Shown: piece by piece, positions 1 through 64,000 of the stretch
Position numbering within the stretch: position 1 is the first letter of the stretch
Layout: every line of letters begins with the position of its first letter
Origin: Aegilops tauschii subsp. strangulata
Lineage: Eukaryota > Streptophyta > Magnoliopsida > Poales > Poaceae
Assembly (NCBI RefSeq): GCF_002575655.3
Contig: NC_053036.3
Location: forward strand, 649,409,387-649,473,386
DNA: 64,000 nt
Reading direction: 5' to 3'
Notes under the pieces: model-generated
Told to the model about the DNA's origin: nothing
Database searches by the model: none
The model's input: only the letters and a program-made list of their open reading frames with translations
Translations under genes and position numbers: made by a program

Positions 1-1370
1 GCGTGGGAGGACGTTCAGAGTCTTGGAATCAGATGAAGAGTATCATGAAGAGACGCTTTGTTTCGGAGCACTTCACTAGGACCTTGTACACACGCTTGCA
101 GGAGCTTCGACAAGGTAACTCTAGTGTTGAGGAGTATTATAAGGAGATGGAAATATTATTGATTCGTACAGGGGTAGAGGAGCAAGAAGAGGCTACAATG
201 GCATGATTCATGCATGGTCTGAAATCAGAGGTACGAGATCGTGTCGATATGGTAGAATATAATGGATTATAAGGATTATTACACCATGCCATTCGAGCGG
301 AGCAACAAGTAAAGCGTCGTGCCAGTCATGATAATTCATCAAACTCGGTGCGACATAATTTTCAGAGAGAGGGTGGTGGTAATAGTGGTTTCAAATCTGA
401 TTCTAAGTCGGCTACCAAGGAACTATCTCCATCCAAGGTTGAATCGTCTCGTGCTTCTAACTCTCGTACCAGTGATATTGTGTGCTTTAAGTGTGGTGGC
501 AGGGGGCATAAGAAGTTTGAGTGTCCGAATGAGAGGAGAGTACTCCTCACCGAAGAAGGATACATGTCTGCGAGCGATGGAGCAAAAAATACTGACACGT
601 CTAGTGAGAAATCTGAAGATGATGAAAAAGTGACCGCAAGTATTGAAGCTGCAGAAGCAAACCCATCATTAATGGTGCAACGGGTGCAAGAAGATCATAT
701 ATAGGATAAGGGGCAGCGATGGAATATTTTTCAGTCTGAGTGTAAGATCAACAAGACCAATTGCAAGGTGATCATAGATGGTCGAAACTACACCAATGCA
801 GTCAGCAAAGGCTTAGTTGATGCTTTAGGGTTGCCTGCATGGAAGCACCCACAACCCCATCGTGTCGAGTGGATGTATCATATTGGGAAGTTGAAGGTTA
901 CTCACAAGGTGTGTGTTAATTTCTCTATTGAAGATTATACTGATATGGTCATTTGTGATGTTATACCCATGGATGCATGCCACTTGTTATTGGGAAGGCC
1001 ATGGCAATACGACCATAACGCAACGCATGAAGGTCGAACCAACACGTATTCATTCTGGAATGCTGGGAAGCGACATGTGTTGCGACCGATGTTTGATAGT
1101 GCAATCAAGGTGGATGTCGTTGTTTCATTATTGAAGAAACCTGAGAAAACAAAATTAAAACCGAGGATGGTTTTTCTTAAAGGAGGAGTTGATGATGTGA
1201 CCATCAATAGCAAAGTAAAGGATATCGCATGTGTTATAGAAGCTCCGCCACACATTAATCGAGAGGAGAAAGATGCATGTAACGTCAACGCTTCTGTGCA
1301 AGCAACTATACAAACTCCATCTGTGTTTTACATCGGTTCTATTTGCATGAAGATGCCACCAGCCGAGTGA
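1..1370 (+). pseudogene. Gypsy gag-protease remnant
   Basis: One reading frame runs through the whole segment, interrupted by stops at 204-206, 270-272 and 702-704. The first part resembles the Gypsy gag domain, with an EEYYKEME-type motif. It is followed by a CCHC zinc knuckle (CFKCGGRGHKKFEC, about 484-525) and then a retropepsin-like region containing DACHLLLGRPWQYD near 967-1011. In this family gag packages the element RNA and the protease matures it. Reverse transcriptase, RNase H and integrase are absent: the frame ends at 1370 and non-coding sequence follows. This is therefore either a deletion derivative or a gag-only non-autonomous element. The 5' end lies outside the window. The lineage is probably a chromovirus, but I cannot name the family. 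Confidence 0.8.
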
Positions 1371-2013
1371 TGCCAAACTTCAGGACTCCTCCAAGATGGT
1401 AATCTAGAGCGTGCAAGGAATATATCATTTGTCTTTATTTGATTAGATGCTATGTGATCAACGTGGCTGGAATATTTAATTAGTTTCCTTATACTAATTA
1501 GAGAGTCCTAGTACTAAAGATGTTTTTGAAGTCTGTACGTGAGCTTTAAAATAGGAAAAGATTAGAGGTCGGTTGCCAGCTTTTGGGCAGGTTTGTTTTG
1601 ATTCATACGAGTCCAATTAGGATTCCTAGTCCCGTGCCTGCGTGCACTATAAAAAGACCGATAGGTTGATCGTGTAAGGGGGGAATTATTTAGTTGGAAA
1701 ATATACACAAAAGGCATCATGTTGGATGCGCCAAAATAGCTGTGATTTGTTTGCTGATCCTTGAGGGTTTCAGGAGCTGCTACGCGTGGTGTGATTTGAT
1801 CTTGCGCAGATTTTGATCTTTGGTCTTCTCGCGAATCGCTTGATCCGAAGAGCTACCTATTGCTTCTATGTCTATTTCTATTATCACGACAATTGTTCGT
1901 CGCTGAATTTTGTGTACCGTGAAAGATCGGGCCTACGAACGACTCGTCGTCTGGTCAGGTCACATCACCGCTCGTCAGCCGGGTCGCGCCGCTCGCATCC
2001 CACACTCGAGGCC
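1371..2013 (+). other. Gypsy 3' non-coding/LTR-like segment
   Basis: This AT-rich stretch follows the gag-protease remnant and has no long coding frame. It contains a good TATA box (CTATAAAAAG, 1647-1656) followed by a leader-like sequence, as expected of an LTR. The exact LTR ends could not be placed because the partner LTR is outside the window. From about 1910 the sequence turns GC-rich and probably belongs to the leader of the downstream DUF4283-type ORF. The LTR call is an inference from position and the TATA box. Confidence 0.4.
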
Positions 2014-2492
2014 ATGGCTGGCCGGGGTGGCAGCGGACCGCTGCAGCAACAGGCTGCTGCGTCGGTGCCTCCGGCTGCTGGCGCGCCGCGGGTGCCGCAA
2101 CATCATGTGGCTGGAACACAGCACCAGCAGCCCCGGATGGCTGCGACCCAGCAAACGCAGGCGAGGGCCGGCGTGCAGCGTCCTTTTGGTCGGGTGGCCG
2201 TGGAGGCACCAGCCGCTGGCCGTGGCGCGCAGCGTCCCGCCTCCGACATGGGCGCGGGCGCGGCTGCTGCTGGTCGCGGGCACGGCTACGGGCCTGGCCT
2301 GGCGTTGGCCGGTTTCGACACCAACCAGAATCCCCCGCGAGGTCGGTTGGGCTCCTGTCTACAGGCGGTGGCCGTGGATATGCATGGCAGGGAGATGGCG
2401 GTCTAGGCAGTGGTTTCAATGGTCCGCCGGGAGGTTACCGTGATGCGACTGCTGAGGGCTTCAACGGACCTCCGGGCGGCTTTGTGGAGGGT
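2014..2492 (+). pseudogene. DUF4283-type zinc-knuckle protein, N-terminal piece
   Basis: A GC-rich frame begins at the ATG at 2014 (in GCCATGGCTGG, a good plant start context). It encodes a Gly/Ala/Gln-rich, low-complexity N terminus. The frame stops at 2404-2406, but a neighbouring frame continues with two GFNGPPGG repeats (about 2416-2483), so there is a frameshift between about 2330 and 2400. The protein then runs into a Gypsy LTR at 2493. Pieces at 22319-22701 and 63434-64000 are the middle and C-terminal parts of the same kind of protein. Such DUF4283/CCHC proteins in Triticeae are often LINE ORF1 products or relatives of them. That assignment, and its function as an RNA-binding protein, are inferred. 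Confidence 0.6.
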
Positions 2493-3243
2493 TGCTACTT
2501 CTTGAGCCTTTGTTGGTTTTTTCCTTTGAAGAGGAAAGGGTGATGCAGCAAAGTAGAGATGAGTATTTTTCTCAGTTAAGAACCAAGGTATCAATCCAGT
2601 AGGAGAAGAACGCGCAAATCACCAATACCTGCACAAACAATCAAACACTTGCACCCAACGCGATAAAGGGGTTGTCAATCCCTTCACGGTCACTTGCGAA
2701 GGTGAGATCTGATAGACATAGATAAAACTAAACAAAAGATAAAGTAAATATTTTTGGATTTTTTGGTTTATAGATCTGAAAGTAAAAGATTGCAAAATAG
2801 TAGATCGAAAATTAATGTTGGGAAATGTAGCATGCAATTTCAAAAAAATTCCTACGCTCACGCAAGATCTATCTAGGATATGCATAGCAACGAGAGCGGG
2901 AGAGTGTGTCCACGTACCCTCGTAGACCGAAAGCGGAAGCATTTGACAACGCGGTTGATGTAGTCGAACTTTCTTCTCGTTCCGACTGATCAAGCACCGA
3001 ACGTACGACACCTCCGAGTTTTGCACACGTTCAGCTCGATGACGTCCCTCGAACTCTTGATCTAGCAAAGTGTCGAGGAAGTAGATGAGTTCCGTCAGTA
3101 CGACGGCGTGGTGACGGTGATGGTGAAGTGATCTGCGTAGGGCTTCGCCTGAGCACTACGAAGATATGACCGGAGGCGTAAACTGTGGAGGGGGGCGCCG
3201 CACACGGCTAACAATTGTTGGTTTGTGTTCAAGGCGCCCCCTT

Positions 3244-3369
<126 letters not shown>

Positions 3370-3417
3370 GGTGGGATGGGGAGGAGAGGCAGCCAGGGGC
3401 GCCCTAGGGTTGGCCGC

Positions 3418-4936
3418 TGATGACCCACAAGTATAGGGGATCAATTGTAGCTCTTTTCGATAAGTAAGAGTGTCAAACCCAACAAGGAGCAGAAGGAAAT
3501 GACAAGTAGTTTCCAGTAAGGTGATGTCTGCAAGTGCTGAAATTATAAGTAGCTGGGTAGTTTGATAGCAAGATAATTTGTAACGAGCAAGTAATGATAG
3601 TAGTAACAAAAGTGCAGCAAAGTAGCCCAATCCTTTTGAGGCAAAGGACAAGCCAGAACGGTCTCTTATAATAAGCAAAGCGTTCTTGAGGGTACACGGG
3701 AATTTTATCTAGTCACTTTCATCATGTTTGTTTAATTCGTGTTCGCTACTTTGATAATTTTATATGTGGGTGGACCGGTGCTTAGGTGCTGTTCTTACTT
3801 GAACAAACATCCTACTTATGATTAACCCTCCTGCAAGCATCCGCAACTACGAGAAAAGTATTAAGAATAAATTCTAACCATAACATTAAACTTTGCGATC
3901 CAATCGGTCCCTTACGGAATAACACATAAACTGGGGTTTAAGCTTCTGTCACTCTCGCAACCCATCATCTAATTGCTACTCCACAATGCATTCCCTTAGG
4001 CCCAAATATGGCGAAGTGTCATGTAGTCGACGTTCACATGACACCACTAAGGGAATCACAACATACATACTATCAAAATATCGAACACATATCAAATTCA
4101 CAAGATTACTTGCAACATGATTTCTCCCGTGACCTCAAGAACAAAGGTAACTACTCACAAATGATAAACATGCTCATGATAAGAGGGGTATTAAATAGCA
4201 TATTGGATTTGAACATATAATCTTGCACCAAATAAACCATATAGTAGTCAACTACAAGATGTAATCAACACTACTAGTCACCCACAAGTACCAATCTATA
4301 GTTCCGGTAACAAGATTGAAGACAAGAGATGAAATAGGGTTTGAGAGGAGATGGTTCTGTTGAAAATGTTGATGGAGATTACCCTTCCCAAGATGGGAGA
4401 GTTGTTGGTGAGGATGATGACGATGATATCCCCCTCCGGGAGGGAAGTTCCCCCGGCGGAATCGCTCCGCTGGAGGGCAAAAGTGCTCCTGCCCAAGTTC
4501 CGCCTCGAGGCAGCGGCGCTTCGTCCCGAAAGTCCTCCTCTTATTTTTTCGGGGTCAAAATGACTTATATACCAAAAGATGGGCACCGGAGGTGGGCCGA
4601 GGATGCCACAACCCCCAGGGCGTGCCAGGGGGCCCTGGCGCGCCCAGGTGGGTTGTGCCCACCTGGTGGCCCCCCTCTGGTAGTTATTTGCTCCAATAAT
4701 TCTTATATATTCCATCAAAATTCCCCGTGAAGTTTCAGCTCATTTGAAGTTGTGCAGAATAGGTAGCCTGATGTAGCTTTTCCAGGTCCAGATTTCCAGC
4801 TGCGAGAATTCTCCCCCTTGGTGTGTACCTTGCATATTATGAGAGAAAAGGCATTATAATTACTCCAAAAAGCATTATTATGGATAAAAACATTATAAAT
4901 AACTGTAAGAAAACATGATGCAAAATGGACGTTTCA
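3418..4936 (-). repeat. Athila-clade 3' LTR
   Basis: The LTR starts TGATGACCC and ends TTTCA, about 1.5 kb. It aligns by eye with 12073-13124 over its first kilobase. The border at 4936 is set by the following polypurine tract on the minus strand. It contains only short non-coding frames. Confidence 0.85.
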
Positions 4937-4950
4937 ACTCCCCCAAGCTT
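4937..4950 (-). other. Athila-clade polypurine tract
   Basis: On the minus strand this reads AAGCTTGGGGGAGT, directly upstream of the 3' LTR. It is the expected primer site for second-strand synthesis. Confidence 0.75.
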
Positions 4951-6519
4951 GGACCTCGCTTGTCCTCAAGCGAAAACCGAAATTGAAAAACATGTCCACA
5001 TGCTTTGAGAGAGAGGTGTCGATAAAAAACAAAATACGGACATAGAAGCATCATGTTGATTATTATAACAGCGACAAAATTAAACATAGGAATTTTATCA
5101 TAGAACTTTCATCATATACTTCTCATGCATAAGTAATAGTTCATCACACAAACGAAGTATAAAGCAAAAACTCTATTAGAAACCAACAAACTATGTTCTC
5201 AGTGAACTTTGCAACTACAATTCATCATCTTTTTAGGAAGGGTCATGTGCCGGAGCCTTTAGGAAAGTACACATACTCAATCATCATATAGTCTTCTATG
5301 ATTGCTAACACTCACCTTGTACCCATGAGCAAAACGTTTCAAACGGACACATAGAAAGATAGGGGCTTATGGTTTCACCTCCCAACATACTCACCTCACG
5401 GGTGACGTCAACAATAATAACTCATGCCACCCATATTCAACTGGACATATGTGCCTAGATCTTTCCTCACCACATGATGCTTGCCAAAGGAGAAAAATAA
5501 AAGGAATAGAGAGAAAAACTTTGACTCTTGCATAAAAGTAAAAGATAGGCCCTTCGCAGAGGCAAGCAGAGGTTGCCATCCACTTCTTTGTTTGTATGCT
5601 CAATCCCTTGGTGCAAAAGAACGTCACGTTACATTGCCCCTTGTGATAGAGACCTTCATTATGCAGTCTGTCGCTTTTATTCTTCACCATCACAAGTTCG
5701 TGCAATGCTCAATTTTCTCTTACACTAAATGATCTTACATTTTTAGAAGCAATTTTTATTGCCTTTTTGCACCGATGACAACTTACTTGAGGGATCTTGG
5801 TCAATCCCTAGGTAGGTATGGTGGACACTTGAAAATAGATTTGGGTTTAAGGGTTTTTGGATGCACAAGTAGTATCTCTACTTAGTACATAATTTTTGGC
5901 TAGCAAAGATAGGGGGCAAGCACCACATGTTAACGGACCTATGACAATACGACTTCTATGTGAATATGAACAAACATAAATCATTAAGTTGTCTTCCTTG
6001 TCCAACGTCAACAATTTTGGCATATAATATTTTGACGAGGGCTCACAATCAGAAAAGATTTCTAGGATAGTATATTTATATGTGAATCTACTCTTCCCTT
6101 ATTAATTCTTTCATGAGTTGCATCATTGACTAATGCTATGTTTGTCAATCTCTAATAAAATTTTCTACTTATACTTTTCCTTATGTGGTGCCATCACCTA
6201 CCATAGGATTAGTATATACTATTTTCTTTATTTATTTCCTTTCTTTTATTTGTTTCCTTTCTTATTTCTTTCTTTTATTTGCAACATGAAAGTAAAGAAA
6301 ACAAAAACTCATACTAAGCTTTATTATATAACTTGCACACGATTACAAGGATAGATCACTAAGCAAACTCTCAAAGAAGAAAGGATCAAACTAAACTTTT
6401 ACTCATCTAAAGCAAAAGGATCGAACTAAAATAAGTAAAAAAAGATAGTGGGATGATACGATACCGGGGCACCTCCCCCAAGCTTAGCGGAAGCCAAGGG
6501 GAGTGCCCATACCCGATAC
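4951..6519. other. Athila-clade 3' non-coding region
   Basis: This AT-rich stretch lies between the 3' LTR and the small downstream ORF. I see no convincing coding frame, RNA gene or second insertion in it. Long 3' untranslated regions are normal for this lineage. Confidence 0.6.
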
Positions 6520-6954
6520 TCAATTCTCCTTTGGTGGTGAAGAGGATGATGGTGGTGGTGAAGCGATTCTATCCTTAAGGATCAAGCTATTCTCCAATCG
6601 ACGGATGATGCTTCGGAGGTGGGTGATGTGTTCTTGATGCAGAATATTTTCACGAGTGAGATACTTATTTTGTATGCGAACTATCTCAATAATGCGAAAG
6701 GCTTCAATCTCAGTAGGAGCAAGATGAATAAGGTAAGGTTTAAGGATATCTTCCTCCTCCTCATCAGCTGGCAGTGCTTGTTCGAAGACCGGAGGATTGT
6801 CTACGGTGACCTCCTTGCTCTCAGCTCCTCCGACAGCTCCCGTGGGCTCTTCTCTCTTCAGCTCGATCTTCATCAACCAAGCATCCTCTTCCACATTGTT
6901 GGAGGAAGACGAAGACATGATGCCTGGCCCAACAGATCTGACAGGAAACAGCAA
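6520..6954 (-). CDS. Small ORF in the env position of the Athila-clade element
   Basis: This 144-codon frame lies downstream of integrase, where Athila-lineage elements may carry an extra ORF. An internal Met at about residue 13, followed by a Ser run (SSSSS) and acidic residues, is a possible true start. The middle is charged and leucine/isoleucine-rich (ILHQEHITHLRSIIRRLENS, about residues 103-122), which suggests a coiled coil. The C terminus is Ser/Pro-rich. I see no signal peptide or membrane segment, so it is not an obvious envelope protein. Function is unknown. The intact frame in an otherwise broken element may be chance or may mean the region changes slowly. Confidence 0.45.
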   Translation of the reverse strand: MLFPVRSVGPGIMSSSSSNNVEEDAWLMKIELKREEPTGAVGGAESKEVTVDNPPVFEQALPADEEEEDILKPYLIHLAPTEIEAFRIIEIVRIQNKYLTRENILHQEHITHLRSIIRRLENSLILKDRIASPPPSSSSPPKEN

Positions 6955-7241
6955 GAAACGAGAACATGGGATTTCTCCGAGATACGGTGATCAACAGGTA
7001 CGGGAAGTATATATAGATTTTTTATCTTGGAGGACAAGCATAAGGTAGAAAAACAGAGTATAGAAGGTGTCCCAGGTGGGGACAACCCACCTGGCGTGCC
7101 CTGGTGTATTGTGCCCACCAGGGGACGCTTCCTGGAAGTTTCTTTATTACCAAAATTCTAAAATATTCCAAAACTGATAAAAAATATTTTCGTGGATTTT
7201 TCGGAGTCCGTTTACTTACCGTATCATGTACCTCCTTATTT

Positions 7242-8587
7242 TCACAATTCTGGAGTGTTCTGGAAGGACTCTTTTATGTGTTCTTCCGGTGTCATAGTTT
7301 GGATAATATTACTTTCAATATTAATAGGCGTACCTGAGATATAATGCTTTATTCGTTGCCCATTGACAACCTTCGGGTTAGTACCTTCGGAAGTATTTAT
7401 TTTGATGGCTCCAGACCGGTAGACCTCCTCCATGACGTATGGGCCTTCCCATTTCGGGAGGAGTTTTCCTGCAAAGAATCTGAAATGAGAGTTGTACAAA
7501 AGAACATATTCTCCAACTTTAAACTCACGCTTTTGAATTCTTTTGTCATGCCATCTTTTTACTTTTTCTTTAAATAATTTTGCATTTTCATAAGCTTGGG
7601 TTCTCCATTCATCTAATGAGCTAATATCAAATAACCTCTTTTCACCAGCAAGTTTGAAATCATAGTTGAGTTCCTTGATTGGCCAATATGCTTTATGTTC
7701 TAACTCAAGAGGCAAATGACATGATTTTCCATAAACCATTTTATAAGGAGACATACCCATAGGATTTTTATATGCTGTTCTATAAGCCCAAAGTGCATCA
7801 TCTAATTTTTAGACCAATTCTTCCTGGACCTATTGACCGTCTTTTGCAAAATTAATTTTATTTCTCTATTGCTAAGTTCAACTTGACCACTAGACTGAGG
7901 ATGATAAGGTGATGCAATTCTATGGTTAACATCGTACTTGGCAAACATTTTACGAAAGGCACCATGAATAAAGTGTGAACCACCATCAGTCATTAAATAT
8001 CTAGGGACTCCAAACCTTGGGAAAATAACTTCCTTAAGCATTTTAATAGAGGTGTTGTGATCAACACTACTAGTTGGAATAGCTTCTACCCATTTAGTAA
8101 CATAATCAACAACAACCAAAATATGTGTATACCCATTAGAGGAAGGAAAATGTCCCATGTAATCAAATCCCCAAACATCAAATGGTTCAACAGCAAGTGA
8201 ATAATTCATAGGCATTTCTTGACGCTTACCGATATTACCTAACCTTTGACATTCATCACAATATAAGACAAACTTACGGGCATCCTTGAAGAGAGTAGGC
8301 CAATAAAATCCAGATTGCAATACCTTGTGAGCAGTTCTATCTCCAGCATGATGCCCTCCATAAGCTTCGGAGTGACATTTCCATAGGATTTGTCCCTGTT
8401 CATGCTCAGGTACACAACGTCTAATAATACCATCTACTCCTTTATAAAGATGTGGGCCATCCCAAAAGTAATGTCTTAAATCATAGAAGAATTTTTTTAT
8501 TTTGTTGGTATGTAAAGCTAGGTGGTAAATATTTAGCAACAATGTAAATAGCATAATCAACATACCAAGGAGTACCATGAGAAACAT
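7242..8587 (-). pseudogene. Athila-clade integrase
   Basis: Two frames on the minus strand (7802-8587, then 7242-7760) together cover integrase. The first has the zinc-binding HHCC region (H..H then CDECQRLG) and the catalytic core: Asp in WGFDYMG, Asp in MTDGGSHF and Glu in QVELSNRE. All three catalytic acidic residues are present. The frame stops at 7802-7804 and resumes in another frame with the C-terminal region (MGMSPYKMVYGK and onward), ending at 7242. It overlaps the RT-RNase H frame at 8481-8587, where a frameshift breaks the original polyprotein. The enzyme would insert element DNA into the genome; this copy cannot be made whole. Confidence 0.85.
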
Positions 8588-10154
8588 TTATTGCAGCTAA
8601 CTGCTCATCAGGAAAACTATCATCAATAGGTAGTGGGTCATCAAGCACATTTTCAAGCCTAGACAAATTATCAGCCACTAGGTTCTCAGCTCCTTTTCTC
8701 TCAATGATATGTAAATAAAATTCTTGTAACAAGAGAACCCATCGAATAAGTCTAGGTGTAGAATCTTTCTTTTCCATAATATATTTAATAGCAGCATGGT
8801 CTGTGTGAATAGTTACTTTGGAATCAACAATATAAGGTCTAAATTTATCACAGACAAACACAACTGCTAAGAATTCCTTTTCAGTAGTAGCATAATTTCT
8901 TTGAGCACTGTCTAGAGTTTTACTAGCATAATGAATGCCATTGAGTTTCTTATCAACTCTTTGTCCTAGAACAGCACCAACAGCATAATCACTAGCATCA
9001 CACATAATTTCAAAAGGCAAGTTCCAATGAGGTGGTTGAACAATAGGTGCAAAAATTAAAGCTTTCTTAAGTGTTTCAAAGGCTTCTAAACAGTCATCAT
9101 CAAAAACAAAAGGAATATCCTTCTGCAAGAGATTAGTAAGAGGCCTAGAAATTTTCGAAAAGTCTTTGATAAATATCCTATAGAAACCAGCATGACCTAG
9201 GAAATTACGAATACCTTTTATATTTTTAGGACATGAAATTTTCTCAATTGCATCAACCTTAGCTTGATCCACTTCAATACCTCTTTCAGAAATTTCATGA
9301 CCCAAGACAATGCCTTCATTAACCATAAAGTGGCACTTCTCCCAATTCAAGAAAAGATTTGTTTGTTCACATCTCTGCAAAACTCGATGAAGATTGCTTA
9401 AACAATCATCAAAAGACTTCCCGTAAACAGAAAAGCCATCCATGAAAACCTCAACAATCTTTTCACAAAAGTCAGAGAATATAGCAGTCATACATCTTTG
9501 AAAGGTAGCAGGAGCAATACATAAACCAAAAGGCATACATCTATAAGCATAAGTTCCAAAGGGACAAGTAAAAGTGGTATTTTCTTGATCGGGTTGAGAA
9601 ACAGGTATCTGTGAAAAGCCAGAATATCCACCAAGGAAGCAAAAGTGCGTGTGCTTAGATAATCTTTCAAGCATTTGATCAATAAAAGGTAGAGGGTAAT
9701 GATCTTTTCTAGTTGCTTTGTTTAATTTTCTAAAATCAGTTACGATTCTATAGCCTGTGACAATTCTTTGTGGAATAAGTTCATTCTTATCATTAGGAAC
9801 AACAATTATACCGCCTTTCTTAGGAACACAATGAACAGGACTTACCCATCTACTATCAGCTATAGGATAGATTATACCTGCTTCCAGAAGTTTTAATATT
9901 TCCATTCTTACCACTTCTTTCATCTTTGGATTTAACCGACGTTGGTGATCAACAACGGGTTTAGCATCAGGTTCCATATTAATTTTGTGCTGACATAGAG
10001 TGGGACCAATGCCCTTTAAATCATGAAGAGTATATCCAACAGCTGCTCGGTGCTTCCTTAGAACTTTCAATAATCTTTCTTCTTCATGTTCTAAAAGGTT
10101 AGCACTAATAATAACATGATATATCTTCTTTTCATCAAGATAAGCATATTTCAA
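8481..10154 (-). pseudogene. Athila-clade reverse transcriptase and RNase H
   Basis: A 557-codon frame covers Gypsy RT followed by RNase H ([15 protein letters not shown], then [14 protein letters not shown]). It is in the same frame as the gag-protease ORF upstream, separated by stops at 10221-10223 and just before 10154. Two RT catalytic positions are changed. Motif A reads [10 protein letters not shown] where the lineage has FLDGYSGF, and the FMDD box reads FMDG (near 9440-9450). Both changes are Asp to Gly, which should abolish polymerase activity. The frame ends in a frameshift near 8500 before integrase. The N-terminal Met is only the first after the stop, not a true start. Confidence 0.9.
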
Positions 10155-10220
10155 AGTGTCTGGCTATTGTTTTAATTCAAACACAGGATCACCTTTAGGT
10201 GGAGGAGGACCTCCTAGAGT

Positions 10221-11981
10221 TTAAATAGGCAAATTGTGATTAAGCAGAGGACGTTGTTCAAAGAAAATTTTATCTATTTCATTTCTTTCATGCATATGAA
10301 AATAATTTTCATGGTCTAGCAAATATTGTTCTAAAGGATCAGTAGGTGGTACAACAATAGAAGCAAGACTAATTAATTCATCCTTACTAGGCAATTCTTT
10401 TTCATGAAGATTTCTACTAAACTTGGAAAAATTAAAATCATGAAACTCATCACCAAAGCTAACACCAACAGTTTGTTTCTTACAGTCTATCTTAGCATTA
10501 TCTGTATTCAAGAAAGTTCTACCAAAAATAATGTGACAAAAGTCATCTTGTGGGGAACCAATAACAAGAAAATCAGTAGGGTATTTTATTTTCCCACACA
10601 AGACTTCAACGTCTCTAACAATCCCAAATGATGATATGGTGTCTCTATTAGCAAGTTTAATAGTAACATCTATTTCTTCTAACTCTCCAGGTGCTATGTC
10701 TTTCATAATTTCTTGATATAAGGTGTAAGGAATAGCACTCACACTAGCACCCATGTCACATAAACCATGATAACAGTGATCTCCTATTTTAACTGAGATG
10801 ACAGGCATGCCAACAACAGGTCTATGTTGATCTTTTTTATCAGGTTTGGCAATTCTAGCAGCTTCTTCACAGAAGTAAATAACATGCCCATCCAAATCCT
10901 CTTCCAAGAGATCTTTAACCATAGCAATACTAGGTTCAACTTTAATTTGTTCATCAGGTTTAGGTGTTCTAATATAGCTTTTGTTAACCACAGTTGAGAC
11001 TTTAGCATGTTCCTTTATCCTAACAGGGAAAGGCGGTTTCTCAATATAAGCAGAAGGAACAACTAGATCAACATTATAAAGTATAGTTTGTTCTTTAACT
11101 GGTACTGGTTCTTTAATTTCTTCTTTAATAGGTGGGTGATATTTAAACCACTTCTCTTTAGGGAGTTCAACATGAGTAGCAAATGATTCACAAAAGGAGG
11201 CTACTATCTCAGAGTCAAGTCCATATTTAGTGCTAAACTTTTGAAAAGCATCGGTATCCACAAAAGATTTAACACAATCATACTCAAGTTTAATACCTGA
11301 CTCTTTACCTTTGTCGAGTTCCCAATCTTCAGAGTTGCGTTTAATTCTTTCCAAAAGATCCCACTGGAATTCAATAGTCTTCTTCATAAAGGAACCAACA
11401 CAAGAAGTATCAAGCATGGTTTGATCATTACGAGAAAGCCGAGCATAAATTTTTTGGATAATAATTTCCCTTGAGAGCTCATGATTGGGGCATGAATATA
11501 ACACTGAATTAAGCCTCCCCCAAGCTAGATCGATACTTTCTCCTTCACGAGGCCAAACATTATATATATTATTCCGATCATGATGAACTAGATGCATAGG
11601 ATAATTTTTTTGGTGGAACTCCAATTTCAAGCGATTCCAATTCCATGATCCAATGTCATCGCATAGCCTATACCATGCCAATGATTTTCCCTTCAAAGAT
11701 AAAGGGAAAACCTTCTTCATAACTTTATCCTCGGGTAAGCCTGCAAGCTTAATCAATCCACAAATTTGTTCCACATATATCAAGTGCATATCAGGATGTT
11801 CGGTTCCATCTCTTGCATAAGGAATAGCTAGCTGTTGTTCTATCATACCCGAAGGAATTTCATATTCAATATTTTCAGTAGGTGCAGTAGGTTGAGGGGT
11901 AGCTAATTGTGGTTCCAAACGAGGTGAAGATACCCCGAACAAAACCCTCAAAGGATTGTTTTCCATAGTAACAAGTGACAA
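10221..11981 (-). pseudogene. Athila-clade gag-protease
   Basis: A 586-codon frame begins with a Met near the 5' LTR, about 60 nt after the primer-binding site, and ends at a TAA (10221-10223) that interrupts the gag-pol frame. The gag part contains the retrotransposon gag core (LKGKSLAWYRLCDDIGSWNW, near residues 92-111) and no CCHC knuckle, as is common in Athila. The C-terminal third carries an aspartic protease with CDMGASVSAIP, where DLGAS is typical, and a downstream IIFGRTFLNT motif. Gag forms the particle and the protease processes it. The premature stop separates it from RT. Confidence 0.85.
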
Positions 11982-12043
11982 TAAATTTCAGCACACTATA
12001 TTAATGTTTCCTTACCAAATTCCACTTACCAAAGGCGCTTCAC

Positions 12044-12061
12044 TCCCCGGCAACGGCGCCA
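12044..12061 (-). other. Athila-clade primer-binding site (tRNA-Asp)
   Basis: On the minus strand it reads TGGCGCCGTTGCCGGGGA, complementary to the 3' end of plant tRNA-Asp as used by Athila elements. It lies 11 nt inside the 5' LTR. Confidence 0.9.
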
Positions 12062-12072
12062 GAAAATATCCT

Positions 12073-13124
12073 TTATGACCCACAAGTATAGGGGATCAAT
12101 TGTAGCTCTTTACGATAAGTAAGAGTGTCGAACCCAAGGAGGAGCAGAAGGAAATGACAAGTAGTTTCCAGTAAGGTGATGTGTGCAAGTGCTGAAATTA
12201 TAAGTAGCTGGGTAGTTTGATAGCAAGATAATTTATAACGAGCAAGTAACGATAGTAGTAAAAAAAAGTGCAGCAAAGTAGCCCAATCCTTTTGAGGCCA
12301 AGGACAGGCCAAAATGGTCTCTTATAATAAGCCAAGCATTCTTGAGGGTACACGGGAATTTCATCTAGTCACTTTCCTCATGTTGGTTTAATTCGTGTTC
12401 GCTACTTTGATAATTTAACATGTGGGTGGACCGGTGCTTAGGTGTTGTTCTTACTTGAACAAACATCCTAATTATTATTAACACTCCCGCAAGCATCCGC
12501 AACTACAAGAAAAGTATTAAGAATAAATTCTAACCATAGCATTAAACTTTGCGATCCAATCGGTCCCTTACGGAATAGCGCATAAACTAGGGTTTAAGCT
12601 TCTGTCACTCTAGCAACCCATCATCTAATTGCTACTCCACAATGCATTCCCTTAGGCCCAAATATGGTGAAGTGTCATGTAGTCGATGTTCACATGACAC
12701 CACTAAGGGAATCACAACATACATACTATCAAAATATCGAACACATATCAAATTCACACGAGTACTTGCAACATGATTTCTCCCGTGACCTCAAGAACAA
12801 AGGTAACTACTCACAAAATATAATCATGCTCATGATTAGAGGGGTATTAAATAGCATATTAGATCTGAACATATAATCTTCCACCAAATAAACCATATAG
12901 TAGTCAACTACAAGATGTAATCAACACTACTAGTCACCCACAAGTACCAATCTATAGTTCCGGTAACAAGATTGAACACAAGAGATGAACTAGGGTTTGA
13001 GAGGAGATGGTGCTGTTGAAGATGTTGATGGAGATTGACCTCCCCAAGATGGGAGAGTTGTTTGTGAGGACGATGAAGATGATGTCCCCCTCCGGGAGGG
13101 AAGTTCCCCCGACGGAATCGCTCC
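12073..13124 (-). repeat. Athila-clade 5' LTR, outer part deleted
   Basis: It matches the 3' LTR from its inner border (here TTATGACCC instead of TGATGACCC) to the GCTCC at 13120-13124. There the sequence switches to Angela LTR. About 470 bp corresponding to 4469-4936 are missing. Confidence 0.9.
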
Positions 13125-14367
13125 TACATAATCTACGAAGATCTTTATCGGTCGAACCGTTGTGACAACATACGTAATTCCCTTTGTCCATCGGTATGTT
13201 ACTTGCCTGAGATTCGATCGTTGGTATCTCTATACCTAGTTCAATCTCGTTACCAGCAAGTCTCTTTACTCGTTCCGTAATACATAACCTCGTGACCAAC
13301 TCCTTAGTCATTTGCTTGCAAGCTTGTGATGTGTATTACCGAGAGGGCCCAGAGATACCTCTCCGATACTCGGAGTGACAAATCATAATCTCGATCTATG
13401 CCAACTCAACAAACACCTTCGGAGATACCTGTAGAGCATCTTTATGATCACCCAGTTACGTTGTGACGTTTGATAGCACACAAGGTATTCCTCGGGTATC
13501 CATTAGTTGCATAATCTCATAGTCGAAGGAATATGTATTTGACATGAAGAAAGCAATACCAATAAACTGAACGATCACTATGCTAAGCTAACGGATGGGT
13601 CTTGTCCATCACATCATTCTCCTAATATAATGATGTGATCCCATTATCAAATGACAACACATGTCTATGGTTAGGAAACCTTAACCATCTTTGATCAACG
13701 AGCTAGTCTAGTAGAGGCTTACTCGAGACATAGTATTTGTTTACGTATCCACACATGTATTTAAGTTTCTGGTCAATATAATTCTATCATGAATAATAAA
13801 CCTTTGTCATGATTAAGGAAATATAATAATAAGCATTTTATTATTGCCTCTAGGGCATATTACCATTAGTCTCCCACTTGCACTAGAGTCAATAATCTAG
13901 TTCACATCGCCATGTGATTAACACCCATAGAGTAAAATGTGTGATCATGTTTTGCTTGTGAGAGAGGTTTTAGTCAACGGGTCTGCCACATTCAGATCTG
14001 TATGTATTTTGCAAATTTCTATGTCTACAATGCCCTGCATGGAGTTAATCTAGCTAATTGCTCCTACTTTCAATACGTATCCAGATTGATACTGAGAGTC
14101 ATCTGGATTAGTGTCAAAGCTTGCATCGACGTAATCCTTTTACGACGAACTCTTTATCACCTCCATAACCAAGAAACATTTCCTTAGTCCTCTCTTAGGT
14201 AAGTAAGGATAATTTTTACCGCTGTCAAGTGATCTACTCCTGCATCACTATTGTAACCCCCTTGCTAAACTCATGGCAAGGTACACAAGATGTCTGGTAC
14301 AGAGCATGGCATACTTTATAGAACCTATGGCTGAGGCATAGAGAATGACTTTCATTATCTCTCTATT

Positions 14368-15199
14368 TTATGCCGTGGTCGGGCTTTGAGTCTTAATCAA
14401 GTTCACACCTTGTAACACAAGCAAGAACCCTTTCTTTGACTGGTCCATTTTGAACTTCTTCAAAACTTTATCAAGGTATGTGCTTTGTGATAGTCCTATT
14501 AAGCGTTTCGATCTATCTCTATAAATCTTGATGCCCAATATATAAGCACCTTCACCGAGGTCTTTCATTGAAAAATTCTTGTTCAAGTATCCTTTTATGC
14601 TATCCAGAAATTCTATATGATCTCCAATCAACAATATGTCATCTCCCACTCACTTTCTTGTAAATACAGGCTTCACCGAAAGTCTGTATAAAACCATATG
14701 CTTTGATCACCTCATTAAAGCGTATATTCCAACTCTGAGATGCTTGCACCAGTCCATAGATGGATCGCTGGAGCTTGCACACTTTGTTAGCACCTTTAGG
14801 ATCGATAAAACCTTTTGGTTGCATCATATACAACTCTTCTTTACGAAATTCATTAAGGAATGCAGTTTTGACATCCATTTGCCAGATTTCATAAAATGCG
14901 GCAATTGCTAACATGATTCGGACAGACTTAAGCATCGCTACGAGTGATAAAATCTCATCATAGTCAACACCTTGAACTTGTCGAAAACCTTTCTCGACAA
15001 GTCGAGCTTTGTAGATAGTAACACTACCATCAGTGTCCGTCTTCCTCTTGAAGATCCATTTATTCTCAATGGCTTGCCGATCATCGGGCAGGTCCACCAA
15101 AGTCCACACTTTGCTCTTATACATGGATCCTATCTCAGATTTTATGGCCTCAAGCCATCTGTTGGAATCTGGGCTCATCATAGTTCGTAGGTTCGCCAT
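14368..15199 (-). pseudogene. Angela reverse transcriptase (and start of RNase H linker)
   Basis: Two frames (14639-15199, then 14368-14649) encode Copia RT. Landmarks are WIFKRKTDTDG, the motif A region WQMDVKTAFLNE, and DDILLIGDHIEFL after the active-site loop. About ten codons that include the YV of the YVDD box are lost at 14636-14650, with a frame change. A GFRQVQGVDYDE-type block is intact. RNase H is mostly missing, since only about 500 bp separate the last recognisable RT from the 3' LTR. The RT copies element RNA into DNA; this one cannot work. Confidence 0.85.
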
Positions 15200-15907
15200 G
15201 GTCTAATAACATGACTTCCAGGACAGGATTACTGTACCACTCTGGTGCGGAATGTGCTCTGTTCGACCTACGAGGTCTAGTAGTAACTTGATCCGAAGTT
15301 TTATGATCATCATCATTAGCTTCCTCTCTAGTTGGTGTAGGCATCATGGGAACGGATATCACTGATGTGCTACTTTCCAATTCGAGAGAAGGTACAATTA
15401 CCTCATCAAGTTCTACTTTCCTCCCACTCACTTCTTTCTAGAGAAACTCCTTCTCTAGAAAGGTTCCATTCTCGGCAACAAAGATCTGGCCTTCGGATCT
15501 GTGGTAGAATGTGTACCCAATTGTTTCCTTAGGGTATCGGTATGTATTATTTCCAATAAGTCATTGGCTCGCTCCATTGTTCTAGAGAATGGAGTTTTAG
15601 TCACCTTGCCCATGAGGCATGGTTCGCAAGTATCAAATGATTCATAATTAAGTGATTTGAAAAGTCCATCTACATTGGGTTTCTTCATGTGCTTTACATC
15701 AATATGACCTAAACGGCAGTGCCACAAGTATGTTGCACTATCATTATCAACTTTTACGTTGGGTGTATGACCATAGAAGGTTTTATTCATGTAAACAGAA
15801 CAACAATTATTCTCTGACTTAAATGAATAAACGCATTGCAATAAACATGATCCAATCATATTCATGCTCAACGCAAACACCGAATAACATTTATTCAGGT
15901 TCAACAC
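15150..15907 (-). pseudogene. Angela GAG-pre-integrase region joined to integrase-RT spacer
   Basis: The frame 15455-15907 has the GAG-pre-integrase signature (WHCRLGHIDVKHM) and CEPCLMGK, then the first integrase residues (LLEIIHTD). It then jumps at about 15520-15540 to sequence from the C-terminal side. The frame 15150-15431 is the variable linker between integrase and RT. Most of the integrase catalytic core has been deleted. Confidence 0.75.
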
Positions 15908-16196
15908 TAATCCCGAAGGTAAAGGGAGTATGCGATGGTGATCTTATCAACCTTGGAATCACTTCCAACACACCTCGTTACCTTGCCCCTAACTAGTCTC
16001 TGTTCATTTTCAACTCCTGTTTCGAGTTACTAATCTTAGCAACTGAATTGGTATCAGATACCCTGGGGTTACTATGAACACTAGTAAAGTACACATCAAT
16101 AACATGTATATCAAATATACCTTTGTTCACTTTGCCATCCTCCTTATCCGCCAATTATTTGGGGTAGTTCCGTTTCCAGTGACCATTCCCTTTGAA

Positions 16197-16433
16197 TTAG
16201 AAGCACTCAGTTTCAGGCTTAGGTCTAGCTTTGGGCTTCTTCACGGGAGTGGCACCTTGCTTGCCATTCTTCATGAAGTTCCCATTCTTTCCCTTACCCA
16301 TTTTCTTGAAACTAGTGTTTTTCTTAACCATCAACACTTGATGCTCTTTCTTGATTTCTACCTTCGTCGATTTTAGCATCACGAAGAGCTTGGGAATTGT
16401 TTTCTTCATCCCTTGCATATTATAGTTCATCAC
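16197..16433 (-). pseudogene. Angela gag C-terminal fragment
   Basis: A short basic, Lys-rich frame ends just before the expected CCHC knuckle (ETECF), which is broken by frame changes. The rest of gag extends to about 16760, where the hAT element interrupts it, and resumes at about 17871. Confidence 0.6.
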
Positions 16434-16765
16434 GAAGTTCTAGTAGCTTGGTGATAGTGACTACAGAACTCTGTCAATCACTATCTTCTCTGGAAGATTA
16501 ACTCCCACTTGATTCAAGCGATTCTAGTACTCAGACATTCTGAGCACATGCTCACTGGTTGAGCTGTTCTCCTCCATCTTGTAGGCAAAGTACTTGTCAG
16601 AGGTCTCATACCTCTCGACATGGGCATGAGTTTGAAATACCAATTTCATCTCTTGGAACATCTCATACGCTCTGTGGCATTAAAAACATTTTTGAAGTCA
16701 CGGTTCTAAGCCGTAAAGCGTGGCGAACTGAACTATTAAGTAGTTATCATATTGAGCTTGCCAAA

Positions 16766-17862
16766 CAGAGGCGGAGCCAGGATTTAGACATAGGGGGGGC
16801 CAAGATGATGGTAAAGCCAGAATAATTTTTTGCTTCACAAACTACCTAATAGTTTTATATCCAAGTATCATTGAAATTTTATTTTGCCTAGGTACACACA
16901 ATTTTATTTTTCAGCTTGATCGTGTCTAGCTATAGCTAATATAGGTCAATAATTCCACATACGCACCAAGAAGTTGATATTCAAACTACTCCAAAATATG
17001 ACATGACATGCCTGGGTACAAAACATTGTCATATGGAAATTTATGATATACAGAAAACAACAATTATTGTATACAGGTCTGAATGAAAAATCATCACTAG
17101 TATTATAAAATTTGGTTGTTGTATTAGGAAAAATTGATCAGTATTGTCAAAATACATACCTAGAGAGCAAAACCTAGAGCCTCACCGTCCCCTCTGCCGC
17201 TAGGTCATAGTAGATCGGCTGGTTGTCGTTGGCAGACGCGTAATAACCATCAATGCTTACCAATGCAGCCGTTCTCGATGAAGCATTGATCGATCCGAGC
17301 TTTCAAACGGTTTGTAGGTGCCTATGACCTAGCATAGCAACGCATCACAAATCACATAGCCAAAATAAATAAAATATGATTTATAACACTACAAGATGAG
17401 AACTGAGAGGGATTAGTAAAAGTATATTAACCTTGGTCAATTCGTTGGCTCCAGACTTAAGAATTGGCGAGAGGATCAGCCTGCGTTGCCGTATGAACCG
17501 AATCACGGACATGGATAGTAGAGGCGGTAGGCGGGTAGGCGGGATGGGCACACGACGGCAGCGGCGTATCACTAATCCACCCACGCACATGCTAATGACG
17601 GGAGGGATTCCCAGTGCCGAGGAGACCTGAGCAGAGGCCAAACGCCAAATCAGGCCTTGCAATGGACTTGCACACAAACAACTTTTTCATGGGCTTTCAC
17701 ATAGGCCTGGTTTCTTTTTCTTTTCTCATAATTCACGTCAAGATAGGGGGGCCATGTACTTCTGTACGTGAAACATATCGCTAATTAACTAGCGTATACT
17801 CGATGATTACTCGATCGATAGGGGGCCAGGCCCCTGCTCGCCCCCCCTTGTCTCCGCCACTG
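16766..17862. mobile_element. Non-autonomous hAT-type DNA element
   Basis: The 1.1 kb element is flanked by a perfect 8-bp TSD TTGCCAAA (16758-16765 and 17863-17870). Its ends are inverted repeats: CAGAGGCGGAGCCAGG on the left and CAGTGGCGGAGACAAG on the right. An 8-bp TSD with CAGTGGCGGA-like ends fits the hAT superfamily. No transposase frame is present. It interrupts the Angela gag. Confidence 0.8.
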
Positions 17863-19299
17863 TTGCCAAACATTCATAACGTCTGCATCTGCTCCTGCAA
17901 TAGGTTTTTCACCTAGTGGTGCATCAAGGACATAATTCTTCTGTGCAGCAATGAGGATAATCCTGAGATCACGGACGCAGTCCACATCATTGCTACTATC
18001 ACCTTTCAACTTAGTTTTCTCTAGGAACACATCAGAAACATAGGGGAGCTACAAGGCGAGCTATTCATCTACAACATAATTTGCAAATACTATCAGGACT
18101 AAGTTCATGATAAATTAAAGTTCAATTAATCAAATTACTTAAGAACTCCCACTTAGATAGACATCCCTCAAGTCATCTAAATGATACGTGATCCAAATCA
18201 ACTAAACCATGTCCGATCATCACATGAGATGGAGTATTCATCAATGGTGAACATCTCTATGTTGATCATATCTACTATATGATTCATGTTCGACCTTTCG
18301 GTCTCCAGTGTTCCGAGGCCATGTCTGTACATGCCAGGCTCGTCATGTTTAACCTGAGTATTCCGCATGTGCAAAATTGTCTTGCACCTGTTGTATGAGA
18401 ACGTAGAGTCTATCACACCCGATCATCACGTGGTGTCTCAACACGATGAACTGTCGCAACGGTGCATACTCAGGGAGAACACTTATACCTTGAAATTTAG
18501 TTAAGGATCATCTTATAATGCTACCGCCGTACTAAGCAAAATAAGATGCATAAAATATAAACATCACATGCAATCAAAATATGTGACATGATATGGCCAT
18601 CATCATCTGTGCTTTTGATCTCCATCTCCAAAGCATCGTCATGATCTCAATTGTCACTGGCTTGATACCTTGATCTCCATCGTAGCGTCGTGGTCGTCTC
18701 GCCAACTATTGCTTCTACATATCACTAACTCATAGTGATAAAGTAAAGCAATTACATGGAGTTTGCATTTCATACAATAAAGAGACAACCATAAGGCTCC
18801 TGCCGGTTGCCAGTAACTTTTACAAAACATGATCATCTCATACAATAACGTATATCACATCATGTCTTGACCATATCACATCACAACATGCCCTGCAAAA
18901 ACAAATTAGATGTCCTCTACTTTGTTGTTGCAAGTTTTACGTGGATGCTACGGGCTTCTAGAAACAACCGTTCTTACCTACGCATCAAAACCACAACGGT
19001 GATTTATCAAGTTTGTTGTTTTAACCTTCAACAAGGACCGGCCACGGTCAAATTCAATTCAACTAAAGTAGGAGGAACAGACACTCGCCAGCCACCTTTA
19101 TGCAAAACTAGTTGCATGTCTGTCATTGGAACCGGTCTCATGAACGTGGTCATGTAAGGTTGGTCCGGGCCGCTTCATCCAACAATACCACCGAATCAAA
19201 ATAAGACATTGGTGGTAAGCAGTATGATGATCACCGCCCACAACTATGTTTGTTCTACTCGTGCATATCATCTATGCATAGACCAGACTCGGATGCCAC
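17863..19299 (-). other. Angela gag 5' part and untranslated leader
   Basis: This stretch lies between the hAT insertion and the 5' LTR and is the gag start plus long leader of the element. No intact frame remains. Next to the LTR, on the minus strand, TGGCATCCGAG resembles a degenerate initiator-Met tRNA primer-binding site (TGGTATCAGAG). Confidence 0.6.
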
Positions 19300-21064
19300 T
19301 GTTGGGAAACATAGCATGCAATTTCAAAAAAAATCCTACGCTCACGCAAGATCTATCTAGGAGATGCATAGCAACGAGAGGGGGAGAGTGTGTCCACGTA
19401 CCCTTGTAGACCGAAAGCGGAAGCGTTTGACAACGCGGTTGATGTAGTCGAACTTTCTTCTTGTTCCGACGGATCAAGCACCGAACGTACGGCACCTCCG
19501 AGTTCTGCACACGTTCAGCTCGATGACGTCCCTCGAACTCTTGATCCACTAAAGTGTCAAGGAAGTAGATGAGTTTCGTCAGCACGACGGCGTGGTGATG
19601 GTGCTGGTGAAGTGATCCGCGCAGGGCTTCGCCTAAGCACTACGAAGATATGACCGGAGGCGTAAACTGTGGAGGGGGGGCGCCGCACACGGCTAATAAT
19701 TGTTGGTGTGTGTTCTAGGCGCCCCCTCCCCACATATATATAGTTGGGAGGGGGAGGAGAGGCAGACAAGGCCGCCCTAGGGTTGGCTGCCGCCCCCTAG
19801 GGGCCCTGCCTTGCCCTGCGCCCCCCTTTACATGGATGCATGAAGGGGAAGGAAAGAGGGGGGTGAGGGAAGGAAGTGGGAATCCTAATCCACACTTTCC
19901 TTTCCCTCCCCCCTTTCCTTCTCCTCCTCCTATAGCCTTATAGGGCGCACCAACCCCTTTTGGGCTGCTGTGTTCCTTCACAAGGTCCATATGGCCCATA
20001 GGATTGCAGGGGGTACCCGAAACACCTTCTAGTGACCCGGTAAGTACCCGATACCCTCCGGAACACTTCCGGTGCCCGAATACCATCGTCCTATATATCA
20101 ATCTTTACCTGTCGACCATTTTGAGACTCCTCATCATGTTCGTGATCTCATCCGGAACTCCGAACAACATTCGTTCACCAAATCACATAACTCATATAAC
20201 TAAATCGTCATCGAACGTTAAGCGTGCGGACCCTACGGGTTCGAGAACTATGTAGACATGACCAAGACACCTGTCTAGTCAATATCCAATAGTGGAACCT
20301 GGATGCTTATATTGGCTCCTACATATTCTATGAAGATCTTTATCGGTCGAACCATTATGACAGCATACGTAATTCCCTTTGTCCATCGGTATGTTACTTG
20401 CCCGAGATTCGATCATCGGTATCTTCATACCTAGTTCAATATCGTTACCGGCAAGTCTCTTTACTCGTTTTGTAATACATCATCCTGCAACTAACTCTTT
20501 AGTCACTTTGCTTGCAAGGCTTCTTATGATGTGTATTACCGAGAGGGCCCAGAGATACCTCTCTGATACTCGGAGTGACAAATCCTAATCTCGATCTATG
20601 TCAACCCAACAAACACCTTTGGAGATACCTGTAGAGCATCTTTATAATCACCCAGTTACGTTGTGACGTTTGATAGCACACAAGGCATTCGTACGGTATC
20701 CGGGAGTTGCATAATCTCATAGTCGAAGGAATATGTATTTGACATAAAGAAAGCAATAGCAATAAAACTCAGCGATCAATATGCTATGCTAACGGATGGG
20801 TCTTGTCCATCAAATCACTCTCCTAATGATGTGATACCGTTCATCAAATGACAACACATGTCTATGGTTAGGAAACTTAACCATCTTTGATTAACGAGCT
20901 AGTCTAGTAGAGGCTTACTAGGGACACGGTGTTTTATCTATGTATCCACACATGTATCATGTTTCCGATTACTACAATTCTAGCATGAATAATAAAAATT
21001 TATCATGATATAAGGAAATATAAAATAACAACTTTATCATTGCCTCTAGGGCATATTTCCTTCA
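19300..21064 (-). repeat. Angela 5' LTR
   Basis: This intact 1.77 kb LTR runs from TGTTGGGAAAC to ...TTCA. It serves as the reference for the deletion in the partner LTR. It contains no coding sequence. Confidence 0.9.
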
Positions 21065-22318
21065 ACTAATGTGATGGAAAATAGACCCCGGGGCCATAGG
21101 TTTCACTAGAGGCTTCTCTCTTGAAGGCAACTAATACGGCGGGTGAACAAATTACTATCGAGCAATTGATAGAAAAGCACAATGTTATGACGATATCCAA
21201 GGCGATGATTATGCAATATAGGCATCACGTCCGTGTCAAGTAGACCGACTCCTGCCTGTATCTACTACTATTACTCCACACATCGACCGCTATCCAGCAT
21301 GCATCTAGAGTATTAAGTTCATAAAGAAAGGAGTAACGCCTTAAATAAGATGACATGATGTAGAGGAATAAACTCATGCAATAGGATGTAAACCCCATCT
21401 TTTTATTCTCGATGGCAACAATACAATACGTGCCTCGCTACCCCTACTTTGTCACTCGGTGAGGACACCGCAAGATTGAACCCAAAGCTAAGCACCTCTC
21501 CCATTGCAAGGAAAACCAATCTAGTTGGCCAAAGCAAACCGATAGTTCGAAGAGAAATACAAAGACACCAAATCATGCATATAAAAATTCAGAGAAGATT
21601 CAAATAATATTCATAGATAAGCTGATCATAAATCCACAATTCATCAGATCTCGACAAACACACCGCAAAACAAGATTACATCGGATAGATCTCCAAGAAC
21701 ATTTAGGAGAACATGGTATTGAGATTCAAAGAGAGAGAAGAAGCCATCTAGCTACTAGCTATGGACCCATAGGTATCTGCTAAACAACTCATGCTTCATC
21801 AGAAGGGCAATAGGGTCGATGTAGATGCCCTCCATGATCGAATCCCCCTCCGGCAGGATGCCGAAAAAGGCCCCAAGATGGGATCTCAAGGGAACAGAAG
21901 GTTGCGGCTGTGGAAAAGTGTTTTCGTGGATGCTTCTGGTGGTTTGGGAATATATGTGAATATATAGGACAAATGTTAGGTTAGAGGAGTGCTGAGGAGG
22001 TGGCAAGGCAGGGGGCGCCCCCCCTAGGGCGCGCCCTCCCCCTTGCCGCCACCTCGCGGCTCTTCTGACTTGAACTCCAAGTCTCCTGGGTGTCTTCTGG
22101 TCCATGAAAAATTATCGCGAAAGTTTTATTCCGTTTGGACTCCGTTTGATATTCCTTTTCTGCGAAGCTGAAAAACAAGGAAAAAACAGAAGCTGGCACT
22201 GGGCTCTAGGTTAAAAAGCTAGTCCCAAAAATAATATAAAATAGCATATTAATGCATATAAAATATCCACAACAGATAATATAATAGCATGGAATAATGA
22301 TACATTGGAGACGTATCA

Positions 22319-22701
22319 AGATCCTCAAGTTCGACATGTGCAGAGTGCCGAGCACTATCTGCATCATGGAGTTTGCTCCTTGGAAGAAGGAGCCACTAGG
22401 AACGCCACTTCCTCAGATTTGGGTTTGTTTTTCGGGGGCTCCGCCGAAGCCTTTGCATAACTCCCGGATCACCTGGAACCTGGGGTCGCTCATTGGTAAG
22501 ACTGAGAAGGTGGACATGCCTTTCACCCGTGCAAATGGCGTGGCACGTCTGCTGGTGAGCGTCCTAGATGTTGAGCTTGTTCCTGATGTGGTGAAGTGGC
22601 TCCACGGCGGTTTGATTTATGAGCTAGAGATAGATATGGAAAGTCCACCGTTGTTCGAGCCAACGGATGGGATCTTGGATATGGACACGACCGAGGGGGA
22701 C
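22319..22701 (+). pseudogene. DUF4283-type protein, central piece
   Basis: An open frame between the solo LTR and the Maximus element encodes a segment with [15 protein letters not shown] and the conserved [19 protein letters not shown]. In my recollection these are typical of DUF4283 proteins of Triticeae. The frame ends at a codon boundary exactly at the TSD GGGAC (22697-22701) and continues in frame at 63434. The start of the domain is missing on the left. See 2014-2492 and 63434-64000. Confidence 0.7.
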
Positions 22702-24038
22702 TGTAAGTGCATCTAGTGCCACCCCTAGTTGGTTTTGGAGTATTGACGACAAACTTGGTTGAGGGACTAATGTGTTTGTGAGAATTGCAGGATAACACAG
22801 GTAGTAGTCCCTTATTGATTCGGTTTACCTACCAGAGATGACCCCTAAAAATGTGTGAAGACACTGAAGACAATGGTGGTTCTGGAAGACATTCACGATG
22901 AAGATTATGACATGAGAAGACATTCATATGAAGACTATGTAGTGCGAAGACATAGTTGTTTCGTAGTTTCCTTTTCTTCTTTGTTGAGTCATAGAAACCA
23001 CCGTACTTTTAAGTGGGGTCCAAGTGAACAAAGTCAGAGTGACTGAAGTGATGCTCAACCGAATCCTATGTCTTAAAGCGAAGACAATGAGAGAAAATCT
23101 TATCCAGAGCTGGATGAGTCAGCTTTACTTGTATCCCAAGTCAAGCTGCCGCGTGTGTTTGAAATCCGACCGTTGGACATGTGTCGGTTCCTTAGTGACC
23201 CAGGGTCATTTCGGACAAATCAAGTCGGGTTGCCTCCTGGCTATATATAGCCCACCCCCTACACCATAAATTGGTGGTGGCTCAGAGTTAGTGCACGGCT
23301 TTTTTCATTTGAGAGCAACCTACCTCCGAAGCATTTGAGAGAGAGATCCTTGCGAGGACAAAGCCCTAAACACCCAGAGCCAAAGAGTGTTAGGCATCAC
23401 TGAAGTCTTTCTGCCCGCGTGACCTGAAGACTTGTTACACTTGACGACTGTGAATCCTCCAGCCGGTTAGGCGTCGCGTTCTGAGCATCCAGGAGTCATT
23501 GTGGATCGCTTGTGAACGAAGTCTGTGAAGGTTTGGAAGTCTACCTTGAAGACTTACCAGAGTGATTGGGCAAGGACTGGGTGTCCTCAGCTCAATGGGA
23601 ATAAGGTGAAGACGCGATCTTCTGAGTTAAATCTCAGCCTCCCTAACCAGACGTACAGTTGTCACAGCAACTGGAACTGGTCTACCAAATCCTTGTCTTT
23701 ACCAAGCAACTGGTTCTATCCTTCACTTCCCTTTACTTTACCGTTTTTCTTCGTGAAGTCATTGCTTGCCTATATGATCTGATTGACTTAACTGAGTGAA
23801 GACTGTTTACTGTTTGGCTTCATACTGTTTTCCATCCTGATCCATACTACCTAGATGCTGATAGTCTTCGTGCTTTCACTTCATTGCATACTTGACTATG
23901 GCTTGTCTAGTGTAGTCTATCTTCCGCTACATATCAATAGGTTCATTTCTATCGTTTCTCTTCAAAGACCTCGTGTTTTGAAGACTTACATAAAAATCGC
24001 CTATTCACCCCCACTCTAGTCGATAACTAGCACTTTCA
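22702..24038 (+). repeat. Maximus 5' LTR
   Basis: It runs from TGTAAGTGCATC to CACTTTCA (1337 bp). A TATA-like box (CTATATATAG, about 23241-23250) lies before a long transcribed leader. Confidence 0.92.
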
Positions 24039-24040
24039 AT

Positions 24041-24052
24041 TGGTATCAGAGC
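24041..24052 (+). other. Maximus primer-binding site (initiator Met tRNA)
   Basis: TGGTATCAGAGC lies 2 nt after the 5' LTR and matches the standard Copia primer-binding site. Confidence 0.93.
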
Positions 24053-24104
24053 AAGGTGCTCCCTTGTTCTGTGTGATTCGGTTTAACCACCTAGAGTTTT
24101 AGCT

Positions 24105-26627
24105 ATGTCGACTGCAAGGATAATCAAGGTCTCCGTTGCGTGCCATGTCTTCAATGGCACTGATTACCCCTACTGGAAGAACAAGATGTGCATGCATCTC
24201 TAAGCCATTGACGTTGACCTCTGGTATGTCGTCAAGAATGGCGTTCCCAAGGTCGGTGAAGGTGTCACCGCTGCTGATGTCAAGAGGTTCATTCAACTGG
24301 ATTCGACTGCCAAGAACATCATCTATGGTCATCTGACCAAAGGACAGTACGGCCGTGTGAGTACACTAGAAACTGCGAAGCTAGTCTGGGATTGGCTCTC
24401 CAAGGTCAACGAGGGCGTCTCAACTCAGAGAGATTCAAGGATTGATGTTCTTTGCAACCTCTTCAACCGCTTTAAAAGAAACGACAATGAGAATGTCCAG
24501 CTGACATTTGATCGCCTCACTGATATCACAAATGAGCTTCGAGCACTTGGCGCCATTGAGATCACCAAGCACGAAATCGTCAAGAAGCTCCTGAGATCAC
24601 TTGACAGCTCATTCGACACTCTGGCCTTGATGATTCAAGAACGTCCTGACTTCAGGACTCTCGATCCGTCTAACATACTTGAGAGGCTCAACACACATGA
24701 TTTTCAGTTATCTAAGAAGAGAGATATCTATGGCCCCAACTATGGACGAACCCGGGCTTTGAAGGCAAAGGTTGTGTCCTCATCTGAAGAAGAATTTGAT
24801 TGCAGTTCTGGGCATCCTGAAGACATTGGAAGGGAGCTAGCTATGCTCGTGAAGAAGTTCCAGAAGTTCTCCAAGAAGAAAGGTTTCACAAAGTCTTAAA
24901 GATCCAGCTCAAGAAATGATGAATCTTCCTCTCGTGACTACAAGAAGAGAACATGCCACAAATGCAAGAAACCTGGTCACTACATCTCTGAGTATCCTCA
25001 ATGGGACAATGAGACTAAGAAGAAGAAGAAGAGCAAAGAATATGATTCAGGTGACAAGAAGAAGAAGAAATCCTCAAAGTCTTCATCAAAGCCTTCATCA
25101 TACAAGAAGAGCTCATCAAGCAAGGCTCGTGCATTTGTTGGCAAGGAGATGGATTCAGAGGAGGAGTCTGCTTCTGAGGAGGCAGAGGTGGAGTCGGAGG
25201 AGGAGTCCGATTCAGGCATGGCAAGCCTTGCTCTAGCTTTAGCCTATGTCGCCAAGTTTATCTTCAACACTGAAGACAATGACATCGTCGCCAACGCTGG
25301 TGCTAATGATGAGGATGACTCTGCTCCTACCTACTACTTCATGGCACGTGGTGCCAAGGTAAACTCACGCGATGCTTACTTTCAAACATCCTGTGAAGAT
25401 GACTCTGAATGTGAATCTAAACCTAGCTACAAAACACTTGCTAAAATTGCAACAGAACACCAAAATGCTATGGAACATATTCAAAAGTTGCTAGACAAAA
25501 GCGATGACCTGTTGGACGCGGAAATGACTCGAACTCAGTCCTTAATTGAAGACATTAAAAATCTTCATGTTAAGTACGAAGAACTTGAAAGTCGTCATGA
25601 AACACTCTCAGCTACTCATGAGAAGCTTTCCTATGATTATCTTCAAAGGAAGCAAGAACTTGAGAACCTGAGAGCATCTCATGAAGATCTTCAAAAGGAG
25701 AACGAGTCACTTCGCGCTCAACAGATCAGTACCGCTCAGGAAGACTTTGGGCCACCATGTTTAAAATGTCTTGAGCATGATAAAGCTGTCTGTGTTGCTG
25801 AATGTTCTACTGCTGCTACAGTTGCTATGTCTTCAACTGCTGATGTGGAAACTAACCCCTCTTCTGAGGATACCACTACTATTGCTGATGAGAATGCTAG
25901 GTTGAAGACATTGCTTGAAACAGGGATGTACAAAAGCCTCAAAGGGCATCAGACTCTTTGTGATGTCCTCAAGAAATAGATTCTGAACCGAAACCCTAGG
26001 AAAGAGGGTATTGGGTTCGAGAGGAAAATGAATGTTGATGGTTCATACTGGAAGCCTGAGCAGTACCCCAGAACCACATGGGTTGCTGCAAAGGGACCTT
26101 CAGTGGATCCATCTACCTTATTTGGCTTCACTTGTGCTAACCCGATTATCGTTGATGAATCCTTTGATGCAAACTATAAACTGTTTAAGAATCAGAATGG
26201 TGAAGTGTTTGCCAGGTATATTGGTACTAACTGCAGGAATGGGCCACCTTTAAAGAAGATCTATGTGCCCAAAAGTTGTCTTGAGAAGCTTCCTGTGAAT
26301 GTCATCATGACCCCACCTGGGAAGAAGACAAACCCTAGACCAAAGGCTTCATATGGTCCAAAGGCTTCATACAGACAGAGGACTCATCAGAGTCACCATA
26401 ATGCAAATGTTCTGCAGGGAAACCATACTCAGACTTATGAATATGAGCGTGTTTCATCAAATCTCTATGTTCATAAGACCAAGAACTATTCTGCTTATTC
26501 TTATGAGTATTATTCACCTCCTGCAAGGCTATTTGCTAGGGCTCCAAAGCCTAAATTCTCAGATGCTGCACTTATACTCATTGCTTCTAAGCCACCCCTG
26601 AAGATGTGGGTGGTTAAGAAGAATTAA
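24105..26627 (+). pseudogene. Maximus gag
   Basis: One frame from the ATG at 24105 to the TAA at 26625 (840 codons) is broken by stops at 24201, 24897 and 25977. The N-terminal half is the Copia gag core (WDWLSKVNEG, then LTFDRLTDITNELRAL). A CCHC knuckle follows near 24957 (CHKCKKPGHYISEY), with its last Cys changed to Tyr. Then come a Lys/Ser/Glu-rich segment, a predicted coiled coil (about 25420-25720) and a conserved C-terminal tail. Gag would build the particle and bind RNA. Right after the final stop, CTCTTTTGCAG (26630-26640) looks like a splice acceptor. I cannot tell if it is used. Confidence 0.85.
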
Positions 26628-26634
26628 CTCTCTT

Positions 26635-27816
26635 TTGCAGGGAATGGTCTCCAGCCGGAAATCAAAAGCTTCTGATGCTTATGCTGGGGACCTAAAACAT
26701 CTTGTGGGATGCAAGATAAATTGTAAAAATGGTCTCACTATGTATTTCATCCCAGGATTTCTTGACAAACATCCTATGTACCCTAATCAGGATCTGAACT
26801 TTGATAATATGCTTGTTCGTCAAATGTTTAGGCTTCACAGTTCTCTTGGTGAAGCCTATCCCCCTAACTGCACTGTAGGGTACGATACCGAAGGCTTCTG
26901 AGTGGATTATGGACAGTGGATGCACTAACCACATGACTGGTGATCAAAGTGTTCTTATGGATTCAACCCTACGTCCGTCTGACAAAAGTCACATCACATT
27001 TGCTGACAGTGGTAAAAGCAAGGTATTGGGCCTAGGTAGAGTTGCAATCTCAAGGGATCCACAAATGGATAAAGTCATGCTTGTTGAATCCCTTGGTTTC
27101 AACTTAATGTCTGTCTCAATGCTTTGTGACCTGAACATGATTGTGATATTTGGAAAATATCGTTGCCTTGTGCTTATGGAATCTGACAAATCCCTAGTCT
27201 TCGAAGGGTATCGAAAAGACGATCTGTATATGGTAGATTTCTACGCAGGACCACAGCTAGCCGTATGTCTTCTAGCAAAAGCTTCAGAGTGCTGTCTCTG
27301 GCATCGGAGGCTAGGGCATGTTGGCATGAGGAACTTTCACACTCTCGCGAAGAAGAAGTATGTCATAGGCATCGAAGGCTTCAAGTTCAAGAAGGATCAT
27401 CTATGCGGTGCCTGCGAAGCTGGAAAGATGACTCAGGCCAAGCATCCCTCGAAGACAATCATGACTACGACACGTCCCTTCGAGCTGCTTCACATGGACT
27501 TATTCGGCCCTACTCACTACTCTACCCTTACTACTAGTGCTTGCCTCTATGGTTTCGTCATAGTTGATGATTACTCAATATATACATGGGTGCACATCAT
27601 TCTCTACAAGACTGAAGTGCAGGATGTCTTCAGACGATTCGCCAATCGTGCCATGACCAACTATGGCATCAACATCAAGCACATCAGAAGTGACAACGAC
27701 ACTGAATTCAAGAACACCGGCCTCGACACTTATCTTGATACATTGGGCATCACACATGAGTTCTCAGCTCCATACACACCTCAACAGAATGGCATCGTGG
27801 AGCGCAAGAACAGAAC
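26635..27816 (+). pseudogene. Maximus pol, protease and first half of integrase
   Basis: After a short frame at 26635-26901, the main frame from 26909 begins with the Copia protease (WIMDSGCTNHMTG, with catalytic DSG). GAG-pre-integrase follows (LWHRRLGHVGMRN), then CGACEAGKMTQ and the integrase core (Asp in MDLFGP, Asp in IRSDND, Glu in NGIVERKNR). A frame change near 26895-26908 separates it from upstream sequence. The coding sequence stops at the AAC TSD of a CACTA element (27814-27816) and resumes at 32331. Catalytic residues of both enzymes are still visible. Confidence 0.88.
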
Positions 27817-28679
27817 CACCACTAGGGAAAACCTTATACACATAATCTTACCAGTAGCGAGGGACAAAAACAAGCGCTACTACTACTTTCCAGTAGCGCG
27901 TGGCATCCAAACGCGCTGCAGCTAAGTTCATAGCAGTAGCGCGTCTCAGGGAAGAAGAGCTACAACTACAATTCCCCTACTGTTCTCGCCAGTCTACCAA
28001 TAGTAGTAGCGGGCTTATGAAAAGCACGCTACTGCTAAGGTTGTTATAGTAGCGTGTTTCACGGGGAAAGAGCTACTGCTAATGAAAGGAAAATAAAATG
28101 AAAAACATATGGAAACGTAAAGGAAAATGAAAGAAATAGAAAAAGGGGAAGGAAAAAAAGAAAATGTGAAGGAAAACAAATGAAAAAGAAAAATAAAGGA
28201 GAAAGGCGTAGCAGCAGCATGCCTTCTGGACAGGCGCTATAGCTAACTTAGCAATAACGCGTTTTCCAGCCAGCTCTATAGCTAATGTAGCAGTAGCGCA
28301 TTTCCTGGAATGCGCTACTTCTACTTCCGACTTAACCGCACGGTTCTTTCTTCCCCATGGCCACTTCCCCCAAATCGAACTCCTCCTCTATCGCCGCCGT
28401 TGTCGCCCAGCATCGCCGTCGGCCGCCGCGCGCTCTCCCGTCGCCCTCCGCACACCCTCGACGCTGCCCCCGACCCCGACCTCGACGCTGCCCTCCGCCG
28501 CACGCCCGAGCCCCGACCCCGACCTCGACCCCGCCTACCCCTCCCTCGCCGCCGGCACCCGAGGTGAGCACTCCTCCTCCTCCCCCTCCCCTACCTCTGC
28601 CTAGCTAAAGTTCCTAGGGTTCATCAAATTTAGAGTGCATCAAATTAGTTCGGGTTGATCAAATTCGATGGTATTTAGG

Positions 28680-28970
28680 GCAATAGTTCCTAGGTAGGTT
28701 CATCTAATTAGTTAGTAAGAACTAGGGCAGTAGTGTCTAATAGAATTAGTAAGAAAATTAATAGAACTAGTTGAACTAGTTTATTTTTAGTAAGAACTAG
28801 TTGAATTAATAGAACTAGTGTATTTTTAGTAAGAAAATTAACATAACTAGTTGAAACTAGTTTATTCTTTGTAAGAACTAGTTTATTTTTATTTATAGTA
28901 AGTTTATTTTTAGTACGAACTAGTTGAATTAATAGAACTAGTTGAACCTGTCACATTTGTTGTTATTTTT
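28680..28970. repeat. Degenerate short-repeat tract in CACTA
   Basis: Irregular repeats of GTAAGAACTAGTTGAA and GTTTATTTTTAGT-type units fill an intron-like stretch between a GC-rich leader (28354-28605) and the next ORF. Confidence 0.65.
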
Positions 28971-29005
28971 TAGTTAAAGCAATTATTCCTGCATTGACGT
29001 CCACG

Positions 29006-29407
29006 ATGCCTATCCTGCATCCTCGTCATCGACTCGACGGAGGACACCTGCTTGATCAGATGGGCCATGTCCGGGGCTGGGCTCCGCCGGGCTGGTACTG
29101 GGAGGTGCTACCTACCGGGGGGAGCATCTTGGTGAGGAGCCAGCCCGTCGTTGACCCGAACCTTCTTTGGTGGCGGTCGCGTGGGCCAGTGACGGTGCAG
29201 AGGCTTGAGGACCCCGCAGAGGTGGTACGTCACCATGTCAGCGAGGAGGACGCGCACGTCCGTCGCTACATGGTTGCGTTGGAGCGTAGGTTCTCCAATA
29301 CCTGGCAGGTTCTTCAGGGATCTCACTGGAGCTATGATCGTGTGATGGTTCCTTCTCTTTGGGTGTCCACCGCCCACGCCGATACCCGTCGTTCGCTAGG
29401 GTTTTAG
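29006..29407 (+). CDS. Trp-rich hypothetical protein in CACTA element
   Basis: The ATG at 29006 opens a 133-codon frame ending at the TAG at 29405. The protein is basic and Trp-rich (RGWAPPGWYWEVLP, then LLWWRSRGP, then SYDRVMVPSLWVSTAHADTR). I recognise no catalytic motif or membrane segment. A GC-rich Pro/Ala/Arg segment upstream (28357-28605), followed by a repeat-filled gap, may be an earlier exon or leader. Similar proteins occur, in my recollection, in Triticeae CACTA elements, but I know of no function. Codon use is GC-rich, unlike its AT-rich surroundings. Confidence 0.5.
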   Translation: MPILHPRHRLDGGHLLDQMGHVRGWAPPGWYWEVLPTGGSILVRSQPVVDPNLLWWRSRGPVTVQRLEDPAEVVRHHVSEEDAHVRRYMVALERRFSNTWQVLQGSHWSYDRVMVPSLWVSTAHADTRRSLGF

Positions 29408-30115
29408 TTGTATTAGTGATGTTATATGTATGATACTTTTCGAGATGTATTAGTGATAATATTCGACGATGTACGGACGCAAGAGATAATTTACTTTTGC
29501 TTATTGAATGCATGCTAATTCGAATACTTATTTCTTTTACGATTTGGTTTTGCTTATTGAATGCTCAAATTGGAGAAGTACTCCTATTTTCAATGCTCAA
29601 ATTGGACCCCACTATGTAAGGCGTATGCATTTGATTAGTTGATAGCTTATAGGTTTTTTGTTTTTGCAGAAATCTAGGAGCCCATCCATCATCCCCGCCG
29701 TCGTCCCCGTCACCAGCCAAATCTCTATGTCAATATGAGTCCTATAAGATATTTTGAAATGTTTTTGCTCATATTTTCAACCATTGAAATGCAATGACCA
29801 TCAAGTTTGAATGCTCATATGATGTAGATAAAAACATGTATATCTTGTGTTGCTCAAATAGGATATGTGCTTGCCCAAGTGGCCGGTCATGTTTGCAGGT
29901 TACACCTCCGAGTGGCCTATGTTTTGCCGGAGTGTTGATTAATTTCCGTTCCGACAAATTTCAGGTGCTCGATATGTCCTTTTTTAGCAAAGTTCATGCC
30001 GGATTTTTCGTGAATTTTGGCATGGCTTGTGCTAGAATATGTAGGAAATATTGAGTGGCCTGGATTTTCTAGAAAGATAATTAAACAATATTTCAGGTTG
30101 ACTTTAAGTCTGTCG

Positions 30116-30417
30116 AGGCTCCACCATATATGAGAGGACGAAGAATCCCGACTGTTGTCGTGGGGGTCCTTTCTCCTTGTTCTCCTTGTGCTAGACCTTT
30201 GTTATGCACTAGGGGAAGGAGGAGTAACGACCATCACCGACAGTCGCAAATGTCAGAGAGGAATCAGTGAGGGATAGTCTCCACCATATATGAGAGGACG
30301 AAGAATCCCGACTGTTGTCGTGCGGGTCGCTTCTCCTTCGTTCACGTGTGCTAGAAATTTTGGTGTAATGCACTCGGGGATGAAGGAAGGAGCGACCATC
30401 ATCGACGGTCGAATATA
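30116..30417 (+). repeat. Tandem duplication, period about 161 bp
   Basis: The block beginning CTCCACCATATATGAGAGG occurs at about 30119 and again at about 30280, each followed by related sequence (CGACCATCA..CGAC.GTCG). It lies in the presumed leader of the downstream spliced gene. Confidence 0.8.
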
Positions 30418-30560
30418 TACACCACGTGAGCTAAGAGTTTTCAAGAAAAGCCTCGGCAGACCGATAGTCAACCCGTGATGAATAATAATGATCTAATTTA
30501 GTTTTTGTAGTACATATATTTAATTGTACAAGTTTAATCTTTGAATTATGCACATAGGAA

Positions 30561-31654
30561 ATGTCGTCATCGGACGACGAAAGTCTCCCGGAGGAGTGCG
30601 ACTGGTGCAATGACAACCGAGGTCTGTGCGACAGGCCTCACCTGGACGAAGATCGGCGCTTCAGCATTAAGCTCCAGGAGACCTTCGATATTGAAACGGT
30701 ACGCAACGACGACAAGTGCTTATTTCCATAATTAAGCACGACTTCAACTATTTCAACGTGTAATTTTTATCATTTACAATTTGACTAGCTTATCCCATGC
30801 CATGCAAGACGCTATGTCTTGGAGAGGATGGGTTTTGAAGACCATGAAAGTTTTGAAACAAAGAAAATTCACCGAAGGACCCATCATGGTATGGATTTTG
30901 AAGTAAATCTGTACAACTCTAAGAGCGTAACCCATTTTGGTTGCACAAATTGGGAAGCACTTTGCAAGATGTATGGTTTTTATGAGGGTATGCTTGTCAG
31001 CATGGATCTTGGTGATCCTGACATCGACCAAGATAATATGGACATTTGGGTCCTTGTTGACATGCTTACAATTCTACCGCTATGTGAGTTTCACAAACAT
31101 AGTTATTAACTAATTTATATTGTTTATTTCAAAATAGTTGACAACTTATTTCCATTGACAACTTATTCTCGTTCTTCAAACAATATGCAGAAGATGGTAG
31201 ACAGAACCTACTACACCGATGGCTCAGAATTAACCTATAAGGAAAAAAATCATCTGATCGCATTTTGTACTGATCTTGAGAATTACAATATCTATTATCA
31301 AACTCCTCCACATTATGCTCAATACGTGCCACTAGTGCACGTGTTGAACTACGGTAACATCCATGGAGATGCCATGGTATGATTTTTTACTATTACGACA
31401 TCCGTGCATCTTTTGCATCTTCTAAAACTGAACTACATTGCTAACTACGAAGTTATTACTATGTTTTTCAACAGAAAATCCCGAAGGATTGTGTGCCTCA
31501 TCTGATGTATCAGAATGGTCACCTTGATGTTTTGAACATATGGCCAGGTCATCCTACGAATCAGACCTGTCCATATCGGATTTCTAAAACCAGTGAAGAC
31601 ATGAAAATCAAGAATGGAAAAAAATGTATGGACAGTCGTAAGGAGGTAGTTTGA
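30561..31654 (+). CDS. Spliced four-exon gene in CACTA element, possibly B3-like
   Basis: The model joins 30561-30698, 30789-31083, 31138-31376 and 31475-31654. All three introns have GT..AG ends, and the joined frame is open for 283 codons to a TGA, with lengths dividing exactly by three. The N terminus is acidic, with a CDWCNDNRGLCD cysteine cluster. Residues about 60-145 include HHGMDFEVNLYN and a Trp-ALCKMYGFYEGMLVSMDLGD block, which recall the plant B3 DNA-binding fold. The last exon has a second, similar pattern (KIPKDCVPHLMYQNG). The B3 match is weak and inferred. No transposase motif is visible. An AG acceptor just before the ATG implies an untranslated upstream exon. Confidence 0.6.
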
Positions 31655-32330
31655 AGCAACATTGTGTGAAAGGCAAGAATTGGAGACTGGATAATCTCCA
31701 TTCTCCATAATGGAGAGTCAGGGCCTATCTTGTTTTATGCTATTTTACCTAAGAGAAGGTAGTAGGTCCTATGAGAGAGAAGTAGGTCCTAAATACAATG
31801 TGTTATTATGTGGTACAATGTGTTAGAGTTGATGATGAGGAGGAGTTGTGATTATGACTAGTGACCAACTTGCTATATGATGTCTGATTGATGAAAATGA
31901 TGACCATGAGTAGGTGTTATATGACAATGATGTATTATGATGATAAGTTGTTAATGATATGATGTCCATCCAGTTGAAACTAGTCCACGGTTCTTTCACC
32001 CAGTGATGTAATAACTCATTATGATGTAAAAACAATCTCTAAATTGCTGCTGTATGAAAACTTGTATAAAGGTGTATGAATACAACATGAAATAAAAAAG
32101 AAATATAATACAGAATAGTAGTAGTAGCGCGGGCTGCGAGAGGCGCCACTAGTAGTTACCAATAGCGTTATTTCAGGGAAGCGCTACTACTAAGTGGATA
32201 TAGCAGTAGCGCGGTTAAGCCCACGCTACTGCTAAGCTTTAGCTGTAGCGCCGTACTAGTAGCGCTGCCACCCGCGCTACTGGTAGGCCTAAAACCCGCG
32301 CTAATTCTAGGCTTTTCCCTAGTAGTGAAC

Positions 32331-34568
32331 CCTCATTGAGATGGCACGGACGATGCTTGATGAGTACAAGAACCCAAGGAAGTTCTGGCCTGAAGCTATT
32401 GATACTGCATGCCACGTCATCAACCGTGTTTATCTTCACAAGTTCCTAAAGAAGACATCATATGAGCTCCTGACTGGTAAGAAGCCAAACGTCAGCAATT
32501 TCAGAGTATTTGGTGCTAGGTGCTGGATCAAGGATCCACATCACACTTCAAAATTTGCACTGAAAGCACATGAAGGTTTTATGCTTGGCTACGGAAAGGA
32601 TTCACACTCCTACAGAGTCTTCAAGCTCTTCAACTACCAAGTGGTTGAAACTGTGGATGTCTGGTTCGATGAGACTAATGGCTCGCAAAGAGAGCACTTG
32701 CCAAATGTGCTAGATGAAGATGCACCAAGTGAATCTATCAAGCTTATGGGTACTGGAGAAATCATATCGTCAGAGGCACATGCTGAAGAGGAAATCATCA
32801 TTTCTGCACCTAATCAGCCTGAAGACACTGCTCAGCCTGAAGCCAATGCTGAAGATGAAGACAATGATCAGCAAGAACAAAATCTTTGCCCAGTTCATCC
32901 TCGTGTTGCAAATGAAGTACATATTGAGAAGATAATTGATAGCATCAATGCACCTGGTCCACTCACTCGTTCAAGAGCAACACAACTAGCAAACTTCTGT
33001 GGGCATTTTGCATTTGTCTCTATATCTGAACCCAAGAAAGTTGATGATGCCTTCATGGAACCAGAATGGATTCAAGCTATGCAAGAAGAGCTTCAACAGT
33101 TCGAGCTGAACAATGTATGGGAGCTAGTGAAGCATCCTGATCCTCGTAAGCATAATATCATAGGCACCAAATGGATCTATCGCAACAAACAAGATGAGCA
33201 TGGTCAAGTTGTCAGAAACAAGGCTCGTCTCGTTGCTCAAGGTTACACACAAGTTGAAGGGATTGACTTCAATGAAACATTTGCTCCTGTGGCTAGGCTT
33301 GAAGCCATTCGCATACTGCTTGCCTATGCCAACCACAACAACATTCTTCTGTACCAAATGGATGTAAAGAGTGCCTTCCTCAACGGCAAAATTGAAGAAG
33401 AAGTGTATGTTGCACAACCACCTGGTTTTGAAGACCCAAAGCATCCTGATATGGTATACAAGCTCAACAACGCATTGTATGGCCTCAAACAAGCACCTCG
33501 AGCTTGGTATGACACACTCAAAGGCTTCCTGAAGAGCAAAGGCTTCAAACCTGGATCCCTAGATCCCACACTCTTCACGAAGACATATGATGGTGAACTG
33601 TTTGTATGCCAAATCGGTGTGGATGACATTATCTTCGGCTGCACTGACAAGAGATACAGTGATGAATTTGGGCATATAATGCAAGGGCAATATCATATGT
33701 CAATGATGGGTGAGCTGAAGTTCTTCCTTGGTCTTCAAATCCGTCAGTGGAGTAATGGCATCTTCATATCACAAGAAAAATACCTTAAAGATTGCGTGAA
33801 GAAGTTTGGAATGCAAGACTACAAAGGGTACACGACGCCAATGCCAACCAAAAGTCATCTGGGCTCCGACGACAATGGTAAAGAGTTCGATCAAAAGGTA
33901 TACCGCTCCATGATTGGTTCTTTACTCTACTTATGTGCATCTAGGCCAAATATAATGCTTAGCTTTTGCATGTGTGCCCGATTCCAAGCGGCACCAAAGG
34001 AATCGCATCACTTAGCTGTGAAGTGAATTCTTCGATATTTGGCTTACACCCCAACCCTAGGATAATGGTATCCAAAGGGCTCAGAGTTTGATCTAGTTGG
34101 ATCTCAGATGCTGATTATGCTGGTGACAAGGTTGATCGCAAGTTCACATGAGGCACATGTCACTTTCTTGGACGATCTCTTGTATGTTGGTCTTCAAAGA
34201 AGCAGAACTATGTATCTCTCTCCACTGCTGAATCTAGATACATTGCTGTTGGATCTTGTTGCGCTCAGCTTCTATGGATGAAGCAAACCCTCAAGGACTA
34301 CGCCATCCACCTGAAGCATGTGCCACTATACTGCGATAATGAAAGCGCCATCAAGATTGCCAACAATCTAGTTTAGCACTCGAAGACAAAGCACATTCAG
34401 ATCCGTCATCACTTTCTCAGAGATCATGTCATGAAGGAAGATATTGATATCATTCACGTTAACACTGAAGAGCAATTGGCAGATATCTTCACAAAGCCCT
34501 TGGATGAGAAAAGGTTTTGCAAGTTGCGATGTGAGCTAAATATCTTAGAATCCTCAAATGTCCTGTGA
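32331..34568 (+). pseudogene. Maximus pol, rest of integrase, RT and RNase H
   Basis: Coding sequence resumes after the CACTA with [15 protein letters not shown] (integrase C-terminal part) and continues as one frame to 34026. RT landmarks are [34 protein letters not shown], and an active-site box reading GVDDIIFG, where YVDD is usual. The two Asp are kept. RNase H follows from about 34022 in broken frames, with SDADYAGD, SRYIAVG and HIQIRHHFLRDHV-type blocks. It ends at LADIFTKPLDE (about 34483-34515) and a TGA near 34566. Stops at 34024 and about 34375, plus frame changes, disable it. Confidence 0.88.
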
Positions 34569-36009
34569 TTGGACACACATCCTAACGCTTATGCATGTTG
34601 ATGACTTAGATGTGCAACACATGAAGTAACGTATATCTTCAATCAATGAAGACATACACTCTAAGTTTGAATACATTAACGCGGAATTTGACTTCGGAGC
34701 ATCACGATAATTGTGCACCGTGTCTGGGTCTAATACTTCCTATACGGTGGGTAATGCCACCACCAAAACTTTCTCGATGACTTTCTTTTGGCGTCATGAT
34801 TGCATTATCTTTGCATTTGGTTTGTCTTCAACATTGATTGGTCTTCAAGGTTTATTGTCGCAATGTTGATTTGGTCCTTTTGATATATACATATATATAT
34901 ATATATATATGGTGTTCTATCCTCTACAACATTCACTTATAGCTATGTCTTCAAACTTGCAATTTTCTGAACTAAGTGAATGTGATCGGACCCTAACCCC
35001 TTCTGTGCTTCGTCCTCAAACTCTATCTATCTAGTCATATGCATTCTGTTGAAACGTGTCAAATCTCTTCACTACGTCCTTGTCAGCTAAAGATATAGAG
35101 ACACACATTTAAACCTATTTTCAATGCTATATCTCTTTTGCCTGAATACCGGAGAAGCTGGAACGACCTCCCGACAAACTAGGCGTGCGTGTGAATGTGG
35201 AAAAACTTTCAATGAGTTGCCTTCACGCCACGTGTCCATCAGATGTGAAACGCCAGGGGCACCTGCGTAATTGCGTTGTGCAGCCCTTTACCTTATAAAT
35301 ACTCACCCCACGCGGTCATTATCTCCCCTTCCACCTCGCTCAAATCCTAGCACCACCGCTAGCTCACGTCGACGCCGGAGACGAAGCGCTTAGCTGTCGC
35401 AACTTCTTCGACGCCGTCCTCATGCCGGCCGCGGACCTCGTCCTCTCCGCCGCCGTCGTAGATGTCTTCTGCCGCCAAGTTAGGGCGCAGGAGATTGGAC
35501 TGCTTGGCTTCCTTCTCTACCTCGTCTAGCAGTTCGTCAGTGGCAATTAAATCTCACATTTACTATCTTTTTGATCCGTCAAATCCATCAACTTCAACAC
35601 AAAGTGGTTTCTACACTTCCAACTCTGGATCTGTCCCTCTCTGCATCTCATATCATGCCAAAGGTATTCACTTATGCTTCATAACTAGTTAGATTCCTCA
35701 CTTGTACCTATTCATGGATTCGTACAAATCTGGAACCAACTCTCTTCAAATAAGTGAATGTCTTTGCACTATGAGGTCAATGTCTTCAAACTGATTTATC
35801 TTCAAAATCTTTTGAGGATGACCTCTTCCCTTCCCTCGCATCTCTAGTGCTGTCACAGGTACATGTCTGTGGGAGAATCCCTAGGTTCTCATAGTCTGCA
35901 TTCATTTGCAGAGTTCTTGCAGCATCATATTCACTCTCCCGAAGCTAGTTCTTGTCTAACCAGTAGACGGAAGCTTTTCACCGTTCTGAAGCCTATCTGC
36001 TTGAATATC
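34569..36009 (+). other. Maximus spacer between pol and env-position ORF
   Basis: It has no clear coding frame. It contains a short TA microsatellite (34886-34911) and a TATA-like TTATAAATA at 35293-35301, about 700 bp ahead of the next ORF. That could be an internal promoter or part of a spliced leader; the sequence alone does not decide. Confidence 0.5.
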
Positions 36010-39000
36010 ATGGCCACTGAGAAGTCGGCTAGGAAAGGTGGCAGACAACACCATGGCAATACAGCTCTAGATCTGCCTCCGAGATCTGTATAAACTATAC
36101 AAGATAGATCCTGAGGAGAACTACAACCAGCGCAAGACCCGGATCCAATGGATTCGAAGATATTGGGTAGAACAGTGGTTCAAGTATAACTTCGTCACTG
36201 CTGAATATGCTGAGAAGAATGCCATGGAGCGCCCGTGGGGCGATATTCTGTACAAGAATCTGCAGCCAAAGTCGAAGCCTGAAGCTATTGCCCAAGGCTT
36301 CTATCCTTGCATGGTCCGAGGACCGCAACCTGCAAATGCCGACCCATCATCTTTGCTATGGTGTCGTGAAGACAATCTCTTCAAGCGCAACTATCAGTTT
36401 GCAAAGGAGTCAGCTTCAAAGAACAGAAAGGAGCTTGGACTCAACTTCAACCCCGGTCCTTCTGCTCCAAGACAGGATGGCACTCGCGAAGCTAATCCCA
36501 ATGTCATCGGCCCCTTCACCAACTTCCATGGGCTCCTTTCTCACATCGTTGCTCAAAGAGCCATGGTGGATCAATCTACTGATGACGCTGACTCTGAAGA
36601 AGCGCCAACACCACCAAAGCAGAAGAAGAAAACAAAGGCTTTGAAGCCCTCTACTGCACCAACCGCTTCAACTATGAAGCCATTGGCCACTGCACCTCCT
36701 GAACCCAGTGTGCAATCTGAGGACTTGTCTCGCATGTCCAAGAGGACCAAGAAGACCAAGAAGCCCAAGAAAGTTTCTGGGCATGACTTGACTCCTGCTG
36801 CCGTTCTGCGAAACGAGGAAGACACCATTGATCTGTCCAGCGATGAAGATCTTGGTGATGAAGCTCTAGAGATGCTGATCAAGAGCAAGCAAGAGGCGGA
36901 GATCTTCAATGATCTGCCCCTCTTTGATGTTGATATCTGTAACAACTTCATCGATGAGTGGTTTCATGACCAGAGCATCAGTATTGATGACTTGCAGCTG
37001 CCAGTGGACATCAGTGTCACTTTTCATGGAGCCATTGCAAATGAATTGGCCTTAGCTCAGAAAATCGTCGAGCTCAAGAACAAGATTGATCATGAGAAGG
37101 CGCACTTCAAGAAGCACATGGCCAAGCTCAGTTTGGCTGATGTGCAAATCTTCAAGAAGATGCTGCATGATCTCAAGGCAGAGTTCCACAAGAAGCGTGA
37201 AGAAGCCAAAGGCTCTCGAGAGCGCATGAAGTACTATGCACAGAAATGTGTCCAAGCACACAATGAAGCTGAAAAGAGAAAGGCTCTTGGGCGTCCTCAC
37301 ATCGACCCCAGGATGGCTGCCAAGCAAAAGAAGAAGTCTGCTGCAGCCCAATCCGAAGCTCAAAGGCAGGAAGAACCACGCATTGTCTTCACTGCCAGTT
37401 TGACTGGCTCAAAGCCAGAAGTCCCCTCAGCTGCTTCAAAAATGAAGAAGACACGGCAGGCTGAAGCCGAAGCCAGGAAGAGGAAGCACAAGGATACATC
37501 TGACGATGCTCCCTCCAAGAAGAAATTGAAGACAAAGGCTTAAAAGTCTTCAAAGAAAGAGTGTGCTGCTGCATCAGAGCCCCTCATCGTTGAACCTATC
37601 TCCGTCGCTCTTCCTGCTTCAACCAACCAAGAGCGTCGACTTGTGATCCATGAGCCTGCTTCCACAGAGGCTCATGCAAGTGAAGAAGTTCCAGCTGTTG
37701 ACCCCAACACAGCTGAAGACATTGGTCATGAAGACAATGTGCATGATGATGTAGTCCTTCCTCAACTCCAGCCTAGTCGGTATCATCGCCTGCTCTCATG
37801 AGCAGTGAACTCATTAGCATTGGTCGTCCACTGACGCCAATTGCTCAAGATGACTCATGGGCGGACGGACAACAACAAGAAACCCCTCTGCAAGATGAGA
37901 CACCAGGACCACCAGAGCCTCAAGTCACTACTCCGGTGCTTGACGATGACAATTACATGGAACAGACCACTCCATCTCCAAAGGCGTCACCAGCGTTTCG
38001 CAGGCTTCACAAGGGCCTCTGGCCATAGGTCTCCATGTCCACCATTCCAGAAGGAGAAGCGCAACACACTAGCTCAGTAGCACGTCAAGTGTTTCCTGAA
38101 GCCACTCCTTCTGCGACTGCCTCAGAGTCTAAAGCCAAGACTGCTGAAGACATTCCGGCTGCATCAGCTGAAGAAGAAAGAGAAGAAAAAAGAGATGCCT
38201 CACCCCCAGCAAGTGATCAAGTCATTCTCGAGGAGAATGTGATTGTGCCCGATCCTCCAGTCATTGAACAGATGGAGGTTGAAAACCCTGAGGCTGCCAC
38301 CAACAAGGCCACTGAAGCCAATGACTCTGTCATGGCTGAAAACAATGTGGAGCCTGAAGCTACCGTGAATGCTGAAGCCACCGTGATGCCAATCAACTCT
38401 GTTGGCGCCGTTCCTCCAAGGCCCCATACCATGGAACGTGCGTTCAATCGCGAAGGTAAGCTCGTCACAGTTAGATGGCCTATTATGGCTCCACCACTGC
38501 TCCTAGACCACAGTACAATTATCATGTGGAGCAAAGGCCTCAAGTTCAGAAGCCCAAGCCACGTCTGCCAAGGCTTCCCAGTGCTGTCACTACTCTGGGC
38601 TCCTTCAGTGTTCTCAGCTTCAGGGAGCACAACAATTTCTTTGACAGCACCAAGAATCCATACTCAAAGCCCAAAATCTCCTCTGATAGATTTTAGAGCC
38701 ACCAGCAACGAAGCTACTACTCATGCATCCTGTACAATCAAGACCAGATCTTTCCACACATGCGTCTGGATTATGAAGCTATTGTTGGGCTGCCTTGTCT
38801 TGAAGAGGCTCTTGATTGTTTTCGAGATATTGGTCTGCTGCCATTTATGACTGACAAAGAACACTGGAATGAGGAGCTTCTGCTGCAGTTCTATGCTACA
38901 CTCCACATTCGAGGCTACAACAGGGATCCAAAGATTTGGATCCTTGAGTGGATGACATGTGATGTACATCACGAAGCCAAAGCTCAAGACATCATCGAGC

Positions 39001-39227
39001 TTACTTCCCTGCCCACTCCAGGTGAGTTATATGAATCTGGTTGTCAGCTTCATAGAGATGAGCTGCACAACATTTTTCAGAGGCCTGAGCCAAACATGAG
39101 CCAGATGCTTGCATGACGAAGCCCTTGCCTCAAGACGCTGAATACCCAAAGGAGTTCTTTGTGAAGGACCTCGAGTACTTGCCACGCACAGTGTACCATA
39201 TTCTGGGGCATACTCTATGGCCCATCA

Positions 39228-39520
39228 CACTAGTAGAAAACGGGGCAAAGGTCACAGGGCAGTTTTCACATTAGCCCCGGTTCAGTCACGAACCGGGACC
39301 CATGGGGGCATTCGTCCCGGTTTGTGAGCCCAGGGGGCCGGCCGGGGCCTCGTGGGCATTGGTCCCGGTTCGTATGGAACGATTTGTCCCGGTTCGAGCC
39401 ACGAACCGGGACTAATGGTCCTCGCTCCTGGCCCACAACCATTTGTCCTGGTTCTTGGCATGAACCGGGACAGAAGGCCCGGATTTAGTACCGGTTCATG
39501 CCACGAACCGGGACCAATGA
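39228..39520 (+). repeat. Left TIR and subterminal repeats of the large CACTA
   Basis: After the CACTAGTAGAAAA end come repeated CCCGGTTCG and CACGAACCGGGAC units, often as inverted pairs. In CACTA elements such repeats bind the element's own DNA-binding protein. Confidence 0.88.
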
Positions 39521-39525
39521 GGTGC

Positions 39526-39534
39526 CTATATATA
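39526..39534 (+). promoter_or_regulatory. TATA box of the transposase transcription unit
   Basis: TATATATAC-type sequence (within CTATATATACCCC) lies right after the last left subterminal repeat and about 380 bp before the first coding exon. A start near 39560 is expected. No other promoter is visible before the transposase. Confidence 0.6.
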
Positions 39535-39908
39535 CCCCATCACCACGGCAGAGCACTCCACAGTGCTCTCTTTTTCTCTGGCTGGCGAGGGGAGGGCTTT
39601 GTGGTGCTCTAGCTCACCTCCTATGCACATGAGGTGTTCGATGAAATGCCCGAGCCACACTAGTTAATCTTTCTCCTCTCGAAACTCGACCTCCGAGCTC
39701 CATTTTCCTCGAGATTTGTCTAGGTTTAGCGGCCCGTCACGTCCCACTCCCGTCTTCACCGCCGTCGACCGCCCGCGCCGATCTCGTCGCCGGCAACACC
39801 GTGGTGAGCCTCTTGTTCTTATCTTCTTTTTGAAAGAAAAAATTCTTACTTTAGATAGATACTTGTCTAATTTTCTTACTATTTTATTCCTTCTTATTAC
39901 ATAGTGCG

Positions 39909-40356
39909 ATGGTTTTGGTATCCGCCCCCGTCGGCCCTCGTCCTGTCTATGATTCGGATGTGGTATATATTATCTTTTTATAACTATTTGATTCATTTAT
40001 TGTTTATGACAAATATACCGACCAGCGTGACATAGATTTTATTTATCTAGGAGGTGGTTGAACCGGAAATTCTAACCGACCCTATTGTTGAGAGGTTAAA
40101 TTTAGTTGAAGAAGAAAACAATTACTTGAAGGAAAAAATAAAAAAAATTGAGGAGGAGAAGATGATATTGGAGTTGCATGTTGCGGATGTCGTCGATGAT
40201 CACAAGATCAAGATGGATGCAATGCGCTTGAAGATTAGAAAGATTAGAAAATATGCCATTCATACCGAGGCTTGGTATCATTATGCCGTTGGATCAATTG
40301 TTACCTTGGTTGCGATTATGATCGCATTTGTTTTCGCATTGAAATGTTTTACATAG
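39909..40356 (+). CDS. Small coiled-coil membrane protein, two exons
   Basis: The model joins 39909-39962 and 40051-40356 across a GT..AG intron and gives 119 residues. The N terminus is Pro/Val-rich. Residues about 30-85 form a strongly charged coiled coil (VEEENNYLKEKIKKIEEEK). The last 30 residues contain one hydrophobic span (YHYAVGSIVTLVAIMIAFVF), typical of a tail-anchored membrane protein. It lies between the left promoter and the transposase. The transposase ATG follows a splice acceptor, so both could come from one alternatively spliced transcript. I know of no function for it. It has no stop or frameshift. Confidence 0.65.
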
Positions 40357-40540
40357 TTTCAATGTATGGTTTAATTAATTAGATGCTCTGGAGAGCTATA
40401 TATTTGTTGTTAGATGAGAACTATGTATGTACTTTGGTTCTAATGTGATGATGAACTTCTATTAATTTGGTCACTTAATTATCTATTCATGATGTTCTGT
40501 AATGGTTTTTGACACACTTAATTATATATAATGCACGCAG

Positions 40541-43500
40541 ATGGACCGGCAATGGATGTACGGTGACAGACACACCTCCGAGTACATTAAGGGCGTGCAT
40601 GATTTTCTCGAAGTGGCTGAGGCAAACAAGCAGAATGGTTTTATGTGTTGTCCATGCCCTACATGTGGGAATACGAAGTCTTACTCTGATCGGAAAATCC
40701 TTCATGCCCACCTGCTTTACAAGGGTTTCATGCCACACTATAATGTTTGGACGAGGCACGGAGAAATGGGGGTTATGATGGAAGACGGCGAAGAAGAAGA
40801 GGACGATGACAACTATGTGCCCCCTGAATACGGTGATGCTGCAACGGGGGAAGCTGCTGAAGATCAAGAGGAACCAGACGATGTGCCCAATGATGCTGCA
40901 AGGGGGGAAGCTGCTGAAGATGAAGAGGAACCAGTGCCCGATGATGATGATCTCCGTCGGGTCATTGTCGATGCAAGGACGCAATGCGAAAGTCAAAAGG
41001 AGAAGCTGAAGTTCGATCGCATGTTAGAGGATCACAAAAAAGGGTTGTACCCCAATTGCGAAGATGGCAACACAAAGCTCGGTACCGTACTGGAATTGCT
41101 GCAGTGGAAGGCAGAGAATGCTGTGCCTGACAAAGGATTTGAGAAGCTATTGAAAATATTGAAGAAGAAGCTTCCAAAGGATAATGAATTGCCCGACAGT
41201 ACATACGTAGCAAAGAAGGTCGTATGCCCTCTAGGATTGGAGGTGCAGAAGATACATGCATGCCCTAATGACTGCATCCTCTACCGCGGTGCATACAAGG
41301 ATCTGAACGCATGCCCGGTATGCGGTGCATTGCGGTATAAGATCAGACGAGATGACCCTGGTGATGTTGACAGCGAGCCCCCCAGGAAGAGGGTTCCTGC
41401 GAAGGTGATGTGGTATGCTCCTATAATACCACGGTTGAAACGTCTGTTCAGAAACGAAGAGCATGCCAAGTTGATGCGATGGCACAGTGAGGACCGTAAG
41501 AAAGACGGGAAGTTGAGAGCACCCGCTGACGGGTCGCAGTGGAGAAAAATCGAGAGAAAGTACTGGGCTGAGTTTGCAGCTGACCCAAGGAACGTATGGT
41601 TTGGTTTAAGTGCGGATGGCATTAATCCTTTCGGGGAGCAGAGCAGCAATCACAGCACCTGGCCCGTGACTCTATGTATGTATAACCTTCCTCCTTGGAT
41701 GTGCATGAAGCGGAAGTTCATTATGATGCCAGTTCTCATCCAAGGCCCTAAGCAACCCGGCAACGACATTGATGTGTACCTAAGGCCATTAGTTGAAGAA
41801 CTTTTACAGCTGTGGACTGGAAACGGTGTACGTACGTGGGATGAGCACAAACAGGAGGAATTTAACCTGCACGCATTGCTGTTTGTAACCATCAACGATT
41901 GGCCCGCTCTCAGTAACTTTTCAGGACAGACAAACAAGGGATACCACGCATGCACGCACTGTTTAGATGACACTGAAAGTATGTACCTGGACAAAAGCAG
42001 GAAGAATGTGTACCTAGGCCATCGTCGATTTCTTCCGACCAACCATCAATGTCGAAAGGAAGACAAGCATTTCAAAGGCGAGGCAGATCACCGGAAGAAG
42101 CCCGCCATGCGTACCGGTGATCACGTACTTGCTATGGTTAATGATTTACATGTAATCTTTGGAAAGGGTCCCGGCGGACTAGCTGTTCCGAATGACGTTG
42201 AGGGACACGCACCCATGTGGAAGAAGAAATCTATATTTTGGGACCTACCCTACTGGAAAGAGCTAGAGGTCCGCTCTTCAATCGACGTGATGCACGTGAC
42301 GAAGAACCTTTGCGTGAACCTGCTAGGCTTCTTGGGCGTGTATGGGAAGACAAAAGATACACCTGAGGCACGGGAGGACCTGCAACGTTTGCACGAAAAA
42401 GACGGCATGCCTCCGAAGCAGTATGAAGGTCCTGCCAGCTACGCTCTTACGAAAGAAGAGAAAGAAATCTTCTTTGAATGCCTGCTCAGTATGAAGGTCC
42501 CGACTGGCTTCTCGTCGAATATAAAGGGAATAATAAATATGCCAGAGAAAAAGTTCCAGAACCTAAAGTCTCATGACTGCCACGTGATTATGACGCAACT
42601 GCTTCCGGTTGCATTGAGGGGCCTTCTACCGGAAAACGTCCGATTAGCCATTGTGAAGCTATGTGCATTCCTCAATGCAATCTCTCAGAAGGTGATCGAT
42701 CCAGAAATCATACCAAGGCTAAGGAGTGATGTGGCACAATGTCTTGTCAGTTTCGAGCTGGTGTTCCCACCATCCTTCTTCAATATCATGACGCACGTCC
42801 TAGTTCATCTAGTCGACGAGATTGTCATTCTGGGGCCCGTATTTCTACACAATATGTTCCCCTTTGAGAGGTTCATGGGAGTCCTAAAGAAATATGTCCG
42901 TAACCGCGCTAGGCCAGAAGGAAGCATCTCCATGGGCCATCAAACAGAGGATGTCATTGGGTTTTGTGTTGACTTCATTCCCGGCCTTGAGAAGATAGGT
43001 CTCCCTAAATCGCGGTATGAGGGGAGACTGACTGGAAAAGGCACGCTTGGAGGGGGGAACTCAATAATATGCAGGGACGGATATTCTTGGTCTGAAGCAC
43101 ACTACACAGTTCTACAGAACTCTACCTTGGTGACCCCATATGTCGATGAACACAAGAACAGTCTGCGCTCCGAACACCCGGAGCAGTGTGACGACTGGAT
43201 TACATGTGAACACATCAGGACTTTCAGCAGTTGGTTGGAAACACTTCTCAGAGGTGACACCACTGTTTGTGATGAGTTGTACTCGTTGTCCAGGGGACCA
43301 TCTTCGACTGTATTGACTTACGAAGGATACAAGATAAATGGGAATACATTTTACACGATCGCCCGAGATCAAAAGAGCACCAACCAAAACAGCGGTGTCC
43401 GCTTTGATGTAGCAACCGAGAGGGGAAAGGACACATATTATGGTTACATAATGGACATATGGGAACTTGACTACGGACATGATTTTAAGGTCCCTTTGTT

Positions 43501-43903
43501 TAAGTGCAAATGGGTCAATCTGTCAGGAGGCGGGGTACAGGTAGACCCACAGTACGGAATGACAACAGTGGATCTGAACAATCTTGGGTACACTGACGAA
43601 CCGTTCGTCCTAGCCAATGATGTGGCACAGGTTATCTATGTGAAGGACATGTCTACTAGACCGAGGAAAAGAAAAGATAAGGAAGCGAATACATCATACG
43701 ATGAGCCAAAGCGGCACATAGTTCTTTCAGGAAAAAGGGACATTGTGGGAGTGGAGGGCAAGACAGACATGTCTGAAGATTATGAAAAGTTTCATGAAAT
43801 TCCTCCCTTCAAAGTCAAGGCTGACCCAAGCATCCTGATAAACGATGAAGATTATCCATGGTTATGGCGCAATAAGCAAATGACACAAGCGAAGAAAAAG
43901 TGA
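40541..43903 (+). CDS. TNP2-type CACTA transposase (intact)
   Basis: An uninterrupted 1120-codon frame begins at an ATG directly after a splice acceptor (CACGCAG, 40534-40540). Residues 1-75 form the N-terminal zinc-binding transposase-associated domain (CCPCPTCGNTKS). An acidic Glu/Asp-rich segment follows (about 78-145), then the Transposase_21 core with an Asp in SADGINPFG (about residue 359) and one in SSIDVMHVTKN (about 582). DUF4218-like (about 690-830) and DUF4216-like (about 970-1050) regions follow. The C terminus is Lys-rich. TNP2-type enzymes cut and join element ends. The length is full for the family. No stop or frameshift is seen, unlike every retrotransposon gene in the window. 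Confidence 0.93.
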   Translation: MDRQWMYGDRHTSEYIKGVHDFLEVAEANKQNGFMCCPCPTCGNTKSYSDRKILHAHLLYKGFMPHYNVWTRHGEMGVMMEDGEEEEDDDNYVPPEYGDAATGEAAEDQEEPDDVPNDAARGEAAEDEEEPVPDDDDLRRVIVDARTQCESQKEKLKFDRMLEDHKKGLYPNCEDGNTKLGTVLELLQWKAENAVPDKGFEKLLKILKKKLPKDNELPDSTYVAKKVVCPLGLEVQKIHACPNDCILYRGAYKDLNACPVCGALRYKIRRDDPGDVDSEPPRKRVPAKVMWYAPIIPRLKRLFRNEEHAKLMRWHSEDRKKDGKLRAPADGSQWRKIERKYWAEFAADPRNVWFGLSADGINPFGEQSSNHSTWPVTLCMYNLPPWMCMKRKFIMMPVLIQGPKQPGNDIDVYLRPLVEELLQLWTGNGVRTWDEHKQEEFNLHALLFVTINDWPALSNFSGQTNKGYHACTHCLDDTESMYLDKSRKNVYLGHRRFLPTNHQCRKEDKHFKGEADHRKKPAMRTGDHVLAMVNDLHVIFGKGPGGLAVPNDVEGHAPMWKKKSIFWDLPYWKELEVRSSIDVMHVTKNLCVNLLGFLGVYGKTKDTPEAREDLQRLHEKDGMPPKQYEGPASYALTKEEKEIFFECLLSMKVPTGFSSNIKGIINMPEKKFQNLKSHDCHVIMTQLLPVALRGLLPENVRLAIVKLCAFLNAISQKVIDPEIIPRLRSDVAQCLVSFELVFPPSFFNIMTHVLVHLVDEIVILGPVFLHNMFPFERFMGVLKKYVRNRARPEGSISMGHQTEDVIGFCVDFIPGLEKIGLPKSRYEGRLTGKGTLGGGNSIICRDGYSWSEAHYTVLQNSTLVTPYVDEHKNSLRSEHPEQCDDWITCEHIRTFSSWLETLLRGDTTVCDELYSLSRGPSSTVLTYEGYKINGNTFYTIARDQKSTNQNSGVRFDVATERGKDTYYGYIMDIWELDYGHDFKVPLFKCKWVNLSGGGVQVDPQYGMTTVDLNNLGYTDEPFVLANDVAQVIYVKDMSTRPRKRKDKEANTSYDEPKRHIVLSGKRDIVGVEGKTDMSEDYEKFHEIPPFKVKADPSILINDEDYPWLWRNKQMTQAKKK

Positions 43904-44096
43904 AGACTTTCTCCCGCAACTATTATGATGATAGCATGCCAACTTTGTAATAGACGAGTATGATACCATTGTCCGTTTTGTACAAGAAGTGCATCTAGTT
44001 TTTGCCGTAACCCTCTCAACTTTCTTGCACATGCTATGTGGATGAAATGATGATACCATGCCAACTTTCAACCTTTTCAGAGTTCATTTGAAATGC
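43904..44096 (+). other. Transposase 3' untranslated region
   Basis: Short AT-rich sequence without a coding frame follows the transposase stop. A GATGATA.CATGCCAACTTT unit is repeated at 43927-43947 and 44048-44068. Nothing else is recognised. Confidence 0.5.
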
Positions 44097-44119
44097 TTTA
44101 TAAGCCCTGAGTGCAGAGA
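44097..44119 (+). repeat. Duplicated TATA/start fragment of the RNA-gene promoter
   Basis: TTTATAAGCCCTGAGTGCAG (44099-44118) recurs at 44447-44466, where it forms the TATA-to-start region of the plus-strand RNA promoter. The first copy lacks the upstream element and is probably a rearrangement footprint. Confidence 0.8.
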
Positions 44120-44153
44120 GGTTAGGCCCGTAAGCCTGCTTTAGAGAGGAGCT
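44120..44153 (-). ncRNA. Truncated 5' part of candidate Pol III RNA B (copy 1)
   Basis: On the minus strand from about 44153 the sequence GCTCCTCTCTAAAGCAGG, then CTTACGGGCCTAA, matches the 5' part of the second copy (53838 downward). Matching begins 2 nt before the predicted start. No hairpin or T-run follows here, so this copy looks truncated. Confidence 0.45.
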
Positions 44154-44176
44154 CGACAGCTCAGGCGCACCGCACC

Positions 44177-44218
44177 TTATAAACAGTTGCGGCTCTCTCT
44201 TAGCTAGCGAGGTGGGAC
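44177..44218 (-). promoter_or_regulatory. U6-type promoter (USE + TATA), minus strand, copy 1
   Basis: On the minus strand, GTCCCACCTCG (44218-44208) is one base off the plant snRNA upstream sequence element RTCCCACATCG. TTTATAA (44183-44177) follows after 24 nt. That spacing is the one found in plant U6 (RNA polymerase III) promoters. Confidence 0.65.
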
Positions 44219-44249
44219 TAAAATCACCACCACGCCGCTGTGCAAGGCC

Positions 44250-44385
44250 ATTGGTCCCGGTTGGTGGCACGAACCGGGACCAATTCCCCCTTTGGTCCCT
44301 GTTGGTGCCACGAACCGGTACTAATGAGGCTGTGAGCCCACGAGCACCTTTAGTACCTGTTCGTGGCATGAACCGGTACTAGAGT
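44250..44385. repeat. Internal subterminal-type repeats between divergent RNA promoters
   Basis: Three inverted-pair units of the type GGTCCCGGTTGG...CGAACCGGGACC lie at about 44252-44283, 44292-44325 and 44350-44383. They sit exactly between the minus promoter (44177-44218) and the plus promoter (44410-44454). Confidence 0.85.
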
Positions 44386-44409
44386 TTCTTACTAGCTAAG
44401 CAGTTTTTT

Positions 44410-44454
44410 AGTCCCACCTCGCTAGCTGAGAGGCACTAGGAGCGGTTTTATAAG
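44410..44454 (+). promoter_or_regulatory. U6-type promoter (USE + TATA), plus strand
   Basis: AGTCCCACCTCG (44410-44421) differs by one base from the plant snRNA upstream element. TTTATAAG (44447-44454) follows after 25 nt. With U6 geometry, transcription should begin about 23 nt after the TATA box, near 44477. An AGCCCA at about 44336 could be a monocot-specific promoter element (RGCCCR), but that match is weak. Confidence 0.7.
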
Positions 44455-44476
44455 CCCTGAGTGCAGAGACGATGAA

Positions 44477-44610
44477 GAAGAGGCGCAGTGCTCACGTTGC
44501 TTAGCTTCAAGCCTTGAGGAATAAGGTAGACTGCATCGAGCTATGTGCAGTGCAGTCTACACTATTCCGAAAGGCTTGAAGCAAATCAACACGCATTGCG
44601 CCTCTTTTTT
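44477..44610 (+). ncRNA. Candidate Pol III hairpin RNA A
   Basis: The predicted transcript is almost entirely one foldback. Stem parts pair 44478-44487 with 44597-44606, 44504-44515 with 44571-44582, 44518-44523 with 44563-44568, and 44526-44535 with 44551-44560. The upper stem has 28 pairs in 32 positions, with a 15-nt loop (44536-44550). Six T (44605-44610) follow, the standard RNA polymerase III terminator. A U6-type promoter upstream would place the start at the foot of the stem. It resembles a plant microRNA precursor in shape. I do not recognise its sequence as a known microRNA. Expression and target are unknown. Confidence 0.65.
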
Positions 44611-45129
44611 ATTTTTAATCATTAAAAGCAAAAAGAATTTTCATAAATAACTTTTTTTGATAGAAACTTTAATAGCAGAAAGAATTATCATAAAGTAAAA
44701 TAAATAAGTAATTAGAAACAAAATAAAATAAAATAAATAAGTTTTTTGTTGTAAGTAGAAATAAAACAAAATAAACATAGCAAAAAAGAAAATAAAAAAA
44801 CTAAATACAGCAAAAATAATTTTCATAAAGAACTAATGGCACTAATAGAAAGTAAAATAATAAGTAATTAGAAACAAAATAAAATAAAATAAATAAGTTT
44901 TTTGTTGTAAGTAGAAATAAAACAAAATAAATATAGCAAAAAAGAAAATAAAAAAACTAAATACAGCAAAAAGAATTTTCATAAAGAACTAATGGCACTA
45001 ATAGAAAGTTTATATGTTTTCTAAAACTAATGGCACTAACAGACAATTTATAATTTTGCTGACCTAAAAGCAAAAGGAATTAAAAAATAAAGCAAAAAAC
45101 AAAAGAAAATAAATAATGCAAAAAATTTA
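44611..45129. repeat. A-rich region with 157-bp tandem duplication
   Basis: The sequence is AT-rich and low in complexity. A unit containing GTAATTAGAAACAAAATAAA begins at about 44707 and again at about 44864, with near-identical sequence through about 45010. No coding frame is present. Confidence 0.85.
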
Positions 45130-45231
45130 AAAAACTGCCACCTATTGGGCCACCACGGCCTGAATAGGACTAGAAACCCAACCTGGGCCAGGATTCAGGC
45201 CCGCAGAAGGCCCAATAGGCCAACAGACAGC
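45130..45231 (-). ncRNA. Candidate Pol III RNA B (copy 2), hairpin and terminator part
   Basis: On the minus strand this contains a foldback in which CCTATTGGGCC pairs with GGCCCAATAGG and GGCCTGAAT with ATTCAGGCC. CAG and then six T follow (45135-45130). Before the BARE-like insertion it was contiguous with 53792-53838, which has a U6-type promoter. The restored transcript length would be about 143 nt. The insertion separates promoter and hairpin by 8.5 kb, so this copy should be silent. Confidence 0.5.
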
Positions 45232-46936
45232 TGTTGGGAATCGTAGCATAATTTAAAATTTTCCTACGCTCACCAAGATGCATCTATGGATTCTACTAGC
45301 AACGAGGGGAAAGGAGTGCATCTACATACCCTCGTAGATCGCGAGCGGAAGCGTTCCAATGAACGTGGATGACGGAGTCGTACTCGCCGTGAGCCAAATC
45401 ACCGATGACCGAGTGCCGAACGTACGGCACCTCCGCGTTCAACACACGTACGGTGCAGCGACGTCTCCTCCTTCTTGATCCAGCAAGGGGGGAGGAGAGG
45501 TTGATGGAGATCCAACAGCACGACGGCGTGGTGGTGGATGTAGCAGGTCTCACGCAGGGCTTCGCAAGCTTCTGCGAGAGAGAGAGAGAGGTGTTGCAGG
45601 GGAGGAGGGAGGCGCCCAAGGCTTAGATGTTGCTGCCCTCCCTTCCCCCCACTATATATAGGGCCAAGGGAGAGGGGGGGGCGCAGCCTTGCCCCTTCCT
45701 CCAAGGAAGGGTGCGGCCAGGGGGGAGTCCTTCCCCCCCAAGGCACCTCGGAGGTGCCTTCCCCCTTTAGGACTCTCCCCTTTTTCTTATCTCTTGCGCA
45801 TGGGCCTCTTGGGGCTGGTGCCCTTGGCCCATATAGGCCAAGGCGCACCCCTTACAGCCCATGTGGCCCCCCGGGGCTGGTGGACCCCCGGACCCCTTTC
45901 GGCACTCCCGGTACAATACCGATAAAGCGCGAAACTTTTCCGGCGACCAAAATAAGACTTCCCATATATAAATCTTTACCTCCGGACCATTCCGGAACCT
46001 CTCGTGACGTCCGGGATCTCATCCGGGACTCCGAACAACTTTCGGATTTCCGCATACATATATCTCTACAACCCTAGCGTCACCGGACCTTAAGTGTGTA
46101 GACCCTACGGGTTCGGGAGACATGCAGACATGACCGAGACACCTCTCCGGTCAATAACCAACAGCGGGATCTGGATACCCATGTTGGCTCCCACATGCTC
46201 CACGATGATCTCATCGGATGAACCACGGTGTCGAGGATTCAATCAATCCGTATGCAATTCCCTTTGTCAATCGGTATGTTACTTGCCCGAGATTCGATCG
46301 TCGGTATCCCAATACCTAGTTCAATCTCGTTACTGGCAAGTCTCTTTACTCGTACCACAATGCATGATCCCGTGACTAACGCCTTGGTCACATTGAGCTC
46401 ATTATGATGATGCATTACCGAGTGGGCCCAGAGATACCTCTCCGTTTACACGGAGTGACAAATCCCAGTCTCGATCCGTGCCAACCCAACAGACACTTTC
46501 GGAGATACCCGTAATGCACCTTTATAGTCACCCAGTTACGTTGTGACGTTTGGCACACCCAAAGCACTCCTACGGTATCCGGGAGTTGCACGATCTCATG
46601 GTCTAAGGAAAAGATACTTGACATTGGAAAAGCTCTAGCAAACGAAACTACACGATCTTTTATGCTATGCTTAAGTTGGGTCTTGTCCATCACATCATTC
46701 TCCTAATGATGTGATCCCGTTATCAATGACATCCAATGTGCATAGTCAGGAAACCATGACTATCTGTTGATCAACGAGCTAGTCAACTAGAGGCTTACTA
46801 GGGACAGGTTGTGGTCTATGTATTCACACATGTATTACGATTTCCGGACAATACAATTATAGCATGAATAATAGACAATTACCATGAACAAAGAAATATA
46901 ATAATAACCATTTATTATTGCCTCATATTACCAACA
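45232..46936 (-). repeat. BARE-like 3' LTR
   Basis: The LTR is 1705 bp. It lacks a short TAGGGC-type stretch near its inner end (46924) and the duplicated GGTGGACCCCC block that the partner LTR has. The polypurine tract follows on the minus strand (46937-46949 on plus: GTCTCCCACTTGC). Confidence 0.92.
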
Positions 46937-49900
46937 GTCTCCCACTTGCACTAGAGTCAATAATCTAGTTCACATCACCATGTGATTAACATTCACTGGT
47001 CACATCACCATGTGACCAACATCTAAAGATTTTACTAGAGTCAACAATCTAGTTCACATCACTATGTGATTATCACTCAATGTGTTCTGGTTTGGTCATG
47101 TTATGCTTGTGAGAGAGGTTATTAGTCAACGGGTCTGAACCTTTCAGAACCGTGTGCTTTACGAATATCTATGTCATCTTGTGGATGCTACCACGCGCTA
47201 TTTGGAGCCATTTCAAATAATTGCTCTACTATACGAATCCGGTTTACTACTCAGAGTTATCCGGATTAGTGTCAAAGTTTGCATCGACATAACCCTTTAC
47301 GACGAACTCCTTTCCACCTCCATAATCGAGAAAAATTCCTTAATCCACTAGGTACTAAGGATAAGTTCGACCGCTGTCATGAGATCCTTTCCGGATCACC
47401 ATTGTACCCCCTTGACCAACTCATGGCAAGGCACACTACATGTCCGGTACACAGCATAGCATACTATAGAGCCTACGTCTAAAGCATAGGGGACGACCTT
47501 CGTCCTTTCTCTATCTTCTGCTGTGGTCAGGTCTTGAGTCTCACTCAATACTCACACCTTGTAACACAGCCAAGAACTCCTTCTTTGCTGATCTATTTTG
47601 AACTCTTTCAAAATCATGTCAAGGTGTGCTGTCTTTTGAAAGTATCATCAGGCGTCTTGATCTATCTCTATGGATATTGATGCCCAATATGTAAGCAGCT
47701 TTACCCAGGTCTTCCTTTGAAAAACTCCTTTCAAACAACCCTTTATGCTTTCCAGAAATTTTACATCATTTCGGATCAACAATATGTCATTCACATATAC
47801 TTATCAGAAATGTTGTAGCGCTCCCACTCACTTTATTGTAAATACAAGTTTCTAACAAACTTTGTATAAACCCAAAAACTTTGATCACCCCATCAAAGCG
47901 TATATTCTGACTCCGAGATGCTTGCTCTGATCCATGGAAGGATCGCTGGAGCTAGCATACCTTTTAGCATCCTTAGGATCGACAAAACCTTTCTGATTGT
48001 ATCACATACAACCTTTCCTTACGAAAACTGGTAAGGAAACTTGTTTTGACATCCATCTGCCAGATTTCATAAATGTAGCTAATGCTAACATGATTCCGAC
48101 GGACCTAAGCATCGCTACGGATGAGAAAAACTCATCGTAGTCAACTCCTTGAACTTGTGAAAATACTCTTTGCCACAAGTCGAGCTTCATAGAAGGTAAC
48201 ATTACCGTCCATGTCCGTCTTCTTCTTAAAGATCCATTTATCTCAATGGCTTGCCGATCATCGGGGCAAGCTCACCAAAGTCCATGCTTTGTTCTGATAC
48301 ATGGATTCTATCTCGGATTTCATGGCCTCGAGCCATTCGTCGGAATATGGGCCCACCATTGCTTCTCCATAGCTCGTAGGTTCATTGTTGTCTAGCAACA
48401 TGACTTCCAAGACAGGATCACGCATTACTCTGAAGTAGTGCGCATCCTCATCGTCCTACGAGGTTTGGTAGTGACTTGATCCGAAGTTTCATGATCACTA
48501 TCATAAGCTTCCACTTCAATTGGTGTAGGTGCCACAGGAACAACTTCCTGTGCCCTGCTACACACTAGTTGAAGCGACGGTTCAATAACCTTATCAAGTC
48601 TCCACCATCCTCCCACTCAATTCTTTCGATAGAAACTTTTCCTCGAGAAAGGACTCGTTTCTAGAAGCAATTACTTTTGCTTCCAGATCTGAAATAGGAG
48701 GTATACCCAACTATTTTTGGGTATTCTATGAAGATGCATTTATCCGCTTTGGGTTCGAGCTTATCACCTGAAACTTTTTCACAGAAGCATCGCAGCCCCA
48801 AACTTTTAAGAAACGACAACTTAGGTTTCTATGAACGGTGTCGTCTCAACGGAATTGCGTGGTGCGCCTTTTAAAGTGAATGCGGTTGTCTCTAATGCCT
48901 AACCCATAAACGATAGTGGTAATTTGATAAGAAACATCATGGTATGCACCATATCCAATAGGGTGCAGTTATGATGTTCGGACACACCATCACACTATGG
49001 TGTTCCAGGCGGTATTAATTGTGAAACACTTTCCACAATGTCTTAATTGTGTGCCAAACTCGTAACTCAGATACTCATCTCTATGATCATATCACAGACA
49101 TTTTATCCTCTTGTCACGATGATCTTCAACTTCACTCTGAAATTACTTGAACATTTCAATAATTCAGACTTGTGTTTCATCAAGTAAATACACTCAGCGT
49201 CTACTCAAATCATCTGTGAAGTAAGAACACAACGATATCCACTGTATGCTTCAGCACTCATTGGACTGCATACATCAAAATGTATTACTTCCAATAAGTT
49301 GCTCTCTTGTTCCATCTTACTGAAAACGAGGCCTTTCAGTCATCTTGCCCATGTGGTATGATTTGCATGTCTCAAGTGATTCAAAATCAAGTGAGTCCAA
49401 ACGATCCATCTGCATGGAGTTTCTTCATGCATATATACCAATAGACATGGTTCGCATGTCTCAATCTTTTCAAAAACGACCGAGTCCAAAGATCCATCTA
49501 CATGGAGCTTCTTCATGCGTTCTATACCAATATGACTCAAATTGCAGTGCCACAAGTATGTGGTACTATCATTACTATTTTATATCTTTTGGCACGAACA
49601 CGTGTATCAATACGATCGAGATTCATTTTAGGTGCAAGACCATTGAAGGTATTATTCAAATAAACAGAGTAACCATTATTCTCCTTAAATGAATAACCGT
49701 TTTGCGGTAAACATAATCCAATCATGTTCAACGCAAACACCAAATCTCGATGGTAGAGGGAGCATGCGATGCTTGATCACATCAACCTTGGAAACACTTC
49801 CAACACATATCGTCATCTCACCTTTAGCTAGTCTCCATTTATTCCGCAGCTTTTATTTCGAGTTACTAACACTTAGCAACCGAACCAGTATCTAATACCC

Positions 49901-52068
49901 TGGTGCTGCTAGGAGTACTAGTAAAGTACACATTCATATAACATATATCCAATATACTTCTGTCGACCTTGCCTGCCTTCTCATCTACCAAGTATCTAGG
50001 GTAGTACTGCTTTAGTGACCGTTCCTCTCATTACAGAAGCACTTAGTCTCGGGTTTGGGTTCAACCTTGGGATTCTTCACTAGAGCAGCAAACGACTTGC
50101 TATTTCATGAAGTATCCCTTTTTCCCTTGCCCTTCTTAAACTAGTGGTTTTACTAACCATCAACAATTGATGCTCCTTCTTGATTTCTACTCTCGCGGTG
50201 TCAAACATCGCGGATAGCTCAAGGATCATCATAATTGTCCTTGATATGTTATAGTTCATCACGAAGCTCTACTAGCTTGGTGGCAGTGACTATGGAGAAC
50301 TATCACTATCTCATCTGGGAGATTAACTCCCACTCGATTCAAGCGATTGTGGCACTCAGGTAATCTGAGCACACGCTCAACGATTGAGCTTTTCTCCCTT
50401 AGTTTGCAGGCTTAAGAAACTTGTCAGAGGTCTCATACCTCTTGACGTGGGCACTAGTCTGAAATCCCAATTTCAGTCTTCGAAACATCTCTCATGTTTT
50501 GCGACGTTTCAAAAACGTCTTTGGTGCCACAATTCTAAACCGCACTGAACTATCACGTAGTCATCAAAATGTGTATGTCAGATGTTTCGTAACATCTACA
50601 GACGACGCTGAGGTTCAGCACACCGAGCGGTGCATTAAGGACATAAGCCTTCTGTGCAGTAATGAGCACAATCCTCAGTTTACGGACCCAGTCCGCATAA
50701 TTGCTGCTACCAACTTTCAACTAAATTTTCTCTAGGAACATATCTTAACTAGTAGAACTAAAGCGCAAGCTATGACATAATTTGCAAATACCTTTTTGAC
50801 TATGTTCATGATAATGAAGTTCATCTGATTATGAACTCCCACTCAGATAGACATCCCTCTAGTCATCTAAGTGAAACATGATCCGAGTTTAACTAGGTCG
50901 TGTCCGATCATCACGTGAGACGGACTAGTCAAGATCGGTGAACATCTCCATGTTGATCGTATCTTCTATACGACTCATGCTCGACCTTTTGGTCCTCCGT
51001 GTTTCGAGGCCATGTCTGTACATGCTAGGCTCGTCAAGTCAACCTAAGTGTATTGCGTGTGTGCCGAGGCCATGTCTGTACATGCTAGGCTCGTCAACAC
51101 CCGTTGTATTCGAACGTAAGAATCTATCACACCCGATCATCACGTGGTGCTTCGAAACGACGAACCTTCGCAACGGTGCACAGTTAGGGTGAACACTTTC
51201 TTGAAATTATTATAAGGGATCATCCTACTTGCTACCGTCATTCTAAGCAAATAAGATGCAAAAACATGATAAACATCACATGCAATCAAATAGTGACCGG
51301 CATGACACCATGATTATGCTCCTTTGATCTCCATCTTCGGGGCACCATGATCATCTTTGTCACCGGCATGACACCATGATCTCCATCATCATGATCTCCA
51401 TCATTGTGTCTTCATGAAGTTGTCACGCCAACGATTACTTCTACTTCTATGGCTAACTCGTTTAGCAACAAGTAAAGTAATTTACATGGCGTTATTCAAT
51501 GACACGCAGGTCATGCAAAATAATAAAGACAACTCCTATGGCTCCTGCCGGTTGTCATACTCATCGACATGCAAGTCGTGATTCTTATTACAGGAAAATG
51601 ATCAATCTCATACATCACATATATCATTCATCACATCTTCTGGCCATATCATATCACATAGCACTTGCTGCAAAAACAAGTTAGACGTCCTCTAATTGTT
51701 GTTGCAAGTTTTTTTTACGTGGTTTATAGGTTTCTAGCAAGAACGTTTCTTACCTACGTATGACCACAACGTGATTTGCCAATTTCTATTCACCCTTCAT
51801 AAGGACCCTTTTCATCGAATCCGTTCCGACTAAAGTAGGAGAGACAGACACCCGCTAGCCACCTTATGCATCTAGTGCATGTCAGTCGGTGGAACCTGTC
51901 TCACGTAAGAGTACGTGTAAGGTCGGTCCGGGCCGCTTCATCCTATAATGCCGCCGAAACAAGAAAAGACTAGTAGCGGCAAGAAGAATTGGCAAACTCA
52001 ACGCCCACAACTGCTTTGTGTTCTACTCGTGCATAGTAACTACGCATAGACCTGGCTCATGATGCCAC
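46937..52068 (-). pseudogene. BARE-like internal region with degraded gag-pol
   Basis: Only short frames remain on the minus strand. They match, in Copia order, a gag fragment with a Lys-rich end (50080-50262), GAG-pre-integrase (WHCNLSHIGIERMKKLHVDG, 49340-49555), the linker before RT (48425-48616) and an RT block with QVQGVDYDEFFSSVAML (48002-48202). Frames change every few hundred bases. Two direct duplications are visible: GAGGCCATGTCTGTACATGC at about 51008 and 51066, and a roughly 100-bp block at 49345-49430 and 49450-49525. The leader (50740-52068) has no coding frame. Next to the 5' LTR, TGGCATCATGAG on the minus strand is a degenerate primer-binding site. Confidence 0.8.
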
Positions 52069-53791
52069 TGTTGGGAATCGTAGCATAATTTAAAATTTTC
52101 CTACGCTCACCAAGATGCATCTATGGAGTCTACTAGCAACGAGGGGAAAGGAGTGCATCTACATACCCTCGTAGATCGCGAGCGGAAGCATTCCAATGAA
52201 CGTGGATGACGGAGTCGTACTCGCCGTGATCCAAATCACCGATGACCGAGTGCCGAACGTACGACACCTCCGCGTTCAACACACGTATAGTGCAGCGACG
52301 TCTCCTCCTTCTTGATCCAGCAAGGGGGGAGGAGAGGTTGATGGAGATCCAACAGCACGATGGCATGGTCGTGGATGTAGCAGGTCTCCGGCAGGGCTTC
52401 GCAAGCTTCTGCGAGAGAGAGAGAGGTGTTGCAGGGGAGGAGGGAGGCGCCCAAGGCTTAGATGTTGCTTCCCTCCCTTCCCCCCACTATATATAGGGCC
52501 AAGGGAGAGGGGGGGGGCGCAGCCTTGCCCCTTCCTCCAAGGAAGGGTGCGGCCAGGGGGGAGTCCTTCCCCCCCAAGGCACCTCGGAGGTGCCTTCCCC
52601 CTTTAGGACTCTCCCCTTTTTCTTATCTCTTGCGCATGGGCCTCTTGGGGCTGGTGCCCTTGGCCCATATAGGCCAAGGCGCACCCCTTACAGCCCATGT
52701 GGCCCCCCGGGGCTGGTGGACCCCCTTGGTGGACCCCCGGACCCCTTTCAGCACTCCCGGTACAATACCGATAAAGCGTGAAACTTTTCCGGCGACCAAA
52801 ATAAGACTTCCCATATATAAATATTTACCTCCGGACCATTCCGGAACCTCTCGTGACGTCCGGGATCTCATCCGGGACTCCGGACAACTTTCGGGTTTCC
52901 GCATACATATATCTCTACAACCCTAGCGTCACCGGACCTTAAGTGTGTAGACCCTACGGGTTCGGGAGACATGCAGACATGACCGAGACACCTCTCCGGT
53001 CAATAACCAACAGCGGGATCTGGATACCCATGTTGGCTCCCACATGCTCCACGATGATCTCATCGGATGAACCACGGTGTCGAGGATTCAATCAATCCGT
53101 ATGCAATTCCCTTTGTCAATCGGTATGTTACTTGCCCGAGATTCGATCGTCGGTATCCCAATACCTAGTTCAATCTCGTTACCGGCAAGTCTCTTTACTC
53201 GTACCACAATGCATGATCCCGTGACTAACGCCTTAGTCACATTGAGCTCATTATGATGATGCATTACCGAGTGGGCCCAGAGATACCTCTCCGTTTACAC
53301 GGAGTGACAAATCCCAGTCTCGATCCGTGCCAACCCAACAGACACTTTCGGAGATACCCGTAATACACCTTTATAGTCACCCAGTTACGTTGTGACGTTT
53401 GGCACACCCAAAGCACTCCTACGGTATCCGGGAGTTGCACGATCTCATGGTCTAAGGAAAAGATACTTGACATTGGAAAAGCTCTAGCAAACGAAACTAC
53501 ACGATCTTTTATGCTATGCTTAAGTTGGGTCTTGTCCATCACATCATTCTCCTAATGATGTGATCCCATTATCAATGACATCCAATGTCCATAGTCAGGA
53601 AACCATGACTATCTGTTGATCAACGAGCTAGTCAACTAGAGGCTTACTAAGGACAGGTTGTGGTCTATGTATTCACACATGTATTACGATTTCCGGACAA
53701 TACAATTATAGCATGAATAATAGACAATTACCATGAGCAAAGAAATATAATAATAACCATTTATTATTGCCTCTAGGGCATATTACCAACA
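52069..53791 (-). repeat. BARE-like 5' LTR
   Basis: The LTR is 1723 bp and nearly identical to 45232-46936. It carries one extra copy of a 15-bp unit at about 52728-52742. Confidence 0.92.
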
Positions 53792-53838
53792 ACAGCATAG
53801 TGTGAGATTAGGCCCGTAAGCCTGCATTTGAGAGGAGC
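53792..53838 (-). ncRNA. Candidate Pol III RNA B (copy 2), 5' part
   Basis: From about 53838 on the minus strand the sequence GCTCCTCTCAAATGCAGG, then CTTACGGGCCTAA, matches copy 1 at 44153 downward, starting at the predicted +1. It is cut off by the BARE-like element. The 3' part is at 45130-45231. Confidence 0.5.
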
Positions 53839-53862
53839 TCTAGAGGGCAGCTGCAGCGGGGC

Positions 53863-53904
53863 TTATAAACCACTTCGAGCCCCTCTCAACTAGCGAGGTG
53901 GGAC
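53863..53904 (-). promoter_or_regulatory. U6-type promoter (USE + TATA), minus strand, copy 2
   Basis: GTCCCACCTCG (53904-53894) is followed after 24 nt by TTTATAA (53869-53863) on the minus strand. It points towards the RNA B sequence. The sequence between TATA and +1 differs from copy 1, whereas the sequence after +1 is conserved. Confidence 0.65.
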
Positions 53905-53937
53905 TAAACTTTTGGCTGCGACGCGGGCAGCAAGAGG

Positions 53938-54136
53938 CCTTTGGTCCCGGTTGGTGGCACCAACCGGGACCAATGCCCCCCCTTTTGTCCCGGTTGGTGC
54001 CAACAACCGGGACCAAAGGCCGCCGCTTCCCACACATTGGGCTGCTGAAAAGAGGCCTTTGGTCCCGGTTGGTGGCACCAACCGGGACTAATGCCTACCT
54101 TTAGTCCCGGTTGGTGCCACGAACTGGGACTAAAGG
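53938..54136. repeat. Second internal cluster of subterminal-type repeats
   Basis: Four palindromic units of the type GTCCCGGTTGGTGGCACC with AACCGGGAC lie at about 53940-53973, 53983-54017, 54058-54091 and 54101-54135. They separate the minus-strand U6-type promoter from the TATA box of the second protein gene. Confidence 0.88.
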
Positions 54137-54140
54137 ATTT

Positions 54141-54150
54141 GATATATAAG
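54141..54150 (+). promoter_or_regulatory. TATA box of the Ulp1-domain gene
   Basis: GATATATAAG lies 5 nt after the last repeat of the cluster. Transcription should begin near 54172, followed by a C-rich leader (54172-54500). Confidence 0.6.
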
Positions 54151-54171
54151 TCCACACTTAGGAAATTTTCG

Positions 54172-54815
54172 ACATACCTCACCAGTTGCCCCCGACGCCG
54201 CCAGGATGCCCGTGCTCGCCGTCGCCGCCCGCTCCTCATCGCCGTCGCCCCGCGCCCTTGCCCCGACGGGTCGCCGCCCGGTGCTCGTCGCCGTCGCCCT
54301 GCCCCCACGCGCCGCCCCGCCTCGTGCTCCCTTGCTAGCGCGCACCGCCTCGGCGCCCCGAGCCCCGCGCCCGGCCCGCGCGTGCTCGCCGGCGCCCTTG
54401 CCACCCCCGCCCCGTCCCGGCCCCGTGCGCTGGCGCCCTCGTCGCCCCCGCCCCCGCCGTCGCCATCGTCCTAGCCGCCCCCGCTGTGAGAGCCGCCGCC
54501 CTGGCTCTGTTTTTTATTTTTATTAGTTTAATTTTTTTGTTCATATGTGATGTATATGTGTATGTGGCTATAATGTATATGTGAACAAAAAAATGTATGT
54601 ATGTAGATGTTCAAAATGTATGAATATATATGTCAAAAATGTTTTTTTGTTCATAGAAAGTTTTTTGTTCATATATAGAAAGTTTTTTGTTCATATATAG
54701 AAAGTTTTTATATATGACAATGGATATATATTCGATATATATGAGAAATGATGATCCACATGGAAAAGTTTTATATATGCAAAAGTTACAATTTTAGAAA
54801 AGTTTTATATATCTA
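54172..54815 (+). other. GC-rich leader then AT-rich intron-like sequence
   Basis: 54172-54510 is extremely C/G-rich, with long Pro/Arg/Ala frames in several phases that look like composition artefacts. I read it as an untranslated first exon. 54510-54815 is AT-rich with repeated TTTTTTGTTCATATATAGAAAG units and is probably the start of a long intron ending at 56256. Confidence 0.45.
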
Positions 54816-55090
54816 GCTAGGAAGGGAAGAAGAAAAAGAAGGATAGGAAAGAAGAAAATAAGAAGAGGAAAGAAAGAAGAAGAGGAGAGGAAGAAGAGGA
54901 GATATAAATAAGAAGAGGAAAAGAGAAGAAAAAGAAGAGGAGAAGAAGAAAGGAATAGAGGAGAAGAAGAAAAAATAGAAAATATTCTATTTTTTCTTCT
55001 TCTCCTCTTTTTTTTCTTCTTTTTTTTCTTCAATCCTCTCCTCTATTCCTTTCTTCTTCTCTCCTCTTTTTATTTCTTCTTCGTTTTCTT
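54816..55090. repeat. Polypurine/polypyrimidine inverted repeat
   Basis: About 160 bp almost purely A/G (54820-54979) is followed by about 100 bp almost purely T/C (54985-55085). The arms are complementary around AAATATT at about 54979-54985, and pairing extends outward (GAGGAGAAGAAGAAAAAATA with TATTTTTTCTTCTTCTCCTC). Confidence 0.85.
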
Positions 55091-55104
55091 ATGTTTTATC
55101 GGGT

Positions 55105-56040
55105 CTGTCGTCGTCGATATATACCCCTCCCGATAACTTCAACACGAGGGGGGGGGGTCGATATACCCCCTCCCCGATAACATTATTTTCCCGTGTATAT
55201 ATGTCGTCGTTGTCGATATAACCCCCTCCAGATAACTTGAACACGTGGGGGGGGGTCGATATTATAGGATATCTATCTAAATACGGCTCCTATCGTTTAA
55301 GGTTAGTAAATACATACTAGGAAATGCTCTTCAGGGATACCAGAACTGGAAGATCCTGTCAAGGGGAAACAGGACCTTAATAAGCGCCATCCCGAGACTT
55401 GGACTCGAGGGATGGTAAGATCAATAGGAGAAGGAGATATGATACAATTACTATGATCAGGATACCTTATATGAGCCTAACATTATTTTCCCGTGTATGT
55501 ATGTTGTCGTTGTCGATATTATCCCCTCCCGATAACTTCAACACGAGGGGGGATAACTTCAACATGAGGGGGGGTCGATATACCCCCTCCCCGATAACAT
55601 TATTTTCCCGTGTATATATGTCGTCGTTGTCGATATAACCCCCTCCTGATAACTTCAACACGTGGGGGGGGGGGGTCGATATACCCCCTCCCCGATAACA
55701 TTATTTTCCCGTGTATGTATGTTGTCGTTGTCGATATTACCCCCTCCCGATAACTTCAACACGAGGGGGGATAACTTCAACACGAGGGGGGGTCGATATA
55801 CCCCCTCCTCGATAACATTATTTTCCCGTGTATGTATGTCGTCGTTGTCGATATAAAACCCCCTCCCGATAACTTCAACACGTGGGGGGGGGTCGATATA
55901 TACCCCCTCCCCGATAACATTATTTTCCCGTGTATGTATGTCGTCGTTGTCGATATATATAACTCCCTCCCAGATAACTTTGACATGATGGACGGTCGAT
56001 ATGTATACCCCCTCTCGACCGTGATAACTTATACCACGGG
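55105..56040 (+). repeat. Minisatellite, unit about 100-120 bp
   Basis: At least six units are seen, containing CCCGATAACTTCAACACG, then a G-run with GTCGATAT, then CCCCGATAACATTATTTTCC and GTCGTCGTTGTCGATAT. Units start near 55190, 55489, 55609, 55708, 55829 and 55929. About 225 bp of unrelated sequence (about 55262-55485) interrupts the array. It lies in the presumed long first intron of the Ulp1-domain gene. Confidence 0.85.
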
Positions 56041-56261
56041 AGCACCCCCCGGCCCTCTCGCTCGACCAAAACTCTCGAGGACACCCAAACCCTAGAAAAA
56101 AACGATGTCGGTCTCCTACCCCCTCCCGCCGCGCCCCTACCCTTGAAGCGTTGCCTAGGCCACCCCAAACCCGGAATAAGCTAGGTCTACGTTTGCACTA
56201 ATATATCCACCTGCTGTCATGTTTGTGTAATAATTGCCATGTTGTAATATTTGCAGAAACA

Positions 56262-59200
56262 ATGGAGCACGGACGAGATGAGCAAGCAGAAGAGGTGTTG
56301 GGGGACATAATCTTAGCCGGAGGTGATATCTTGTCGTATCTTAACGACAATGATGGTCTGGAAGAACAGGGTGAAGAAGCAGGCTGCGGTGATCGAAGAG
56401 TGGAGGAGGAAAGACATGATTATGATGGCTCCGGTGACCCAATGCTGGTGCAAGAAGGAGCCCGTGGTGACGGCTCCGGTGACCGAACAGAGTCCGGCCA
56501 GGTAAATATATTAGTTAAGCCTGTGCTGACTAGCTAATTGATGCATTCATTGTTTTGGTATGTACACATATTAATTAACACTCGTCTTTCTTCTTTTTTC
56601 TAGCCCTCCGGATCGAGCACAACTGCGGTAAAGAGACGAGGCCCGAAGAGAAAGTTGCGCTCGGATGAGAGGTTTGAGATCACAGCAATCGCACGCGACG
56701 GCCAACCGATTGAACCCCTCCGGACAAAGGATGCTTTTGCTGCTCAGTGCGGGGTTCTAGTTAGGGACAAGATCCCGATCAGCATCCACCAATGGTATAA
56801 GCCTAAGAAGGAAGACCCTGAGGTGTCTTATGTCGATGATATGCAGAAAGATGATCTTTGGACTGAGCTGAAGGCAAATTTCACCCTACCGCCAGAGGAG
56901 GATCCGGAGAAGCCAGTTAAAGAGCAATTAATCAAGTCTCATGCTCTTAAGAAGATGGCAGACCTATTCAGGAGGTGGAAGAATGAGCTGAAAACGTTTG
57001 TCGACAAAGAAGAGACACCTGAATTCATCGGCCGGTATGAGAAGATCAGAGATCACTGGCCCGCATTTGTGGCCCACAAGACATCGGAAAAGAGTAAGAA
57101 GATGTCAGCGACAAACAAGATGAATGCTGCGAAGAAGAAGCTTCACCATCGCACGGGGTCAGGTGGCTACCTCAAAGCCCGGCCTAAGTGGGCCAAGTCT
57201 GAGAGGGATCTGGTTGATAAAGGGATCGAACCACAGACAATGAACTGGCCAGACCGTTGCCGGACTTTGTTCTTCGGGGCTGGCGGAACCTTGGACCCTG
57301 TATCAGGGAGGTGTCGTTGGACGGACGAGCAACTTGCAATACCCGTCAAGAAGATTCAGCACTATATCGATGCAGCGCAGCAAGGGACGTTCGTTCCAGA
57401 CAGAGAGAACGACGAGCTCACAATGGCCCTCGGGAATCCTGAGCAGCCTGGACGGACACGAGGCATGCCAGGCTCCGTTCCGTGGAAGGCTGGTTTTCCG
57501 GACGCGGGCGGTTACAAAAGCCAGGAGAGGAGGAAAAAAGTGGAGCAGATCCAAATTCAGCGTCTGCACGAAAGGGTTCAAGTGCTAGAGGAACGAGACA
57601 GCAATAGAGATGCCGAAACTGCCCCCGAAGCTACACCGCCATCTCAGCGTAGAAGCAGCGTGGCTTCCACCGAGCTGCCTCAGCTGGAGCATGCGGCTAC
57701 TCCTAGCTACCCCGTGGATGCTATCACGGAGTCTCAACATTGCCACCTTATGGCGGAATGGCAGAACTTGAAAGTCAAGGCGGCTGTTGGCTCTGTTTTA
57801 CCTACTGAACCCGGCGCAACCTACCACTGCCGGTAGATTCCAGATGGATATGCTAGGGTGACGGTGGATGAAATAACGGAGGGATTTGAGGACCTCCAGC
57901 TTGACCACCCTACCGGTGAAGGGGAGACTCGGCTGGGTTTAGCTCTAAAGACTCCATGCCTATGGCGGAAGGAGCTCATCAAGCTTCCGAACTGGAAGGC
58001 TCCGGCGAGTAAGGGCACTCCGCCTCCTCCTCCGGCGAGTGACCAGGGCACTCAGCCTCCTTCTCCGGCGCGTGGCGGCACTCCGCCTCCTTCTCCGCCA
58101 GCGCCGGCGCGCCAGAGCAGCCAGCCTCCTCCTTCTCTGCCTCGTCAGCAAGGGCGGAAGAGACCCGCCGCTGCTGCGGCTGCTCCGGCGCGTCGTAGTC
58201 CTTCTCATCCGCCTCGTAAGCAAGGAAAGAAGACAGCCGCAGCCGCTCCGTCTGCTCTGCCGGCGTCTAGCAGTATAGCTGCCAGAGGTGGGAGGCAATA
58301 CAGATTCGGTCCTTCTCTGAAGACTCCAGAGAAGTCACCATATGAGAGGACCGAGGAGGAGAACGCGAAGATCGTGCGAGCCGAAGTGAAGAACTTCTTT
58401 GAAGGGGTCAAAGCAAAGAAACATCCACCTCCAGAGGAGAAGGTGGATCCGGTGAAAGCAAAGCGCACTCTGGCTGCCCTGACAAAACCACCAAAGTCTC
58501 CGCCAAAAGGCAACTATGAGCGCGTTCTTGCAAAGGCATATGCCGAAGCGGAGCGGTCGGGAAGTACTGTCAGTGATAAAAGGATGAAAGAACGACGAGC
58601 TGGGAAAAAAATTGCCCAGCTCCGCGAACAAGAGAACCAATCGTGCCCCCCGCTCAAGGTGTCAAAAGACATCGTCGCTAATGATCCGGGTATGGTGCCC
58701 GGTTATACCGATCTTGGAGATTACCTGCCCGACGATGTACATTATGAAATCATGGAGGTGGACGAACACAAATATCATTACGGGAAGCCTCTCGTCAAAG
58801 ATGTCAAATCTCTAAGCACGATGATGCGAGGACTACATGATTGGTACATGAAAAGCTGCAGAGAGTCTGATGGGATGAGTACTTTAACGCTGAGAGTTAA
58901 ACCGGAGCATGACCTCGTTGGACTTGAACTGCTGAATGTTCCATTTGAGGATTTCTTCCAGTTTTACAATCTAATGTCCCTCGATGAAACAACGATCACT
59001 TGCTACTGTCTGTAAGTAGTACTACTTCTGTCATTAAGTCTCTCTATATAGGTCAGCTCTTTCATTGCATGTATTTATACTTATCCTCACTATATTATGC
59101 AGATTGAAGATCGCCGAATTGAAGAAAAGACAAATCGGTGATATTGGGTTCATTAACACAAATCTCATAGATGATTATCAGGTTAAATTTCATGCCAAAG

Positions 59201-60084
59201 AAGCCGAGGCCAACTTGCTACAATTGTTGGTAATAAATCAAAACAAAGATATAATACTCTTTCCTTACAACTTCAAGTGAGTGTTACTGTCTTCTGCATA
59301 TTCGGTTTCCCTTTATTAGTCCAGGTTATGGTAATGTAATTGATGACTTATGCATGCATGCGCAGCTTCCACTATATTCTCCTAGAGATTAAGCTTGAGC
59401 CGGGAGTAGTAACCGTCTTAGACTCGAGACGAAAAGATCCCCAGGACTATGCGAACATGACTCAAATGCTCCAGAAGTAAGTTAAATCGATCATTATCCA
59501 CCATATCAGCAACTTTGTTCATTTCCTGATATCAAGTAATTGTTTTCTTTGTCTGGCAGGGTTTGGAGAAAATTCACCTCAAAAGCCCCGGGACTGCCGA
59601 ACCAGCTGCAATTTAGACACCCAAAAGTAAGTACTATAGTAGCATGTTCCGCGCATCTCCTAATGATTCAAGCGCTAGTTTGATCGATACCATTTAGCAT
59701 GCTTGCTTATCAGTTTGATTGACCTCTATTTCTTGTAAAGTGGTTGTGGCAGCAACCCGGGAATAATTACTGTGGATACTACATTTGCGAGTCCATCCGC
59801 TACCATACCTGTGAGCGGGGCTACACTGAAGAACAATATGAAGTGCGTAAGCAATAATGTTCACAATTTTATTTTATTACCATCATTTGTGTTGAGTTTC
59901 ATTTATTCATATATATATGTATTGACCCCCTTCTTCAAATTAGATTTTTCGGAAGCGGGATGAACTCCTAGCACCAGATCGTATGCGAGGAATTCAAGAG
60001 GAATTGGCGGCATTCTTCCTTGACCACGTGATCGCTGAAAACGGAGAATACTATGTGGACCCTGTGTTCCTACAATATAATTAG
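56262..60084 (+). CDS. CACTA second gene, C-terminal Ulp1-type cysteine protease, seven exons
   Basis: The model joins 56262-56501, 56604-59011, 59103-59276, 59366-59476, 59560-59626, 59741-59842 and 59944-60084. All introns are GT..AG, and the coding total of 3243 nt divides by three. One TAG at 57834-57836 interrupts it. The N-terminal part is acidic. The next part resembles plant transposase-associated proteins (YKPKKEDPEVSYVDDM, LFFGAGGTLDPVSGRCRWT). After a Pro/Ala/Arg-rich linker (58010-58290) comes a Ulp1/SENP-like domain with His in NFHYILLEI, Asp in TVLDSRRKD, Gln and Cys in QQPGNNYCGYYIC. The catalytic residues are all present. Such domains cleave SUMO-like modifiers; substrate and role here are unknown. 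Confidence 0.82.
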
Positions 60085-60454
60085 GAGATTGTATTGTAAG
60101 AGATAATTATTGTATATATGTAGCCGGTAGTGTCGGATAGATATACGAGAACTTGTTGTTCGACCAATATCTCGGAGAAGGAGAGGTGGTCGATATCACT
60201 TCTCTCTGTATGCATATATATATGTTCATGACGATCTTCTGTTTCCTTCATTTGATTACTAGCTAGCGTGTCTACTCCTCTCCATACGTATATAGTACGT
60301 AGCGTCGACAAAGCACGGAGATAAGAGAGGACACTTCTCTCTATTAATTAGCTAGCTAACACAATATATGAAACACCTAAATTAACCCCCCAAAACCCCT
60401 AAACCACCCCCTTTCAAAAAAAACAAAAACCTCAGCTCCTGCCAGGTGCTGACG
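60085..60454 (+). other. 3' flank of the Ulp1-domain gene
   Basis: AT-rich sequence with no coding frame. It contains several TATATATG tracts and a C-rich patch (60387-60412). I see no RNA gene or insertion in it. Confidence 0.5.
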
Positions 60455-60672
60455 CGTGGATGCCTATTGGTCCCGGTTGGTGGCACCAACCGGACCAAAG
60501 GCCCTCCTGCCTGGGCTCCCCGCACCGGCCACGTGGACGGCCTTTAGTCCCGGTTCGTGTAAGAACCGGGACTAAAGGGCTAGGGCATTAGTAACGACCC
60601 TTTAGTCCCGGTTCCAGAACCGGGACTAAAGGCCCTTATGAACCGGGGTAAAAGCCCCTTTTCCTACTAGTG
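60455..60672 (-). repeat. Right TIR and subterminal repeats of the large CACTA
   Basis: Inverted-pair units (TTTAGTCCCGGTT with AACCGGGACTAAA) lie at about 60467-60500, 60542-60576 and 60600-60631. The inverted terminal CACTAGTAGGAAAA end follows (60672-60659). Confidence 0.9.
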
Positions 60673-61394
60673 TCAAGGGACATTCTTCTGAAGCTAAACT
60701 TGAAGGCGCCATGAAGACTTTGGTTTTCTATATCATCAATGGCATCAGGTTGAACACACAGGATTTCTTCATCAGACAACTTGCTGCTTTTGGAATTGAT
60801 CTGTTTGGTCTGAAGTTCTATGCACCATGGGTGATGCGCTTGATTAAGCTTCATTCCACCATTGACTATCAGCCCTCAGCGCGCAACCATCTTGTATTTC
60901 CGCCTGAGGTTGATCTGTCTATTGAAGCCATCTACCCCGAGCCAGCAAAGCAGTCACTGCATCTTCAGAATGCTGAATTTCAAAGCTTCACGCAGCCAAT
61001 TGAAGGAATCCTTGTGCCCAATGCTGCAACCCCTGCATATCCTCTTGCTGGCAACATGTGCTTTCCTCACCGAGGCAACACCGAAGCCACTGCAAGTATT
61101 ATTGCCCAAAGGCCTCAGAAGCGATCTCGTGTACTCAATGACTGAGAGCATCTGGTGGCATTGCATCAGAAGCAGGATAAGCATCATGACTGGCTGAAGC
61201 GTCAGATGCAGAGCCTCTTGGTGGATGTCAATCGCATCCGTAACTTGGCCACCAAGAACACGTTTGTAGCCCATGAAGCCTGTCGGCGGTCCTGGAAGAG
61301 CCTCACACTGCTATGTTCTGAAGATGATCTGTGTGCAGATGGCTTCATCGAACACTTCAAGTTTGATTCCAGCCCTCCTCAGAATGCAAGCTGA

Positions 61395-62079
61395 CGTCAC
61401 ACCACCTCCATTGAAGATTCTGAGCATTCATCTTTGGCTGCAACTGTTGTTGCGAGGGTCGTCGATGAAGAAGATGATGCCACTTCACCAACCATGCTGC
61501 ACTGCATCACGATACTGCATTAGGCCCGTCTGCACCACCAAACTCCAACGATGACCCTGCTCCATCCTCTACTCCAACTGGGAATGAGTAGATCCTTTAT
61601 GTCTTCAAACCTTTTTCGTCCTTACTGACAAAAGGGGGAGAAGCAAATGAGGTTGATAGTCTTCAAGCGGGTCCATATGGGTGGTTGCATTATTTTGCTA
61701 AGTTCTTACAACTCTCGTTTTGAAACAGTTTGGTTCTTTGAGTTGTAACACTAAAACTTGATGGTCGTCTGCTTCGTTTTTACTGCCACTTTGTGATGCG
61801 ATGATAAATTCCGCATGAAGACATTCTGCAGACGTCCATTTTTCATTGTGCATTTCATTTATCTTCATTCTACTTCATGCATGATGAATTTTCTTCGTAA
61901 GTTGAAGAGGATCTCCACAAGGTAAAACCTGCCATGTGCATTTGCATTCAAAAGCAAACTATTTATATGCACATCTTCAGGGGGAGCCTTTTGTAACTTA
62001 TGAAAACAATGCGGTTATCCTTAACTCTCACATATTTTTATCCCCGTTGAAAACTTCAACCGGTTTGTCATCAAACACC
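61395..62079 (+). other. Maximus 3' untranslated region
   Basis: Non-coding sequence between the env-position ORF and the polypurine tract. AAAGGGGGAGAAG at 61631-61643 resembles a second, internal polypurine tract, a common feature of this lineage. No other feature is seen. Confidence 0.55.
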
Positions 62080-62093
62080 AAAAAGGGGGAGAT
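62080..62093 (+). other. Maximus polypurine tract
   Basis: AAAAAGGGGGAGAT directly precedes the 3' LTR, as expected for the plus-strand priming site. Confidence 0.85.
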
Positions 62094-63428
62094 TGTAAGT
62101 GCATCTAGTGCCCCCCCTAGTTGGTTTTGGAGTATTGACGACAAACTTGGTTGAGGGACTAATGTGTTTGTGAGAATTGCAGGATAACACAGGTAGTAGT
62201 CCCTTATTGATTCGGTTTACCTACCAGAGATGACCCCTGAAAATGTGTGAAGACATTGAAGACAATGGTGGTTCATGAAGACATTCACGATGAAGATTAT
62301 GACATGAGAAGACATTCATATGAAGACTATGGAGTGCGAAGACATAGTTGTTTCATAGTTTCCTTTTCTTCTTTGTTGAGTCATAGGAACCACCGTACTG
62401 TTAAGTGGGGTCCAAGTGAACAAAGTCAGAGTGACTAAAGTGATGCTCAACCAAATCCTATGTCTTCAAGCGAAGACAATGAGAGCAAATCTTATCCAGA
62501 GTTGGATGAGTCAGATTTACTTGTAGCCCAAGTCAAGCTGCCGCGTGTGTTTGAAATCCGACCGTTGGACACGAGTCGGTTCCTTAGTGACCCGGGGTCA
62601 TTTCGGAAAAATCAGGTCGGGTTGCCTCCTGGCTATAAATAGCCCACCCCATACACCATAAATTGGTGGCGGCTCAGAGTTAGTGCACGGCTTTTGTCGT
62701 TTGAGAGCAACCCACCTCCGAAGCATTTGAGAGAGATATCCTTGCGAGGACAAAGCGCTAAACACCCAGAGCCAAAGAGTGTTAGGCATCATCGAAGTCT
62801 TTCTGTCTGCGTGACCTGAAGACTTGTTACACTTGAGGACTGTGAATCCTCCAGCCGGTTAGGCGGCGCGTTCGGAGCATCCAAGAGTCATTGTGGATCG
62901 CTGGTGAACGAAGTCTGTGAAGGTTTGGAAGTCTACCTTGAAGACTTACCAGAGTGATTGTGCAAGGACTGGGTGTGCTCAGCTCAAGGGGAATAAGGTG
63001 AAGACGCGGTCTTCTGAGTTAAATCTCAGCCTCCCTAACCAGACGTACAGTTGTCATAACAACTGGAACTGGTCTACCAAATCCTTGTCTTCACCAAGCA
63101 ACTGGTTCTATCCTTCACTTCCCTTTACTTTACAGTTTGTCTGCGTGAAGTCATTTCTTGCCTGTATGATCTGATTGACTTCACTGAGTGAAGACTGTTT
63201 ACTGTTTGGCTTCATACTGTCTTCCATCCCGATCCATACTACCTAGCTGCTGATAGTCTCATGCTTTCACTTCATTGCATAATTGACTATGGCTTGTCTA
63301 GTGTAGTCTACCTTCCGCTACATATCTATAGGTTCATTTTTATCGTTTGTCTTCAAAGACCTCGTGTTTTGAAGACTTTCATAAAAATCGCCTATTCACC
63401 CCCCTCTAGTCGATTACTAGCACTTTTA
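62094..63428 (+). repeat. Maximus 3' LTR
   Basis: The LTR is 1335 bp and collinear with 22702-24038. Its last bases are CACTTTTA, so it ends TA, not CA. The TATA-like box reads CTATAAATAG here. Confidence 0.92.
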
Positions 63429-63433
63429 GGGAC

Positions 63434-64000
63434 AATGGTAAGTGTTCGCGTGGCCCGGGCGCGGATGGCTCGGCTCGCGGTGGGTCTAACAAGACCTTGG
63501 ACCGGCCCGCCCAGTCGACTGAGGGTTATGGGGGAAAGGGGGAGGCGCCCCCTGTGGCCCGGATGAACTCCTTCAGGTTCGGCTCCTTCGGTGCTCGTCG
63601 GCCCCCAGCCAGTTGTGGAGTCATAGGGCTGACCTTGACGACCCGGTGGAACAGGAGCTGCCACCGCCGTTATCTCTGTTGGCCTCGCCAGTCGCGCCAT
63701 CTTTGGCCAAGGGGGGCGGGAGGGGGTGACTCCTCATGCCTCGCCTTCTTCGTCTCGTCAGCTTCTGTGTGGGGGTGTGGTGGGGGATGCTAGGCAGGTG
63801 GCCTTGTCCAGCCCCACCAGCCTACGTAGCCCTGTGCTGGTGCCCCCCACTGAGGAGCCATCGATGGGGAGGCTTCAGCGAGGAGGGCGGCCTCACATGG
63901 AGGCCTTTTGTCTGACGTGGGTGTGGATCGGTCGAGGAATCCCGATTGTAGACCGCGCTTGACCTCGAGGGGGTCTCCGGCACCCGCGCCCGTGGAGGCG
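63434..64000 (+). pseudogene. DUF4283-type protein, C-terminal piece
   Basis: The frame continues exactly from 22701 across the Maximus insertion (one TSD copy removed). It encodes a Gly/Pro-rich linker and then MNSFRFGSFG (about 63563-63592). A frameshift near 63590-63612 moves the protein to another frame (DLDDPVEQELPPPLSLL), which ends at a stop at 63727-63729. A third frame continues to 63962. The segment is GC-rich like the N-terminal piece. It runs off the window, so a downstream ORF2 of a LINE could lie just outside. Confidence 0.65.

Follow-up and report, generated by a model that had tools for sequence, protein, structure and literature searches.

Can a transposon carry its own small-RNA gene, and could such a gene be read by polymerase III rather than polymerase II? 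The question is raised by a stretch of 64,000 nucleotides from Aegilops tauschii subsp. strangulata (hereafter the window), in which a preliminary description had placed a U6-type gene for a long hairpin RNA inside a large CACTA element. We set out to define the carrier element, the hairpin and its putative product, and the promoter that might drive it.

The hairpin lies in a CACTA element that has itself been invaded by a retrotransposon:

39228..60672, no strand assigned: CACTA element of 21,445 bp, carrying promoters A to C and the hairpins
40532..43903, plus strand: TNP2-type transposase open reading frame with Transpos_assoc, Transposase_21, DUF4218 and DUF4216 domains, the frame open from end to end
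45232..53791, no strand assigned: nested LTR retrotransposon of 8,560 bp, LTRs 97.7% alike, target site duplication ACAGC; it splits unit C

Both termini of the element (39228 and 60672) are intact and read CACTAGTAGAAAA.../...TTTTCCTACTAGTG, with the terminal pattern CACTAGTAG(A/G)AAAA, and the flanking duplication is TCA. The CACTA...TAGTG ends, the 3-bp target duplication and a TNP2 transposase with four Pfam domains (Transposase_21 with an E value of 3.4e-87) class it as CACTA (DTC) and bear out the earlier placement of the hairpin gene inside such an element. After subtraction of the nested retrotransposon and the duplicated 5-bp target, its length is 12,880 bp. Promoters and hairpins sit between the element's two genes, around clusters of a subterminal-type repeat.

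Clusters of this GGTCCCGGTTGGTG...CACGAACCGGGACC repeat are seen near the CACTA ends (39290-39520 and 60467-60625) and in the middle of the element (44250-44384 and 53936-54136), the latter between the two genes and beside the three U6-type promoters. The second gene region, 56604-59015, is a single frame with one in-frame stop at 57834-57836, and its first part gives a sub-cut-off match to Transposase_24.

Is the arrangement around the hairpin that of a U6-type gene? The unit in question, which we call B, consists of the following parts:

44411..44421, plus strand: upstream element (USE) of promoter B, GTCCCACCTCG, one base off RTCCCACATCG (10/11)
44447..44453, plus strand: TATA box of promoter B, TTTATAA, 25 nt past the USE
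44477..44610, plus strand: predicted RNA B, the MIR9654 hairpin precursor, 134 nt, starting with G at 44477 and closed by T6
44605..44610, plus strand: T6 at the foot of the hairpin, a terminator of the polymerase III type

An upstream element one base off consensus, a TATA box 25 nt later, a hairpin foot at the expected start distance and a closing run of six T had all been claimed for this locus, and each of them is found. The predicted start of RNA B, the G at 44477, lies 30 bp from the start of the TATA box. The foldback that extends from there to 44610 reaches -80.8 kcal/mol, compared to a shuffle mean of -36.1 (z -12.05; none of 200 shuffles as good), and when extended by 7 bases on the 5' side and 10 bases on the 3' side it reaches -87.5 kcal/mol (z -14.55). 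TTTT is absent from the 128-nt body (44477-44604). Predicted start and T6 fall on the two feet of the hairpin stem. The T-run alone is weak evidence, because the AT-rich DNA past the foot makes such runs cheap: a run of five or more T would begin as near the foot by chance in about 2% (element-wide density of such runs) to 8% (local AT-rich tract) of cases.

The AT-rich tract directly past the hairpin holds, at 44692-45009, two 156-bp copies arranged head-to-tail and 98% alike. At gathering thresholds, Rfam gave no match in the 64-kb window, and a tRNA scan of the window with bacterial settings found none; a sub-threshold Rfam match of mir-4803 at the hairpin (35.4 of 90 bits) was set aside. 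A search for a donor gene of the hairpin arms, in which both were compared with the rest of the window, returned at most 11 identical bases (E 0.6 or worse), and a 21-amino-acid reading of the 3' arm had no match in the PDB.

What small RNA would this hairpin yield? Six words of 10 to 13 nucleotides, taken from along both arms, were looked up in the main texts of the literature, and this led to a microRNA and its star that are both present in the hairpin without a single mismatch:

44565..44586, plus strand: mature miR9654, UUCCGAAAGGCUUGAAGCAAAU (tae-miR9654c, tae_44, Ta-miR036-3p), exact, 22/22
44502..44523, plus strand: miR9654 star, UAGCUUCAAGCCUUGAGGAAUA, exact to the published star, 22/22

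The mature sequence has been published as tae_44 (PMC3997425), as Ta-miR036-3p (PMC4015866) and as tae-miR9654c (PMC4591353), and the star in PMC3997425. With up to three mismatches allowed, the window holds just one further match to miRNA or star, and this is the miRNA arm's own complement. The predicted fold pairs the first base of the miRNA with 44521, and the star extends 2 nt past that position, to 44523; likewise, it pairs the first base of the star with 44584, and the miRNA extends 2 nt past that position, to 44586. The modelled duplex leaves four bases unpaired in the miRNA and three in the star, carries 2-nt 3' overhangs at both ends, and thus has Dicer-type cut geometry. Since an exact published miRNA and its exact star are paired here with such overhangs at both ends, the hairpin at 44477-44610 is, judged by its sequence, a MIR9654 precursor, and by the same identity the published miR9654 reads come from this sequence or from sister copies. 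The wheat family tae-miR9654 (a/b/c; tae_27, tae_43-45, tae_47, tae_49; Ta-miR036-3p) is thus known already, its mature and star sequences being identical to the hairpin arms here. The suggestion that the hairpin could feed small RNAs is substantiated by these exact matches and the geometry of the duplex.

Which polymerase would transcribe it? According to PMC9845283, plant type-3 polymerase III genes have a USE, a TATA box near -30, a short distance between the two and a T-run at the end, and PMC11961915 describes USE-TATA spacing as a major determinant of polymerase III recognition. The MIR9654 unit presents a USE matching at 10 of 11 positions, a TATA box 30 bp before the predicted start, and a T6 terminator. 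The exact USE GTCCCACCTCG occurs three times in the 64 kb, always within the CACTA element and each time with a perfect TTTATAA, the gaps being 24, 25 and 24 nt for promoters A, B and C; their identity in USE and TATA is partly built in, because the copies were found by those motifs. The combination of exact USE and exact TATA at 20-35 nt, seen three times in the window, is found in none of 20 first-order Markov random windows.

Expression in monocots additionally requires MSP elements (RGCCCR), according to PMC11961915. The 200 nt upstream of the USE contain one AGCCCA for B (at 76 nt), one for C (at 138 nt) and none for A, compared to a chance expectation of 0.24-0.40 per 200-nt stretch. The C variant of the USE is also known from wheat and Triticeae U6 promoters. 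The dicot USE consensus TMCCACATCG given in PMC12268498 does not cover this C, the seventh base of TCCCACCTCG.

Of the notion of a U6-type gene, the snRNA-type promoter, the polymerase III spacing and the bracketing of the hairpin by predicted start and T-run stand as read from the letters; the transcribing enzyme, polymerase III, we infer from this anatomy. On the balance of these features, the MIR9654 gene between the two CACTA genes is probably written as a type-3 (U6-like) polymerase III gene.

Two further promoters of the same kind, A and C, are present in the same CACTA element and go beyond what had been described before:

44208..44218, minus strand: USE of promoter A, GTCCCACCTCG; TATA box at 44183-44177, gap 24, predicted start 44154
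43895..44154, minus strand: predicted RNA A, running for 260 nt up to a T5; 34 of its first 37 nt are the same as in RNA C
53894..53904, minus strand: USE of promoter C, GTCCCACCTCG; TATA box at 53869-53863, gap 24, predicted start 53840
53797..53840, minus strand: leader of predicted RNA C, 44 nt, parted from its hairpin by the nested retrotransposon
45129..45231, minus strand: hairpin of predicted RNA C with T6 (45134-45129); hairpin alone -52.7 kcal/mol, z -4.9, 0/300 shuffles as good

With the retrotransposon removed in silico, RNA C is 147 nt long and consists of the 44-nt leader, the hairpin and T6; folded as a whole it has a z of -2.8, with 1 of 200 shuffles as good. Promoter, hairpin and T-run therefore come together twice, and unit C repeats the plan of B. 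RNA A, at -50.9, folds no better than its shuffles (mean -57.0 over 100 shuffles). When A and C are compared, USE, TATA box and the first 37 nt past the predicted start are alike at 53 of 56 positions, whereas the stretches between them and the 16 nt just upstream are unlike (33/62; Fisher p 2e-7). The leader alone, which played no part in the motif search although its end was picked by the analyst, is alike at 34 of 37 positions (p 5e-5). This is how a gene would be conserved if its RNA and promoter elements were important. To judge by these units, the CACTA element appears to be a cassette for hairpin genes of the U6 type.

RNA A would be antisense to the 3' flank of the transposase gene, its T5 overlapping the last codons of the open reading frame, and it holds the complement of 23 nt of the TATA region of promoter B (44097-44119 repeats 44447-44469). 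Six 12-mers from the arms of the RNA C hairpin were absent from the literature main texts searched, and this search brought up no published small RNA of that hairpin. Viral contigs contain no match to the USE-TATA pattern, to the miRNA or to the A/C leader, and the two stretches there that fit a TNP2 pattern are not relatives. An 18-mer of the A/C leader has one match in prokaryote genomes (L001), where about 7 are expected by chance.

Plant MIR genes are in general polymerase II genes. Could MIR9654 be an ordinary member of this class that resides in a CACTA element, its U6-type motif a relic or a fragment captured from a host promoter, without a role in driving it, and its precursor a read-through or TATA-driven polyadenylated transcript? 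The EST CA737852 is cited in PMC4591353 as the precursor of tae-miR9654c (low read counts, 0.03-4.4 TPM, the star unseen in that study), and PMC4015866 also took its precursors from ESTs; such an EST, cited for one family member, points to polyadenylation of the transcript of one copy or more. In rice, the CACTA miRNA miR820 is made from transcripts of an internal region of its element (PMC3459959), and the thin MSP support at promoters A to C favors polymerase II as well. This explanation has to contend, however, with USE-TATA gaps that in each of the three copies are of the polymerase III type (24/25/24), with the coincidence of start, foot and T6 around a body devoid of TTTT, and with a second unit, C, built to the same plan. 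We regard transcription by polymerase II as less likely than not.

Is the copy in the window itself active? The sources consulted describe a family of variants: six in PMC3997425 (tae_27, 43, 44, 45, 47, 49), all with one common star, others as miR9654a/b in PMC4029127 and miR9654b-3p in PMC5550412, and the name miR9654y appears in PMC10045996. Five of the PMC3997425 variants are each one change away from the copy here, all of them transitions, and miR9654a has two changes. Wheat studies report family members from developing grain, spikelets, callus and seedlings. Because the variants have one star in common and the names reach miR9654y, there would be many miR9654 loci, as a transposon-borne gene predicts. 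Other copies could make miR9654, with the present one a fossil, silenced despite its strong stem. This would be compatible with either polymerase, as those readings concern the design of the gene, and it fits with the retrotransposon within the element and the in-frame stop in the second gene region. Yet this copy has kept promoter B, the stem and T6 undamaged along with miRNA and star, the last two being exactly the published sequences, which makes a fossil rather unlikely. That the unit is a chance inverted duplication behind U6-like letters, processed to unspecific siRNA, is hardly credible: the window does hold 31 foldback pairs (arms of at least 30 nt, at most 200 nt apart), many of which, among the 25 of 31 listed, lie in simple repeats or CACTA subterminal-type repeats, but the published 22-mers pair so as to leave a 2-nt overhang at either end, random windows lack such a promoter (0 in 20), and two of the six arm words were found in wheat papers, both in miRNA or star, the latter being a weak argument, since the search covered main texts only, where a selection of miRNAs is listed.

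How would a type-3 polymerase III gene, the reading we prefer, give rise to miR9654? USE and TATA box would set the start at about 44477, and polymerase III would copy a self-complementary RNA of 130 nt and terminate within the T6 that closes the foot; the product would be a long hairpin with a few U residues at its 3' end. A Dicer-like enzyme would then release the 22-nt miR9654 from 44565-44586 and the star from 44502-44523, and the guide, which begins with U, would be loaded into an Argonaute of the AGO1 class. Being 22 nt long, miR9654 could also trigger secondary siRNAs. The steps after RNA synthesis (Dicer-like, AGO1, siRNA triggering) follow what is generally known of plant miRNAs; the maturation enzymes, and expression of this very copy beyond that of sister copies, we infer. 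Unit C would represent a second unit of the same plan, now split by the retrotransposon, and promoter A would be a third promoter, one without a hairpin.

What might the guide recognize? Under an ungapped plant target-scoring scheme, the best plus-strand site for miR9654 outside the hairpin in the window falls in the transposase gene:

41615..41636, plus strand: miR9654-complementary site in the TNP2 open reading frame, codons D-G-I-N-P-F-G, score 7.5

The next site in the frame scores 12. The score of 7.5 was equalled by 0/500 dinucleotide shuffles and 5/500 codon shuffles of the reading frame, a test picked after the site had been noticed, and by 7 of 1000 shuffled miRNAs. For miR9654a the best TNP2 score is 8.5 (matched by 15/500 dinucleotide and 16/500 codon shuffles), for miR9654b it is 7.5 (1/500 and 7/500). 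When one strand of random 64-kb windows was scored, 1 of 10 held a better miR9654 site (5.5), and the best minus-strand site outside the hairpin (6692-6713, score 8) is within the random-window range. The TNP2 site is mismatched at position 11, and the hairpin arms share nothing else with TNP2. Cut-offs for plant miRNA targets are usually about 5 or less; as its score lies above them, the TNP2 site appears too weak to call as a target and serves as a lead only. The DGxNPFG motif is conserved in TNP2 proteins, and a sister or rival transposase with better-matching codons could be the real target. A more far-reaching proposal, in which one gene of a polymerase III hairpin cassette would be the source of a transposon-spread miR9654 family whose 22-nt guide hits the DGxNPFG codons of transposases and limits its own or rival CACTA elements, strikes us as quite improbable. 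In the accounts available, the published targets of miR9654 are predicted ones and vary between papers; for miR9654a-3p and one predicted target, PMC5632728 describes expression in opposite directions.

Like miR9654, rice miR820 is a 22/24-nt miRNA with a precursor inside a CACTA DNA transposon and in several copies (PMC3459959). Unlike miR9654, it has a known target, DRM2, from which its precursor apparently derived, and the passages of PMC3459959 at hand do not mention a U6-type promoter. With plant U6 and U3 genes (PMC9845283, PMC11961915), the unit described here has in common the USE, the TATA box near -30, the short distance between them and the T-run at the end; it differs in that its RNA is a miRNA-yielding foldback instead of a structural snRNA, in its weak MSP and in one off-consensus base of the USE. 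The wheat sequence JV867359 (PMC4591353) is likewise a long miRNA-like foldback, one that makes phased siRNAs, and is given in PMC4591353 as a locus separate from tae-miR9654c.

In the literature searched, we found no paper that links miR9654 with CACTA, the passages on miR9654 at hand naming neither CACTA nor a U6-type promoter, and none that joins a microRNA gene, polymerase III, a transposon and a hairpin. Judged by their titles, papers on CACTA and polymerase III promoters deal with other matters, those with the DNA words of promoter, leader and hairpin are not on the matter, and those containing the USE GTCCCACCTCG are not on U6 promoters. As the miRNA and CACTA-borne miRNAs are both already known, it is the CACTA home and the U6-type promoter of miR9654 that may be the new part. 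A U6-type polymerase III promoter, if confirmed in the plant, would be unusual for a plant microRNA. It would amount to a second way to make plant microRNAs, from about 200 bp and with no cap or poly(A) tail, and such a unit might work where the transposon's polymerase II promoters are shut. A wheat microRNA family whose published targets, in the sources at hand, are predictions would also gain a transposon origin, one that public read data allow to be checked straight away.

The surroundings of the CACTA element are themselves rich in insertions. Direct repeats at 22695-24036 and 62086-63426, 95% alike, look like an LTR pair that encloses the whole CACTA element; the open reading frames between them are Copia-type by eye, and the insertions would then be nested three deep. 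A second pair, 3420-4468 and 12075-13124, also 95% alike, flanks frames that are Gypsy-type by eye (7242-11987, minus strand) and was read as another LTR retrotransposon. Sub-threshold Rfam matches of MIR5387 (51.8 of 69 bits) and MIR8622 (59.2 of 197) on CACTA repeats were set aside. These matches, at 53941-54133, coincide with the subterminal-type repeats of the element, a hint that CACTA repeats of this type may have given rise to some annotated miRNA families.
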